In this document: piece by piece, positions 1 to 64,000 of the stretch
How the letters are laid out: each line of letters opens with the position of its first letter
How positions within the stretch are numbered: the first letter of the stretch is position 1
DNA from: Craspedostauros australis
Taxonomy: Eukaryota; Bacillariophyta; Bacillariophyceae; Mastogloiales; Achnanthaceae
DNA: 64,000 bases
Reading direction: 5' to 3'
Assembly: GCA_026770025.1 (NCBI GenBank)
Contig: JAMXDE010000036.1
Location: 1-64,000 of the forward strand
Notes under the pieces: model-generated
Seen by the model: only the letters and a program-made list of their open reading frames with translations
Database searches by the model: none
Told to the model about the DNA's origin: nothing
Position numbers and translations under genes: made by a program

Positions 1-363
1 CCTAACCCTAACCCTAACCCTAACCCTAACCCTAACCCTAACCCTAACCCTAACCCTAACCCTAACCCTAACCCCTAACCCTAACCCTAACCCTAACCCT
101 AACCCTAACCCTAACCCTAACCCTAACCCTAACCCTAACCCTAACCCTAACCCTAACCCTAACCCTAACCCTAACCCTAACCCTAACCCTAACCCTAACC
201 CTAACCCTAACCCTAACCCTAACCCTAACCCTAACCCTAACCCTAACCCTAACCCTAACCCTAACCCTAACCCTAACCCTAACCCTAACCCTAACCCTAA
301 CCCTAACCCTAACCCTAACCCTAACCCTAACCCTAACCCTAACCCTAACCCTAACCCTAACCC
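1..363. repeat. Telomere, (CCCTAA)n
   Basis: About 60 head-to-tail CCCTAA units run from the first base, with a single extra C near position 72. The C-rich strand reads 5' to 3' from the window start, as expected for the left chromosome end, so the telomere repeat is TTAGGG. The array stops abruptly at the first subtelomeric repeat. Confidence 0.98.
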
Positions 364-1185
364 TTGTCATCACTCATGGCACAACATACATTGGCCGATA
401 TCTATTCCTATACCCCACCCCCAACCACGAAACTAACTGCTGCAAGTATTGCCCAAACCAACCCTTGATACAAATTCATCACACATTAACACCCTAGCCC
501 TTGATACAAATTCATCACACAATAACCCTTGATACAAGTTCATCACATACTAACCCTTGTCATCACTCATGGCACAACACACATTGGCTGATATCCATTC
601 CTATACCCCACCCCCAACCACGCAACTAACTGCTGCAAGTATTGCCCACCCAACCCTTGATACAAATTCATCACCCATTAACCCTTGATACAAATTCATC
701 ACCCATTAACGCCCTAGCCCTTGATACAAGTTCATCGCAAGTTAACCCTTGCTACAAATTCATCACACATTAACACCCTAACACCCTAACCCTTTTCATC
801 ACTCACCATACAACACACATTGGCTGATTTCTATTCCTATACCCCACCCCCAACCACCCAACTAACTGCTGCAAGTATCGCCCAACCTAACCCTTGATAC
901 AAATTCATCACACATTAACCCTTGCTACAAGTTCATAAAGCACCAACCCTTTTCATCACTCACCAAACAACACACATTGGCTGATTTCTATTCCTATACC
1001 CCACCCCCAACCAACCAACTAACTTTGGCATGTATGGCCCAAACTAACCCTTGATACAAATTCATCACCCATTAAACCTTGATACAAGTTCATCAAACAT
1101 TAACACCATATCCCTTGATACAAATCCATCACACATTTACCCTCGATACAAATCCGTAACACCCTAGCACCCTAGCACCCTAGCA
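364..1185. repeat. Subtelomeric repeat block A
   Basis: Two intermixed repeat types. One is a short unit of about 28 bp built on TTGATACAAATTCATCAC. The other is a unit of about 95 bp starting near CATCACTCATGGCACAAC and containing a CCTATACCCCACCCCCAACC core, seen near 364, 553, 791 and 951. Degenerate telomere-like CACCCTAACACCCTAAC stretches occur between units. No coding sequence is visible. The same family recurs in block B at 5641-6960. Confidence 0.85.
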
Positions 1186-1284
1186 CCCTAGCCCTTGCCA
1201 CAACTCACACCCTAACACCCAAACATGCAGTGAACAGCTATTACCATCAGTCACCACACAAAAAAAACACTGTCCGATATCCAT

Positions 1285-1495
1285 CTCAGACACTCACGCA
1301 CACTCACACACACACTCACACACACACTCACACACACACTCACACACACACTCACACACACACTCACACACACACTCACACACACTCACACACACTCACA
1401 CACACTCACACACACTCACACACACTCACACACACTCACACACACTCACACACACTCACACACACTCGCACACACTCACACACACTCACACACAG
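1285..1495. repeat. CA/CACT microsatellite
   Basis: A run of ACTCACAC-type units forms the low-complexity His/Thr reading frames. It is followed directly by a segment that is duplicated at 7193. Confidence 0.9.
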
Positions 1496-2000
1496 TTGGA
1501 ACACACTGTGGAGCGGCTGACACACTATCAATACGATTCCGTTAGCCATACACAACGCATATGCTCAAATGGAACGCACAGCAATGGCCATCAATCACCA
1601 CACATCACACATCACACATCACACAAAAGCAAACACTGGCCAATATCCACCCACAGCCCATGGACACAGCCCATGGACACAGCCCATGGACACACCCCAC
1701 ATTCCAAAAACACTGTCAGCATGGTTCACACACAGTTATGCAAGCCACACACACACACACACACACACACACATCTCACACACCCTAAAATACAATGTAC
1801 AGAAATTGCCATAACTCACCACACAACACACACTTTCAGCCACTTCCGGTCCCTCTCTCTGAACACCTCTGATCACCGTAGTCACACATCCAACAACTTC
1901 AGGAGATGTCCCACACCACGCATGACATGGCAGGAGCGTGGCACATATGGCTGTCAACTCCGTGATGCTCGTTGCTACTGCCACACTCAAAGACTGATCA
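1496..2000. repeat. Subtelomeric segment duplicated at 7193-7470
   Basis: The segment starting TTGGAACACACTGTGGAGCG is nearly identical to the one beginning at 7193. Similarity resumes at 1810-2000 against 7285-7470 (CACACATCCAACAAC, GGTGTCCCACACCAC region). It carries one diverged unit of the roughly 200-bp satellite that is amplified at 7270-9180. No gene is supported. Confidence 0.75.
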
Positions 2001-2785
2001 TGATATGCCTTCCTTTCTTCCTTCCTTCCTGCCCATCCTGCTGTGGTGAATCCATACTGCAGTGGTGCTGCCAACAGTGGCGTTGTCATTGACAATGATA
2101 GCTGCAGCAATGGTGCCAACAATGCCAACAACAGAGGCAATTGTGGTGCCACCAACCAGACCACTGATGCTGATACTGCTGCCCCCCAGCAGCTCACGCC
2201 CCCTCCTCCACCCGTCCCTGAGGCAGTCCTCCCTCCTCCACAATGTTGCCATGATAGGTTTGGTGGGCTTGCGTGGAGTGGGAGTTCTGAATGGTGTGGC
2301 ATCATCCAGCATGCTCATGATGCGCTTGTCATGCTCATCATTTCCTGAAGGGGGGGGGGGGGGTCAATTGGCGAGTCCACCATGGTATTGAACTTGACAG
2401 CTTGGGTTTGGAGCTTGACGCTCTTGGCCTGAAGCGCTTGTTGCTCTTGTTCGAGAGTGGCCTCCCTGTTCCGGAGTTCCAGCTCATGTGCAGTCATTGC
2501 ATCAAGGTGCTGCTGCAGTTCGGCTTGAAGAGTGGTGATCTGCTCAATGGCTGATTGGATGTCTTGCATCTGCGGTTGTTGTCCTGCTGCTGCTTGCAAT
2601 CCGGTAGTTTCGTCTCCAGTTTCGTTTGCAGCTGGTTGTTGATCTGCGGCAGCTTCTTGCTTGGTGGCAAGTTGTTGCTCTTTGGCAGCACGTTGCTCAG
2701 CGGCAAGCTGCTCTGCAGTTGGTTGAATGGCAGGCATGTTGCCAGCTTCTGGCTGGTCGCCTGCAGGTGCTCTGTCCTCATTCAT
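1998..2785 (-). CDS. Hypothetical Gln/Ala-rich coiled-coil protein with a C-tract frameshift
   Basis: I do not recognise this protein. From ATG 2785 the first frame encodes 156 residues rich in Ala, Gln and Glu (PTAEQLAAEQRAAKEQQL) and then a heptad-like helix (about residues 80-140) of coiled-coil character. It reads into a 14-base homopolymer (G on plus, 2350-2363), encoding prolines, and stops soon after at 2315. The adjacent minus frame is open through to 1998 and would add a basic stretch and a hydrophobic segment near GLVGGTTIASVVGIVGTIAA that could span a membrane. A one-base length change of the C tract would join the two. Gag-like N-termini of LTR elements can look similar, so this may be a retroelement remnant. 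The frame choice before the tract is fairly sure; the joined product is inference. Confidence 0.4.
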
Positions 2786-3845
2786 GATGGGAATGTCAGG
2801 GATCCTGTATCCTCAGGGAGCTTGAAATCGATTGATGTGGGCTGCAGCTCCAACCCAACTTCCAAATGGCGGAAGGTGTGCACTGGATTCACTCTGCATC
2901 TGTTGGTGGCTCGTCTGGCGAGCTTGGTGTTGGTTGGTTGGGGCTCAAGGCCCAGTTGCTGTTGGCAGAGGAAGCCTTATCCGATGGTAGATCTGAAGCA
3001 GATAGTTGCGAACCGATCGCAGCTACCAGTTGAAGTTAGCCGGTTTGAAACGTAGTATTCGTGTTGAATCCGACAGTGCCGCTCGCTCCGTGGCGCAGTG
3101 GTCAGTGATGGGCGGAATCGATGTCTTTGCCACTTGTATGATTTTTGTTTTGTTTTTGATGTGACGAAGACAGACGAAATAGTTGATACGCTCCCCTCAG
3201 TGCTTGTGACCGGTTTTCACCGTTTGATGTCCAAGCTGTACTGATGGAGGTCGTGGCTATGGTTGTTTGTTTTGTGCTCTGATGTGGTTGTTGATTGAGT
3301 TTTAGTATTAAGTTGTAAGCTCTGTGTTTTTATGAGATGAAGAATGTTTGCATCTTCATCACATTCGAGTTTTGCTGGTTTTACTCGATGTACCGCACAA
3401 GAATGCACTCAATGTCTCCTCTTGCTCACCAAGCTCAGAGTTGCTCAGACAACAAAATGATCATGACCACTTCTATGCAAATGTTTGCATGAGCGGGGCT
3501 GGAATGTTGACAAGCAATGCAGGAGCACAGGTTAGTAAGTTGCTGAAACAAGATCAGACTTCACTGAAAGCAGGATCTCTTTCCTTGAAAACCATGACCA
3601 CGATGTCAATGGGCTCAGGTGTTGTTCGTGTGTTCTTCATTCTGGTCATATGCATAAGTGGGCTGTATCATCAGAGAGCTGCATACACATGTTGCTTGTG
3701 CATGAGAGACCTTGATGTGACCAAGGTTTCTCATCAAAGGAGACTCAGAATCAAAGGCCAAATATGCACACAGATTTTTGCTGAGATGATGACGTCACAA
3801 AAAGTCCGACAATAAACGGACAAACGTTGGTCGAGTCCGTTTTGA
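2786..3845. other. No recognisable gene
   Basis: Mixed-composition sequence between the two low-complexity coding regions. A plus frame at 3348-3815 is open for 155 codons but shows no recognisable domain or compositional sign of selection. A tRNA A-box-like string (TGGCGCAGTGG, near 3093) has no matching B box. Confidence 0.5.
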
Positions 3846-5063
3846 GTGCAAATTGACACGGTACTAACTCAGTGTTCTAACTTGCGCAAGGACATCTGCA
3901 AGGACATCTGCAAGGACATCTGCAAGGCACCAGCCAAATCGCCTTTCACGCACAAAACCACAGGCAAGGCACCAGCAGCAGCGCCACCAGCGCCAGCCAC
4001 ATCGCCTTTCGCGCGCAAGAACACCTGCAAGGCGCCACCAGCACCAGCCACATCACCTTTCATGGACAATGGCGCCCGCAAGACACCACCAACACCAAAA
4101 TCAGCAGCTGCTGCTGCATCTTCATTGCCTATCGCGCGCAAGGACACCCACAAGGCACCACCAGCAGCGCCACCAGCACCACCAACGTCGCCTTTCACGC
4201 GCAAGAACACCCGCAAGGCACCACCAGCAGCAGCAGCATCTTCATGGCCTGTCACCCGTAAGAACACTTGTAAGGCACCAGCAGCAGCAGCTGCGTCTGT
4301 GTGTGTATCGCCCTCCAAGTACAGGAAGACTCACACGGACGCCCGCAGGACACCATCAACACCAGCACCAGCACCACCAACATCGCCTTTCACGCGCAGA
4401 CCCACCCGCAAGGCACCACCAGCAGCGCCACCAGCACCAGCCACATCGCCTTTCATGCGCAGACCCACCCGCAAGGCACCACCAGCAGCTGTGTCTGTGT
4501 GTGTATCGCCCTCCAAGTACAGGAGAACTCACAAGGACGCCCACAGGACACCATCAATGCCACAACCAGCACCAGCTGCTGAATCTGCATCACCTGTTAA
4601 GCACAGCAGCGTTCCATCTCATGTACACAAAAATCAAGGATCTCAAATGACCGCATCTCATGAAAACAACGCTCACAGAGCACCACCTCAGACGCCTACA
4701 TCACCCAACACTTCTCCCTTTGTCTTTGCACCAGTTGATGCACCGCCTCCCTTCCCCTCCATTGCTGCAACAGCTGCATCATCTCCATCCAAACGTGGTT
4801 TTGTTGGACACAATGATGCCCCGCACACTGATCGTGATTGTGACGAAGACACACCACAGCAAACCATGAAGAAGCAGCGTCTCATGATCGAGATGCTCCA
4901 AAAGCAATGCGTTGGCCTCAAAACCGCCAATGTAAAGTTGAATGAACAGAACACCAAGAAGGAGAACGTCCTCAAGAGGCTCCAAGGCCTTGAGAAGAGT
5001 GTGACCACTTTGAATCAAGAGCTTACAGAAATCCGTGCTTCTGCAACTGAAGATGACGAGTGA
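3846..5063 (+). CDS. Pro/Ala-rich repeat protein with C-terminal coiled coil
   Basis: A 405-codon open frame of unknown function. Roughly residues 20-250 are imperfect repeats of the form KAPPA-P-x-TSPF-x-RKxTRK, alternating proline/alanine runs with basic residues. A segment including CVSPSKYR occurs twice (DNA copies near 4295 and 4490). The last 65 residues, starting KKQRLMIEMLQKQC, form a Lys/Glu/Leu-rich coiled coil. There is an in-frame stop just upstream (3843) and the first codon shown is GTG. The first ATG in frame is at 4062, inside the repeats, so the true N-terminus is probably either there or on an upstream exon spliced in. A nuclear or cytoskeletal structural protein would fit the composition, but nothing in the sequence proves a role. 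It lies between two subtelomeric repeat blocks. Confidence 0.5.
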   Translation: MQIDTVLTQCSNLRKDICKDICKDICKAPAKSPFTHKTTGKAPAAAPPAPATSPFARKNTCKAPPAPATSPFMDNGARKTPPTPKSAAAAASSLPIARKDTHKAPPAAPPAPPTSPFTRKNTRKAPPAAAASSWPVTRKNTCKAPAAAAASVCVSPSKYRKTHTDARRTPSTPAPAPPTSPFTRRPTRKAPPAAPPAPATSPFMRRPTRKAPPAAVSVCVSPSKYRRTHKDAHRTPSMPQPAPAAESASPVKHSSVPSHVHKNQGSQMTASHENNAHRAPPQTPTSPNTSPFVFAPVDAPPPFPSIAATAASSPSKRGFVGHNDAPHTDRDCDEDTPQQTMKKQRLMIEMLQKQCVGLKTANVKLNEQNTKKENVLKRLQGLEKSVTTLNQELTEIRASATEDDE

Positions 5064-5640
5064 ATGCACACACTCAGCAACCATGAAGCAGTCTCAGCAA
5101 GGTCCATGCGTCACACTTTCCACATCAACATCATAGCACAATAATACATATGTCGATTACCATATCACCACACTGCTCAAAAGGCTAGCACACTGTTTAC
5201 CCCACACTGAAACACAGCTCTTGAACTACACACACAGCACACACACTGCTCACATGGCTCACACACACTGCTCACATACAGCTCTCACACACTGCTCACA
5301 CATATTGGTTCACCCTGTGGGTAATAAAAAATGCAAGGCTCAGCCATTTCCATCACCCACCACATAATTCACACTGAACCGTGTGCAGTCACAGCCCATG
5401 CGCACTCCAACCTCCTTGCACACTGATGGCACGGTTGACAATGGTCGACACACAGTTCTGCAAGCTATATACAACTCACTCTCCCAAAATTCAAAGTACA
5501 GCAATCGCCATCACTCACCCCACAACAACAGCTGGCTGATCTCGAGCCGCAGCACATGTACACACTCCAAACACTCCGAACACCGTCCACACGGTTGACA
5601 CGATTGACACATGGTAGGAACATAGCTCACTCATGATGTT
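5064..5640. other. Low-complexity intergenic sequence
   Basis: CA-rich sequence with short CACACTGCTCACA-type repeats. No open frame of coding character was seen. Confidence 0.6.
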
Positions 5641-6960
5641 GCAAGCCATTCACCCTTGCCACAAGTTCATGAAGCACCAACCCCTTTCATCACTCACAGC
5701 ACAACGCACATTGGCCGATATCCATTCCTATACCCCACCCCAAACCACCCAACTAACTTCTGCAAGTGTTGCCCAAACTAACCCTTGATACAAATTCATC
5801 ACCCATTAACCCTTGATACAAGTTCATCACAAAATTAACCCTTGCCACAAGTTCATCACACATTAACACCCTAATACCCTGACCCCTTTCATCACTCACC
5901 ATACAACGCACATTGGCCGATATCCATTCCTATACCCCACCCCCAACCACCCAACTAACTGCTGCAAGTGTTGCCCAAACTAACCCTTGATACAAATTCA
6001 TCACCCATTAACACCCTAACCCTTGATACAAATTCATCACACATTAACCCTTGATACAAATTCATAACACCCTGACCCTTGTCATCACTCACAGCACAAC
6101 ACACATTGGCCGATATCCATTCCTATACCCCACCCCCAACCACCCAGCTAACTCCTGTAAGTATTGCCCATCTAACCCTTGATACAAATTCATTGCACAG
6201 CAACCCTTGATACAAATTCATAACACCCTAACTCTTGCCATCACTCACCAAACACACATTGGCTGATTTCTATTCCTATACCCCACCCCCAACAACGCAA
6301 CTAACTCCTAAAAGTATTGCCCCAACTAACCCTTGATACAAATTCGTCACACAGCAACCCTTGATACAAATTCATCACACATTAACCCTTGATACAAATT
6401 CATAACACCCTGACCCTTGTCATCACTCATGGCACAACACACATTGGCTGATATCTATTCCTATACCCCACCCCCAACCACGAAACTAACTCCTAAAAGT
6501 ATTGCCCAACCTAACCCTTGATACAAATTCATCACACATTAACCCTTGATACAAATTCATCGCACATTAACACCCTAACAAATTCATCACACAGCAACCC
6601 TTGATACAGATTCATAACACCCTAAACCTTGTCATCACTCATGGCACAACATACATTGGCCAATATCCATTCCTATACCCCACCCCCAACAACGCAACTA
6701 ACTCCTGAACGTATCGCCCAACCTAACCCTTGATACAAATTTGTCACACAGCAACACCCTCACCCTTGCCACAAAATTCATAAAGCACCAACCCTTTTCA
6801 TCACTCACCAAACAACACATATTGGCCAATATCTATTCCTATACCCCACCCCCAACCACGCAACTAACTGCTGCAAGTATTGCCCCAACTAACCCTTGAT
6901 ACAAATTCATCACACATTAAGACCCTAACACCCTGACCCTTGATACATTTTCATCACACC
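5641..6960. repeat. Subtelomeric repeat block B
   Basis: Same two repeat types as block A. The roughly 95-bp unit recurs near 5685, 5886, 6079, 6237, 6415, 6630 and 6797, separated by short TTGATACAAATTCATCAC units. Block order (short repeats, then CA microsatellite, then the TTGGAACACACTGTGG segment) matches 364-2000, indicating a segmental duplication inside the subtelomere. Confidence 0.85.
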
Positions 6961-7047
6961 CTAACACTCAACATCCAAACATACAGTGAACAGCAATTGC
7001 CATCAATCACCATAGGAAACCATTGTCTGAAATCCATCTCAGCCAGT

Positions 7048-7165
7048 GCAGACACACACACTCACACAAACACAAACACAAACACAAACACAAACACAAA
7101 CACAAACACAAACACTCATACAAACACTCACACAAACACTCACACAAACACTCAGACACATTCGA
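7048..7165. repeat. ACAAAC microsatellite
   Basis: Short tandem ACAAACAC/ACACTC units occupy the position of the CA microsatellite in block A. Confidence 0.85.
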
Positions 7166-7269
7166 AGCACCTATCACACTCTCCACACATGGTTGGAACA
7201 CACTGTGGAGCGGCTGACACACTATCAATACAATTCCGTTAGCCATACACAACTCACATACCCAAAAAT

Positions 7270-9180
7270 GGAATGCACAGCAACTGCCATCACTCACCAC
7301 ACAGCACCCACTTGCAGTCACTTCCAGCTTCTCTCTCTCAACACCTCTGATTGCAGTAGCCACACATCCAACAACACCAGGAGGTGTCCCACACCACATA
7401 TGACATGGAAGAAGCGTGACACATGTGGTCAGCAACTCCATGATGCTTGTTGCCACACTCAAAGATGGATCATGATGGACCATGATGGATCACAATATCT
7501 CACACTTGCAGATACTTCCGCCCCCTCTCACAACACCATCAGCTGCAATCCTCACACCTCAATCAACGCTCGCGCACGTCCCATGGCACGCACAATACAC
7601 CACATCCATATCACATGTGGCCAGCAACTCCATGATACTCGTTGTCACACTCAAACATGGACCATGGTGGATCACAGCACCCCATACTTGCAGATACGAT
7701 GCTTCCGGCCACTCTCACTACACAATCAACTTCGATAATCGCACATCTCACAACGCTCACACACGCCCCATGGCACGTACAATACACAATACACCACATC
7801 CATATCACATGCAGTCGGCAACCCCATGATGCTCGTTGTTGCCTTCACACTCAAAGATGGATCATGGCGGATCACAAAATCACATACTTGCAGATACAAT
7901 GCTAACCCTAACGGTTAACCCTAACGGCTAACCCTAACTCTCACAACATGATCAACTGCAATAATCGCACATGCAACATTGCTCGCACATGTTCGGTGGC
8001 ACGCACGATTTGGTACATCCGTATCACATGCGGTCGGCAACCCCATGATGCTCGTTGTTGCCTTCACACTCAAAGATGGATCATGGTGGAGCACAATTTC
8101 TCACACATGCTGTCATTTACGGTCCCTCAGCAAACACCATCTAATGCAATGCATCACACATTCAACATTGTCTATTGTATGCACACGCTCCATAGCTATA
8201 GCACGTACAGCGTACAACGTACAGTACACCACCTCCATGTCACATGTGGCCAGCAACTCCACAATGTTCAGTTTCACACTCGAAAGATGGACCATGATGG
8301 ATCACACAATCTCAAATTATGCAGATGCTTCCGGTCACTCTCACAACAACGCTAACCGTGATACACGTACATCCCACAACGCTCACACACGCCCCATGGC
8401 ACGCACAATACGCCACATCCGTATCACATGCGGCCGGAAACTCTATGATGCTCGGTTTCACACTCAGACATGGATCATGATGGACCATGGTGGATCACAG
8501 CATCTCAAACTTGCAGCCATTTCTGGCTAACCCTAACTCTCACCACACCACCAACTGCGATGCTCGCACTTTCAACATTGCATACACACGTCCAATGGCA
8601 CACATGACATGCCACATCCATATCACATGTGGCCAACAAGCCCATGATGTTCATTGTCACACTCAAATGTGGATCATGATAGACCATGATGGATCACAAT
8701 ATCTCAAACATGCAGTCACTTCCAGCCCAACTCACAACAACACCAGCTGCAATACTCGCACATCTCACAACATTCACACATGCCCCATGGCATGCATGAC
8801 ACGCCGCATCCACATCACATGCAGCCAGCAACTCCATGATGGTTGTTGTTGTTACCTTCACACTCAAAGATTAGATTGAGCAAGGTGGATCACAAAAACC
8901 TAACACCCTAACACCCTAACCCCCTAGCATTTCACACTTGCACCCATTTGCGGCTTCTCTCTCAACACCTCCAACTTCAATAATCACACATCTCACAACG
9001 TTCACACATGACCCATGGCATGCGCAATACTCTGCAACCATATCACATGCAGCTGGCAACTTCATGATGTTCATTATCAGGCTCAAAGATGGACCATGTT
9101 GGATCACGATATTTCACACTTGCAGTCACTTGCAGTCACTTGCAGTCACTTGCAGTCACTTCCAGCCCCTCACTCACTGG
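7270..9180. repeat. Satellite of about 190-230 bp, roughly nine diverged copies
   Basis: Recurring landmarks in fixed order are CATATCACATG, GCAACTCCATGATG, CACACTCAAAGATGGATCA, a TTCCGG/TTCCAG step and CCCATGGCACGCAC. The last landmark falls near 7580, 7767, 7995, 8200, 8392, 8591, 8783 and 9011, giving spacings of about 187-228 bp. Open frames here change across copies and are not coding. Confidence 0.8.
7902..7938. repeat. Short interstitial telomere-like tract
   Basis: Three GCTAACCCTAACG/GTTAACCCTAACG units lie inside the satellite. CTAACCCTAA also appears at 8527-8536 and 10629-10640. These are degenerate telomere repeats embedded in subtelomeric DNA. Confidence 0.8.
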
Positions 9181-9830
9181 CCAACACGCACGCACACACG
9201 CACAGACAGTGCACACAGTACACAAAACACTGATCACATGGTTCCCTACAAACTTAAATGGCCAAATCATGACACACTACTCACACACTGCCCATACACT
9301 GCCCATACACTGCTCACACACTGCTCACAACGAGGAAATGCACGAAAACCCAAGATACAACATTGTTAATAACCCCTAACCCTCAATACATGAGTAGCAA
9401 AGGCACACAAGACACACAAGACACACAAGGCATGCACAGAGACAAGGCCATGGCACAACATGTCACCAACTGCTCACTACACACCCATGCATGATAACCA
9501 ACCACACAAAAGAACAGGGCAATTTCCAGCACCTGTCATACACTAAATCACTGCTCACTACAGGCCAAAGCACGATCATCCAGGACACAAAAGCATCACC
9601 CTAACAATTGACAGCACCAATCACACATCAAGACACAGCTCACTACACCCCAATGCACAATAACCCAAAAAGAATGTTGCTAATAGCCCCCAGCACACTG
9701 GCAGCAAAAAAACTCACACATAAGTGCCCGAACAATGCCCACAAAGCCAAAACTCGATCACAAAACATGCCAATGCACCATAAACCATAGTACAAGGACA
9801 TTACCACACCCAAGACACACATGAGCAGCA
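9181..9830. other. No recognisable gene
   Basis: CA-biased unique sequence with short ACACAAG and CACTGCCCATA repeats. No coding signal is seen. Confidence 0.55.
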
Positions 9831-9839
9831 ATGGCACAC

Positions 9840-10254
9840 ACAACATACTACACAGCACACTACACAACACACTCACACTCACCCTCGCACTCAAACACAC
9901 ACTCACTCACACACTCTCACACACTCTCACACACTCTCTCTCTCACACACACACTAACCCTCGCACTCAAACACACACTCAAACACACACACACACTAAC
10001 CCTCGCACTCAGACACACCCTCGCACTCAGACACACACTCACACTCACACTCAGACACACACTCACACTCACACTCACACTCAGACACACACTCAGACAC
10101 ACACTCAGACACACACTCAGACACACACAGTCACAGCGAACAACACACAACGACTGTACACACACTACACAACACAGACTACACACTCACACAGTCACAG
10201 CGAACAACACACAACGACTGTACACACACTACACAACACAGACTACACACTCAC
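9840..10254. repeat. CA/ACTC microsatellite and a 63-bp tandem duplication
   Basis: ACACTC and ACACTCAG units fill 9870-10128. They are followed by a unit beginning CAGTCACAGCGAACAACACA that occurs twice in tandem, from about 10129 and 10192. Confidence 0.8.
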
Positions 10255-10708
10255 ATTCACAACGCACAACGAACGATGTACAGACCAATGACTGTACACA
10301 CACACACACACAACCAAACGGACGAAGGGCAGACCAATTATCCACAATCCAGTACACTACGGACGACGTACGGACGGTAATGTACACCATATCGCCATTT
10401 CCCGCAACTCCCAAATGTACCACCAAATGCCCATGTCCCACACCTCCCAAAATACCCCTAATCAACACCAAAATAGTGACAAACTTCAACACCCCGCAGC
10501 TCGCTCAATATCCACCTGTTGACAAAATCGAGCGTCCCTACAACCGCCCAAGACCCCCCTCCACACCACCAACAACAAAAGAACCAAAAATATCAACCTT
10601 GACTTTCAGAGGTTCCGGCTTTTATAAACCCTAACCCTAATTATAGCCATAATAGTGTCCGCAGGTGCAATCAATCAAACCCTAATGTACGAGGATTTAA
10701 CACGGTGT

Positions 10709-10966
10709 CGTACGACGGCCAGACCGAAGTTTGGGTCGGTTGACGGACGACGTACAGACGTTTGTATAGGCACGCAATACACACGGTCGAAGGACGGACG
10801 TTTTTGTATGGAAAATGTTCATGTTCCGCAACTCCACGTACGACGGTCAGACCGATGTTTGGGTCAGTTGACGGTCGACTTACAGACGTTTGTATGGGCA
10901 CGCATACACGTACGGTCGACGCACAGACGTAAATGTATGGAAAATGTCGATGATCCGCAACTCCCT
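10709..10966. repeat. Two tandem units of about 128 bp
   Basis: Two diverged copies (10709-10834 and 10838-10966) share GTACGACGG-CAGACCGA, TTACAGACGTTTGTAT or a variant, GTATGGAAAATGT and end in CCGCAACTCC. They are rich in GTACG and GACG steps. There is no coding sequence. The neighbouring sequence 10255-10708 and 10967-11374 shows no gene. Confidence 0.75.
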
Positions 10967-11374
10967 GAAAGTGCGGACGAATGTTCATCATCCGCAACTC
11001 CCAAACAACACGAGATGCTACGAGCCACACGATACACCGTGTTAAACATGTACACCACGCTACACCATGATGAACACATGTTCACGTTCATCTATGTGTA
11101 CACACACACGCAACGTGTCCATACGTACGCATCAACATCTCTACCATGTTCAACGGACCACTACAATGTGAGATATTGATGATCAAAGTACTCAACATCA
11201 ACCAGTACTTGCAATACACAGTCTCATGTACATGTAAGCACACACACGTGCAGCATGACCATACGCACGTGTGACAACAAGAACCACACTCTGAATCAAC
11301 GTGGTGATGGAGATAGTGATGCATGAGTACAACACAAACAACATGTGATAACACGTGCAACCACGTTAATGTGA

Positions 11375-11440
11375 GATGAACATCGTCAATGGCAGATGAA
11401 CATCGTCAATGGCAGATGAACATTGTCAATGGCAAATGAA
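11375..11440. repeat. 20-bp tandem repeat, about three copies
   Basis: Unit AGATGAACATCGTCAATGGC is repeated three times with small changes. Related ATGAACTATCTGTCA strings follow at 11436 and recur in each higher-order unit of the next minisatellite. Confidence 0.85.
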
Positions 11441-11474
11441 CTATCTGTCAACATCGAATGAACTATTGTTAACA

Positions 11475-12420
11475 CATTCCAACTACAGGAGGATGGCACA
11501 AGTCCCATGAAATGGCTGACTTGTGGGGGAGGAGGGGGAACTACACCATTCCAACTACAGGAGGATGGCACAAGTCCCATGAAATGGCTGACTTGTGGGG
11601 GAGGAGGGGGAAGTCAACACCATTCCAACTACTGGAGGATGGCACAAGTCCCATGAAATGGCTGACTTGTGGGGGAGGAGGGGGAACAACACCATTCCAA
11701 CTACAGGAGGATGGCACAAGTCCCATGAAATGGTTGACTTGTGGGGGAGGAGGGGGAACAACACCACCAACTGTGATACTCACACATCCACATGCTCACA
11801 CACACACACACGCTGCCACACCATACAACCAGCCACAACACACAACAACACGTGAGACCGTGATGCAACAGTCAACACCAAATGAACTATCTGTCATCAT
11901 CAAATGAACTATCGTCAACATCATTCCAACTACAGGAGGATGGCACAAGTCCCATGAAATGGCTGACTTGTGGGGGAGGAGGGGGAACTACACCATTCCA
12001 ACTACAGGAGGATGGCACAAGTCCCATGAAATGGCTGACTTGTGGGGGAGGAGGGGGAAGTCAACACCATTCCAACTACTGGAGGATGGCACAAGTCCCA
12101 TGAAATGGCTGACTTGTGGGGGAGGAGGGGGAAGTCAACACCATTCCAACTACAGGAGGATGGCACAAGTCCCATGAAATGGCTGACTTGTGGGGGAGGA
12201 GGGGGAACAACACCATCAACTGTGATACTCACACATCCAGGTGCTCACACACACACACACTGCCACATGATACAACCAGCCACAACACACAACAACACGT
12301 GAGACCATGATGCAACAGTCAACTCCAAATGAACTATCTGTCAACATCAAATGAACTATTGTTAACACATTCCAACTACAGGAGGATGGCACAAGTCCCA
12401 TGAAATGGCTGACTTGTGCC
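11475..12420. repeat. 72/74-bp minisatellite in a 446-447 bp higher-order repeat
   Basis: The unit begins CATTCCAACTACAGGAGGAT, continues through CCATGAAATGGCTGACTTGTG and ends in GGGGGAGGAGGGGGAA. Copies start at 11475, 11547, 11621 and 11693, then 11922, 11994, 12068 and 12142, then a final partial copy at 12368 that runs into the recombinase reading frame. Groups of four are separated by a CA-rich linker, so the pattern repeats at 447 and 446 bp. G-runs (GGGGGAGGAGGGGG) on the plus strand could form quadruplexes. Confidence 0.9.
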
Positions 12421-14065
12421 CATGTCAAGGTGTGTTGGGCCTATGGAGAGATCATTCGGCGATTCCCGTCTTGGAGAGACATTGCCTACGCAAAAGGAAT
12501 TGGAGCAGTGAGATTGAAATCAGCCACATACGCTCAGATCGAACTGAACCTCAGGGGCGTCCAAATGAACAGCTCACAGGACGTGCTCCAGGCGGAACCG
12601 ATCATGCTGGCCGACATTCGCAGATTCCAGGAGTGCGCTGCACCCAATCCAGAAACGTACAGGAACATCGCCCTGCTCTACGTTATGTTCGAGACTGGAG
12701 CCAGGAGCGTCACATTTTGTCAACCAAGTCAGAAGGCTCCCAGGAAAGATCACTTGACAGGCCAATGGACCATTGCATATCCAAATGTGAAGGTTGGAGA
12801 AAGCCACCTTGACTACAGGCATGTCATATTGTTGCAGGAGGCATCAACTGCATTTGAACGACTTTGGAGATGTCGCCACAACGTGGATTGGACACAGAAA
12901 GGGAACACATTCTGCATCCAGTCGCCCAATGCAATATACAAGTTCCTTGGGCACCTTTGTCTGAGCGCAGGCTACCCCAAGCAGTACTTCTCTGCGCATT
13001 CTGGACGAGCTGGTGCAATAAACACAGCCATATGCGATGCCATTCTGGCTGGGAAGCCAGTTTCTGTTGGCCAAGCAAATGCAACAATTCTGGGAGACTT
13101 CGCCACCAACTCTGAATGCATGAGATGGTACTACAGGGACGTGTCGGACACCATCGAGCAGTACAAGGGGCACGCAAAAGGACACGTCGAATCTGACTGT
13201 GTTGCAACTGCATCGCAATTTGCACAACATGCTGCAACCAATCACTCAACAGCACCCATCTTGTGGGGTGTCCTACAGCAATGGCGTATACAAGGAGGCT
13301 GTTGCAATTTGCAACGAACTTGATTCCTCTTGGCAATTGGACGATTGGTGGCGCGCACAGGGCAACTCCTGGCGGACCAATGAGGTGTTTGAAGAAGCTG
13401 GCCTTCGGCTTGAGGTCAGTGGCCGCCTTCACAAACAGGTGCTGCAATGCACAGAGCTGTACACGTCAAAGCAATGCAGCCATCCAAGAAGAATCGGCAA
13501 TATCATCAAACTCATGATTGGAGCCGGTGAGTTGAAAAGGGAAATGCTGATCCCCAACCACTCAATCAACGTGTCTCCACATTTCCTACGCTACTTCCTC
13601 CTTCCTCAACAGCCATCAAAGGAGGCTCGCCAAGCACCAAGGCCAAGACAACGATATGATGCATCCAATTCAACCAGCCTTGACCTGTTCCACCAACACT
13701 TATCCAGTCGAGCATGTGAGCGAAACATTGGCTTCATCTCAGTTGGAGACAAACAGTACAATCTCGCAAAATTGAGCACAGCGCAGTGGAAGATGCTGAG
13801 ACGACGCGAGCAGCCGAAGGTGGTAATCGATGCATCTGAGTTCTACTCATCAAACCCAGCTGCTGTCCTTCCGCGGGAGGTGCATTCCAATGCTGCTGTC
13901 AATCAGACCAGCGCGAAAACGATTGGTCTCTCAACTGACAATCCTCCTGTCCATCACAATGAGACATCAGAGATGGATGATGCCATGGATAACAATCCTG
14001 GAGCAGCAGAGATAATTGATTTGATCAGCATTGCTGTGGAAGAAGAAACAGAGGGAGATATTTAA
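12400..14065 (+). pseudogene. Crypton-like tyrosine recombinase with one frameshift
   Basis: The first frame (12400-13323) is a tyrosine-recombinase catalytic domain. Arg is in FETGARSVTF (about R102), His and Arg in FSAHSGRAG (H200, R203), and the nucleophile is likely Y244 or Y245 in MRWYYRD. About 70 residues before R102 look like part of a core-binding domain, so the N-terminus is probably short or starts on an unseen exon. The second frame (open 13199-14065) takes over around 13,262-13,290 and gives a C-terminal region of about 260 residues, including CNELDSSWQLDDWW, with an acidic tail. A single-base shift joins them; no plausible intron fits. Cryptons are DNA elements that move with such a recombinase and occur in fungi and stramenopiles, so that is the favoured class. 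The ATG lies within the last unit of the upstream minisatellite. Another single-ORF recombinase element cannot be excluded. Confidence 0.7.
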
Positions 14066-14983
14066 GCAAAATAGTATATTCGTGAATTGTGATGTGATGT
14101 ACGAGTTCGGTGTGGTACACTGACAACGTGTCGCCTTGTGTGAAGGAGCAATGGAGCAAAACCAGATCAAGTGGCGATTTTGGAGCGGAGGCAATACCTG
14201 GAGCTGAATAAAGCAACACTGTAGTGAAGCAGGTGACACGAAGGCGAAACGATCGATATGCAACGAGAAACCAGCTTCAGCAACTCACCTTGGGTGAAAA
14301 GAAAAGCGCATGTTTTGCGCGGCGTCGACGTTCCAGTCTTTCAACGACCGTGTTGGGATTGACTGGAAAACATGCTGCAGCATGAGGCCGGAGGAATGTT
14401 GGCTGTGGCTGCTTTGTTTGTGCAATATTGACAGCAGCATCACTGTTTTGGAGATCTGGTCATGGAACAATGAGGAAGGCGATTGTTGTTGTTGTTGCTG
14501 CATTGGTGACTCTTCAGCGACTGCAATGGAGTAATCTGGAGTCAATGAGAGGAGAGTGGAGAATGGATAACATGTATTTTGCTATTTTGTTGCAACGTGT
14601 CATGCCCTGTCCTGTCCCGCTCTTCTCTGCCCAGTGCTGCACTGTTCTGTTCTGCTGTTGTTGACGATGATGTCTGGTTGCACATTGTGACATGCGAGGA
14701 TAGGATGGTGTACAAGGAGGGCACGCACATAGATGCAAAATGCCAAATGAGATGGTGTGATGGAAAAGAGGAACAGTGGACCGCAGCAGCAGAGTGTTGT
14801 GAGAAATGGCGAGCAGCATCCACAATCATTCCCTCCCAACCAATCATTTGAGCCACAACGCATCAAAGTCGAAGTCATTGTCGTTGCTGACTGCGCTCGC
14901 GCGAAACATTGACGAAGTGACAAGCACGGTGTTTCCATATACGATCGTAGTCATACTTACCGAGTATGTACGGAGTGCATCTC
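14066..14983. other. No recognisable gene; possible minus-strand 5' splice site
   Basis: No convincing open frame. On the minus strand a strong donor-like GTAAGTATGAC begins at about 14961. It would end an exon that the solo LTR at 14990 interrupts. This is only suggestive. Confidence 0.4.
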
Positions 14984-14989
14984 GAGGTC

Positions 14990-15909
14990 TGTCAGGAATC
15001 GGGTGTTATGAAACACGTGATTGCCGCACCTCCCAGGAGTATTTGGAGTCAAGTGTTGTGAAACAGTAAATTACCGCACCTCCCGATGTGACATTATGAG
15101 CATCAAAATGTGAGGTACATGATGAGGCGAAGGCTGTCCTGAGACGAATGGCGAATGACAAGTGTGGATTGAATGGTGATGACTGTGAAGGATAATGCAA
15201 ACATCCAATACACTATTGCATGTCACAAGGGGCAGCGATGTTGTGTTCGTGACCAGCATGAAGACACACATCACTGCAGCCCTTATGTCATGCCGGACAA
15301 AGAACCAAGGAGTCGAAATATCCCATTACCACGAAGTGCAAAAAGGATCGCGAAAGAACCCTCAGGTGATAATGGATGATGGCTGGTAACGAACCAGCGA
15401 AAGGAATGTGATAAGGGATGGCTGCCTCAACACGAGAAATCGTGTGAGAATGTGATAAGGGATGGATGCCTCAACACGAGAAATCGTGTGAGAAATCGTG
15501 AGAACAACGGTTCAACCGTGAGAACAGTTGTGTCTCTTGTGCTTTGTGAAAACACGAAGATGATGATCCGACTGAGTGAAACGAGTCGGTAACGCCTGTG
15601 AATCAATGATGTCTATGCTGACGAAACTATTGGTAGAGGGCAGGAGATGGAATATCTGAGATGCATGATGAGATGCACCAATACTACAAGATGAGATGTA
15701 CATGGAGTTCATGCTGCATGACATGATGAAGCAGGAGGACAGCACTGCATGAGCAAGGGCAAGACTGTGTGCTACTGTGGATTATGTATGCTTTGGCAAA
15801 TGGAATTGAAAGTGATGAAGATGTTGTACTCACAGTTCCAACAATGCAATAACATGAATAGGTAACCAGATACTACTAGTAGAGACTGGGGTACCCCGGA
15901 TTTCCAACA
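14990..15909 (+). repeat. Solo LTR-like element (family L6), target duplication GAGGTC
   Basis: It begins TGTCAGGAATCG and ends GGATTTCCAACA. The 6-bp direct repeat GAGGTC flanks it exactly (14984-14989 and 15910-15915). It contains the family's TTGCCGCACCTCCCA box near the left end and an internal 40-bp direct duplication (GATAAGGGATGG, CGAGAAATCGTG) at about 15405-15495. The ends form an imperfect inverted repeat of about 17 bp, so it is either a solo LTR or a non-autonomous inverted-repeat element. It has no coding capacity. Confidence 0.8.
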
Positions 15910-16153
15910 GAGGTCGGTGGCAGCGGAAGATAATGATGTGCAGAGGTGAGCGCGTAATAGTGATATGGAATACGAGTACTCATCTGCAAGGCACGGGAAT
16001 TCCGCTGAAACTGTCACACGTTCGCATTCGACCACTCTGACTAATCATCAACTTCGTACGTGACTTGATTGGAACGACTCAACACTCGGAGTATATCCAC
16101 AATGATAACGTATATAACCGTTTAGTGTTTGAAATCCGAACACCATCTACCCC

Positions 16154-16434
16154 GTCAACAAACGTTGAAAGTGCTCAACAAACGTTGAAAGTGCTCAACA
16201 AACGTTGAAAGTACTGAACAAACGTTGAAAGTACTGAACAAACGTTGAAAGTACTCAACAAACGTTGAAAGTACTCAACAAACGTTGAAAGTACTCAACA
16301 AACGTTGAAAGTACTCAACAAACGTTGAAAGTACTCAACAAACGTTGAAAGTACTCAACAAACGTTGAAAGTACTCAACAAACGTTGAAAGTACTCAACA
16401 AGCGTTGAAAGTACTCAACACACATCGAGAGTAG
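16154..16434. repeat. Left 20-bp tandem array of the transposon
   Basis: Thirteen near-perfect and one degenerate copies of AACAAACGTTGAAAGTACTC with no spacers. The unit contains the palindrome AACGTT. The first two or three units have GTGC or CTGA variants. It is a candidate subterminal binding site array for a transposon protein. Confidence 0.95.
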
Positions 16435-16729
16435 TCATTGTTGGTATACGATCCCATGACAGTGCAGCAACAATCTCCCATGTTTGCGGCCTTCGTTCAG
16501 TCAGGGATATTCACAACAATGACATCACACATACACACACACACACATCACGCATCGTCTCCCAATTATCACAGTTATGTCAAAGAATCGTTTCGCGCCG
16601 TTACAAACATGATTCAAATTTGTCGGCCACACGACACTTGTGGCGAACGCGATGGCCTTCCTGTGTGTTCTGCTCCATGATAAATTAAAAGCCGTTCGTC
16701 ACACATCATCACCCTTCACCGATCATCCA

Positions 16730-17813
16730 TCAAGCAATCAAGACATTGGAAACATCAAGGAGAAGAAAACCAGCAAGGAGAAAGCACAGGCATTGACACA
16801 GCAACCATTGCAAACAGCCAAGGAGGAAGAAGAGCGGGCAGCGGCACCACACACATGACAAGCAGCCAAGGAGGAAGAACCACCAGCAGCAGCACAGCAA
16901 CCATCGCGAACATCCAAGGAGGAGGAAGCGAGAGCGCAGGAGCATGGCAATCATTGCAAGCAAGCAAAGAGGAGGAAGCCAGCGAGGAGGAAGCATGGGT
17001 GGCAGCACAGCAACTATCGCAAGCAGCCAGGGAGGAGGAGGAAGCATGGGCAGCAGCACAGCAACCATTGCAAGCAGCCATGGAGGAGCAAGCCGGCGAG
17101 GAGGAATGGCGAGCAGTGGCACCACAACCATCGCGAGCAGCCGAGGTGGAGGCAGCATACGCAGCAGCGCAGCGACCATCTCGACCAGCCAAAGAGGAGG
17201 AAGCCAGCGAGGAGGAAGAAGGCGAGGAGGAACGACGATCAGCGGCACAGCAACCATCGCAAGTATCCGAAGAGGAGGAAGCACGGCCAGCAGCACAGCA
17301 ACCACCACGAGCAGCCGAGGAGGAAGAAGCCGGCGAGGAAGAACGGCAGACAGCAGCACAGCAACCATCACAAGCAGCCAAAGAGGAGGAAACCAACGAG
17401 CGGGAACGGCGAGCAGCGATTCAGCAACTGTCGCGAGTAGCCAAGGAGGAGTTGCAAGCAGAAGCACAGCAACCATCGCAAGCAGACGAGGAGGAGAAGG
17501 CTCAGTCAGCACAACAACGATCGCAAGCAGCCAAAGAGGAGGAATCCAACAAGGAGGAATGGCGAGCAGCGGCACAGCAACCATCGCAGGCAGCCGAGGA
17601 GCAACCACAAGCACCAGCATCACAACCATCACAAACATCCGAGGAGGAAGCCAGCGAGGAGGAACCACGAGCAGCAGTACAGCAACCGTCGCAAGCAGCC
17701 GAAGAGGAGGAAGCCAACGAAGAGGAACGGCAAGCAGCGACACAGCAACCATCGCGAGCAGCCAAGGAGGAGGAAGCACGGACAGCAGTACGGCAACCAA
17801 CACAACAACAGAC
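16730..17813 (+). repeat. GC-rich minisatellite open in several frames
   Basis: Irregular repeats of about 60-90 bp are built from AGCAGCACAGCAACCATCGC and GAGGAGGAAGC. One plus frame reads Glu/Ala/Gln-rich (16855-18027). The plus frame continuous with the transposase reads Ser/Thr/Ala/Gly-rich from ATG 16944. The minus strand is also open (16730-17815). Only the frame that runs into the transposase has a claim to be translated, as a low-complexity N-terminal extension of about 290 residues. Confidence 0.75.
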
Positions 17814-18790
17814 ATGGAATTCTTGGACAGCGATGAAGTGCTTGCGCTTGGCCTGGAGTATGCCGGTTTTCATCAGACGAAGATGGCTAGCAGAACCAAG
17901 CAGACTCGTTTTGCTGCAACATACGGTCTGTGCCCTGAAAGCTTTGCTTCTCTCTTTGTCGATCTTTCTAACATTCAAACACACCAATTCAAACAGCCAC
18001 GTCCACATGATCTCTTTGTTGTCTTGAACTGGCTGAAGACATACTGCACAGAGCATGTGATGGCTGGTCGCTGGTGCTTAGACGAGAAAACCATCCGCGG
18101 TCTCATTTGGTCGTACCTGCCGGCCATTCAATCTCTGCTTCCAAACAAGGTAAGTGAAACAAAACTCATACTGGAGCGGATATTTCATGTGCTTTGCTCG
18201 AGCTGATCCTCTCATTCCAATATTTCTTTCCATTCATTCCGATCCCTCATCATCAGGTCATCTGGCCACCAAATACAGCAGAGCTCACAGGAGATGACAA
18301 GCACTTCATCATTACTGTTGACGGTGTTCATATCAAGATCCACGAACCGAGGATGGATCCAGGAGCAAAGTGGTACTCCCACAAGTCGCACTCGGCCGGA
18401 CTGACATATGAGCTTGGGATATCACTCACAGAGAGCAAGCTGGTGTGGATCAATGGTCCATTTCCGGCTTCAACTTCAGATCTTGTGATGTATCGCAAGC
18501 CAGGCGGTCTCAAATCCAAGATCCCACCAAATGCCCTGGTGATTGCAGATGGGGGGTACAACAACGAGCCCACAATCAGTGCCCCAAATCCGTGCGATTC
18601 TGCTGCTGTGAGGAAGTTCAAGAACAGAGCAAGAGCACGGCATGAGAGCTTCAACGGGAGGATAAAGAATTTCAGGGCACTCGCGGGCGGCTACCGGAAC
18701 CAACTGCACAAGCATCAGTGCTTATTTGAGACATGCTGTGTTCTGATTCAGTATGAGCTCGACAATGGGCACCCGATATTCGATATCTAA
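17814..18790 (+). CDS. PIF/Harbinger-type DDE transposase (DDE_Tnp_4-like), one intron
   Basis: Catalyses element excision and insertion. Exon 1 is 17814-18149, intron 18150-18256 (107 bp, GTAAGT...CAG, phase 0) and exon 2 18257-18790, giving 289 residues from ATG 17814. The DDE triad is visible: D134 in ITVDGVHIKIHEP, D210 in VIADGGY and E242 in RARHESFNGRIK. The context WYSHKSHSAGLTYELG and SDLVMYR is typical of algal Harbinger-like transposases. The N-terminal 110 residues form the usual helical DNA-binding part. The same frame stays open upstream to ATG 16944, which would add about 290 low-complexity residues. I favour 17814 because recognisable sequence starts there, but the longer form is possible. 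The frame appears intact. Confidence 0.85.
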
Positions 18791-18856
18791 TGGTAATGCA
18801 GGTAGAGAACTGTAGTTGATAACTGTTCCAAATACTTCACATTACTAGTTGGTTGT

Positions 18857-20768
18857 TTAGGCATGAGAAAAGAAGTCTGCGAGTTCATCATCAAAATCCT
18901 CAGTCTCACTGTCACTGTTGCCGTCACTGCTGGGAAGAGTCGTGTTGACTGCGAAGTCGATTGCTGCAGGCTTGCCGTCCTCGACAATCTCTTGAGACTT
19001 CATCTTCTTTGGACTATTATGGGCACCCGTCATGGGAGGAGAACGCTTGAGATGCTGCCCTGGGTCGCCCATGATTGTATCTGCTCTGCGGTTCGAATCC
19101 GGAGGGGCGCCACAAGCAACAGCTACAGGCTTGATTGCTGCATTCTTGAATGCTGCTGGCTGCTTCCTAGCAGCGGGCTCCAAAGTTCCCGATGGTGCAT
19201 TGGGCATCGTCAATCCCAATGCAGCAACGTCCTTCGCATTTGCGGCCGGATCCACACGTGTTGGACCAGCGACATTCTCATTGCTGTACGTTGGATCCGA
19301 AATTGTGCGATCGACGATGGTTCCATTGCTATAGGCTGGGTCCGGAGTTGTTTGATTGATGCCGATACCACCGTTGCTGTAGGCTGCATCCGGTTCTTCC
19401 AAACCGTGCTGGTATCTTGAGCTGGCACCACTTGACTTGTCGCTGATGCTCATGTCATCACTCTTGTTGTTGGTGATTGTAAATGACGCTGTATATGAAA
19501 GAAGTTGACATGTACATGCAAAAAGAGTAGTTAGTGTTTGTTTGCAAGTTCCTATTTGTGTGTTACTGCTATGTCATGCAAAGCACAAGTCAATCAGACG
19601 GAAGCCAATGGCTGTGTTACGCACCTGCTTTCTCCATCATGTTGAAGAACGCATCTTCATCATCGTTGGTCTCCTCTTCCAGGACGACCTTTCCATGGAA
19701 ACCCTTGATGGCGACTTTCCAGCTCACCATATTCATCGGGATCATGATGCTCTTCTGGGTCTTTTGGTGAGTCAGAATCTTGGGGATCGGACGGTACTTC
19801 CGAGTCAAGCGCTCTGGCTCGTTGCCAAAGAAGCTGGTGGAGAGCTCCATGCCATCAGGGCAGCGGAAGTACGTGTACTTCTTCTCGATGCCCCTGCTGA
19901 TCTCACGGTTGGCGATCTTGTTGAAGGCATTTCTCTCTCTGTCCATGTTCGGATCAACTTCGCCCTTCTTCAGGGCAAACATGGTCTCCGTGGACTTCTC
20001 GAGCATCAGGGCCGGGATGGCAGGCTCTTCGATCTTGATCGACTTGCCATCGTCGCAGAGTGAAGCCTTCACCTTTGCAACATCATCCTTGTCAAGAACG
20101 AACTTGCGAATGACGAGGCAATCGAAGGAGCGGCCGTCCACTACCACATCATCGACACGATAGATGATCGTGTTATCCGCGTTTTGGAATGGATGGGAGA
20201 GGTTGATGTTGTACTCCATCCCATGGTCCTCGTCGTCGGCATAGTCAGTGTCGTTGTCACTTGCCTTCGTCATCTTGCTGCCTGTGCTGAAGTTGATCCT
20301 TCGTTGGTGTTGTGGCGAAATTGTATTCGTTGCTGTTGACGCTGGCGTAGTGGTCACAACAATGGGAGGTCTTGATTGCGGGAGAGGTGTTTCGATGAGG
20401 GCTTCGTTGTGTTTGTGATCTGCACTGTGATGGGTTGTTGGCGTCGTTTTGTGAGCAGTATTGTTGCCTGTCAGGCCGAGGGCTGTTCGATGCGTTGCTC
20501 GCAGCGCTTTCATGCCAGCCTTGTCCAAGTTGCGCTCGAGGTAGTACTTCCTCTGCCTGCTCGCTGTGCGCTCCGCAGTGGCAGGTCCGCCAAGGATGTG
20601 CTGCTTGCTGTTGCAATACACGCGAAAGCTGTCGAAGCGGCTCGATTCGAGGAGATACTCGAGGATGGCCAGATCAACCTCTGGAGCTACCGTTTTGAAG
20701 TTTGAACGGTTGGGTGTTGCTTTGCGGGTACCAGCAGAGCGCGGCGTGGGTGAAACAAGATGTGCCAT
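18857..20768 (-). CDS. Transposon-borne hypothetical protein, one intron
   Basis: I do not recognise this family. Exon 1 runs from ATG 20768 to 19625 and the intron is 19624-19489 (136 bp; donor GTGCGT, acceptor TTTCATATACAG). Exon 2 is 19488-18857. The summed exon length is 1776 nt, a multiple of three, for 591 residues, which supports the splice. The N-terminus has a helical LAILEYLLESSRFDSFR region and a basic RQRKYYLERN stretch. The middle (about 190-370) is a folded-looking domain including FRCPDGMELSTSFFGNEPE. Exon 2 is Ser/Pro/Asn-rich with three YSNGT-like repeats, a KKMK basic patch and an acidic SDSETEDFDDELADFF end. It is convergent with the transposase (66 bp apart) and divergent from the small gene. 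It probably assists transposition, but that is inferred from location only. Confidence 0.7.
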
Positions 20769-21106
20769 TGCGCTGTCGTGAGAATTTGATTTTGCGTGTG
20801 CTCGTGAGTGTGCTCGTGAGTGTGCTCGTGAGTGTGGTTTCGGTGCGCGGGCTCTTGTGATTTTGTGGGAGTCGGATGTTGTGAGCCTCAGTTTGGCGAA
20901 CCCCCTCCATTTTCGTCGTCGTCCAAACGTCTACACGATCCACGAAAGAAGCAATTTGCCTTGGCCATCTAGCAAGATCAGGAGTAGAACCTACACAAAC
21001 AGCAACAGTGCCAACCACAATGGTGATCGCACCATCTTTGGGCAAGCAACGGCAACCACCAGATTTAAATCAATCCTACCATGTGCGAAGAGTCATGGCA
21101 AACGGC

Positions 21107-21112
21107 TATAAA
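21107..21112 (+). promoter_or_regulatory. Candidate TATA box in a divergent promoter
   Basis: TATAAA lies 148 bp upstream of ATG 21255, in the 486-bp gap between the two divergent transposon genes. No other element was identified. Confidence 0.3.
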
Positions 21113-21254
21113 CGGAACCAATGGCGCGAAAGTGGATAAGTGCGACGGCAATGGCAAATGCGTAGTATGAGCAAATACGACCGTGCCAATTCGAGTGCCA
21201 TCTGCGTCGAGGGTAGCACACAATACCTACAACAGAAGGTGCCAGCATAACAAC

Positions 21255-21752
21255 ATGGCAACACCAACACCAAAAAGCAAAATGAAATGGGCCGATGCCA
21301 AAAAGGTGCTGGAGGAGGACCTGAAAATGGGAGCTATCACACCCGGCATGACACCCAAACAAATCTACGAAGGTCGTGCTGAGTTTGGCAGCATCAACTA
21401 CGTCAACTTCCGAAACAACTTGAATCGACTTCGGAAGAAATGGAAAAAGTACAAGCAAGATGCGGACGAAGCCGACAAAGCGCTCCAAGCGTTTGAACGT
21501 ATGCACATTACACCACCGCAGACAACGAAGCTGAGATGGGATGGATCGGAAGCACAACGGAAGCTCAAGCAAGATATGCAGGATGAAGCATTGAAGAACT
21601 ATACATCAAGGCAACTTCATGACATGCGAGGGTGCTATCAGGTGTTCCCGATGGATCAATTTCGGAAACACTTTCACGCGGCGAAAAGATCAAAGTACGA
21701 GTCTTTGTATTGGCAGCAACGCAAGAAGGAGAAGAAGCGATCAAAGAGGTGA
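21255..21752 (+). CDS. Small basic protein with duplicated domain, likely DNA binding
   Basis: 165 residues from ATG 21255. Two halves align with each other. The first has KWADAKKVLEEDL, a TPKQIYEGR segment and FRNNLNRLRKKWKK. The second has RWDGSEAQRKLKQDM, TSRQLHDMRG and FRKHFHAAKRSKYES. Each half looks like a three-helix unit with a basic third helix. The C-terminus is strongly basic (QQRKKEKKRSKR). Harbinger elements often carry a second Myb/SANT-like DNA-binding gene needed for transposition, and this is the natural candidate for that role, though the Myb tryptophan pattern is not clear. An upstream in-frame GTG at 21183 was not chosen. Confidence 0.6.
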   Translation: MATPTPKSKMKWADAKKVLEEDLKMGAITPGMTPKQIYEGRAEFGSINYVNFRNNLNRLRKKWKKYKQDADEADKALQAFERMHITPPQTTKLRWDGSEAQRKLKQDMQDEALKNYTSRQLHDMRGCYQVFPMDQFRKHFHAAKRSKYESLYWQQRKKEKKRSKR

Positions 21753-23218
21753 AGCTGATAACGGTGTAGTAGCGAAATAGGTTATATCAATCAATGCAGC
21801 ATCACCCTTTTCACGTAGCTATGTATTTATCTTTTGTTTGATGGTAGAGTGAAGCAGAGGAGAGTACGATGCACCACACTCACTCTACAAACCGATAGCA
21901 CCAGTTGTAGAGTTTTTGGCTCCTCAGTGTGGGATTTTTCGTGTTGCATAGCCTAGCCTAGAGCAACATTGCAATCCATCCCAAATAATGCTCATGATGC
22001 TGTATCGCAACACCACATCACTAATTATTAAAAATAAATATACCATGCGAACGCCTCACTGGCGAAGTACAGGAATACTGAACTTAAATGCAAATTAACT
22101 TACAATGTAACATCATTTTGGTGGATAACGTGTGACCGTGTGCTCCGCAAAAACTCTGGATGGTGCCATGCTGCCATCACTTCGCCATCCAAGATGATGC
22201 CCAAAATCATCTTATTTTGTCCACCTGCATGCCTTGTTGTCTCCATCTACTCCATATGTATGCATCCCTGACAGGCATGCACGTTTAGATCTCCCTTCAA
22301 TGCACATCGTCAGCCCATCGCTGAAAGGCATCATTTTTGGAAATGAAGGATGGGTCGGAGGCAGCTGCTTCATCTGACCATATCTCCCACTCACAACCAT
22401 CTCTGTTCCCCCATGCAGCACACCTCGACCCATGATTCATTGAGTACACGTTGATGCATCCAAAATGCCTCAAGATGGATCTCCGGATTTTTATCCGCCC
22501 CGACGCTGGCGCCTTTGTCAGTTTTCTTTGTATAAAAAAAAATTGACTGCCACATTTGCTTGATTTCAACCTCTTCCGCTCAATATAACCGATCCCCACT
22601 TCTCCACCCCATTCCTGACTTGATGTTGAACACACCTTATGTGGGTGGGTTGGCGATGTGGTGGATTTTCAGATGCACCACCACACCAGCAAAGCCATGT
22701 GTTGGGTGCTGCAGCAACCCTCGAACACCGATTGCCCTTCACTCGTTCCTCCCCATCGGCCCCTTCCAGGCAGTCCTTCAACCTCAAACCTTGTAGGAGC
22801 CTTCACCTTGATCTCTTCAATGCGTCTTGCCCATCGATGGTTGACGGAATGGCTTGTATCGCCAATGCACAGCCCGTGCCCAACTTGCAAAATTGCCATC
22901 TTTTTACGCCCTTCGCTGTTTTCGCTCCCGCTGTCGGAAATGAGCCATGCCAATAGCGCCCTCTTGCCCATCCACCAAGATTTCCATGGCGGTTGCGTCT
23001 GTATGCTTGGATTTGGCAATGGACTGATGGTTGGTACAATGCCGTCCATGGCTTTCGACGGTCTTTGCGGAGTCTGGTTTGTTTCCCATTGTGTTGTTGT
23101 ATGGGGCGTCTTGGTGACGGTCTTTTCTTGCCCAAGTGAGTGTGGTGCAAAGCCGAGCACTCGACTCTCCACCAAAGCGAACTCTCTGCGAGTTGTGGTT
23201 GTTGTGGTGTCTGGTGGG
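21753..23218. other. Non-coding right part of the transposon
   Basis: No convincing gene. Several minus frames are open across 22297-23480, largely because the 20-bp array encodes STFNV-type repeats that extend them. None carries a recognisable motif. Confidence 0.45.
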
Positions 23219-23456
23219 AAACGTTGAAAGTACTGAACAAACGTTGAAAGTACTGAACAAACGTTGAAAGTACTGAACAAACGTTGAAAGTACTCAACAA
23301 ACGTTGAAAGTACTGAACAAACGTTGAAAGTACTGAACAAACGTTGAAAGTACTGAACAAACGTTGAAAGTACTCAACAAACGTTGAAAGTACTGAACAA
23401 ACGTTGAAAGTACTGAACAAACGTTGAAAGTACTCAACAAACGTTGAAAGTACTCG
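23219..23456. repeat. Right 20-bp tandem array of the transposon
   Basis: Twelve copies of the same unit as at 16154-16434, in the same orientation on the plus strand. Most units here have CTG where the left array has CTC (ACTGAACAAACGTTGAAAGT). Confidence 0.95.
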
Positions 23457-23621
23457 ATCGCTGAATAACGCACATAACGTCAAATAAACGGTTTATCTAC
23501 AGATCGACAGCGTGGGATTGAACCTGCCGACCAAAGGTATTTTGTCGTAAACACGATTGAATCGGGGACTGACCGAACACGTCCAGCCGCCAGTTTCAGC
23601 GGATTTCCCGTGCCTTGCTGG

Positions 23622-25359
23622 GGTGATGCGCGAGGCGACATCGAGCTTCAGATGGCGACCCACTGCATGCCGCAGTTTACAAAGACGGCCACACCAGTGG
23701 GATTGATGCTGCTGTCGACGACTGGTTTGATGGTGCAGTTGAGAGATGTGCGTGCACCACTCGAATTTGGGCAGAGTATACGGACCTGCCAAAGTCGATG
23801 GAGACAATGTGAGATCCACAGCTCTCGATCTCAGCGAGGAGGCAGCTGTGGCATAACAAAGTGGATTGTGAGTGTCACCATTGACGTTGACCATTGATGC
23901 AGGACTATGATTCCATGGATTGGGATGATATTTGAATCAACGCAGGCATCTGAACAGCAGTTGGTGTTGATTGATGTGCAAAGTAGGAGTAGATCGATCT
24001 GCTTGTGCTGTGTGTGTGATATGCAGCTTGTTAATGGGGCCGCGCCGCTGTTGTTGGTGCTCTTCTTCTTGCAGTTCCTGATGTTGCCGCTACTGCCAAT
24101 CCCATTGCTGTATTTGGGCGGATGCGCGGCATGCGATGCGGCATGCAGCTGTCATCATCCGCCATGTGATCTCCTTGCAAACCATCAGATGCGTGTGGAA
24201 TTCGCGAAGAGAAGATGGTGACAATGACATTGACATTGACGGGCGCAGCCGCTGCGTCGTCGTCGTGATTACTGGATGTGGATATACTTGGTAGAGGTTG
24301 AATTAATTTTATTCTTACATTGCCACAGTTGCTGCAATGGAAGAGTGGTGACAATGGTGGTGGCGGTATCCCATTGCATGAGAATAGAGTGAAGCAGTAT
24401 GAGATGATGTGATGCGAGATGTGTCATTCAAAGACAAGAGGAGCAATCATTCTTGTGTTAGAATTGGCGCGCAATGTGAAAGCACGGCGATGTTCCGAAC
24501 AGGATGGCAATACCAAATCACCGTATCACCACCACATCACCACATCATGCAGACATCCTCAAATGCGGACAAGGCGACAATGGCAGCGTGTCATCTCATC
24601 CCATTGCATTGCAACAACGAGGACATGGCTTACCTTGACGTCATGGGAGACTGCGGAAAGATCACTGCTTCAGACTTGTGGTTTGCTGCGTGTGCTGGAA
24701 GCGGCATTCCATTCTGGGTGATGTGAATGTGGATGGATGAATGAATGAATAAGTCTGCAATGACAGGCAGCGACAACTTCGTGACAAGTTCGTGGGAAGT
24801 ACCTGCCATGATGCACGTGTCCATATGCTGCAAAGTATGCCAAAGAGGATGGACAAGCTGCAGCTCTGACTTTTTCTGATGTGCCTTTGACAAAAAGAGA
24901 GGTCTCTTTGTTGGGCCACCCTCCTCAGCTTCCTTCAATCGAATGGAAGAGCATGCAGCTGTGGTGTCAACTTCCTCTCTCTGCATCATGTGCGGCCATG
25001 TTTCTGCTTCTGCATTGCTGTGTTGCTGCCAGTGCCACTTCCATTACCATTGCATTTGTCCATTTTTGTCCATGGAATAAATAGCTGCAAAGAAGCTTGG
25101 ACAAGCCATTGGTTGCTCATCTTGTCTCAACTGCTGATGCCAGAATTGTGGGTGGTGTTGTCTGCTGCCTTGATGTGGGACCTCTCTTTCCTCAGTGCAT
25201 CTTGCATCTTACATCTTGCATGTGGCTTGGTGTGGAGTCCTTCGTTGTGGCAGGACAGACTCACACCTAGTGCTAGTGCTCGTGTAGAGACGTGGAGTGT
25301 TGTGGAGTTTGATAGATTTCGTTTGAGTTCAATGGGTTGTGCTGTGTCGCAGCAGAGAG
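23622..25359. other. No recognisable gene
   Basis: Unique sequence with scattered short open frames on both strands. None has motif or composition evidence. It continues the pre-insertion sequence interrupted by the transposon at 15986. Confidence 0.5.
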
Positions 25360-25958
25360 TGTATTGGAATGCAGAGTTATAGTTAGTACGTTAATCTAAT
25401 CTGCTGTTAGAAACTGTGCCGTTTTAGAACCGTGAGGTCAATCTCACTTTCTCTTCCAATTTCATTTTCATAGCAGGCATTTGTTGCGGTAGCATCACTT
25501 GGTGTCTCTGTGTTCCCAGGTGCTTCTCTCTACATTCATCATGCTCTGTTCTTGCTTCCTTATCTTGGCATCTTTGTTGTTTGCCTCTGCATGTTCATAG
25601 CTATCTACGTTCGCATGGTAGGAATCCGCAGTCCTGTGTGCTTGTCTGTCATATAATTCGATCCTTGATTCCGTGACACCTCATCTCACAATTGGTGTCA
25701 TCCTTGGTGATGTTCCAAACCTGCAGTTGTTCTGATCCTTTCTGATGTTGGTCACCTGTGGCATGTCTTGTCTGTAGGAGGGGCGCGTGATGCTCTCCGG
25801 AGGGGGTGCGTCACTTGCCCATTGCCCTGCTGTCTGTTCTGACTGACATCGCTGTCTGCATGGTTGCCATGATTGGTTTGATATCGGGACCTTCTGATCC
25901 ACTTATGGTAGGGAGCCACATTGCCAGAGGACAGACAACCCTTCTTGTGGTAGGTCTG

Positions 25959-27555
25959 TGTTGGAAATCTGGGGTGATAGTAGTAGACTAATCTGGTATC
26001 AATCTGTACCGTTTTAGAACTGTGAGCACAACATGCTTATCTTCTTTCGATTCCAATTCCATAGCAAGCATGATCTGCAGTAGCAGCCCATGATCACGCT
26101 CTCGTGCATGGCTACTTTCATCTGCATCCTCATCTTGCATTCACATTGGTTCATCGCCTGCTTTGCTTGATGTTGGTGAGCACCTACATGTTAGGAATCG
26201 AGGGTACAACTTTGTCGGAATATCCATGATTGCCGCACCTCCCAACATTATTCGCCACAGCTTTGAATATTATTTGTCACATGTTCGGAGACTATTCGTC
26301 ACACCTTTGAATACCATGTCATTGTGACTATGACTAAGGACACGGACGTGATTGATACCTGTACTACCGCGAGGAGGGTAGTCTGTCCTCTGGTAATGTA
26401 AGGACGACACCCATGGTGGATCAGGAGGTCCCAATACCAAACCAACCATGGCAACCATGCAGGCAACGACGTCAGTCAGAACAGCAGGTCAATATGCAAG
26501 TGACGCACCCCCTTCAGAGGACAGCATGCGCCCCTCCTGCGGACACGAACATCCGCAGGTTTGGAACATCAGAAAGGATCAGAACATCCGCAGGTTTGGA
26601 ACATCAGAAAGGATCAGAACATCCGCAGGTTTGGAACATCACCAAGGTTGACATCGATCGTGGGACGATGGTGTCATGAGATCAACAACGGAAACATATG
26701 ATAGGCAAGTGCTCAGGACTGCAGATTCCTACCATGCCAACGTAGACAGCTACGACGATGCAGAGGCAAGCAACAACGATGCCAAGATGAGGAAGCAAGA
26801 ACAGAGCATGATGAGTGGGGAAAGAAACACCAAAGAACAACAGAGCGCCCCGAGTCGCCACCGCGACAGATGCCTACTATGCAAAATGAAATCGGAACAG
26901 AAAGTGAGATTGTATTCACAGTTCTAAAACGGTACAGCTTCTAACAGCAGATTAGACTACAGTACTAACTATGACCCCGGATTTCCAACACCTACATTTG
27001 TCTGGTGCATACTCGTAGACCAGTAGGTACCTCACCCCCGGTCTCATGTCAGCTCAGTGGTCCCACTTCGGTTTCATGCTATCGTGCCCTTCTTCTGGTC
27101 ATCTCAATGGTTACTTTCTGCATCTCAGGGATTTATCGTCACTTTGATTGTGGTCTTGGGCGATTAGGGATCGCCTCTGTTTGGCTTTCTCACCTACGGT
27201 TCTCAAGGACACATCGACTTGTTCAGGTATATTGGTTGTCGCACTCATTCGATTCACTCATGGGCTGATGTATTGTTGTTGACATAGATCTCTTGGTTCC
27301 CAACTGTTATTGGGACATGGCCAACTAGGCCACTGGATGAGGGTGCTTGGACGTCGCAAAAGACAGGTAAGGCCATTGGGCTGTCCAAGTGCAACTGGTC
27401 GATTGCTGTGTTGCGGTTTGTCTGGAGGATACTATTGGGAGTTGCGGCAATCATGGGTATCTTTGTACATAATACCATTGTGATTCCAGTCAGTCCCAAT
27501 GGGAGCTGCGGTAATACACGGTATCTTGGCAAAGTCGTACCCCCGATTCCTGACA
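25959..27555 (-). repeat. Middle L6 LTR-like element, target duplication GGTCTG
   Basis: Minus-oriented copy starting TGTTGGAAATCTGGGG and ending GATTCCTGACA, flanked by GGTCTG (25953-25958 and 27556-27561). It is about 789 bp without its own insert, which sits at 26189-26996. Confidence 0.85.
26189..26990 (+). repeat. Inner L6 solo LTR-like element, target duplication CCTACA
   Basis: An 802-bp plus-oriented copy, TGTTAGGAATCG...GGATTTCCAACA, flanked by CCTACA (26183-26188 and 26991-26996). It lies inside the middle element. It includes a threefold 30-bp direct repeat (AACATCCGCAGGTTTGGAAC) at about 26547-26640. Confidence 0.9.
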
Positions 27556-27731
27556 GGTCTGGTGTCAATCACGTTCGTGTCCTTTATCATAGTCGTAATG
27601 ACATGGTATTCAAAGGTGTGACAAATAGTCTCCAAACATGTGGCGAATAATATTCAAAGGTGTGACAAATAATGTTGGGAGGTGTGGCAATCATGGATAT
27701 TCCAACAAAGTCGTACCCTCGATTCCTAACA

Positions 27732-28118
27732 ACCCCATCTGGAGAATAAGACACGTGCCACCTGCGGACTAGAACAATTCAGAAAGAGCATCAAGCATGA
27801 CACCAATCGTAAAACAGGTGTCAAGAGATCAAGGGCGAAACCTGTGACAAGTCAAGCGCATGACTGCGGAATCGTACCACATGAATGTAGATGATGATAT
27901 GCATGATGATATACATGATGATATGCATGATGATATGCATGATGAAAGGATCGATGAATACAAGCGAGAATGAAAAAGCATAACTTGATGCTGCTGCAGA
28001 AGATGCTATAAGGGAAATGAAAGTCAAAAGAGATGAAGAGATTGAGCTCACAGTTCTAAAACGGTACAATCTAATATCAGATTAGGTTCCTACTAACTGC
28101 AACCCCGGATTTCCAACA
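27732..28118 (+). repeat. Right part of another L6 element
   Basis: The right portion of a plus-oriented copy, from ACCCCATCTGGAG (matching the interior of the 60413 copy) to the terminal GGATTTCCAACA at 28118. Its left portion is not found next to the nest. The interior has tandem GATGATATGCAT units at 27894-27945. Confidence 0.75.
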
Positions 28119-28728
28119 TCGAACCTCAGTCTGGATTGGGTGACAATGTATCTGCTCAGCGCAGATGGGATGTTCGTGGAGCAATTAACGAGCCCGTCCA
28201 TGAATGCGCTGCAACAGAGGGTGACGCTGATCATGAAGTCCATGGACTACGACAAGCTGTGAGGCAGGGTTTTGAACAACAGTGGATCGCGGGGTTGTGC
28301 GTGTCACTAGAGTGGATGGATGATCGCACCTACATGCGCATTTGTGCAAGCACGGTTGGTTCATTTGACTCAATCGCAGTTGTTCTAAATGCACTCTGTT
28401 GAATAGAAGCTATTTCGTTGATTGGCTGGTTGATTATCGTTGTACTAAGTATGTGTACGGTGTGTATAATCGTTATGGTGGGCATGGAAGGCGAACTAAG
28501 AGACATCGCCTTTTCCATCATGTGTATTGACGTCATGTCGTCATGTATAATAGTCATGTAATGTATGTAGTGAAGTGTTGGATGTCATAAGAGGTGTGCC
28601 ACCAACGCGTTCTCTTGTGTTGTGAATGGAGATGGAAGCTTCGTTGGATGCCGTTGGATGCTGCACGAGTCCGAATGGGCACCATGCGCCTGCCCTCCTC
28701 TTCTGCACTTGGAACAGACAGAAGTGCC
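28119..28728. other. No recognisable gene
   Basis: Unique sequence downstream of the kinase stop. It would contain the kinase 3' untranslated region. Confidence 0.5.
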
Positions 28729-30654
28729 TCACTCTTTCGTCTTGAACATCTTGAGCTTGTCTTGAACTGATGCCAAGTGACGCACGATTCCCGGTGTACA
28801 CATATTGGTGCAGCCGAAGCGTCTCATGTCGGTGCACAAGATCGCAGGGTCGGTCAAGTAGTACTTGCCATTGGCCTTGACACCTTGAAGATCCGCCACA
28901 ATCAAGTACTCCTTGGAGAAGACGTACGAGAACTCCACGAAGCGAAGGAGCGACTCATCGATGTGATCGGGATGCCAGGCTCCCGTGTTGCTGCAGTACT
29001 TGGTGAATGGCGTTCCGGTGGTTGGCAGCACATCTTCACCACAGTAGAAACGGTTTCCGGCTGCTTCATTTCTGTCGCTGACCTCCTCCACCACGCATGC
29101 CTGCAGAACCTTGATCATGGCACAGTGCGAAGGACGGAAGGCTGACTTGTTGTATTCGTTGGCAAGGAAGCACGCGATGGATGATACCTCCATCTGTTGG
29201 AAGTATTGTTGTCTATCGTTGATTCTTGGCCCGTGATGCTTGTTGGTCTTGAGCACCATGGCGTTCTTCTTGAGGCGGAGTTCGGAATTGTGACGCGCCA
29301 GCCTTGCATGGAATGCAATGCGGCATGACCCCTCAGCAAACGGTGATCTTGCCAGTTGGAGCCGGAACTTGAGGTTGACGCGTTTCATGCAACAGAACCG
29401 AGAAATGTAGGTCTGGGCCAACTTGTTGACCGAGAGAGGTGTTCGCAAAGACTGGACGGAGATGCTGCGTGTGTTGCAGTACACGTTGACAGGCACCGTT
29501 GCTTTCCATCCAAAATATGTTGGAAAATCTTTGGAGATTGTGTATGGTTTCATCTTGGCCTTCTTCATCTTCCCTCTGTTTGCTTCATACTCCACTAACT
29601 TGCTCTGAGAGTCGATCAACGACACCGAGTTGAAGACAGAGTGGCGGACGCTCTTGACCACGACTTTCTCAACCATTTCGGGAGAAGAGAAGTCCACAAC
29701 CTCGAGATCAATGTTGTAGACGGACGCAAACCGCTCAATCATCTTGTCCGTTTTGCTGGTGATACGACCAAAGAAGACGTTCATGGTTCCACCCCTTGGA
29801 TTGGTCCTGAGTTTGGACAGCTCCGAGACGATGTTGATGCCTGGAGTGCCGGTCGGATAGTTGTCGCCAGACTCACCGTGGTTGTGGAATTCGGTTCCAT
29901 GACATGCATCATCACCAACGATGAAGGCGACTCTGGTGGGGTGCATCCAGGAGAGCTCATTGGCCTTTTGGATGCCAACCGCTATGTCTTCTGCACGGTC
30001 GTCGCTGCGAATGGACTTGACTCCCTTCAGGAAGCGTTCGAAGACACTGACATCATCCACGAAATCAAGTACTTGATATCGATCAGACCCATTGTAAATG
30101 TCTCGGTAGGCCACGAACCCCAACCGTAGATCCTTCCCCTTTCCATCAGCCTTGATCTTCTTGACAATCTTGCGGATGGTCTGCTTGGCACCGTCGATGT
30201 ATGGCCCCATTGAACCAGTAGCGTCCATGATGAACACGAGATCGATTTCGTTCTCCACAGCGTCGAGTTTGCCCAGCACGTCCTTGATATTGGATTCCCT
30301 CATGCGACGCTTCAGTCGGCATTGATGCAGCTTTGCGGCAAGCTCCTCGAGGGATTTGGTGGCATTGTCGAGTTGCTCACCAAAATTGCTGATCTCAGTG
30401 TTGCATTGAGAAAGTAGTTCGGAAGGTAGGGTTTTGCTCGTGTCCAACTTACATTTCTGCATCATGTCTTGGGCTGCCTTGATGCTTTCGTCGAGTTGCA
30501 CTCTTATTTTGGCCTCCTTCTTCTCCGCATCGCTGATCTGTTGTTGGATATCCTCCTCATTATCGCTGTCATCCTCTTCCTCCTCTCCGATCTCCTCGAG
30601 AACGGCCCCACCACCGCCGAGACTCACGAACTTTTTATTCTGTTTTGGCGGCAT
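28729..30654 (-). CDS. vWFA-domain alpha-protein kinase (VWKA-like)
   Basis: An atypical serine/threonine kinase of the alpha-kinase family (relatives: Dictyostelium VWKA and myosin heavy chain kinases, eEF2 kinase). The single ORF has 641 residues. Residues 20-120 are acidic and then coiled coil. A von Willebrand A domain spans about 137-335, with the metal-site motif DATGSMG at 144-150. The alpha-kinase domain spans about 425-635, with SPFAEGSCRIAFHA (about 437-450), the KYCSNTGAW segment, VADLQGVK (586-593) and LTDPAI (600-605) before the C-terminal nucleotide/metal loop. That loop reads FGCTNMCTPGI, where the common form has a second glycine in place of Cys619. ATG 30654 is the first Met and no intron is seen. 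It is the only clear cellular gene in the window, flanked by repeats on both sides. Substrates cannot be inferred. Confidence 0.92.
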   Translation of the reverse strand: MPPKQNKKFVSLGGGGAVLEEIGEEEEDDSDNEEDIQQQISDAEKKEAKIRVQLDESIKAAQDMMQKCKLDTSKTLPSELLSQCNTEISNFGEQLDNATKSLEELAAKLHQCRLKRRMRESNIKDVLGKLDAVENEIDLVFIMDATGSMGPYIDGAKQTIRKIVKKIKADGKGKDLRLGFVAYRDIYNGSDRYQVLDFVDDVSVFERFLKGVKSIRSDDRAEDIAVGIQKANELSWMHPTRVAFIVGDDACHGTEFHNHGESGDNYPTGTPGINIVSELSKLRTNPRGGTMNVFFGRITSKTDKMIERFASVYNIDLEVVDFSSPEMVEKVVVKSVRHSVFNSVSLIDSQSKLVEYEANRGKMKKAKMKPYTISKDFPTYFGWKATVPVNVYCNTRSISVQSLRTPLSVNKLAQTYISRFCCMKRVNLKFRLQLARSPFAEGSCRIAFHARLARHNSELRLKKNAMVLKTNKHHGPRINDRQQYFQQMEVSSIACFLANEYNKSAFRPSHCAMIKVLQACVVEEVSDRNEAAGNRFYCGEDVLPTTGTPFTKYCSNTGAWHPDHIDESLLRFVEFSYVFSKEYLIVADLQGVKANGKYYLTDPAILCTDMRRFGCTNMCTPGIVRHLASVQDKLKMFKTKE

Positions 30655-32245
30655 CGTACTTTCGTGTTCGAATTGTTTGTCAAGAGCTGATTGAGAATTA
30701 TGTTTGCCCGATGATGTGAGCTTGTGGCTTTCCCAGCTTCACAACTTGTTTGAGTTTCGGGGTTTTGTGAGAGCGTGGTTGGGGGATGTGTGGAGCACAT
30801 TGCTGCGCTCCTGTTGCATTCCGGTACACCTTCAAGACATGGTCGCACGCCAATTCGAACACGCACAAGATCGCATCAGATCGCACATGCTCCGAGTTTG
30901 CAACACAGTGCTGCGTTGATGCCGAATCTTGGAGTGCAGCGAGGTTTCAGAAGCGTTCGACGAAGTACCAGTCTCATCACTGGGCGGGTCGCCCAAAGAC
31001 TTCTGACAATTGCTCCACTGCTCTTCGACAGCTTCCCGACGATGGATCAGAAGTAAAGCTCTCCGAAAGAGTCACCTTCGCATCACGTTGCATTGTACTT
31101 TCGGGACATGGTCGCACCCTGGAGTTTGGACACGCAGAAGGTCACAGCAGATGTCATCCAGCTCGAGCGTGTGCTCGTAATGCTGTGTTGAGTTGTCACA
31201 GAATCTTGGGTGACTTGCGGCTTCCAGAAGCACCCGATGAAGTTCCGTCGTCGTGAACTTGGCACGTTGCGCTGGTGTGGGTTGAAGTACTCTCCGTGGA
31301 TATCTTGGAATCTGACTGATGGTGTTCGATTCTGTTCGATGCTTCGGTGCCACAGATCGGAAGTGACGATCTCTGGCAATCGTTGACACCAAGACGGAGA
31401 AGCAATTCCCAATGAGGGTGCGACCTCCTTTGCCACCATCAACACTGCGATGCAGGAGCCATGAGACGGAACTCTTTTGGTCGCTCCCATCTGCGTGTGA
31501 TCGAAAAGTGAGAACACCTGTGAACTTCCATTTTCGAAGATGTCATGGATGCCAGGCCTTTGATCGCATGCTTGAGTCAGTGTTTCTATCAACCCTGAAT
31601 CCCATTCCAGGCATTGGTGTTTGAACAAGCGGAGACACGAGGAGATCTCAGAGACGTCATTTCAATCCAGGGTTGGCGGTTGCTGGACGCCATGTGAGGA
31701 GGTATCTTGTGGTTCGGGCTATGACTGGACCGTCCGAATGCGTGTGATGTCAGCAACCAAGATCCAAACCGAAATGTGCTGTCGCCAGTCAGCCGGCGCG
31801 AGAAATGCAACGGCACAGGCAGCCATACTCACCTGGGAGAGTCAACACGTCCAGGAGGGAAGACAAGAGAATCAAGCCGAAGTGCTCTCTCTTTACTATC
31901 CAGAGTCTCTCTAACTGACTGCATGCTCATACCAGAACATGGTATCCCAAAGTACAAAAGGAGAAATCGAGTTGGATTTGCAGTGTTGCAGTCCTCGTTG
32001 TGGCCGATGCCGCTTGCTACATCCCATGCGTCGTCATGCTGCAGCCTGTTGTGTTGCTTTGCGTGTTGTGGTGCATCTTGCACTGATCTATAATACGTGT
32101 AACTCCCTTTGCGGCTCTATTGCACTGCCGTACTTGTGCTATCCTTCACGGTCACAGCCATGATTGCTGCCGTCGTCACAGCCACTGTCATCGCGACATC
32201 GTCCAACACTTACGCACGGCGTGGCCTGGTGACATGCTCATGCAC
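30655..32245. other. No recognisable gene; diverged duplication
   Basis: This is the upstream region of the kinase. About 30,818-31,000 and 31,090-31,255 are diverged copies of each other (CATGGTCGCAC, AATCTTGG, TTCCAGAAGC-type steps in order). Short frames on both strands show no domain. Confidence 0.45.
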
Positions 32246-32935
32246 AGTTGAGATTCAATGAGGGACAGACTATTACCGAACACGGTATCAACCCGATGGG
32301 AGAAATTCTTGTTTTGGCGCGAAATCTTCCAACTTGATCAACCACCAAATCTTTTCTCCTCCTTCCTCTCCTCCATTCACGAATCCATCATGACTCAAAC
32401 CTGACCGACTTGACTCACAACCCACTTGGGAACTATATGCTCTTCAGATCCTCCTTACTACAACATACCTCGATTCCTTCATGCTGATGACTACCACACT
32501 ACCACCGTGGTCTCAACATGTGTATCCAACTTGCTTCAACTCAAGCAATGGAATCCGAGGGTCAGCTTCAGCCACAGCCACTGCTTCATGACCGTCACTA
32601 CTGATTGTCATGACCTACACTGCAGTGTAACTACATGTGCGGAGAGCAAAGCACTGTATTGATTGTCTACTCTGTTGCACTGAATCAAGTGCATCAGTGC
32701 AGGGTCTCGCCAAGTTGTGTGGCATCGTTTCTTCACCCTACTAACACCAATAAGCTAACTCATAATAACCAGACAAGGATTAGCTACAAAGCACTTATCT
32801 ACTCATCGTTACAGTAACAACTCTTCAATCAGTACACCTCTCTTGAACTGCATCACACGGCTATCCCGAAGCTGGCAGATCCAAGAGACATCCTCCACCG
32901 ATTCGTGCCGACTGCGCCCGAATCCTAACTTGCAC
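32246..32935 (+). repeat. Dispersed repeat of about 690 bp, copy 1
   Basis: It begins AGTTGAGATTCAATG and matches 35561-36245 throughout (GAAATTCTTGTTTTGGCGCG, CAAGCAATGGAATCCGAG, GAAGCTGGCAGAT), with scattered substitutions. There is no coding capacity and no clear target duplication. Confidence 0.75.
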
Positions 32936-33216
32936 TTACTCTGTAATGGGTGCGTTTCTCCTTTCTCTCGTCTCCCCCGAATGAGTGCCGTGATCAATCA
33001 CGCTCGTCGCGTCAGCTTCATTCCGCGTGAACGAGTCATACATTCTGAGTTCATGGTCGAGATAGCTTGCTGTGTCACCATCTTGTGCAAAGGCTCCAAA
33101 CCATTGCAGACCAGGTCGTAGGCCTCTTGGAAGATGGGGTCGCACTTGACTGGTCAGTTGCAGTTGCGGCTGTTGCTGTTTGCGTTGGCACATCGTCGGC
33201 CGCGGGATTTGTTGCC

Positions 33217-34045
33217 TGTTGGAAATCCGGGGTGGTGTGATAGTAGAGAACTAATCGTTTGTTAGAATCTACTTCTCTGAACTGTGAGCTCTTCATTGCT
33301 CTCAATCTCAAAGTTCGATCTCCTCCTGAGATCACCATGGGTCCCTCTGTTGGTCTAGCAGGCATTCAACTTGCATTCATTGCAAGTTCATCATGGACAT
33401 GCATGCACCACCGAGTACCCCATGTTCGTGCACAAAAGCACGTTGTCCTCCGCTGATAGTTTCGATGCTTTAGACATCGCCGAGTCGTAGGCATCACACA
33501 GGTCGGTCCATTCAACCAGATCACGGTCTCCCATTCGTTACGGGAACACCTCGGTTGGGAGCTCATTCAGCTCCTCGACCATCACACATCTCCGATCATC
33601 TCCGATCATCTCCGATGTTTCGCCTGTCGTTTCTCCACTTACTTCGCCGATCACTTCACCGGCTTCCTGGAGGTTCCTCATACCAGGTTCGTTCATAGGC
33701 CATCTCACACTTCGTGACATCGGCCTTCCTCCAGTACTCTTTTCTCATTGGTTGCAACATGGGGGCCGTAGTCGCTCGTATCGTGATGTTGGTCACGATT
33801 CCAACATCCCTGCCCCCTGTGACATTCACGTGTGATTGGCATTCCTGCATTGAGGTCACGAACGCCAAGGTACGGTTCGCATTCGGCACGTGTCGTTCTC
33901 CATCATCAGAACACGTGCAGCTCACATTTTTCTGTCACAAAGATCCAAAGGTGGGAGTTGCGGTAATGTAGCATATCATGACATTCGGCTCCTTACTCCT
34001 GGGAGGTGCGGCAATATGGTGTTTCAGAACACCCGATTCCTGACA
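33217..34045 (-). repeat. L6 solo LTR-like element, target duplication GTTGCC
   Basis: A minus-oriented, 829-bp copy, TGTTGGAAATCCGGGG...GATTCCTGACA, flanked by GTTGCC (33211-33216 and 34046-34051). It splits a minus-strand open frame. Confidence 0.85.
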
Positions 34046-34285
34046 GTTGCCTTCTTCCCTAGCACGGATGCGCTTGTAGACGTATCCCAGATGTCCCTCC
34101 TTCGATCCCTGCATGGAGGTTGGCATGCAGGACACCAGCTTGACGTCGAAGTTGGAGATTTCGATGAGATCATGTGGATTCAAGTAGCAGATGAGGTACT
34201 TGGCGGAGCTCATGTTCCACATGTTCGAAAGGTGATCCCACAGGTCCGGTAGGAAGCCTGTTTGTATTGTTGTTTGTTTTGTTGT
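34046..34285 (-). pseudogene. Gene fragment interrupted by the L6 element
   Basis: A minus-strand frame containing LPDLWDHLSNMWNMSSAKY and LIEISNFDVKLVSCMPTSMQ looks like folded protein. It enters the solo LTR at 34045. Beyond the other side of the LTR (below 33211) the frame continues in phase for about 20 codons to a stop. An acceptor-like CAATACAAACAG precedes the LPDLW segment on the minus strand, suggesting an upstream exon that I did not find. The family is not recognised. Confidence 0.3.
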
Positions 34286-34412
34286 CATGAATGATGTGTC
34301 CAGTGAGTGAATGAATGAGTGAGTGAGTGTGACATTACCATGCCATGTGCAGATGATCACATACAGAATCAGCCCGCAAAAGCTGCACGCACATCAACTT
34401 ACCAATGCTGAA

Positions 34413-34856
34413 TGTTGGAAATCCAGGGTGGTGGTGATCGTAGAAAGCTAATCGTTTGTTAGAATCTACTTCTCTGAACTGTGAGCTCTTCATTGCTCTC
34501 AACTTCCAAAGTTTGATCTCCTCCTGAGATCTCCATGGGTCCATCCATTGGTCTAGCATACATTCATCTTGCATTCATCTTGAATTCACCATGGACATGC
34601 ATGCACCACCAAGTTCCCCATGTCCGTGCACTCATCACACTTGTTGGAATGTGTGTACTCGGATGTGTATGCATCAGTCACACTTGCGTGCCAGCAGGAA
34701 TATTTGTTGGCGCAATCATGACCCAAAATTGATATTAGAGCACTATTGTAACAATCACGAGGGGAGAGCAAAAGCAAAGTACCATGCCGGGATTCAAACC
34801 CGGAACCTCAGATAGAATCACTGGTGCTCTACCGTTGAGCTACAGGCGATGCGATT
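34413..34856 (-). repeat. Chimeric element: L6 end joined to a tRNA-like head, flanked by GCTGAA
   Basis: The left end is the L6 terminus TGTTGGAAATCC, and about 200 bp match 33217-33420. The right part is a tRNA-like sequence on the minus strand. GCTGAA flanks both sides (34407-34412, 34857-34862), the same 6-bp duplication length as other L6 insertions. The expected right L6 terminus is absent. Confidence 0.5.
34780..34853 (-). ncRNA. tRNA-like sequence (tRNA pseudogene or SINE head)
   Basis: On the minus strand the D arm with its A box (TAGCTCAACGGTAGAGC) and a perfect T arm with its B box (CCGGGTTTGAATCCCGG) are correctly spaced. The two acceptor strands do not pair and the anticodon stem is mispaired (CCAGT against TCTGA). 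The base before the candidate anticodon TTC is A, not T. It is therefore unlikely to be a working tRNA. Pol III promoter boxes are intact. Confidence 0.55.
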
Positions 34857-35417
34857 GCTGAACCGAACACAAGTGAAATTTATAGATAGTGGGGGCTACG
34901 GGAGTAACGTACTTAGCACTATTCGGTTTTGTGCTGATAATTGATGACGTCACAACAATACTACCACAATACCATGAGGACACTACGATACTACAATGTC
35001 AGGATACTGCAATACCAGCGGATACCACAGTATCCACCGCATGTGACATCACATCAAGGCCTTACCTACCAGGTCTACAGAGAATGAAATATGATTTAAA
35101 TTTTCCATCAGATTCGATCAATCATCAGATTCAACAAAACCTGAGAATGGAACAACGACGAGACAACGAGAGAGAGACAACAACATTGACGATCAAGTCA
35201 ACATCAACAAGCAACAAGGAGAGCAATGTGCATAGAGGTGCAAGAGTATTGTACCAGTAATGAGAGCAAGGAAGAGATGGATCAAGAGAGCATCTTGATC
35301 ATCTCATTCTGCACGCTCGCTCATCAACAATCGATAACAGTAACAGTAGCAAGTAACAGAAACACTTACAGCCAAAGAGTGTGACTACTACTGATTCTCC
35401 GTGCGCGGAGCTTTCCA

Positions 35418-35443
35418 ACACTCTCTCTCTCTCTCTCTCTCTC
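35418..35443. repeat. (CT)n microsatellite
   Basis: A perfect CT run of about 24 bases. Confidence 0.95.
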
Positions 35444-35560
35444 CATGTTATCAGTGCACAATACTCTGTATTCGATACGTACTCAATCATCCTGTCTCAT
35501 ATTGACCTACTGCTTCATGCGGAGTTTTCAATGTCTTGGTTGACCTCCTCCTTTACATAT

Positions 35561-36245
35561 AGTTGAGATTCAATGCGGGACAGACTATTACTGGACATGG
35601 TATCCACCTCTGATGGGAGAAATTCTTGTTTTGGCGCGAAATCTTCCGACTTGACCGACCACCAAATCTTTTTCTCCTCCTCTCTCTCCTCCATTCACGA
35701 ATCCATCATGACTCAAACATGACTGACCTGACTCACATCTCACCTTGGGAACTATATGCTCCTCAGATCCTTTCTCTACAACACACCTCGATTCCATCCA
35801 TGCTAATGACTGCTGCACTATTGCTGTAGTCTTGACACGTGTATCCAACCTGCTTCAACTCAAGCAATGGAATCCGAGAGTGAACTCAAGCCACAGTCAT
35901 TGCTTCATGACCGTCACCATTGAGTGTCATGACCTACACCACAGTGTGTCTATGTGTGTGGAGAGCAAAGAACTGCAATAATTGCTTACCCTCAAGCACT
36001 GAACCAAGTACATCAGTGCAGGGTCCCACCAAGCTGAGCGACATTGTTTCTTCACCCTACTAACACTACAAGCTAACTCATAACAAACAGACAAGGATTA
36101 GCTACAAAGTACTCTTCTACTCATCATTACAGCAATAACTCTTCAACCAGTACACCTCTCTTGAACTGCATTACATGGCTATTTCGAAGCTGGCAGATTC
36201 ACGAGACATCCTCCACTGATCCGCGTCGCCTAAGCCCAAATCTTA
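35561..36245 (+). repeat. Dispersed repeat of about 690 bp, copy 2
   Basis: Direct-orientation partner of 32246-32935, about 3.3 kb downstream. Confidence 0.75.
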
Positions 36246-37635
36246 ACTCATATCCATGATCTCCATGATGCCACAGTAATAGAATCTTTGGATTCTGTTC
36301 TGATGTGGAGTCAGCTGTTGATGTGGGGACACATGACATTATGTCAGTGCTAGCTGTCAGTCCATCCTCCTTCACATTCCATATTCCGTTGATGATGTAG
36401 ATGGGAGGTAAAGGTATTGTCATTTTGGGTATAGTTGTGAAATATTTCGACCTTGGCTTGATGTCACTTGTTTCTGTCGAATGGATAGACAGACCAAATA
36501 TCTGATGCTCTCAGATAATGTTGTTCACCCATTGCCTTCCGAAATGGTGAACACATTGGCACGCGTAAATTTGTGATGTGATTCACTCAATCACGCTTCA
36601 TTGATGGCATGAATGTTAGCGCCGTTTGCACAGAGAGTACAAGAGAACAATGGGTGAGTAATGCACATACACCTATGCACATTCCGACACACAAACAACA
36701 CAAAAACAAAGATGCGAAAGACTACTCTTTCCCATTCAGTGCTGAAGGTGATTGTGCACGTCATGTTAGAATAACAAAGATAGCAGTTGGCAAACAATCC
36801 AGATCTATTATGCAGAAAAGCAACATCATGCAGAGTAGAATAGGAGGGTGTGCGTAGAGTATGCAGTGCGCATGATGTTGTGATGGATGTAGAGGAGTAT
36901 GACACAAGGTCACTCAACAAAAACGCGCAGTGCAGGACGGAAAACAAAGCGAGAATCGAACCAGCGCAAAAGGATCGCATGAGCAACGAAAGACTCTCTG
37001 CCGTGTTGTGTGGCGACACGCGATGCAAAACGTAATACAGTGGATTTCATTTTCATCGCACGACGAGCATCCCAAATGCGCTTTCGAGACGGATTGGCAA
37101 ACATGCCTCTGCGACCCAGAAACCGTGAGAATCAGCATCGATCTGAACCAGGTGGGACGAAGATATCAAATGTAAAGTCTGTCCAACCACTCGTGAGCTT
37201 GACGATGTCACTCAACATGGAGCATGCGACGTTGCCATGCACTTAACGACAAGAAGAATCACGTCATCACAGTTTCGACTCGAACTAACGCCCGTAACCA
37301 CTCGTGTCTCAACTTAGGAGGTATGACTGGAAGAGAATGAGACAGGTCACGGACGGACAAGTACTGATCTAGCCTCCTCTTGACATGCCCTGAAACCAGA
37401 TTGAATGACACATCTGGATTCTGACACCAAGACGGATCCTGACGTGTTGCAGTGGCGAGGATTGCAAGCAGAGAGAAAGGATGCAAACAACAGAAACATC
37501 GCATCACTCTCACAACAGCAGCATCCATCACATCGAGCATCAAGCAAGCGCGCGGTTTCGTGGTTGATCATCAAAAACCCGTCCTTCCTTGCTGTGAAAA
37601 TTTTCCTTTCCCCTCCGCCCGTCTCTCTTCCTGCC
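36246..37635. other. No recognisable gene
   Basis: Unique sequence up to the probable start of the DIRS-type element. Open frames on both strands are short and lack motifs. Confidence 0.5.
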
Positions 37636-38558
37636 ATGACGGTCTTCGACTTCGGGTCCGTTCGCTCTGCCTCTCGCTCGTCTCCTTCGGGTGGTGGCGG
37701 TGGCTCTGCGGCCCTGGCTGGTGCCCCATTGGGCGCTCCTGCTGGTGGGTTGTTTCCGCCTTCTGCAGTGGCATCTGTTACTGGGGGGTTGGTGATGGCG
37801 ATGCGATGGTGTCGCTGTTGTGGGTTGAATCTGTGGGGTCCATCTGTGGTGGTATCATTGGGGGCTCAGAGGAGAAGGGCGCTGTGCGCTTCTGCACTCG
37901 CTCTCTCTGTCCAACGAAGAGCCATGTTGGGAACAAGGCTCCCCTGTGCGATGGGAGCTTCTACGTCCGCACCATCAAGGCTGACCAGGCACGATTGTGC
38001 CTTATGCCGGCGTACGATTGAAGTTGTTTTTTTTCTACGATTGATTTTGTACTTGATACGATTGAGGTTGTTGTTGATGATGTAATTCCAAAAATTATGA
38101 TTACTTGAGCTATCTCTCTCTCTTCTGCTGTCTGCACCTCTTGGTCGATCGTATCTCAAGATGATTCGGTTTGCACCTCTTGGTCAATCGTATTCATGCA
38201 TTTCGAGATTATTCGGTTTGCACCTCTTGGTCAATTTCTATTAGCCTTCTTGTTTTGAATGGAGGTCAATGGTTGGTTGAAGAGGTGTCTTCTCATATGC
38301 AAATATTTCTTTACGATTGAATCTTGACTCATCTGACTTCAGTTTGAGTCTTGACTAATACGACTTCAGTTCGAGTCTTGACTAATACGACTTCAGTTCG
38401 AATATTGACTAATCCGACTGGATGGATTGTTAACACGACTCGTAGGTGAGACTAACAATGTGATTGCTTGGGTGACATTATTCATGACTAGTATCTATTG
38501 TGCACAAGTCTAGGTCTTGTGTCACCAATAGTCTATCTAGCCAGCCGTCTAGGGCAGA
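37636..38558 (+). other. Probable degenerate 5' part of the DIRS-type element
   Basis: ATG 37636 opens a frame starting MTVFDFGSVRSASRSSPSGG, a Gly/Ala/Pro-rich start of Gag-like character. Another frame downstream has a Cys/His-containing stretch (CTRSLCPTKSHVGNKAPLC). 38,020-38,430 then breaks into short direct repeats (TTCGGTTTGCACCTCTTGGT twice, TCTTGACTAATACGACTTCA twice with relatives). It may hold the 5' leader or a small insertion. The exact element boundary was not found. Confidence 0.35.
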
Positions 38559-40511
38559 TTGGCGCCTTCCATCGACGCGTCATGGTTGCTTGTGTCCATG
38601 ACCAAGGAGGGCCTGCTGGCTGAGCTCAAGGCTCCAACAGTGTGGCGTGCCTTTCTTCGCGACCTCGCCACCTCTCGCCTCCGTGTCGAGGCTGGTGAGG
38701 ATGTACCGATCGTCTCAGTTGACGATTTCGCGGCTGTTGAGGACTTGGCCTCCCCTCGCCGCCTCGCTCTCCGCATCAGCCCACGCGCAGACGAGGTCTC
38801 CTCCATCAAGCTGCAAGAGCTGGACATCGTGGCACCTCTGCCAGACAAGTACCAAGTCTCAGACGACACTGACCCTGCCATTGCTGGCGCCGTTGTTCTG
38901 ATTGAGAACTGGGAACAGGTCCGCTCCAACTTCGCGCAGCTGGAGAAGATTGTTGCCGGCATCGAGAAAGGACAGGGCGCCGTTCGCAACGCGGTTGCCA
39001 ATGACATCAGCGCCGTCATGGCCAGCCTGCAGCGTCTGCACACTCAAGATCAGCTCCTCAGCGCTCGCATGGGCGAGGGAGCGAGTGCTGACAAGACACT
39101 CAGTGAGAAAATCCTCGGCATCCGATCTGCAGTGGAGATGACGCACTAGAAGGTGCTCGACTTGGAGCGCTCTGGTGCGGCCAGATTCGCGCGTGAGTGG
39201 GCCACCCAGCTTCCCACTCTGCGCTCATCGCTCGACAAGCTCTTCACTCATTACAGCAACTTGGTCAATGCCATCGTTGGACACCTGGATTCCCTGCAGT
39301 CCAAGCCATCCTTTTTGCCGGAGCGGTCCTCTCCTTCTCGTGGAGTCTCCTTTTCTCCCATCGCTTCCGCTGCATCCATCGCAACCATGGTGGATGATGC
39401 CGTCGAGCGCCGCTTCTGCGCATTCGAGCGCGACATGGAGGCCAGGCTTTCTGCTTCCCGCTCGGTCCCAGGCATCTCCACACCCAGCGATGTTGGAACT
39501 GACCTTGCCAAGCGGCTGAACGAAGCAGAGCGTTGCGTGGAGCAAGCCCTTTGACTCCAATCCGACCACGCCTTCTCGACTGACAGCGACACCTTCGCAT
39601 CGCTTGAGGACATTCGCGCCTGGATGGACTCCAACAACATCAAGTCAGTGGGATTGTTCTGGGATATGTTCTCCCTGCTCGTGTCCATGAACTCCAAGGC
39701 CAACAAGAGCGGCAAGGATCGCGCTGATGAGGGCTACTCTGCCAGTCGTATTGCTGCCACTGTTGCTGGGATTGACCTTGCCGCGTCCATGGGCCACATC
39801 CGTCCCGTCGCTTTCTTTGCAAAGAACGGTTGTGGAGAGCTCTCGCCACCTGAAGAAGGCCTGGCCGCTGCTCCCAGCTGGAACAAATGGGCCAATGGCA
39901 TGTCATCCTACCGTAGCATTGTCTCTTCGTCCTACCGTGGGTACCTACAAGGCATCAACAGAAAGGTCCCGTCCTGCGGCAACCCTGCCCAGGCGGCACT
40001 TGCTTGTTACCTTAGTGGGCACGCTGAGATCCATTGGCATGGGCTCACCTCATTCATGCAGACCTTCTACCATGACCTCGTGTCGGCATTCAACTTTCAG
40101 GCCGCCTCGGCTTGGAACTTGGTTGGCCGATGCGTCTGCTCCGTCTTTGACAAGCTACATCTGGTCCGATCTGACTCCAGTTTGGTCGCTGACGAGATGG
40201 CGAGCCTCGACAACAAGGCCAAGGTCCTGTGGTCCGTTCTCCGCTGTCATCGCATCATGGACTCGCTCCTGGAGGTCGAATTCCATGGGCATCCTGCCCT
40301 TGCTCGGGCGCTGTCCATGTACCAGCTCTCTGAGCATGTCAACAGGTCCGAGATGGAGGAGTTGCGTGATGAGCTCAAGCTTGTCAAGTCGCTGGCACAG
40401 GATGCTATGGACGAGGCTGAGCGCAGCGGCAAGAAGGCTGCTGAGGCCAAGCGGGCTAGTGCCAACGTGAAGAACGAGCTCAACCAACAGAAGAAGAAGG
40501 GCAGTAACTGA
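38559..40511 (+). pseudogene. DIRS Gag-like protein, two internal stops
   Basis: One frame of about 650 codons is interrupted by TAG at 39147 and TGA at 39552. No ATG fits the left edge, and an in-frame TAG at 38550 precedes it, so the N-terminus is lost or lies in 37636-38558. The sequence is helical. Segments such as SWNKWANGMSSYRSIVSSSY, WNLVGRCVCSVFDKL and RCHRIMDSLLEVEFHGHPAL resemble the structural protein that precedes Pol in algal DIRS-like elements. It ends in a Lys-rich coiled coil (AKRASANVKNELNQQKKK). There is no zinc knuckle in this part. Pol follows in the same frame after the TGA at 40509. Confidence 0.65.
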
Positions 40512-40526
40512 GACACGGCTCCTGGG

Positions 40527-43405
40527 TTGGCTGTTGCGGTGGATGGTGTGGATTCCAGACCATCCTTGCACGGCATGACTCGGGGCACAGTTGGGCGCAG
40601 GTTGCGGCGGACTGATTGCTGTGCGGGCGTCGTTGCTTCACGATGCCCGGCTTGGGTGTTCGGTCTTGACTCGCTGGGGCTGTCTGTCGGCTTTATCGCC
40701 GGTTGGTCTGGCTCTGACGAGGATGGCGCGATCATCCGGCAGCTGCTTCCATTGGTGGTGCTGCAACCAGCAGCACCATCTGTGGCGCAGCTCAACAGCG
40801 TTAATCTGCTACTAGCCGAGCATTCCATCACCAAATCCCTCTTCTCTGCTGTTGCTGCCAGTTCTCTTGTTGTGGTCGCTTCATCGCATCGCTCTTGCTG
40901 GCTTCCACCTGGTTGGTCGGCAAGGTCTTGGCGCGTGGAGCACTCACAGGTCGGTGGCGTCACCGATGCCGTAGGCTCTCCGACTATCTTCTGGCGATGC
41001 CCTTCGCCTCCACACGGCCCCCTACAGATTCATTCGGTTCCTCGCACTCTGCACTCGGTGCTGGACGACAAGCAGTCGTCTCAGCACTGGCATCCTCCTC
41101 CACCCAACCTCAATGTTGGACCTCTTCGCGTCGTCCGCGTGGACGCCGTGAAGGTGCATGGTAAACCTGTGCTGCATCCTGGTGGTCTCATCCCGATCGG
41201 CTGCCTTCGGTCAGAGTTTGTGCTGGCAGCTTCCGTGTTCGGTCGTGGCAGGTGGTGTGCTCGCCCACTTCGGTCGTTCGAGCGTCTTCGTGCGCTCGAC
41301 TTCCCTGATACGGTTGCTCTCACCCTTCCTTCTGCTTCTGCTTCTGCGCTCCCAAGCAAATTGTTCTTCTCTGTTTTGTCCCAACTTTGCACATTCAACA
41401 AGGGGGGTACTTTTCTTTTCGATTCTTCTTCCTTTGCGACTGGCTGCCGTCCTGTCAGTTCGCCTCCATCTTCCGCCGGTCGCGGCTTGAGTCCGTCTGC
41501 AGCGGTATTCATTCCTGGATCCGCTGCAGCGGCATCTACCGCTCACCGTGTTACTACCAACTCTACGTATCTACCATCGCCATTTAGCGGCTCCAAGCCA
41601 ACCACTTCATCGCTCCACACCGTCAGCTCCGTCTCTCCTCCTGCCTCGTCATCTGCCAACGACAACTCGTCTTGTACTCCTGATTCCACATATTCATCAG
41701 CAGCCAGTCACACTCCCATCAAGACATGGGTGGCTCCATCAGAACTTCAGCGCAGCGTGCTGGAGGAGGCGGAATGAAACCGGCGCGCTCAGAAGGCTAC
41801 CAAGTCCGACAACGCATCCATTCCCACTCACCTCTGGATGGATCAGCTGGTCAAGGGCTCTGCAAATCAATGGGATATGGCGGATATGCAGAACCTGGAA
41901 GCCGGATGCAACGGCCTGAGGAGATGGATGTTGGGATGGTGGAGTCGGCGCATCACCACCTCCTTCTGGAGATGGTACTGTCGGCATCACCTCTCCCTGC
42001 GTCGTGTCACCACCAAGGTTGTTGCTGTTTCAACTGATGGCATCTACCAATGGAACCGGAAAGGCAGGGCAAGGTATGCAGCATGGCGAAGACAGAGGCG
42101 ACAGTCCTCACCTGATGTATTCAATGCTGCTTGCGATGCAATCGCTCGAGCGTGTCGCTCCACTTGGTGGAATTGAGACGACGGGTCTCGCCCTCTGTTC
42201 TGGAGGTGGGCCAAGGAATATCAGACTATCGTTCAAGAGGGTCTGCCAGTACACTTTCAATCGTCGCCGCCAAGCTACACTCAATCGCAACGCAACGCCA
42301 ACGATCCTGACCTAGACTGATAACTAGCTAGAATATCCTAGTCTCCCAATTGAGTCCAGTCATGTATCTGCTGTTGCCAGTACTGGATCGATTCCAGTAA
42401 CGTCCATGACTGAGACCAGTCAGTCGAGTCCAACCATGTGAGACTCGACTCAGTCGTACCTGCGGTGCCAACATATGGAAACATGCCACCACCAAACTTG
42501 ATGCCAAAACATGGAAGCAAGTAAATGAGTGACCAGGTGGTGCAGGTTTGGAATTCAGGCGTGGTTCTTGGAACAGGCACGGAGTAAGCAGAGGCAGCAT
42601 GGCAGAGTGCGCTACTTGTGGAGTAACGCAAAGTAGAGCAGGTGGAGGCAAGAAGGAAGGAAGGAAGGAAGGTAATCATAATCTACAATTATCCCTCAAT
42701 CGTCTGCTGGCATAAGGCAGATCCCCACATTCGAGACATGATGGCAGCGAAGCTGAGCAAGGTCCAACAAAAGCGATACATCATCCCAGGCACTGTTCAC
42801 TCTCTCACTTTGTTCTTCGGGGTACCCAAGGGAGAGACCAACATCCGCATGGTGTATGATGCAACTGCAAGTAGCCTCAACGACGCTGTCTGGGCGCCTG
42901 GGTTCCCACTCCCGACTCTGGACACTCACGTACGAGCTGTGGGCACCAACACTTTCATGGCTGACAAAGACATCGGAGAGATGTTCCTGAATTTCATGCT
43001 TCATCCATGCCTGAAGCGGGTCTGCGGTGTCGACATCACACACTATCTGACTGAAGAGGACCCCAAGGCTGGTAACAAGCTTGTTTGGGAGCGATGGGAT
43101 CGGGCAGCAATGGGCTTAAAGTCATCGCCTTATCAAGCTGTCCAAGCCATGCTCTTCGCTGAAGAAGCTATCCTGGGGTCCCACACTGATCCGCTCAACG
43201 TGTTCCAATGAAGCCAAGTCCGGCTGAACCTCCCTGGATCGGTGAATTTCAATCCGTCTCTTCCTTGGGTTTCGAAACTGGACAGCAACGGCAACATTGC
43301 AGCAGATGCCTTCATCTACGTGGACGATGTCCGTCCTACTGGAGGCTCACAAGACATCTGCTGGCGGGCTACCAAGCGAGTGGGACACATGCTGGCCTAC
43401 CTTGG
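40527..43405 (+). pseudogene. DIRS Pol, 5' part: reverse transcriptase
   Basis: The N-terminal extension runs to TGA 41775 and TGA 42174 (after WWN, before DDGSRPLFWRW). The RT proper is recognised from about 42,750: VPKGETNIRMVYDAT, motif A in ADKDIGEMFLNF, motif B AMGLKSSPYQ, an in-frame TGA at 43209, and the catalytic YVDD in AFIYVDDVRPTG near 43,320. The frame ends at the copia 1 target duplication (CTTGG, 43401-43405). Between 42,310 and 42,640 the frame is lost in sequence unlike the rest, rich in GACTC/GAGTC palindromes and ending in a GGAA run, possibly a small insertion. Not functional. Confidence 0.75.
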
Positions 43406-44036
43406 TGTTAGAACGTAATCGTAGATGGGTTTGAAGATACCGCACCGAGAACGTAGAGTGATCAAGTCGTTGTTGTTGGTGAGGAGAGTGTTTGTTTACT
43501 GTGTTATTCGTATGGTAGTAGGAATGCTGTCGAGCTCACAAGATTGTCTTCTTGGAACTGTGAGCATGAGAGAGGCATGACATGATCTCATGCAATTGCA
43601 AGTAAAAATAACACGGAGACAACACGACAAATGTGCGTGTTACTGCGTGAAGATGAGGTGCAAAAGTCAATGAACAAAACCACCGCGATAGCCCGTGTTG
43701 TAAATTACGTCTTCTCACGATGTTGCTAGTAGTACAATCACACGATTGATCGTATTCACTTGAGAAGGTCAGGGCAAGATTCGCACGTGTCACACCCAAG
43801 ATCCAAGTCTGTCCTGATTGGGCAGATTGGCTCATCTTGGCAAGAAATCAATTTCCACGACATTTTTGGATCTGTGATTGAGGGAAAACGATTCTTGCGA
43901 CGCGAAATGCGACACAAATCTGACACAACGGATTTTCGACCAAAATTTCCGTTCGGAACGGAAAAGGTAAGAAAAGTGAAGATTTCTGATTGGTCGACGG
44001 GTGTCGCTATTGTTAGAGATTTAGCGTGCGCTAATA
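43406..44036 (-). repeat. Copia copy 1, 3' LTR
   Basis: 631 bp. In element sense it runs TATTAG...CTAACA. It is directly preceded on the element strand by the purine tract CTTTGGGGAG (complement at 44037-44046). Confidence 0.95.
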
Positions 44037-44060
44037 CTCCCCAAAGCGTGTCCCGGACAT

Positions 44061-47000
44061 TCAGGTCTTGTAGGTCGGGGAAGAGGACTCGGTGTGCCCT
44101 TTCCAGAAGAGGATGGGCTTCACGAGGGGCCAGAAGACAGCCCATGGAAGGAACTTCGTCATCACGTCGGCGACGTTCTGCGTGCTGGGGATCTTGATGA
44201 AGTAGAGGATGCCAGCGGCGACAGCGGACCGGACGCGATGGTAGGCCAGTGCGTTGTGGCGCTTGGAGAGCATGCTCTTGGGGATTGTGGAGGAGGTGAT
44301 GACGGACTGGTTGTCGCCCAGCATCCAGCTGGGGCCGTCGATCGGAATGCCCATTTCACGAAGGGCAAGACGGAGGGAGATGATCTGCTCCGTAGCTTGA
44401 CGGGCAGCGACGAACTCGGACCCGTAGGTGGCGGTCTCAACCGTGCCTTGACGCTTGGAGAACCATTCGATGGGGGTCTGGTTGACCAGATGGAGTGCAC
44501 CGGTGGCCGATCTGCCAGTGACTTGGCAGTGGAGAAGGTTGGCATCGACGAACGTGGTGGTTCGGACGGGCTTGCCTTTCGGCTCGGGGATGTCGTCCGG
44601 AATCTCCTCAGAGGTCTTCCTGTAGACGGAGTAGATCCAGTCATGGTTGGGAACCTCGTAGTGAAGATCGAAGCGGGGAACGCAGGTGCGGAAGCGGATG
44701 GCAGCATCAGGGTGCTTGCGAAGGTATCCGTACACTCGCTTGGCGCGGTCCAGATGGCCTTGGCGAGGAGCTGAGCGGAAGCGTGCCAGCGTCATGACGG
44801 CGACAGATATGTCAAACCGTCCGAGGGAGATACACCACTGGAGTGCACCGATGAGCGACATGAACTTGCGTTTGTCGGTTTCGCTGAGTTCGGAAGAGGT
44901 GTCGAGCTCCGGACTGTCGGCCTTGTCGAGAGGGCAGCTGATCTTGCGTGGAAGCTCGCCAAACATGCGTTCGTAGTTCTCCATCATCCGCTTGATGTAG
45001 GATTGCGGGGAGAGCTTGAGAGTGCCGTCGGGATCACGGCCGAAGTCAGCACCGAGATGGTACTTGATAGGACCAATTCCCTTGAGCTGGTACCCGTACT
45101 TCGAAGAGAGGATGTCGAAGAAAGCCTTGGGATCGGCCATTGTCGCAGTGAGGTCATCGACGTAGACGCAGACGTACTCCCAATGGGAGTTGGCGTCACG
45201 CATCCAGACGTCGGGATCGGAGCGGCATTGGAGGAAACCCATGTCGCGAAGGGTGTCGGCGAGAGCCTCATGGAATCGGGCGCCCGATGTGCGCAGGCCG
45301 TAGAGTGCCTTGACTATCTGCATGGTATGACCAGCGAAGTCACCGAATTCGTCGCCTGCAATGAAGCAGATGCGTTCTTGAGTGAAGGCCTCAAGATACG
45401 CATTGCCGATGTCTCCAACCCATGTTGGAATGCCGTTGAGTTCGCCGGCGAGGAGGGAGAGGCGAAGAGAGCGAAGACTGACCACACCTGCGTAGGATGC
45501 ATCCTTGCAGGGGTCGGTGAGGTGACCACCAGCAACGCAGCGCGCCTTGTGACGGAGGTCATGCTTCACAGCATAGACCCATTGGAGGCGGATCTTCTGG
45601 AAGCCGGAAGGGACAGGGGCGCCTTTGACGAGAGACTTGAAGGTGTGGTACCCGAAGAGTTGGTCCATCTCCTTCTTCTCAGCGTCGGCCCAAAAGGAGT
45701 TGTCGTTCTTGTCGTCGAGTCGCATCGCTTCCTTGTGGTTGCGAGGGACTTGGACACCGAACTGAAAGGTAGGGGCGTGGTTGAAGGTCTTGGACTTGGC
45801 GACGTGGACTTGTCGCTCGAGACGGTTGGTTCGGATGGCGAGGCGCTTGAGGCGCTTCCAGCCAGGCTCGTCGAGCAGCTCGTGGCGGCGGCTGTAGGCA
45901 GCGCAAGAGACGGGATCATCCTGAATCATGATGGAGAGGGGTTTAGTGGAGGTGGAGCCGTCTCCCCATTTGACGATGACGTTGAAGCTTGATCCCTTGT
46001 AGGAGGGAGAGGAAGATGAGAGGGGACCCTCGTGTCCGATGATGGAGTCGAACTCCCACTTGGCGTCGGGGTCGTCGTTGTGCTCCTGTTGCCGTTCGAT
46101 GATGTCGGCGAGCTCAACGTAGGAGATGAGGTCATGCGTCTCCCCATCGGCCAGTGCGAGTAGCATCTTGATGCGTTGGTGGTTGGCTGCGTCAAGGTCA
46201 TTGACCTTTTGCACCACCTCCGCTTTGACTTGCTGGCCATCCTTCTCGTGGATGAAGGTCATCCCAACGAGATCCTCGGGAGAGAACTTCGGGATGTGGA
46301 CCTTGGCATTCCCCACTGTTTCAGGGTCTGTGCCGCGGCGGTCAGCCAGGATGGAATCGGCGAGGGAGTGTACGATGGGATCGGAGTCAGGAGGGACGGA
46401 GATGTCGTCGTCTGGCTCCCCATTCGCCACATTCATGGCATCAGAGCCATCGTCCTCCCCAACAATGGGGAAGGGGAAGTCCGCACGAAGATTGCGGGTG
46501 GCAGAGTCGTTGGCAGGTCGGATGGCAGACCAAGGAAGAAGTCGTTGGGTCTCGTCATCGAGGACCCAGAAGGTAAGATCATCGCCTTTGTGAAGGCAGG
46601 GACCGGCCCAGCGTCCACTGCGCTCCTTGGACTGGCTGGGGAAGGCGGGGTTGTCAACCCGGTAGTAGACAGGTTGCCACCATCGGTAGGATAGGAACTT
46701 GGAGATGTCCGGTCGCTGTCCGAAGGCGGCTTGAAGGGGGGTGATGGAGCCAGCGGTGACCTGCGCGATGTGATTGAAGAGATCAACCACATAGAGCGTG
46801 CAGATCAGCCAGAAGCGGTCGGGAGTCCCCGTGCGATCCATCACACCGTTGGTTGTGCGTTTGATATCTTGGATCCGGCGTTCCGCGCCGTTCTGGTGTT
46901 GATGTTCCGGCTCACTCTGGTGATCACGGATGTGATACTGCCGGAGGATCTCCATAACCTTGTTACCGATCTGCGCCTTGGCATTATCGGACATCAGTAG

Positions 47001-49661
47001 GTCGGGAGCCCCGTGGCGTCGGATGAAGTCACGGAGAGTGTCGGAGATGCGGCTCTCGGATGGCATGGGAAAGCCGGCCGTGAACCGAGAGTCGAGGGCG
47101 ACGTGCACCTGAAGCATGGTGCAGCCACCATGGCCGGGAACCCCGTCGTCGTGAGCAGGGGTATCGGAGAAGAGCGTATCCATCGCAACCGTCTCATGGA
47201 GACGGTCAACGTTGGCCGCTGGGAACCGAGACTTGAAATGCTTGCGCATGGAGAAGCGCTCGGCGGTACGGTACCATTGAGAGGTACACCGAAGAGTGTC
47301 GCGAACGCGACGAGCTGGTATCCAGCCGAAGTGGGGTCGGAGAGCCTCGTAGTCGGCAGGCTTGCGAGTGGCAATGATGCTGCCCGGGTTGTCAGCGATG
47401 TCGGCTTGGCGAGCACCAGTGTAGGCCGTGAGAACGGTAGAGTTGTTCTCGCGGCGCTGGAGTGCTGCGGCGTCATCATCGTTGACGTCGTCGAGGTTCA
47501 TCTCCTGGTCGAGGGAAGAAGGGTCCCATTCGTCGTCCGCGGTGAAGTCGACATGTGGATACTTGTCGAGTTCGGAGCGGGTAGGCTTGGCCATGTCCAT
47601 GTAGGACAGGCCCTGCCGGACAGCCAGTGGGATGATGTGGCCTCCTGGTGTGATGATGGTCTGGCGACCTCCAGGGAGATTCCGTGGGCGTTCGTTGACA
47701 TCCATTCCGAAGGCACCAAGCTGGTTGGATGAATGAATGGTCTTGCCCTTTCCGTAGAGCGCGTATTGGTGGAATTTACCAATGATGGGCCCTTCGGTGG
47801 TCTGGATGAGACCAGCAACCGTACCGATGTCGAGGTTGGCGATGGCAGAGTCACCTATGCCACTGACGTCGGCGGTGTGTCCTGTCTTGCAGAGAACGAG
47901 GACGTCATCGCCAGCCAGGCCACCATTGGCACCGCTGTCGACGAGAGAGCCAGAGTGGTCCTTGACAAGCTTGTTGAAGCTGTACCGAACCACCGTGGAG
48001 TTGGCAAGGCGCCAGGTCTGGCCCTTGTAGACCAGTTGAGGAGTATCGTCAGACGAAGAGGTGGACTTGGTCTGTGCGAGAAGGCGATCGATGGCAGTGG
48101 ACTGGTCACCAGCCTTGGAAGAGTCCGTGTTACCAGCGGATGGAGTTGCGGAAGGAGTGTCGGTGGTACCTGAAGATGTGGCAGCGTTGTTGGCAGCTCG
48201 GTGGGAGTCAGCCTTGCCCTTGCCCTTGTTCTTGCGCCACTTGCCCTTTGCCTCAAGGAAAGCCTTACGCTGATCCTTGGACATCTCACGCCATTCATCA
48301 TTGGGGATGGAGCGACGATCGTCCTTGGCATAGTCCTTGCCATTTCCCTTGCCAGCAGAGCCGCCGGTCTTGGCGTTGTTGACCTTGCGCCGAGATGTGG
48401 TGCGAGGCTGGTTGGCATCGAGGGATTGTGCCTCATCTCGAACGAACTCGAGGAGGTCTTCGAAGGAGACACCGACCTTGATGAAGCCGCGAGATTGCTT
48501 GTGACGTTGACGGGAGTTGGACTTCACGTTGGTGTAGGCCCGAGTCAAGTCGACATCAGGACCGATGGCGGTACGCAACCATTGCTGCTTGACCGCCTCA
48601 TCGACACATACATCATCAAGCTCTTCGATGTCATCGAGCTTGGTTTCCCAGGCATCGAGGAATTGCTCGCGGGTCTTGGTCCAAGATTGGTCCAATCGGA
48701 AGGCGACGATGGCATCTCTGTACTTGATGGACAGAGTCTCGCCAACGACGCCACTGGTGTAGCTATCGACGAGATCGGCGTAGGCTGCACGGCCATCGCA
48801 AGACTTCTTGTAGGCACGGATGATGCGCCGACTCTTGGAAGTCTTGACATGCTCAGTGAGCACGGCGAAGAGGTAGCGATTCTGGCTCGCGAAGAAGGCC
48901 TCGTCCTTGGGTGCCGGCATGAAATCCATATCGAGATGGTGGTTGAGTCCATGGGAGAAGGAAAGAGTCTCGAAGGTCCGCATGAAGGTGAGGAAGTGCT
49001 TGTCGTCCTTCAGTGTTGGGAGCGACAGGGTCTCTCGCTTGGTCGCCTTGCTGAACTCCTTGACGTAGTCAGCCGGTAGCTCCATGGCTTGGACACCTTG
49101 GAAGTTGGAAGAGGGTGCCATGGATGGAGTCACAGGCGGTTGCGGGAAGGCAGGATCAGGCACCGAAGCCGAAGGTTCGAATCCGAAGTTCACATGCGGA
49201 GGTTCTTCGGCCACAGGACGGAATGCGGATGCCGGAGTGGTGTGGTTGCCCATGCCCATGCCCATGCCAATTGGAGATGGCACAGGTGTGCTTGCAGTCG
49301 AATGCGAGCGCGAAGAAGGAAGAGAAGGGTTGCTCTGCTCAGCCGTGAACGCCATGAAGGTAGCGCGATCAAGCTCGTTCCAGGTATCGTCATCCAGAAT
49401 GGACTGGGTGAGGTACCACTTGCCAAGGTTCAGGATCTTGCGGATGTGGTTGATGCCGAGGGATGCGGTGAAAGGCTCGCCATCATCGGTGTTGCCACTG
49501 AGATGGAAGCTGCGAAGGTCATCCTCAGTGAGAGAGACGAGGTCGAGAGGGCTGATGATGTCCTCGTGAGCGATGATATCGCGAGGAGTTGAGTCGGAAG
49601 GGATGCCGATGACACCGAGGATATGATCCAAGGTGGCGAGGTCCGTCTCAGCAGTCGTCAT
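44061..49661 (-). CDS. Copia Gag-Pol polyprotein, copy 1
   Basis: 1866 residues in one frame, no frameshift. Order: Gag (1-about 480), protease (DSGANGG, D575), integrase (D828, D892, E927), reverse transcriptase (YVDD at 1500-1503) and RNase H (D1706, E1749, D1783). Gag lacks a CCHC zinc knuckle; a Lys-rich segment with IPNDEWREMSKDQRKAF stands where one is often found. The only amino-acid difference from copy 2 that I found is Ile for Val in YQLKG-I/V-GPIKYHL, plus one silent change near 45,143. The tail TETATYGSEFVAAR and KRHNALAYHRVR resembles diatom copia elements. All catalytic residues are present, so activity is possible. Confidence 0.97.
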   Translation of the reverse strand: MTTAETDLATLDHILGVIGIPSDSTPRDIIAHEDIISPLDLVSLTEDDLRSFHLSGNTDDGEPFTASLGINHIRKILNLGKWYLTQSILDDDTWNELDRATFMAFTAEQSNPSLPSSRSHSTASTPVPSPIGMGMGMGNHTTPASAFRPVAEEPPHVNFGFEPSASVPDPAFPQPPVTPSMAPSSNFQGVQAMELPADYVKEFSKATKRETLSLPTLKDDKHFLTFMRTFETLSFSHGLNHHLDMDFMPAPKDEAFFASQNRYLFAVLTEHVKTSKSRRIIRAYKKSCDGRAAYADLVDSYTSGVVGETLSIKYRDAIVAFRLDQSWTKTREQFLDAWETKLDDIEELDDVCVDEAVKQQWLRTAIGPDVDLTRAYTNVKSNSRQRHKQSRGFIKVGVSFEDLLEFVRDEAQSLDANQPRTTSRRKVNNAKTGGSAGKGNGKDYAKDDRRSIPNDEWREMSKDQRKAFLEAKGKWRKNKGKGKADSHRAANNAATSSGTTDTPSATPSAGNTDSSKAGDQSTAIDRLLAQTKSTSSSDDTPQLVYKGQTWRLANSTVVRYSFNKLVKDHSGSLVDSGANGGLAGDDVLVLCKTGHTADVSGIGDSAIANLDIGTVAGLIQTTEGPIIGKFHQYALYGKGKTIHSSNQLGAFGMDVNERPRNLPGGRQTIITPGGHIIPLAVRQGLSYMDMAKPTRSELDKYPHVDFTADDEWDPSSLDQEMNLDDVNDDDAAALQRRENNSTVLTAYTGARQADIADNPGSIIATRKPADYEALRPHFGWIPARRVRDTLRCTSQWYRTAERFSMRKHFKSRFPAANVDRLHETVAMDTLFSDTPAHDDGVPGHGGCTMLQVHVALDSRFTAGFPMPSESRISDTLRDFIRRHGAPDLLMSDNAKAQIGNKVMEILRQYHIRDHQSEPEHQHQNGAERRIQDIKRTTNGVMDRTGTPDRFWLICTLYVVDLFNHIAQVTAGSITPLQAAFGQRPDISKFLSYRWWQPVYYRVDNPAFPSQSKERSGRWAGPCLHKGDDLTFWVLDDETQRLLPWSAIRPANDSATRNLRADFPFPIVGEDDGSDAMNVANGEPDDDISVPPDSDPIVHSLADSILADRRGTDPETVGNAKVHIPKFSPEDLVGMTFIHEKDGQQVKAEVVQKVNDLDAANHQRIKMLLALADGETHDLISYVELADIIERQQEHNDDPDAKWEFDSIIGHEGPLSSSSPSYKGSSFNVIVKWGDGSTSTKPLSIMIQDDPVSCAAYSRRHELLDEPGWKRLKRLAIRTNRLERQVHVAKSKTFNHAPTFQFGVQVPRNHKEAMRLDDKNDNSFWADAEKKEMDQLFGYHTFKSLVKGAPVPSGFQKIRLQWVYAVKHDLRHKARCVAGGHLTDPCKDASYAGVVSLRSLRLSLLAGELNGIPTWVGDIGNAYLEAFTQERICFIAGDEFGDFAGHTMQIVKALYGLRTSGARFHEALADTLRDMGFLQCRSDPDVWMRDANSHWEYVCVYVDDLTATMADPKAFFDILSSKYGYQLKGIGPIKYHLGADFGRDPDGTLKLSPQSYIKRMMENYERMFGELPRKISCPLDKADSPELDTSSELSETDKRKFMSLIGALQWCISLGRFDISVAVMTLARFRSAPRQGHLDRAKRVYGYLRKHPDAAIRFRTCVPRFDLHYEVPNHDWIYSVYRKTSEEIPDDIPEPKGKPVRTTTFVDANLLHCQVTGRSATGALHLVNQTPIEWFSKRQGTVETATYGSEFVAARQATEQIISLRLALREMGIPIDGPSWMLGDNQSVITSSTIPKSMLSKRHNALAYHRVRSAVAAGILYFIKIPSTQNVADVMTKFLPWAVFWPLVKPILFWKGHTESSSPTYKT

Positions 49662-49981
49662 GATGAGCGATGGATGGATGGAGAGAGCGGATGCGGATGC
49701 TGGAGGCTGAAGGATAGCTGAGGCTGGAGTGCACTGACTGAATCGTCTTCTGGTGCGGGAGGGTGCTGCAGGAAGTCTTGGATGGCTGAGTGGGAAGGCC
49801 CGAACTCAGCAGAGGGACCGAAAGGAGGGCGTTCTGCGGATGCGAGAAAGCCGAAGGAAAGCCGAAATCACGTCGTCACGTGATGGAAGGTGAAGGGATC
49901 GCTCGTGGTTGAACGAGGGATGAAGGATGGATGGATTGTCACGCAATCAATTCAGTAGGTGAAAGCTTGTGACTGTTAATC

Positions 49982-50612
49982 TGTTAGAACGTAATCGTAG
50001 ATGGGTTTGAAGATACCGCACCGAGAACGTAGAGTGATCAAGTCGTTGTTGTTGGTGAGGAGAGTGTTTGTTTACTGTGTTATTCGTATGGTAGTAGGAA
50101 TGCTGTCGAGCTCACAAGATTGTCTTCTTGGAACTGTGAGCATGAGAGAGGCATGACATGATCTCATGCAATTGCAAGTAAAAATAACACGGAGACAACA
50201 CGACAAATGTGCGTGTTACTGCGTGAAGATGAGGTGCAAAAGTCAATGAACAAAACCACCGCGATAGCCCGTGTTGTAAATTACGTCTTCTCACGATGTT
50301 GCTAGTAGTACAATCACACGATTGATCGTATTCACTTGAGAAGGTCAGGGCAAGATTCGCACGTGTCACACCCAAGATCCAAGTCTGTCCTGATTGGGCA
50401 GATTGGCTCATCTTGGCAAGAAATCAATTTCCACGACATTTTTGGATCTGTGATTGAGGGAAAACGATTCTTGCGACGCGAAATGCGACACAAATCTGAC
50501 ACAACGGATTTTCGACCAAAATTTCCGTTCGGAACGGAAAAGGTAAGAAAAGTGAAGATTTCTGATTGGTCGACGGGTGTCGCTATTGTTAGAGATTTAG
50601 CGTGCGCTAATA
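49982..50612 (-). repeat. Copia copy 1, 5' LTR
   Basis: 631 bp and apparently identical to the 3' LTR. It would hold the promoter driving transcription leftward. A leader of 320 bp separates it from the ATG at 49661. Confidence 0.95.
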
Positions 50613-50617
50613 CTTGG

Positions 50618-52061
50618 TATTCAGGACGCGGCAAGAAAGCGTCGAGCTGCTACCAGGACCCCTGGTCGTTGGACTGGGGCAGTGGTGGTGGCCCATGATT
50701 CAGGTGTGTACCCCACAGCAACACAAGAAAAATGGGACAAGGGCCGCGATCAGGTGGCCTCTGTCCTGGCAGATCTTGTGAAGAGTGAAACCATCGAGCG
50801 AAAGAAGCTGGAACGCATACAAGGATTCTTGAACTACCTTTGTCAGACCTACAAGCCAATGACACCCTACCTGATCGGATTCCACCTCACCATAGATGGA
50901 TGGAGAGAAGGAAGGGATGCAGGCAGTTGGAGAATCCTCAACTACATCAACCAGACAACATCAACACATGTCGCAACAGGTGATGCCACTCCTCCACCTG
51001 AGTACATCAAGCCTGCTCTGCGTCTTGCTTCCGACCTTGAGGCTCTTCATCAGTTCTTCGCACCACCAGAGCCACCACTACATCTTATGCGGCCTGGTCA
51101 TTCCATTCGAGCCTGGCACGGTTTTGCAGATGCATCACAAGCCAGATTTGGCGCTTCCCTTCAGGTCGGCAATGAGATTGCCTTCCAGTACGGCAAATGG
51201 ACCTCAGAAGAAAATGAAGCCAGCACATCAAACTGACGTGAGCTCAAGAACTTGGTCGAAGCCTTGAAAGAATGGACTGCCAAGTTCAAGCTGGAAGGGA
51301 GCGAGGTGTTCCTCTTCACGGATAACTCCACTGCTGAGAGTGCGTTTTGGAAGGGAAATTCAACCTCCAAATGCTTGGCGGACCTGGTGCTCGAGATGAG
51401 ACTGCTCGAAATGAAGTCAAACATGATCTTACATGTCATACATGTCAGTGGAGATCGGATGATACTTCAAGGCACGGACGGATTGTCTCGGGCTGATCAC
51501 AGCACCGGCGTTATGGCTGGACAGAGCATGCTGCAACACATTCCTCTCCACTTGCAGCCATCAGATCGAAGAGGCAATCATCTCAAGGACACCATGAGAA
51601 CATGTTTGGAGGGAATCGAATACGAATGGCTCACCCCTGAAGGATGGTACAGTACGGGCCAACGGCGAGGCAATTTTGTATGGGAATCTGCTCCTGCAGC
51701 TGCGGATGCGATGATCAATCAGATTGGCAAAGCTCGGCACAAGCAACCCCAGAACCTGCACGTGGTCTGCATACCCAGATTGATGACTGGTCGGTGGCGG
51801 AGGAAGCTGTTGCGGTTGAGTGGCTTCTACTTCAAGGTTGAACGGTGTCGTGAATGGCCTGCTCACCTGCTGGAGCCTTTGTTTGTCTTCATTTGTCTTC
51901 CCTATCTCTCTTGGAACCCCAGACTCGACGAACAACGCAAGTTATTGGAAGAACCAAATGAGGTTCTGCTGCAGCGAGGTGTGTGGGAAGCTGATCCAAT
52001 CAGGTGCAGGCGTGTTCTGCGCGAACTTCTCCAGTCCGCGCGGGCCCTTTGCCCCCTGTAG
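50618..52061 (+). pseudogene. DIRS Pol, 3' part: RNase H region
   Basis: Continues the RT frame after copia 1. The start IQDAARKRRAATRTPG is typical of the segment following YVDD in DIRS-like elements. RNase H residues are D in FADASQARFG, E in TSEENEASTSN (followed at once by TGA 51234, before RELKNLVEAL), D in FLFTDNSTAES and D in GTDGLSRADH. The rest to TAG 52059 contains WLTPEGWYSTG and LMTGRWRRKLL. The last 104 nt overlap the recombinase ORF in another frame, the usual DIRS arrangement. The single stop at 51234 inactivates it. Confidence 0.8.
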
Positions 52062-52812
52062 GTCAGCTTGGTGCGGCTCGTGCTATGGCGAGATTGGAGA
52101 CAAGAACTTTCCTGTCCAAACTGCCAACGACGATGACGGTATCGATCTCACTCCGGATATTGACAAGACTCGCTTCCGAATAGCCCGAAACGGTGACCAT
52201 CTTATGGTGCCGTTTCAGTGCGATCGCTGTCACTTCCGCAATATCATGCTCCGCGAGCCACTCAACCACAGACAACAGGATCGAGAGATGCTTGTCTACA
52301 TTCGACGAGCCAACCTCGACGCCTTTTGGAGCAGAGAACCATCCACTGTCGCGGCAAATCTTCGCGAAGCCCGACGCATGGAAGCTTTTGCGGATCGGTT
52401 GAACATCCCATCCATCAGCGCTCCAATGGGGCCCTTCCCGCTTCAAGACTCGTGTGGCATGGCTGGAGCAATGGCAGTACTCGACAGGTCCTTGGATACA
52501 GGTCGCTATGCGATCAATGTTCAATGGGAGACCTTTCGACGCACCAGGTCGGCCATCACCAATATTCACCAAGCGGGGGTTGCTGGGCTTGGGGAGTCTG
52601 TCATGGCATACGAGAGGTCCCGCATGTGGATGTCAAGTGTGCCGTCGCATCAGTTCTGGTTCACTCGATTCATGGAAGGCACCCACAGGAGAGTGGGGCA
52701 GATCCGCAAGCCAGCTCGTGCCTACACCATTGACGAGATCCATGGGCTGGAAGCTCTGTTGGAGCAAGAGTGGAGAATGGACAACGATCACTCCCGACGC
52801 AAGAGAACCGCA
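51958..52812 (+). pseudogene. DIRS tyrosine recombinase, part 1
   Basis: From ATG 51958 (an earlier GTG at 51820 was not used). Starts with a Cys-rich region (CRSAWCGSCYGE, FQCDRCHFRN) that may bind zinc. The conserved segment IRRANLDAFWSREPSTVAAN follows, then a helical core-binding region. The frame runs to the copia 2 target duplication CCGCA at 52808-52812. No stop occurs in this part. Confidence 0.8.
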
Positions 52813-53443
52813 TATTAGCGCACGCTAAATCTCTAACAATAGCGACACCCGTCGACCAATCAGAAATCTTCACTTTTCTTACCTTTTCCGTTCCGAACGG
52901 AAATTTTGGTCGAAAATCCGTTGTGTCAGATTTGTGTCGCATTTCGCGTCGCAAGAATCGTTTTCCCTCAATCACAGATCCAAAAATGTCGTGGAAATTG
53001 ATTTCTTGCCAAGATGAGCCAATCTGCCCAATCAGGACAGACTTGGATCTTGGGTGTGACACGTGCGAATCTTGCCCTGACCTTCTCAAGTGAATACGAT
53101 CAATCGTGTGATTGTACTACTAGCAACATCGTGAGAAGACGTAATTTACAACACGGGCTATCGCGGTGGTTTTGTTCATTGACTTTTGCACCTCATCTTC
53201 ACGCAGTAACACGCACATTTGTCGTGTTGTCTCCGTGTTATTTTTACTTGCAATTGCATGAGATCATGTCATGCCTCTCTCATGCTCACAGTTCCAAGAA
53301 GACAATCTTGTGAGCTCGACAGCATTCCTACTACCATACGAATAACACAGTAAACAAACACTCTCCTCACCAACAACAACGACTTGATCACTCTACGTTC
53401 TCGGTGCGGTATCTTCAAACCCATCTACGATTACGTTCTAACA
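52813..53443 (+). repeat. Copia copy 2, 5' LTR
   Basis: Begins TATTAG and ends CTAACA. A 6-bp stem with 2-bp loop (TTAGCG CA CGCTAA) sits at the left tip, 52815-52828. A 19-bp perfect palindrome, TTTCCGTTCCGAACGGAAA, is at 52885-52903. The sequence after the LTR (GATTAACAGTCACAAG) does not look like a standard initiator-tRNA primer site. Confidence 0.95.
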
Positions 53444-53763
53444 GATTAACAGTCACAAGCTTTCACCTACTGAATTGATTGCGTGACAATCCATCCATCC
53501 TTCATCCCTCGTTCAACCACGAGCGATCCCTTCACCTTCCATCACGTGACGACGTGATTTCGGCTTTCCTTCGGCTTTCTCGCATCCGCAGAACGCCCTC
53601 CTTTCGGTCCCTCTGCTGAGTTCGGGCCTTCCCACTCAGCCATCCAAGACTTCCTGCAGCACCCTCCCGCACCAGAAGACGATTCAGTCAGTGCACTCCA
53701 GCCTCAGCTATCCTTCAGCCTCCAGCATCCGCATCCGCTCTCTCCATCCATCCATCGCTCATC

Positions 53764-56700
53764 ATGACGACTGCTGAGACGGACCTCGCCACCTTGGATC
53801 ATATCCTCGGTGTCATCGGCATCCCTTCCGACTCAACTCCTCGCGATATCATCGCTCACGAGGACATCATCAGCCCTCTCGACCTCGTCTCTCTCACTGA
53901 GGATGACCTTCGCAGCTTCCATCTCAGTGGCAACACCGATGATGGCGAGCCTTTCACCGCATCCCTCGGCATCAACCACATCCGCAAGATCCTGAACCTT
54001 GGCAAGTGGTACCTCACCCAGTCCATTCTGGATGACGATACCTGGAACGAGCTTGATCGCGCTACCTTCATGGCGTTCACGGCTGAGCAGAGCAACCCTT
54101 CTCTTCCTTCTTCGCGCTCGCATTCGACTGCAAGCACACCTGTGCCATCTCCAATTGGCATGGGCATGGGCATGGGCAACCACACCACTCCGGCATCCGC
54201 ATTCCGTCCTGTGGCCGAAGAACCTCCGCATGTGAACTTCGGATTCGAACCTTCGGCTTCGGTGCCTGATCCTGCCTTCCCGCAACCGCCTGTGACTCCA
54301 TCCATGGCACCCTCTTCCAACTTCCAAGGTGTCCAAGCCATGGAGCTACCGGCTGACTACGTCAAGGAGTTCAGCAAGGCGACCAAGCGAGAGACCCTGT
54401 CGCTCCCAACACTGAAGGACGACAAGCACTTCCTCACCTTCATGCGGACCTTCGAGACTCTTTCCTTCTCCCATGGACTCAACCACCATCTCGATATGGA
54501 TTTCATGCCGGCACCCAAGGACGAGGCCTTCTTCGCGAGCCAGAATCGCTACCTCTTCGCCGTGCTCACTGAGCATGTCAAGACTTCCAAGAGTCGGCGC
54601 ATCATCCGTGCCTACAAGAAGTCTTGCGATGGCCGTGCAGCCTACGCCGATCTCGTCGATAGCTACACCAGTGGCGTCGTTGGCGAGACTCTGTCCATCA
54701 AGTACAGAGATGCCATCGTCGCCTTCCGATTGGACCAATCTTGGACCAAGACCCGCGAGCAATTCCTCGATGCCTGGGAAACCAAGCTCGATGACATCGA
54801 AGAGCTTGATGATGTATGTGTCGATGAGGCGGTCAAGCAGCAATGGTTGCGTACCGCCATCGGTCCTGATGTCGACTTGACTCGGGCCTACACCAACGTG
54901 AAGTCCAACTCCCGTCAACGTCACAAGCAATCTCGCGGCTTCATCAAGGTCGGTGTCTCCTTCGAAGACCTCCTCGAGTTCGTTCGAGATGAGGCACAAT
55001 CCCTCGATGCCAACCAGCCTCGCACCACATCTCGGCGCAAGGTCAACAACGCCAAGACCGGCGGCTCTGCTGGCAAGGGAAATGGCAAGGACTATGCCAA
55101 GGACGATCGTCGCTCCATCCCCAATGATGAATGGCGTGAGATGTCCAAGGATCAGCGTAAGGCTTTCCTTGAGGCAAAGGGCAAGTGGCGCAAGAACAAG
55201 GGCAAGGGCAAGGCTGACTCCCACCGAGCTGCCAACAACGCTGCCACATCTTCAGGTACCACCGACACTCCTTCCGCAACTCCATCCGCTGGTAACACGG
55301 ACTCTTCCAAGGCTGGTGACCAGTCCACTGCCATCGATCGCCTTCTCGCACAGACCAAGTCCACCTCTTCGTCTGACGATACTCCTCAACTGGTCTACAA
55401 GGGCCAGACCTGGCGCCTTGCCAACTCCACGGTGGTTCGGTACAGCTTCAACAAGCTTGTCAAGGACCACTCTGGCTCTCTCGTCGACAGCGGTGCCAAT
55501 GGTGGCCTGGCTGGCGATGACGTCCTCGTTCTCTGCAAGACAGGACACACCGCCGACGTCAGTGGCATAGGTGACTCTGCCATCGCCAACCTCGACATCG
55601 GTACGGTTGCTGGTCTCATCCAGACCACCGAAGGGCCCATCATTGGTAAATTCCACCAATACGCGCTCTACGGAAAGGGCAAGACCATTCATTCATCCAA
55701 CCAGCTTGGTGCCTTCGGAATGGATGTCAACGAACGCCCACGGAATCTCCCTGGAGGTCGCCAGACCATCATCACACCAGGAGGCCACATCATCCCACTG
55801 GCTGTCCGGCAGGGCCTGTCCTACATGGACATGGCCAAGCCTACCCGCTCCGAACTCGACAAGTATCCACATGTCGACTTCACCGCGGACGACGAATGGG
55901 ACCCTTCTTCCCTCGACCAGGAGATGAACCTCGACGACGTCAACGATGATGACGCCGCAGCACTCCAGCGCCGCGAGAACAACTCTACCGTTCTCACGGC
56001 CTACACTGGTGCTCGCCAAGCCGACATCGCTGACAACCCGGGCAGCATCATTGCCACTCGCAAGCCTGCCGACTACGAGGCTCTCCGACCCCACTTCGGC
56101 TGGATACCAGCTCGTCGCGTTCGCGACACTCTTCGGTGTACCTCTCAATGGTACCGTACCGCCGAGCGCTTCTCCATGCGCAAGCATTTCAAGTCTCGGT
56201 TCCCAGCGGCCAACGTTGACCGTCTCCATGAGACGGTTGCGATGGATACGCTCTTCTCCGATACCCCTGCTCACGACGACGGGGTTCCCGGCCATGGTGG
56301 CTGCACCATGCTTCAGGTGCACGTCGCCCTCGACTCTCGGTTCACGGCCGGCTTTCCCATGCCATCCGAGAGCCGCATCTCCGACACTCTCCGTGACTTC
56401 ATCCGACGCCACGGGGCTCCCGACCTACTGATGTCCGATAATGCCAAGGCGCAGATCGGTAACAAGGTTATGGAGATCCTCCGGCAGTATCACATCCGTG
56501 ATCACCAGAGTGAGCCGGAACATCAACACCAGAACGGCGCGGAACGCCGGATCCAAGATATCAAACGCACAACCAACGGTGTGATGGATCGCACGGGGAC
56601 TCCCGACCGCTTCTGGCTGATCTGCACGCTCTATGTGGTTGATCTCTTCAATCACATCGCGCAGGTCACCGCTGGCTCCATCACCCCCCTTCAAGCCGCC

Positions 56701-59364
56701 TTCGGACAGCGACCGGACATCTCCAAGTTCCTATCCTACCGATGGTGGCAACCTGTCTACTACCGGGTTGACAACCCCGCCTTCCCCAGCCAGTCCAAGG
56801 AGCGCAGTGGACGCTGGGCCGGTCCCTGCCTTCACAAAGGCGATGATCTTACCTTCTGGGTCCTCGATGACGAGACCCAACGACTTCTTCCTTGGTCTGC
56901 CATCCGACCTGCCAACGACTCTGCCACCCGCAATCTTCGTGCGGACTTCCCCTTCCCCATTGTTGGGGAGGACGATGGCTCTGATGCCATGAATGTGGCG
57001 AATGGGGAGCCAGACGACGACATCTCCGTCCCTCCTGACTCCGATCCCATCGTACACTCCCTCGCCGATTCCATCCTGGCTGACCGCCGCGGCACAGACC
57101 CTGAAACAGTGGGGAATGCCAAGGTCCACATCCCGAAGTTCTCTCCCGAGGATCTCGTTGGGATGACCTTCATCCACGAGAAGGATGGCCAGCAAGTCAA
57201 AGCGGAGGTGGTGCAAAAGGTCAATGACCTTGACGCAGCCAACCACCAACGCATCAAGATGCTACTCGCACTGGCCGATGGGGAGACGCATGACCTCATC
57301 TCCTACGTTGAGCTCGCCGACATCATCGAACGGCAACAGGAGCACAACGACGACCCCGACGCCAAGTGGGAGTTCGACTCCATCATCGGACACGAGGGTC
57401 CCCTCTCATCTTCCTCTCCCTCCTACAAGGGATCAAGCTTCAACGTCATCGTCAAATGGGGAGACGGCTCCACCTCCACTAAACCCCTCTCCATCATGAT
57501 TCAGGATGATCCCGTCTCTTGCGCTGCCTACAGCCGCCGCCACGAGCTGCTCGACGAGCCTGGCTGGAAGCGCCTCAAGCGCCTCGCCATCCGAACCAAC
57601 CGTCTCGAGCGACAAGTCCACGTCGCCAAGTCCAAGACCTTCAACCACGCCCCTACCTTTCAGTTCGGTGTCCAAGTCCCTCGCAACCACAAGGAAGCGA
57701 TGCGACTCGACGACAAGAACGACAACTCCTTTTGGGCCGACGCTGAGAAGAAGGAGATGGACCAACTCTTCGGGTACCACACCTTCAAGTCTCTCGTCAA
57801 AGGCGCCCCTGTCCCTTCCGGCTTCCAGAAGATCCGCCTCCAATGGGTCTATGCTGTGAAGCATGACCTCCGTCACAAGGCGCGCTGCGTTGCTGGTGGT
57901 CACCTCACCGACCCCTGCAAGGATGCATCCTACGCAGGTGTGGTCAGTCTTCGCTCTCTTCGCCTCTCCCTCCTCGCCGGCGAACTCAACGGCATTCCAA
58001 CATGGGTTGGAGACATCGGCAATGCGTATCTTGAGGCCTTCACTCAAGAACGCATCTGCTTCATTGCAGGCGACGAATTCGGTGACTTCGCTGGTCATAC
58101 CATGCAGATAGTCAAGGCACTCTACGGCCTGCGCACATCGGGCGCCCGATTCCATGAGGCTCTCGCCGACACCCTTCGCGACATGGGTTTCCTCCAATGC
58201 CGCTCCGATCCCGACGTCTGGATGCGTGACGCCAACTCCCATTGGGAGTACGTCTGCGTCTACGTCGATGACCTCACTGCGACGATGGCCGATCCCAAGG
58301 CTTTCTTCGACATCCTCTCTTCGAAGTACGGGTACCAGCTCAAGGGAGTTGGTCCTATCAAGTACCATCTCGGTGCTGACTTCGGCCGTGATCCCGACGG
58401 CACTCTCAAGCTCTCCCCGCAATCCTACATCAAGCGGATGATGGAGAACTACGAACGCATGTTTGGCGAGCTTCCACGCAAGATCAGCTGCCCTCTCGAC
58501 AAGGCCGACAGTCCGGAGCTCGACACCTCTTCCGAACTCAGCGAAACCGACAAACGCAAGTTCATGTCGCTCATCGGTGCACTCCAGTGGTGTATCTCCC
58601 TCGGACGGTTTGACATATCTGTCGCCGTCATGACGCTGGCACGCTTCCGCTCAGCTCCTCGCCAAGGCCATCTGGACCGCGCCAAGCGAGTGTACGGATA
58701 CCTTCGCAAGCACCCTGATGCTGCCATCCGCTTCCGCACCTGCGTTCCCCGCTTCGATCTTCACTACGAGGTTCCCAACCATGACTGGATCTACTCCGTC
58801 TACAGGAAGACCTCTGAGGAGATTCCGGACGACATCCCCGAGCCGAAAGGCAAGCCCGTCCGAACCACCACGTTCGTCGATGCCAACCTTCTCCACTGCC
58901 AAGTCACTGGCAGATCGGCCACCGGTGCACTCCATCTGGTCAACCAGACCCCCATCGAATGGTTCTCCAAGCGTCAAGGCACGGTTGAGACCGCCACCTA
59001 CGGGTCCGAGTTCGTCGCTGCCCGTCAAGCTACGGAGCAGATCATCTCCCTCCGTCTTGCCCTTCGTGAAATGGGCATTCCGATCGACGGCCCCAGCTGG
59101 ATGCTGGGCGACAACCAGTCCGTCATCACCTCCTCCACAATCCCCAAGAGCATGCTCTCCAAGCGCCACAACGCACTGGCCTACCATCGCGTCCGGTCCG
59201 CTGTCGCCGCTGGCATCCTCTACTTCATCAAGATCCCCAGCACGCAGAACGTCGCCGACGTGATGACGAAGTTCCTTCCATGGGCTGTCTTCTGGCCCCT
59301 CGTGAAGCCCATCCTCTTCTGGAAAGGGCACACCGAGTCCTCTTCCCCGACCTACAAGACCTGA
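53764..59364 (+). CDS. Copia Gag-Pol polyprotein, copy 2
   Basis: 1866 residues from ATG 53764 to TGA 59364. Protease D575 in VDSGANGG. Integrase has D828 (VAMDTLF), D892 (LMSDNAKAQ) and E927 (QNGAERRIQD), a D-64-D-35-E arrangement. The RT has WVYAVKHDLRHKARCVAGGH and YVDD 1500-1503. RNase H has D1706 (TFVDAN), E1749 (YGSEFVAAR) and D1783 (GDNQSV). Gag residues 200-420 are helical, and a Lys/Gly-rich linker replaces a zinc knuckle. Only 24 bp separate the stop codon from the 3' LTR, and the purine tract GGGGAG at 59383-59388 abuts it. Differs from copy 1 at one residue (Val for Ile in the RT, after YQLKG). Apparently competent. Confidence 0.97.
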   Translation: MTTAETDLATLDHILGVIGIPSDSTPRDIIAHEDIISPLDLVSLTEDDLRSFHLSGNTDDGEPFTASLGINHIRKILNLGKWYLTQSILDDDTWNELDRATFMAFTAEQSNPSLPSSRSHSTASTPVPSPIGMGMGMGNHTTPASAFRPVAEEPPHVNFGFEPSASVPDPAFPQPPVTPSMAPSSNFQGVQAMELPADYVKEFSKATKRETLSLPTLKDDKHFLTFMRTFETLSFSHGLNHHLDMDFMPAPKDEAFFASQNRYLFAVLTEHVKTSKSRRIIRAYKKSCDGRAAYADLVDSYTSGVVGETLSIKYRDAIVAFRLDQSWTKTREQFLDAWETKLDDIEELDDVCVDEAVKQQWLRTAIGPDVDLTRAYTNVKSNSRQRHKQSRGFIKVGVSFEDLLEFVRDEAQSLDANQPRTTSRRKVNNAKTGGSAGKGNGKDYAKDDRRSIPNDEWREMSKDQRKAFLEAKGKWRKNKGKGKADSHRAANNAATSSGTTDTPSATPSAGNTDSSKAGDQSTAIDRLLAQTKSTSSSDDTPQLVYKGQTWRLANSTVVRYSFNKLVKDHSGSLVDSGANGGLAGDDVLVLCKTGHTADVSGIGDSAIANLDIGTVAGLIQTTEGPIIGKFHQYALYGKGKTIHSSNQLGAFGMDVNERPRNLPGGRQTIITPGGHIIPLAVRQGLSYMDMAKPTRSELDKYPHVDFTADDEWDPSSLDQEMNLDDVNDDDAAALQRRENNSTVLTAYTGARQADIADNPGSIIATRKPADYEALRPHFGWIPARRVRDTLRCTSQWYRTAERFSMRKHFKSRFPAANVDRLHETVAMDTLFSDTPAHDDGVPGHGGCTMLQVHVALDSRFTAGFPMPSESRISDTLRDFIRRHGAPDLLMSDNAKAQIGNKVMEILRQYHIRDHQSEPEHQHQNGAERRIQDIKRTTNGVMDRTGTPDRFWLICTLYVVDLFNHIAQVTAGSITPLQAAFGQRPDISKFLSYRWWQPVYYRVDNPAFPSQSKERSGRWAGPCLHKGDDLTFWVLDDETQRLLPWSAIRPANDSATRNLRADFPFPIVGEDDGSDAMNVANGEPDDDISVPPDSDPIVHSLADSILADRRGTDPETVGNAKVHIPKFSPEDLVGMTFIHEKDGQQVKAEVVQKVNDLDAANHQRIKMLLALADGETHDLISYVELADIIERQQEHNDDPDAKWEFDSIIGHEGPLSSSSPSYKGSSFNVIVKWGDGSTSTKPLSIMIQDDPVSCAAYSRRHELLDEPGWKRLKRLAIRTNRLERQVHVAKSKTFNHAPTFQFGVQVPRNHKEAMRLDDKNDNSFWADAEKKEMDQLFGYHTFKSLVKGAPVPSGFQKIRLQWVYAVKHDLRHKARCVAGGHLTDPCKDASYAGVVSLRSLRLSLLAGELNGIPTWVGDIGNAYLEAFTQERICFIAGDEFGDFAGHTMQIVKALYGLRTSGARFHEALADTLRDMGFLQCRSDPDVWMRDANSHWEYVCVYVDDLTATMADPKAFFDILSSKYGYQLKGVGPIKYHLGADFGRDPDGTLKLSPQSYIKRMMENYERMFGELPRKISCPLDKADSPELDTSSELSETDKRKFMSLIGALQWCISLGRFDISVAVMTLARFRSAPRQGHLDRAKRVYGYLRKHPDAAIRFRTCVPRFDLHYEVPNHDWIYSVYRKTSEEIPDDIPEPKGKPVRTTTFVDANLLHCQVTGRSATGALHLVNQTPIEWFSKRQGTVETATYGSEFVAARQATEQIISLRLALREMGIPIDGPSWMLGDNQSVITSSTIPKSMLSKRHNALAYHRVRSAVAAGILYFIKIPSTQNVADVMTKFLPWAVFWPLVKPILFWKGHTESSSPTYKT

Positions 59365-59388
59365 ATGTCCGGGACACGCTTTGGGGAG

Positions 59389-60019
59389 TATTAGCGCACG
59401 CTAAATCTCTAACAATAGCGACACCCGTCGACCAATCAGAAATCTTCACTTTTCTTACCTTTTCCGTTCCGAACGGAAATTTTGGTCGAAAATCCGTTGT
59501 GTCAGATTTGTGTCGCATTTCGCGTCGCAAGAATCGTTTTCCCTCAATCACAGATCCAAAAATGTCGTGGAAATTGATTTCTTGCCAAGATGAGCCAATC
59601 TGCCCAATCAGGACAGACTTGGATCTTGGGTGTGACACGTGCGAATCTTGCCCTGACCTTCTCAAGTGAATACGATCAATCGTGTGATTGTACTACTAGC
59701 AACATCGTGAGAAGACGTAATTTACAACACGGGCTATCGCGGTGGTTTTGTTCATTGACTTTTGCACCTCATCTTCACGCAGTAACACGCACATTTGTCG
59801 TGTTGTCTCCGTGTTATTTTTACTTGCAATTGCATGAGATCATGTCATGCCTCTCTCATGCTCACAGTTCCAAGAAGACAATCTTGTGAGCTCGACAGCA
59901 TTCCTACTACCATACGAATAACACAGTAAACAAACACTCTCCTCACCAACAACAACGACTTGATCACTCTACGTTCTCGGTGCGGTATCTTCAAACCCAT
60001 CTACGATTACGTTCTAACA
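59389..60019 (+). repeat. Copia copy 2, 3' LTR
   Basis: 631 bp, apparently identical to the 5' LTR, ending CTAACA immediately before the right CCGCA duplication. Confidence 0.95.
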
Positions 60020-60024
60020 CCGCA

Positions 60025-60412
60025 GAAGTGGCTATGCTTACAATTGTGGCCTTCTGCACCGGGCTGAGGGGAGAGGAGATGCTACAAATCGACCTTCTTG
60101 CTACCTCTTCGAGTCTCAAGCATCTTCAAGATGTGAAGCTTCCGCACGCACGGCTTGCCATCATCGGTCGCACCAAAGGCAACAGGCATGACGGAGCACG
60201 ATTCGACGTTCCATGTGTGAAGACAACTTCAGGCACCGGGTTGCAACCCAGCAAATGGATCAAGCGAATGGTGTAACAGGTCAAAGGTGCAGGCCTACGT
60301 AATGGCAAGCTTTTGACGAGGAAACTGAATCCGCCGAGGCTCCTGGAGTTTCGGGACGACGTATATGTGGCGCTGGAGGCCTTGCAGGCCCAAGGCATAA
60401 TCGATACAGAGG
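60025..60412 (+). pseudogene. DIRS tyrosine recombinase, part 2: catalytic box I
   Basis: Continues in frame after copia 2. The first catalytic Arg is in FCTGLRGEEMLQIDL, followed by the strand region ARLAIIGRTKGNRHDG and TASG-like SGTGLQPSKWIKRM. TAA at 60274 interrupts the frame, which then resumes (GLRNGKLLTRK, ALEALQAQGIID) up to the solo LTR duplication CAGAGG. Confidence 0.8.
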
Positions 60413-61076
60413 TGTCAGGAATCGAGGGTACGACTCTGTCGAAGATACCCATGATTGCCGCAACTCCCAACACTATTCATCACACCCTTGGATATTATTC
60501 GTCACACCCTTGGATATTATTCATCACACCATTGAATATCATCCATTCCACCCATGACACAAATCACACGTGAATGACCTCAGTCTTACCAAGCAAATCA
60601 GCCTGTCCTCCATGAATCAAGAAAAGCCACGACATCGAAATCATGTGAAGGAAGATGATGACCAACGGATTGGTGATCACCCCATCTGGAGATCAAGGCA
60701 CGTGTCACCCACGGACTAGAACAATTCAGAAAGGGCATCAGCCATGACATCAATCATGACACCAATCGTAAAGTTTGGTGTCAGGAGACCAAGAGAGAAA
60801 CGAATGACTGTGGAATCGTACCACAGGGAATGTAGAATGATGATATGCATGACGAGATGCATGACAAGGATGCCTGCAGATATGATCTCATGAATGCAAG
60901 CGAAGATCCATGATGATGAGATGCATGAATGCAACAGTATAACATGATGCTGCTGCAGAAGATGCTATATGTGAAATGAAAGGCAAAGGAGCTGAAGAGA
61001 ATGAGCTCACAGTTCTAAATCAGTACGATCTAACAACCAATTAGTTCCTACTAACATTAACCCCGGATTTCCAACA
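60413..61076 (+). repeat. L6 solo LTR-like element, target duplication CAGAGG
   Basis: 664 bp, TGTCAGGAATCG...GGATTTCCAACA, flanked by CAGAGG (60407-60412, 61077-61082). It is the shortest complete copy in the window. Near the left end are three copies of a CACACCCTTGGATATTATTC-type unit. Confidence 0.9.
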
Positions 61077-61082
61077 CAGAGG

Positions 61083-61303
61083 TGGATATCCGAGACAAAT
61101 ACGGTCTTGACCGCTCAGCTCGCAGAGGGTCCACTTCTCACGCGATCAACATGCGTGTTCCAAGAGATATCATCATGGCAAACAACAGATGGCGAACCGA
61201 AGCCAACGCAGTCTCCGGAAACCCAAGACTGGACATGGTGGACACCTACTCAGCACTGGAGTCACTGCTTCCTGCTGTATTGGAGTACTCGAAGCAGATG
61301 TGA
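61083..61303 (+). pseudogene. DIRS tyrosine recombinase, part 3: C-terminal catalytic end
   Basis: In frame with part 2 once the solo LTR and one CAGAGG are removed. The second catalytic Arg is in RSARRGSTSHAIN, Trp in NNRWRTE, and the nucleophilic Tyr in DMVDTYSALESLL. The stop TGA at 61301-61303 ends the element's coding region. All recombinase residues are present, so the gene was functional before the insertions and the nonsense change at 60274. Confidence 0.85.
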
Positions 61304-64000
61304 TACATCTGCTGGGACGACGAGGGGGGAGAGAACGGCTCCATTGTGCCAGCACACACACTGCCACACTGGAGCTGATTCAAGCTAGGTGCATTCATCT
61401 TCGCTCACCCAATATTGACCAGAAAAGGACAACCATGGGAACTTGACGCTGTCGTTCCAAATGGCTAATCCAGGAAAATATATGGACACGTATCTGGAAT
61501 CGAACTACATGTTCTTCCATGCGTTGCGAAGCTCTGCCTGCCACCAATGGCGTGAGGACTCGGTCGACTGATTGTCGGCCGGTCCACAACCACCCCCCAC
61601 ATTCGCACTTCAATACAGTAGAGTAGAGTAATAAGTATACTCCTACGTATTGACGTACCACCGTGTGACAATGTGAAGGAAGCTGCACAGGTCGCAATGA
61701 ACACACAGGATGACCGTCGAAATGAGAACGTCATTTTGTTCCAAATCGAGCTTCCCACCAAGCAAAACACAAAGAAAGCGAAAATCAGATAGAAATGGGT
61801 GCCACGTGTCGTGACAGGAGCTCCGAAAAAGCGAATTCTGGCCACTTGCATCACGTTTTGCCTCTAAAACGCTAGGCTGATGCCATCATAACTTAATAAC
61901 CAAAGGCTAGACTCACTGTCTAGCACCTGGTCCTTATTGCCGATGTGTTAAAGTATATATGTTAAATTTTAGTCTCCATAGGAGCCCATTTTTCAGAATC
62001 CTGCCGTGGTCGTACGGTCATTGGCTGACGTGGGTCCTATGGATATTGCATCATGTGTGGAAGCGATCTGAATCACTTCTGAGTCATACTGCCGACGGAG
62101 TTGCGTCTGTCATCGTTCCCTCTCGGATGTGATGGCTCGTCCACGGAATGTCCGATGAGATTGTCCTCTGCTGAACCAAAGGTCGCGCCACACCACATCA
62201 CAGATGTGCAGTTGATCATTGAAGTCCCCAGACGCGTATCTTTGTGCCATCGATGGCGTCGTGGTCAAATTGGTTGAGAAGTCGAGGAGAGACGATGCCG
62301 CCGACTTTCGGCACAAACGCGCCCCCCACACGATCGTCATCCAAGGCGGAAGCCAGACGAGCATGGGAGCCTTTGTTCTATATGAATGATAGTACTATGT
62401 ATCAGGCCGCCAAATTTTCCAGAGCGCATCGTCAGTAAACACAAAGTTCCTTCGTCGCACGTGCATCGCTTGGGCTCGCACAGGCATGGGCCAAATGGCG
62501 GGCTTCGTTCGAGCGGAATGGTCGGAGTTGTGGCATCTTGGTGTCCCAAGCGACACCTTCATGACTAGACTCCGTGTCTCGTGTTAAGTGTAAACATGTC
62601 CGAACGGAGAAGTGATGAAGAAGGTCAAGCCGGAACGGCCAACGATGATCTGCTCTCGCTTCAGTACGTCCGTTTGAATCCCCGAGATTCTCTCTGCGAC
62701 ATCGGAGGCGATATTTTGACAGGCCAATCAGCGTTCACGGATCAATTGAACAGAAAAGAGGCGCGACCAATCTCAGACGCGCTTCCCAAGAGTGGTTTTT
62801 TTACGCGCTACAAACATGAAATGACGAATTTGGCGATCAAACTGACATCTGATTCCGTTACCTTGTCCGGTGGTCTGCTTAAGCCCTCCATAGTTGTGTC
62901 TCATGTGTTCGGATCCACCCGCGGGATTTTGTCAACGCCAGCGTCAAGTTGGGTTCGTGCTCTCGTTTTGTGTTCTCTCTGTGTGCTTGCCGCTGAAATT
63001 GTGGCGAGGACCACGCGCGAGACGCAAACCCACGCAATCGTAAATTTGGGGCAATCGTTTGCCACCGCGCAAGGAATATGGCGATGGTGGTCTCCCACCG
63101 CGTCTTTCGTCAACCCGCTAGTGGAAGGACCATACCATACCACACAGCACTCCACAACGCATCGAGCAGTACTCGACTGCACATCTTTCCCACCTTGTTG
63201 GTAGCTCTGACTTGACTGCTGCTTCGCACATCGTCGCGACAAAGAGCACAAGCACAAGCACAAACAAACACAAAGACATCCAAGAGCGGCCTCTTCCTCT
63301 CACAAAACTTGATCATCTCACAATCCAAACCGACAAGCAACCACAACCAGCTGCACAACAAACAACAGGTAAGAAGACATGCAGCACTCTCCACCCCCGA
63401 CAGTGACTACCGTTGCCATCGCGGCTGAAGCAAGTTGCCATTCCAATGACAAACACAACCATCATGGCGGTGGCAGCGGCAACGGCAGCAGGGCCATGGC
63501 AGATCGACTTCAACATCGCAGACGTCCACACGGTGGCGCAGACAATCGCGGCGCAGACCATAGTGATGAGGGGCACCAAGGACCAACGTGATGCTTGGTT
63601 TGGCGAAGTCATGGAGCAGCGCCCGTGGTGATCCTTCCGTCTTTCGTCGCCTCACCACCGCGATGCGCACCTCCGTCGGCAAGAAGTCTGCGATGATTTC
63701 TCGTGCGATGGTCTTGGAGCAGCCTTCCTGTGCTTCGCTGCCAGCTCACCATGTGCTGTAGACAGAGTGAAGTCGAAATACTGCCTGTGAAGGGAGCACG
63801 ATAGCACGCAACGGCGAGCGCGGCGAGGCGAACCGATCATGTTGTGCGGAAAACAGTCGCACCACAAGATGTCACATTCCCTCTCTGTGTCGGAACTCTC
63901 TCATTCCCAATTCTCCATTTCTCACACCAACCTTGCCATCTCTGTCTCTCTATCTCCCTATCCATCTCTGCACATTATTGTGCATGTGGCGACGGTGGCA
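61304..64000. other. No firm gene; two weak candidates
   Basis: No recognised domain. A plus frame from ATG 62596 to 63204 (SERRSDEEGQAGTANDD...) is open for about 200 codons, with one hydrophobic stretch (VRALVLCSLCVLAAEIV). A donor-like CAACAG/GTAAGAAG at about 63369 is followed by a short plus frame from 63443 to 63631 (PWQIDFNIADVHTVAQ), which could be an exon. DIRS 3' terminal repeats, if any, should lie just after 61303 but were not recognised. Confidence 0.35.

Follow-up and report, generated by a model that had tools for sequence, protein, structure and literature searches.

The element and its target sites

The window, a 64,000-nucleotide stretch of contig JAMXDE010000036.1 from the diatom Craspedostauros australis, harbors a complete PIF/Harbinger-superfamily (PHIS) transposon at 15987-23617. 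Many relatives of this element are present in the 74.8-Mb host genome; the window element and C68 are nearly identical, as are the copies of a 4.6-kb set. Its limits are set by 27-bp terminal inverted repeats (TIRs) at 15987..16013 (plus strand) and 23591..23617 (minus strand), flanked by the CTG target-site duplication at 15984..15986 and 23618..23620. A first-pass annotation of this DNA had proposed precise inverted ends with a CTG duplication at 15987..23618; the ends, the duplication and the left boundary are confirmed, while the right boundary falls one base earlier, at 23617. The 28-nt inverted arms at the ends are 96% complementary. A core-like motif, CTGAAACT, occupies the inner half of the left TIR, and an inverted core-like motif lies 25 bp from the right tip, matching strictly in 15 of the 16 right tips checked.

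Target duplications are 3 bp long in all 22 complete copies (21 CWG, 1 TAG), and CCG adjoins the left tip in L014 and L035, two copies read at one end only. The first-pass annotation had suggested aligning the empty site, and junction-spanning paralogous empty sites were indeed recovered for two of eight queried copies, L020 (38 places) and L009 (2 places). None was found for the other six among 40 scored of 891 candidates.

Between the left TIR and the left array lies a conserved subterminal block, TAACGTnTATAAC...CCGAACACC (16106..16144, plus strand), kept in four families whose left spacers share 48-58% identity. Its right-hand counterpart, three TAACG-like repeats, adjoins the right array (23466..23490, plus strand). 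A non-coding stretch at 21867..23130 is about 80% identical to sister family B and lacks codon periodicity. A fourth gene considered there was rejected, as substitutions relative to family B are spread evenly over the codon positions (82/89/85, with about 420 positions each). The identity of this stretch exceeds that of much of the element and may reflect constraint or later exchange.

Three genes under purifying selection

The transposase is encoded on the plus strand by exons at 17814..18149 and 18257..18790, which splice to a 289-residue protein. Exon 2 matches PF13359 (DDE_Tnp_4-type; E 7e-15, 55.4 bits against a cut-off of 24.8) and contains D134, D210 and E242, which were placed by motif and which we take to be the catalytic D, D, E. 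No domain besides DDE was found in the transposase. Upstream, low-complexity repeats at 16797..17813 (plus strand) are open in frame with the transposase, and their translation is uncertain; several, not all, of their tandem periods are multiples of 3.

Two accessory proteins accompany the transposase. The 591-residue p591 is encoded on the minus strand by exons 20768-19625 and 19488-18857, joined with GT..AG, the second running to the stop codon. Its second exon holds the motif D-x-[IV]-M-x-D-x-x-x-H-x-K-R, seen in the more distant groups D and F too. The 165-residue p165 (21255..21752 including the stop, plus strand), the proposed array binder, appears to have two related domains of about 75 residues. 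Its basic character agrees with the first-pass description, and the duplication described with it is weakly supported (hhalign E 1.2e-4, probability 55%). A third copy of this domain in the N-terminal block of p591 has no support (E 0.6-0.7) and was rejected.

All three genes are under purifying selection among families A, B, C and C'. For the transposase, dN/dS is 0.09-0.15 in exon 1 (six of six family pairs) and 0.04-0.05 in exon 2 (the three of six pairs not saturated). For p591, it is 0.21-0.33 in exon 1 (six of six) and 0.30-0.53 in exon 2 (five of six). For p165, it is 0.11 between A and B and 0.06 between C and C', the other four pairs being saturated. The trio recurs in the same order and on the same strands in these four families and in group D (L026), so the three-gene unit is conserved more deeply than first claimed.

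In Pfam and PDB sequence searches neither accessory protein had a recognizable match, in line with the first-pass remark on the 591-residue protein. Pfam returned nothing for p165 or the two p591 frames, including no Myb/SANT domain; the families that did turn up (best E 0.015, one member each) were taken as chance. Among PDB sequences, p165 and p591 exon 1 (the first-exon frame) found nothing below E 0.3, and tblastn recovered no p165 relatives in viral contigs. Single-sequence models of p165 are weak (full length, pLDDT 50; domain 1, predicted helical, pLDDT 69) and gave no usable match in a fold search. Models this poor name no fold, and they are no evidence for a new one.

Paired arrays in the same orientation

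Inside each end lies an array of 20-bp units. The left array (16155..16420, plus strand) comprises 13 units whose cores, TGAAAGTA or TGAAAGTG, all read forward and point inward, the first core lying 180 bp from the tip; TRF reports 13.3 units at period 20 with a score of 497. The right array (23219..23454, plus strand) has 12 units in the same orientation, which here points outward, and its last core lies 172 bp from the tip (TRF: 11.8 units, period 20, score 451). With 13 and 12 cores, every one forward, the first-pass description of direct rather than inverted arrays of 12-14 copies is accurate. The unit pattern, at up to three mismatches, has 215 genome matches against 32 for a backward control, placing the arrays beyond chance. 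Examined loci account for 197 of the 215, with 188 in the window element's family and 9 in sister family B.

The arrangement is a conserved end architecture among relatives. All 24 left ends read in families A, B and the C group place their first array core 180-183 bp from the tip. On the right, the distance from the last core to the tip is 171-176 bp in 19 ends out of 20 and 195 bp in that of L039, whose outermost unit has a degenerate core. (These end counts leave out the further listed ends C43, C70, C49, C39, C28, C18, C5:2.93M, C48 and C2:2.79M.) Units step by 20 bp, sometimes 40. Forward cores add up to 225 + 185, or 398 distinct ones since the 12 of L010 enter both sums, against 2 reverse cores, both in the right array of C60. 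Every one of the 19 complete two-array A-C copies has both arrays in one orientation. In five copies not used before, one chosen by its genes (C60) and four by a 32-33-bp TIR match alone (L035-L038), the array stands at 183 bp without exception.

The unit varies among families, and what persists is TGAAA[G/C]TA. In family B, the free half of the unit is not the same in the left array as in the right, yet core and phase are kept. A core alignment used ten arrays, taken from one copy of each of five families; degenerate units (seen as 40-bp steps) enter neither the alignment nor the core counts. Units were picked by TGAAA[GC]T, so full conservation at positions 0-6 is a result of the picking; C at -3 (91%) and A at +7 (98%) were not forced by it. 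Because the unit differs between families while TGAAA[G/C]TA stays, the site is not centered on AACGTT as first proposed, and AACGTT is not fixed in the unit of families C, C' and C60. The inner half of the TIR resembles the array core (CCGTTGAAACTG versus CGTTGAAACTA in family B), a short likeness expected by chance about 2% of the time on a rough estimate.

Gene-less copies and distant relatives

Of the 12 gene-less copies read from tip to tip, 11 retain both arrays. Nine of these (L012, L013, L015, L016, L017, L019, L020, L022 and L023) are called gene-less because their DNA matches to the window element are confined to the ends and short stretches; the short copies L036 (967 bp) and L039 (1303 bp) are presumed gene-less. 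The twelfth, L010 (572 bp), is the only single-array copy seen. Its ends are identical to those of the C1 element (165/165 and 158/158), and it is the product of one array-to-array deletion. Compared with the window element, C1 and L010 share a left end that is 99% alike and a right end that is 73% alike. Merged copies number 1 among the 20 complete A-C copies read.

The search of other copies proposed in the first-pass annotation finds the same ends, arrays and trio in families A, B, C and C'. That annotation also asked whether related transposases lie outside such ends and whether the arrays occur widely without the genes. Transposases only 32-40% identical do lie elsewhere, at three loci (L032-L034) with no p165 or p591 match, while such ends enclose every near relative read. 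Among the matches listed, arrays without genes occur only within derivatives that carry the same TIRs. No paired short-unit arrays were found in L032-L034, a weak control given undefined ends and three loci set against more than 100 other distant transposase matches.

In the transposase tree, families A-C join group D (88/91) and group E joins group F (100/99); the split between trio and controls has only 64/74 support on long branches. Groups D and E have mostly same-direction repeats built of other units, those of D being irregular with 2 of 13 reversed. Group F lacks mostly same-direction repeats and has kilobase-long inverted minisatellite ends. The irregular repeats of D and the inverted ends of F indicate that not every relative of the trio depends on a phased 20-bp array.

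A proposed role for the arrays

The favored reading, held at a probability of about 0.6, is that the arrays are polar binding platforms on which a putative element-encoded binder (p165 or p591) starts transposition. The TGAAA(G/C)TA core of every unit would be bound by a protein that the element encodes, with the basic, putatively two-domain p165 as the likeliest candidate and p591 as the alternative. A 20-bp repeat spans about two helical turns, which would allow a one-faced, head-to-tail protein assembly beginning some 170-185 bp from each tip. This assembly would recruit the DDE transposase to the TIRs for cutting and for rejoining at CWG-like targets, and cut-and-paste PHIS mobility would thus depend on two polar subterminal arrays. 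As a side effect of the same-direction layout, recombination between arrays could delete the interior or swap ends between copies with the termini intact. Here we infer which protein binds, the recruitment of the transposase, synapsis and any role of direction.

Several lines of evidence argue for the platform reading: the fixed geometry, the array in all five further copies, its retention without genes and a core kept amid turnover. Purifying selection on the trio and two empty sites point the same way, and Harbinger3_DR provides a precedent for the partner, as its Myb-like protein recognizes a 9-bp subterminal motif and is needed together with the transposase (PMC9710019, PMC2836001). Counted against it are the lack of a DNA-binding domain recognized by sequence in p165, together with its weak models, the single array of L010, the repeats of groups D and F, the reverse cores of C60 and the shortness of the likeness between TIR and array core.

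The arrays might instead be idle minisatellites that slippage or gap repair produced in a single ancestor and that its descendants inherited, with direction and place as mere history. Arrays do vary between 3 and 13 cores, tandem repeats abound in the window (79 TRF rows), and the 60-bp subterminal repeats of Medicago MtPH-A6-4 were tied to gap repair by their authors (PMC2213677). This account is nonetheless improbable, as the core, the 20-bp phase, the direction and the distance from the tip stay the same though left spacers across five families are only 48-58% identical, core and phase survive in family B despite its differing free halves, and gene-less copies keep both arrays but for the merged L010. 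It is unlikely that the array binder is the transposase or a host factor instead of p165 or p591. In favor of this, the likeness between the inner half of the TIR and the array core might let a single protein read both, and the N-terminal exon of the transposase is conserved; against it, selection maintains two more genes of the element, and characterized PIF/Harbinger transposases have no obvious binding domain and need a partner (PMC2836001).

Transcription control, with the arrays as promoter, enhancer or insulator for the element genes, would suit the left array, which is upstream of the transposase gene, and the conserved TAACGT blocks beside both arrays. It fits poorly with the right array, which about 1.5 kb separates from the end of p165, the closest coding end, and where none of the three genes starts, and with the persistence of both arrays in gene-less copies, making this role improbable as well. 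That the arrays serve chiefly as a recombination device for short derivatives and end shuffling is very unlikely: it is difficult to see how such a device would be selected for, such selection would not preserve the core, and a single merged copy stands among the 20 read, even though L010 and C1 show both the deletion and the combination of a near and a diverged end.

Relation to known elements

The Harbinger-type assignment made at first pass stands, as a DDE_Tnp_4-type transposase with its DDE triad, TIRs and a 3-bp duplication with an empty site place the element in the PHIS. Within the superfamily, the PIF/Harbinger group has TWA duplications and the NuwaI group is defined by CWG duplications, with TIRs usually beginning GGG and a second ORF bearing a Myb/SANT domain (PMC4482050). 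The present families depart from the former, their 22 duplications being 21 CWG and 1 TAG. They share with NuwaI a transposase of the same superfamily, the CWG duplication and a second DNA-binding ORF, putative here, but differ from it in their three genes, polar 20-bp arrays, lack of a detected Myb/SANT domain and, in families A-C, a CAAG start; of the groups read, only group E, placed by eye, begins GGG. NuwaI is reported from animal genomes only, and the available text on it contains neither "tandem" nor "subterminal" (PMC4482050).

Harbinger3_DR and mPing/Ping likewise pair a transposase with a separate DNA-binding partner, putative here, that recognizes a short subterminal or TIR motif (PMC9710019, PMC2836001). 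Their partner is Myb-like, their duplications are TWA, and arrays go unmentioned in the available text (PMC9710019, PMC2836001, PMC4482050). Medicago MtPH-A6-4, a Harbinger family, has element-tied subterminal tandem repeats, but these have a 60-bp unit repeated 2 to 35 times, occur in 18 of 23 members and sit either at a single end or at both ends in opposite orientation (PMC2213677), a layout absent from all 19 two-array A-C copies. Galileo (PMC3688188) and Muta1 (PMC5225508) also carry tandem repeats near cut-and-paste ends, and in Galileo these repeats contain binding sites for the THAP domain (PMC3688188). These elements belong to the P-element and Mutator superfamilies, and their repeats lie inside long inverted TIRs and are hence inverted between ends (PMC3688188, PMC5225508).

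The element is therefore not the wholly undescribed system once suspected, since its superfamily, CWG duplications (PMC4482050) and Harbinger subterminal repeats (PMC2213677) are already in print. It represents a known superfamily with a new end architecture. No report of same-orientation subterminal arrays in a Harbinger-type element was found in the literature searched, including the available text of PMC2872659 and PMC9179366; subscription journals and Repbase notes lie mostly outside that literature, leaving absence unproven.

Significance

A bolder and more doubtful possibility is a transposon lineage with handed ends. Long, strictly phased, same-direction, iteron-like arrays, set at a constant distance from tips that are otherwise inverted, would nucleate polar filaments of a new type of accessory protein, and left and right might be told apart before the two-fold symmetric transposase acts. 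Array and binder would turn over together from family to family while phase, place and direction stay.

Each end repeats the presumed site some ten times, with phase and place fixed, and this holds across several diverged families whose genes correspond, making binder, site and geometry directly testable and swappable between families. The same-direction layout offers a simple route to short non-autonomous derivatives and departs from the left-right symmetry usual at cut-and-paste ends.

The window element and its copies

A complete DNA transposon occupies window positions 15987-23617, with inverted ends of 27 bp, a CTG target-site duplication (TSD), and two arrays of a 20-bp unit lying inside its ends in the same orientation. 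The arrays hold 13 and 12 copies of the conserved core, TGAAA[G/C]TA. The element encodes a spliced DDE transposase (PF13359 match, E 7e-15; triad D134, D210, E242), a spliced 591-residue protein on the opposite strand (p591), and a basic 165-residue protein (p165). It belongs to the PHIS superfamily and is not a member of the PIF/Harbinger group in the strict sense, because its TSD is not TWA. By its TSD it would fall in the NuwaI group, defined by CWG duplications (PMC4482050), although the start of the terminal inverted repeat (TIR) differs between that group and families A-C described below. NuwaI elements have a second reading frame with a Myb/SANT domain; Pfam gave no match in p165 or p591.

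At positions 1-364, ~16 kb away from the element, stand 60 copies of a telomeric CCTAAC repeat, and behind them come subtelomeric repeats of 28 bp and ~200 bp that extend to ~8.8 kb in the window. A 447-bp tandem duplication at 11433-12418 (96% identical) overlaps ~72-bp repeats. An open frame of 669 aa at 28729-30738 (-) presumably combines a VWA domain with an alpha-kinase-like part. Two near-identical 1914-aa open frames stand in opposite orientation ~4 kb apart (44061-49805, -; 53620-59364, +); from their motifs we take them to be a Copia-like retrotransposon.

A left-end search of the eukaryotic genome (74.8 Mb, 90 contigs) returned 17 matches at 16 loci, all of which were read, the window included. 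L009, on contig C68, is likewise a full copy; its main stretch shows 99.3% identity, and its arrays are shorter. L012, L013, L015 and L016 are gene-less 4.6-kb copies, mutually 96.9-99.5% identical, whose interior encodes what we assume to be a Copia-like RNase H fragment; L017, L019, L020, L022 and L023 measure 1.1-1.4 kb. Sister family B is represented at full size by L018, where one stop interrupts the p165 frame, and L021, while further relatives form families C (L024), C' (L025) and C60 (L029/L030). At L020 9833-9859 stands a further TIR, of type CAAGACACGGGAA; it starts 8.5 kb beyond the L020 element on the downstream side and probably marks where one more C'-like copy has its left end.

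Identical 3-bp flanks (21 CWG, 1 TAG) border 20 complete copies of families A-C (the window element, L009, L010, L011/L028, L012, L013, L015-L025, L029/L030, L036 and L039) and one copy each of the distant groups D and E, whose tips were set visually, one base within the inverted arm, on the model of family A. Single ends were read at L014, L035, L037 and L038; in both L014 and L035, CCG adjoins the left tip. Ends at C43, C70, C49, C39, C28, C18, C5:2.93M, C48 and C2:2.79M are listed outside all counts.

Empty sites were sought with the joined flanks of eight copies, and 40 of 891 candidates were scored. The L020 flanks match 38 junction-spanning places at 93-98% identity over 219-220 of 220 bases, and those of L009 match two at 93%. 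The other six copies gave no junction-spanning match among the 40 candidates scored, the L020 repeat crowding the list.

Conserved geometry of the ends

At the left end the TIR is followed inward by variable sequence (~100 bp), the conserved block TAACGTnTATAAC...CCGAACACC and then the array; at the right end the TIR is followed by variable DNA, a block of three TAACG-like repeats and the array. The first core lies 180-183 bp from the left tip in all 24 left ends read. Of 20 right ends, 19 have the last core 171-176 bp from the tip; the remaining one, L039, is counted at 195 and has a degenerate core, TGAAAGC, in its outermost unit. Successive cores stand 20 bp apart, or 40 across a degenerate unit. 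The left arrays hold 225 forward cores and the right ones 185, or 398 distinct cores, since the 12 of L010 enter both sums; the only two reverse matches lie within the C60 right array. Across five families the left spacers share 48-58% identity, so the place and phase of the array outlast sequence. The arrays are also kept in 11 of 12 gene-less copies.

This geometry was first noticed in 16 copies and then tested on others. It agrees in all five test copies: C60, picked by its genes, and L035-L038, picked by a 32-33-bp TIR match only. The left end of L039, picked as a short copy, agrees too.

Aligned on the core, the consensus units are ACAAACGTTGAAAGTACTCA (family A), GTTGAAACTA with the other half variable (B), CGTTTCAATGAAAGTAATAA (C), TTCGATGAAAGTA (C') and TTCAATGAAACTAAT (C60), and what they have in common is C(G/A)(T/A)TGAAA(G/C)TA. 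A core-like stretch recurs in inverted orientation in the inner halves of the TIRs (CTGAAACT, TTGAAACT, TTGAAACA, CCGAAACT); of 16 right tips, 15 have it as a strict match to the core, at a distance of 25 bp from the end.

More distant relatives vary. Group D (L026; 52% identity in transposase exon 2) has the TIR GACCGTCCGG, a CTG TSD, TAACGT-like blocks and irregular TTCTGAA repeats (left, four forward and one reverse; right, seven and one), with one further forward repeat outside the element. Group E (L031; 36%) bears 29-bp arrays at both ends. Their unit is partly palindromic: the left and right consensus agree at 27 of 29 positions when read in the same direction and at 22 of 29 when one is reversed. 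Group F (L027; 38%) has kilobase-long inverted minisatellite ends in place of same-direction arrays; these foldback-like ends (L027 1-1600 and 6100-8001) are 97-100% complementary, and the stretch analysed stops short of the element tips. Same-direction arrays are thus neither confined to the 20-bp unit nor universal among relatives.

Probable recombination through the arrays

L010 consists of 572 bp: a left end, a single array and a right end. Its ends (165 bp left, 158 bp right) show no difference from the C1 element (L011/L028), and the simplest origin is loss of all DNA between two same-direction arrays. In both C1 and L010, the left end is 99% like that of the window element, while the right end is 73% like the window's and 91% like that of L012. 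This combination reads as an end swap, which shared arrays would allow. Inverted repeats, by comparison, would favour inversions, as reported from Medicago (PMC2213677).

Genes under selection

The order transposase (+), p591 (-), p165 (+) is common to A, B, C, C' and D, and every dN/dS value obtained for the trio is below 1 (NG86; pairs among A, B, C and C'). Values are 0.09-0.15 for transposase exon 1 (6/6 pairs), 0.04-0.05 for exon 2 (3/6, the rest saturated), 0.21-0.33 for p591 exon 1 (6/6) and 0.30-0.53 for its exon 2 (5/6). For p165 they are 0.11 (A-B) and 0.06 (C-C'), the other four pairs being saturated, and 0.26 and 0.43 in two of four pairs with group D. A pair of related domains in p165 is weakly supported (E 1.2e-4, probability 55%); library and structure searches returned no name for p165 or p591.

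About 1 kb of low-complexity tandem repeats at 16797-17813, several with periods that are multiples of 3, continues the transposase reading frame upstream without a stop and may encode a long disordered N-terminal tail. Exon-1 matches in families A-C fall within frames of 423-672 aa in 12 of 13 cases and in a 121-aa frame in the other. The non-coding stretch 21867-23130 is ~80% identical to family B, a level higher than in much of the element, and lacks a codon signal; its likeness reflects either constraint or later exchange.

A candidate role for the arrays

Work in zebrafish and rice has shown that movement requires a partner protein, which recognises short motifs close to the ends and interacts with the transposase (PMC9710019, PMC2836001). 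By analogy, we infer that the core would be bound by p165 or else by p591. At either end the bound protein would assemble with a fixed phase and polarity, and this assembly would bring in the transposase; array direction may have a role.
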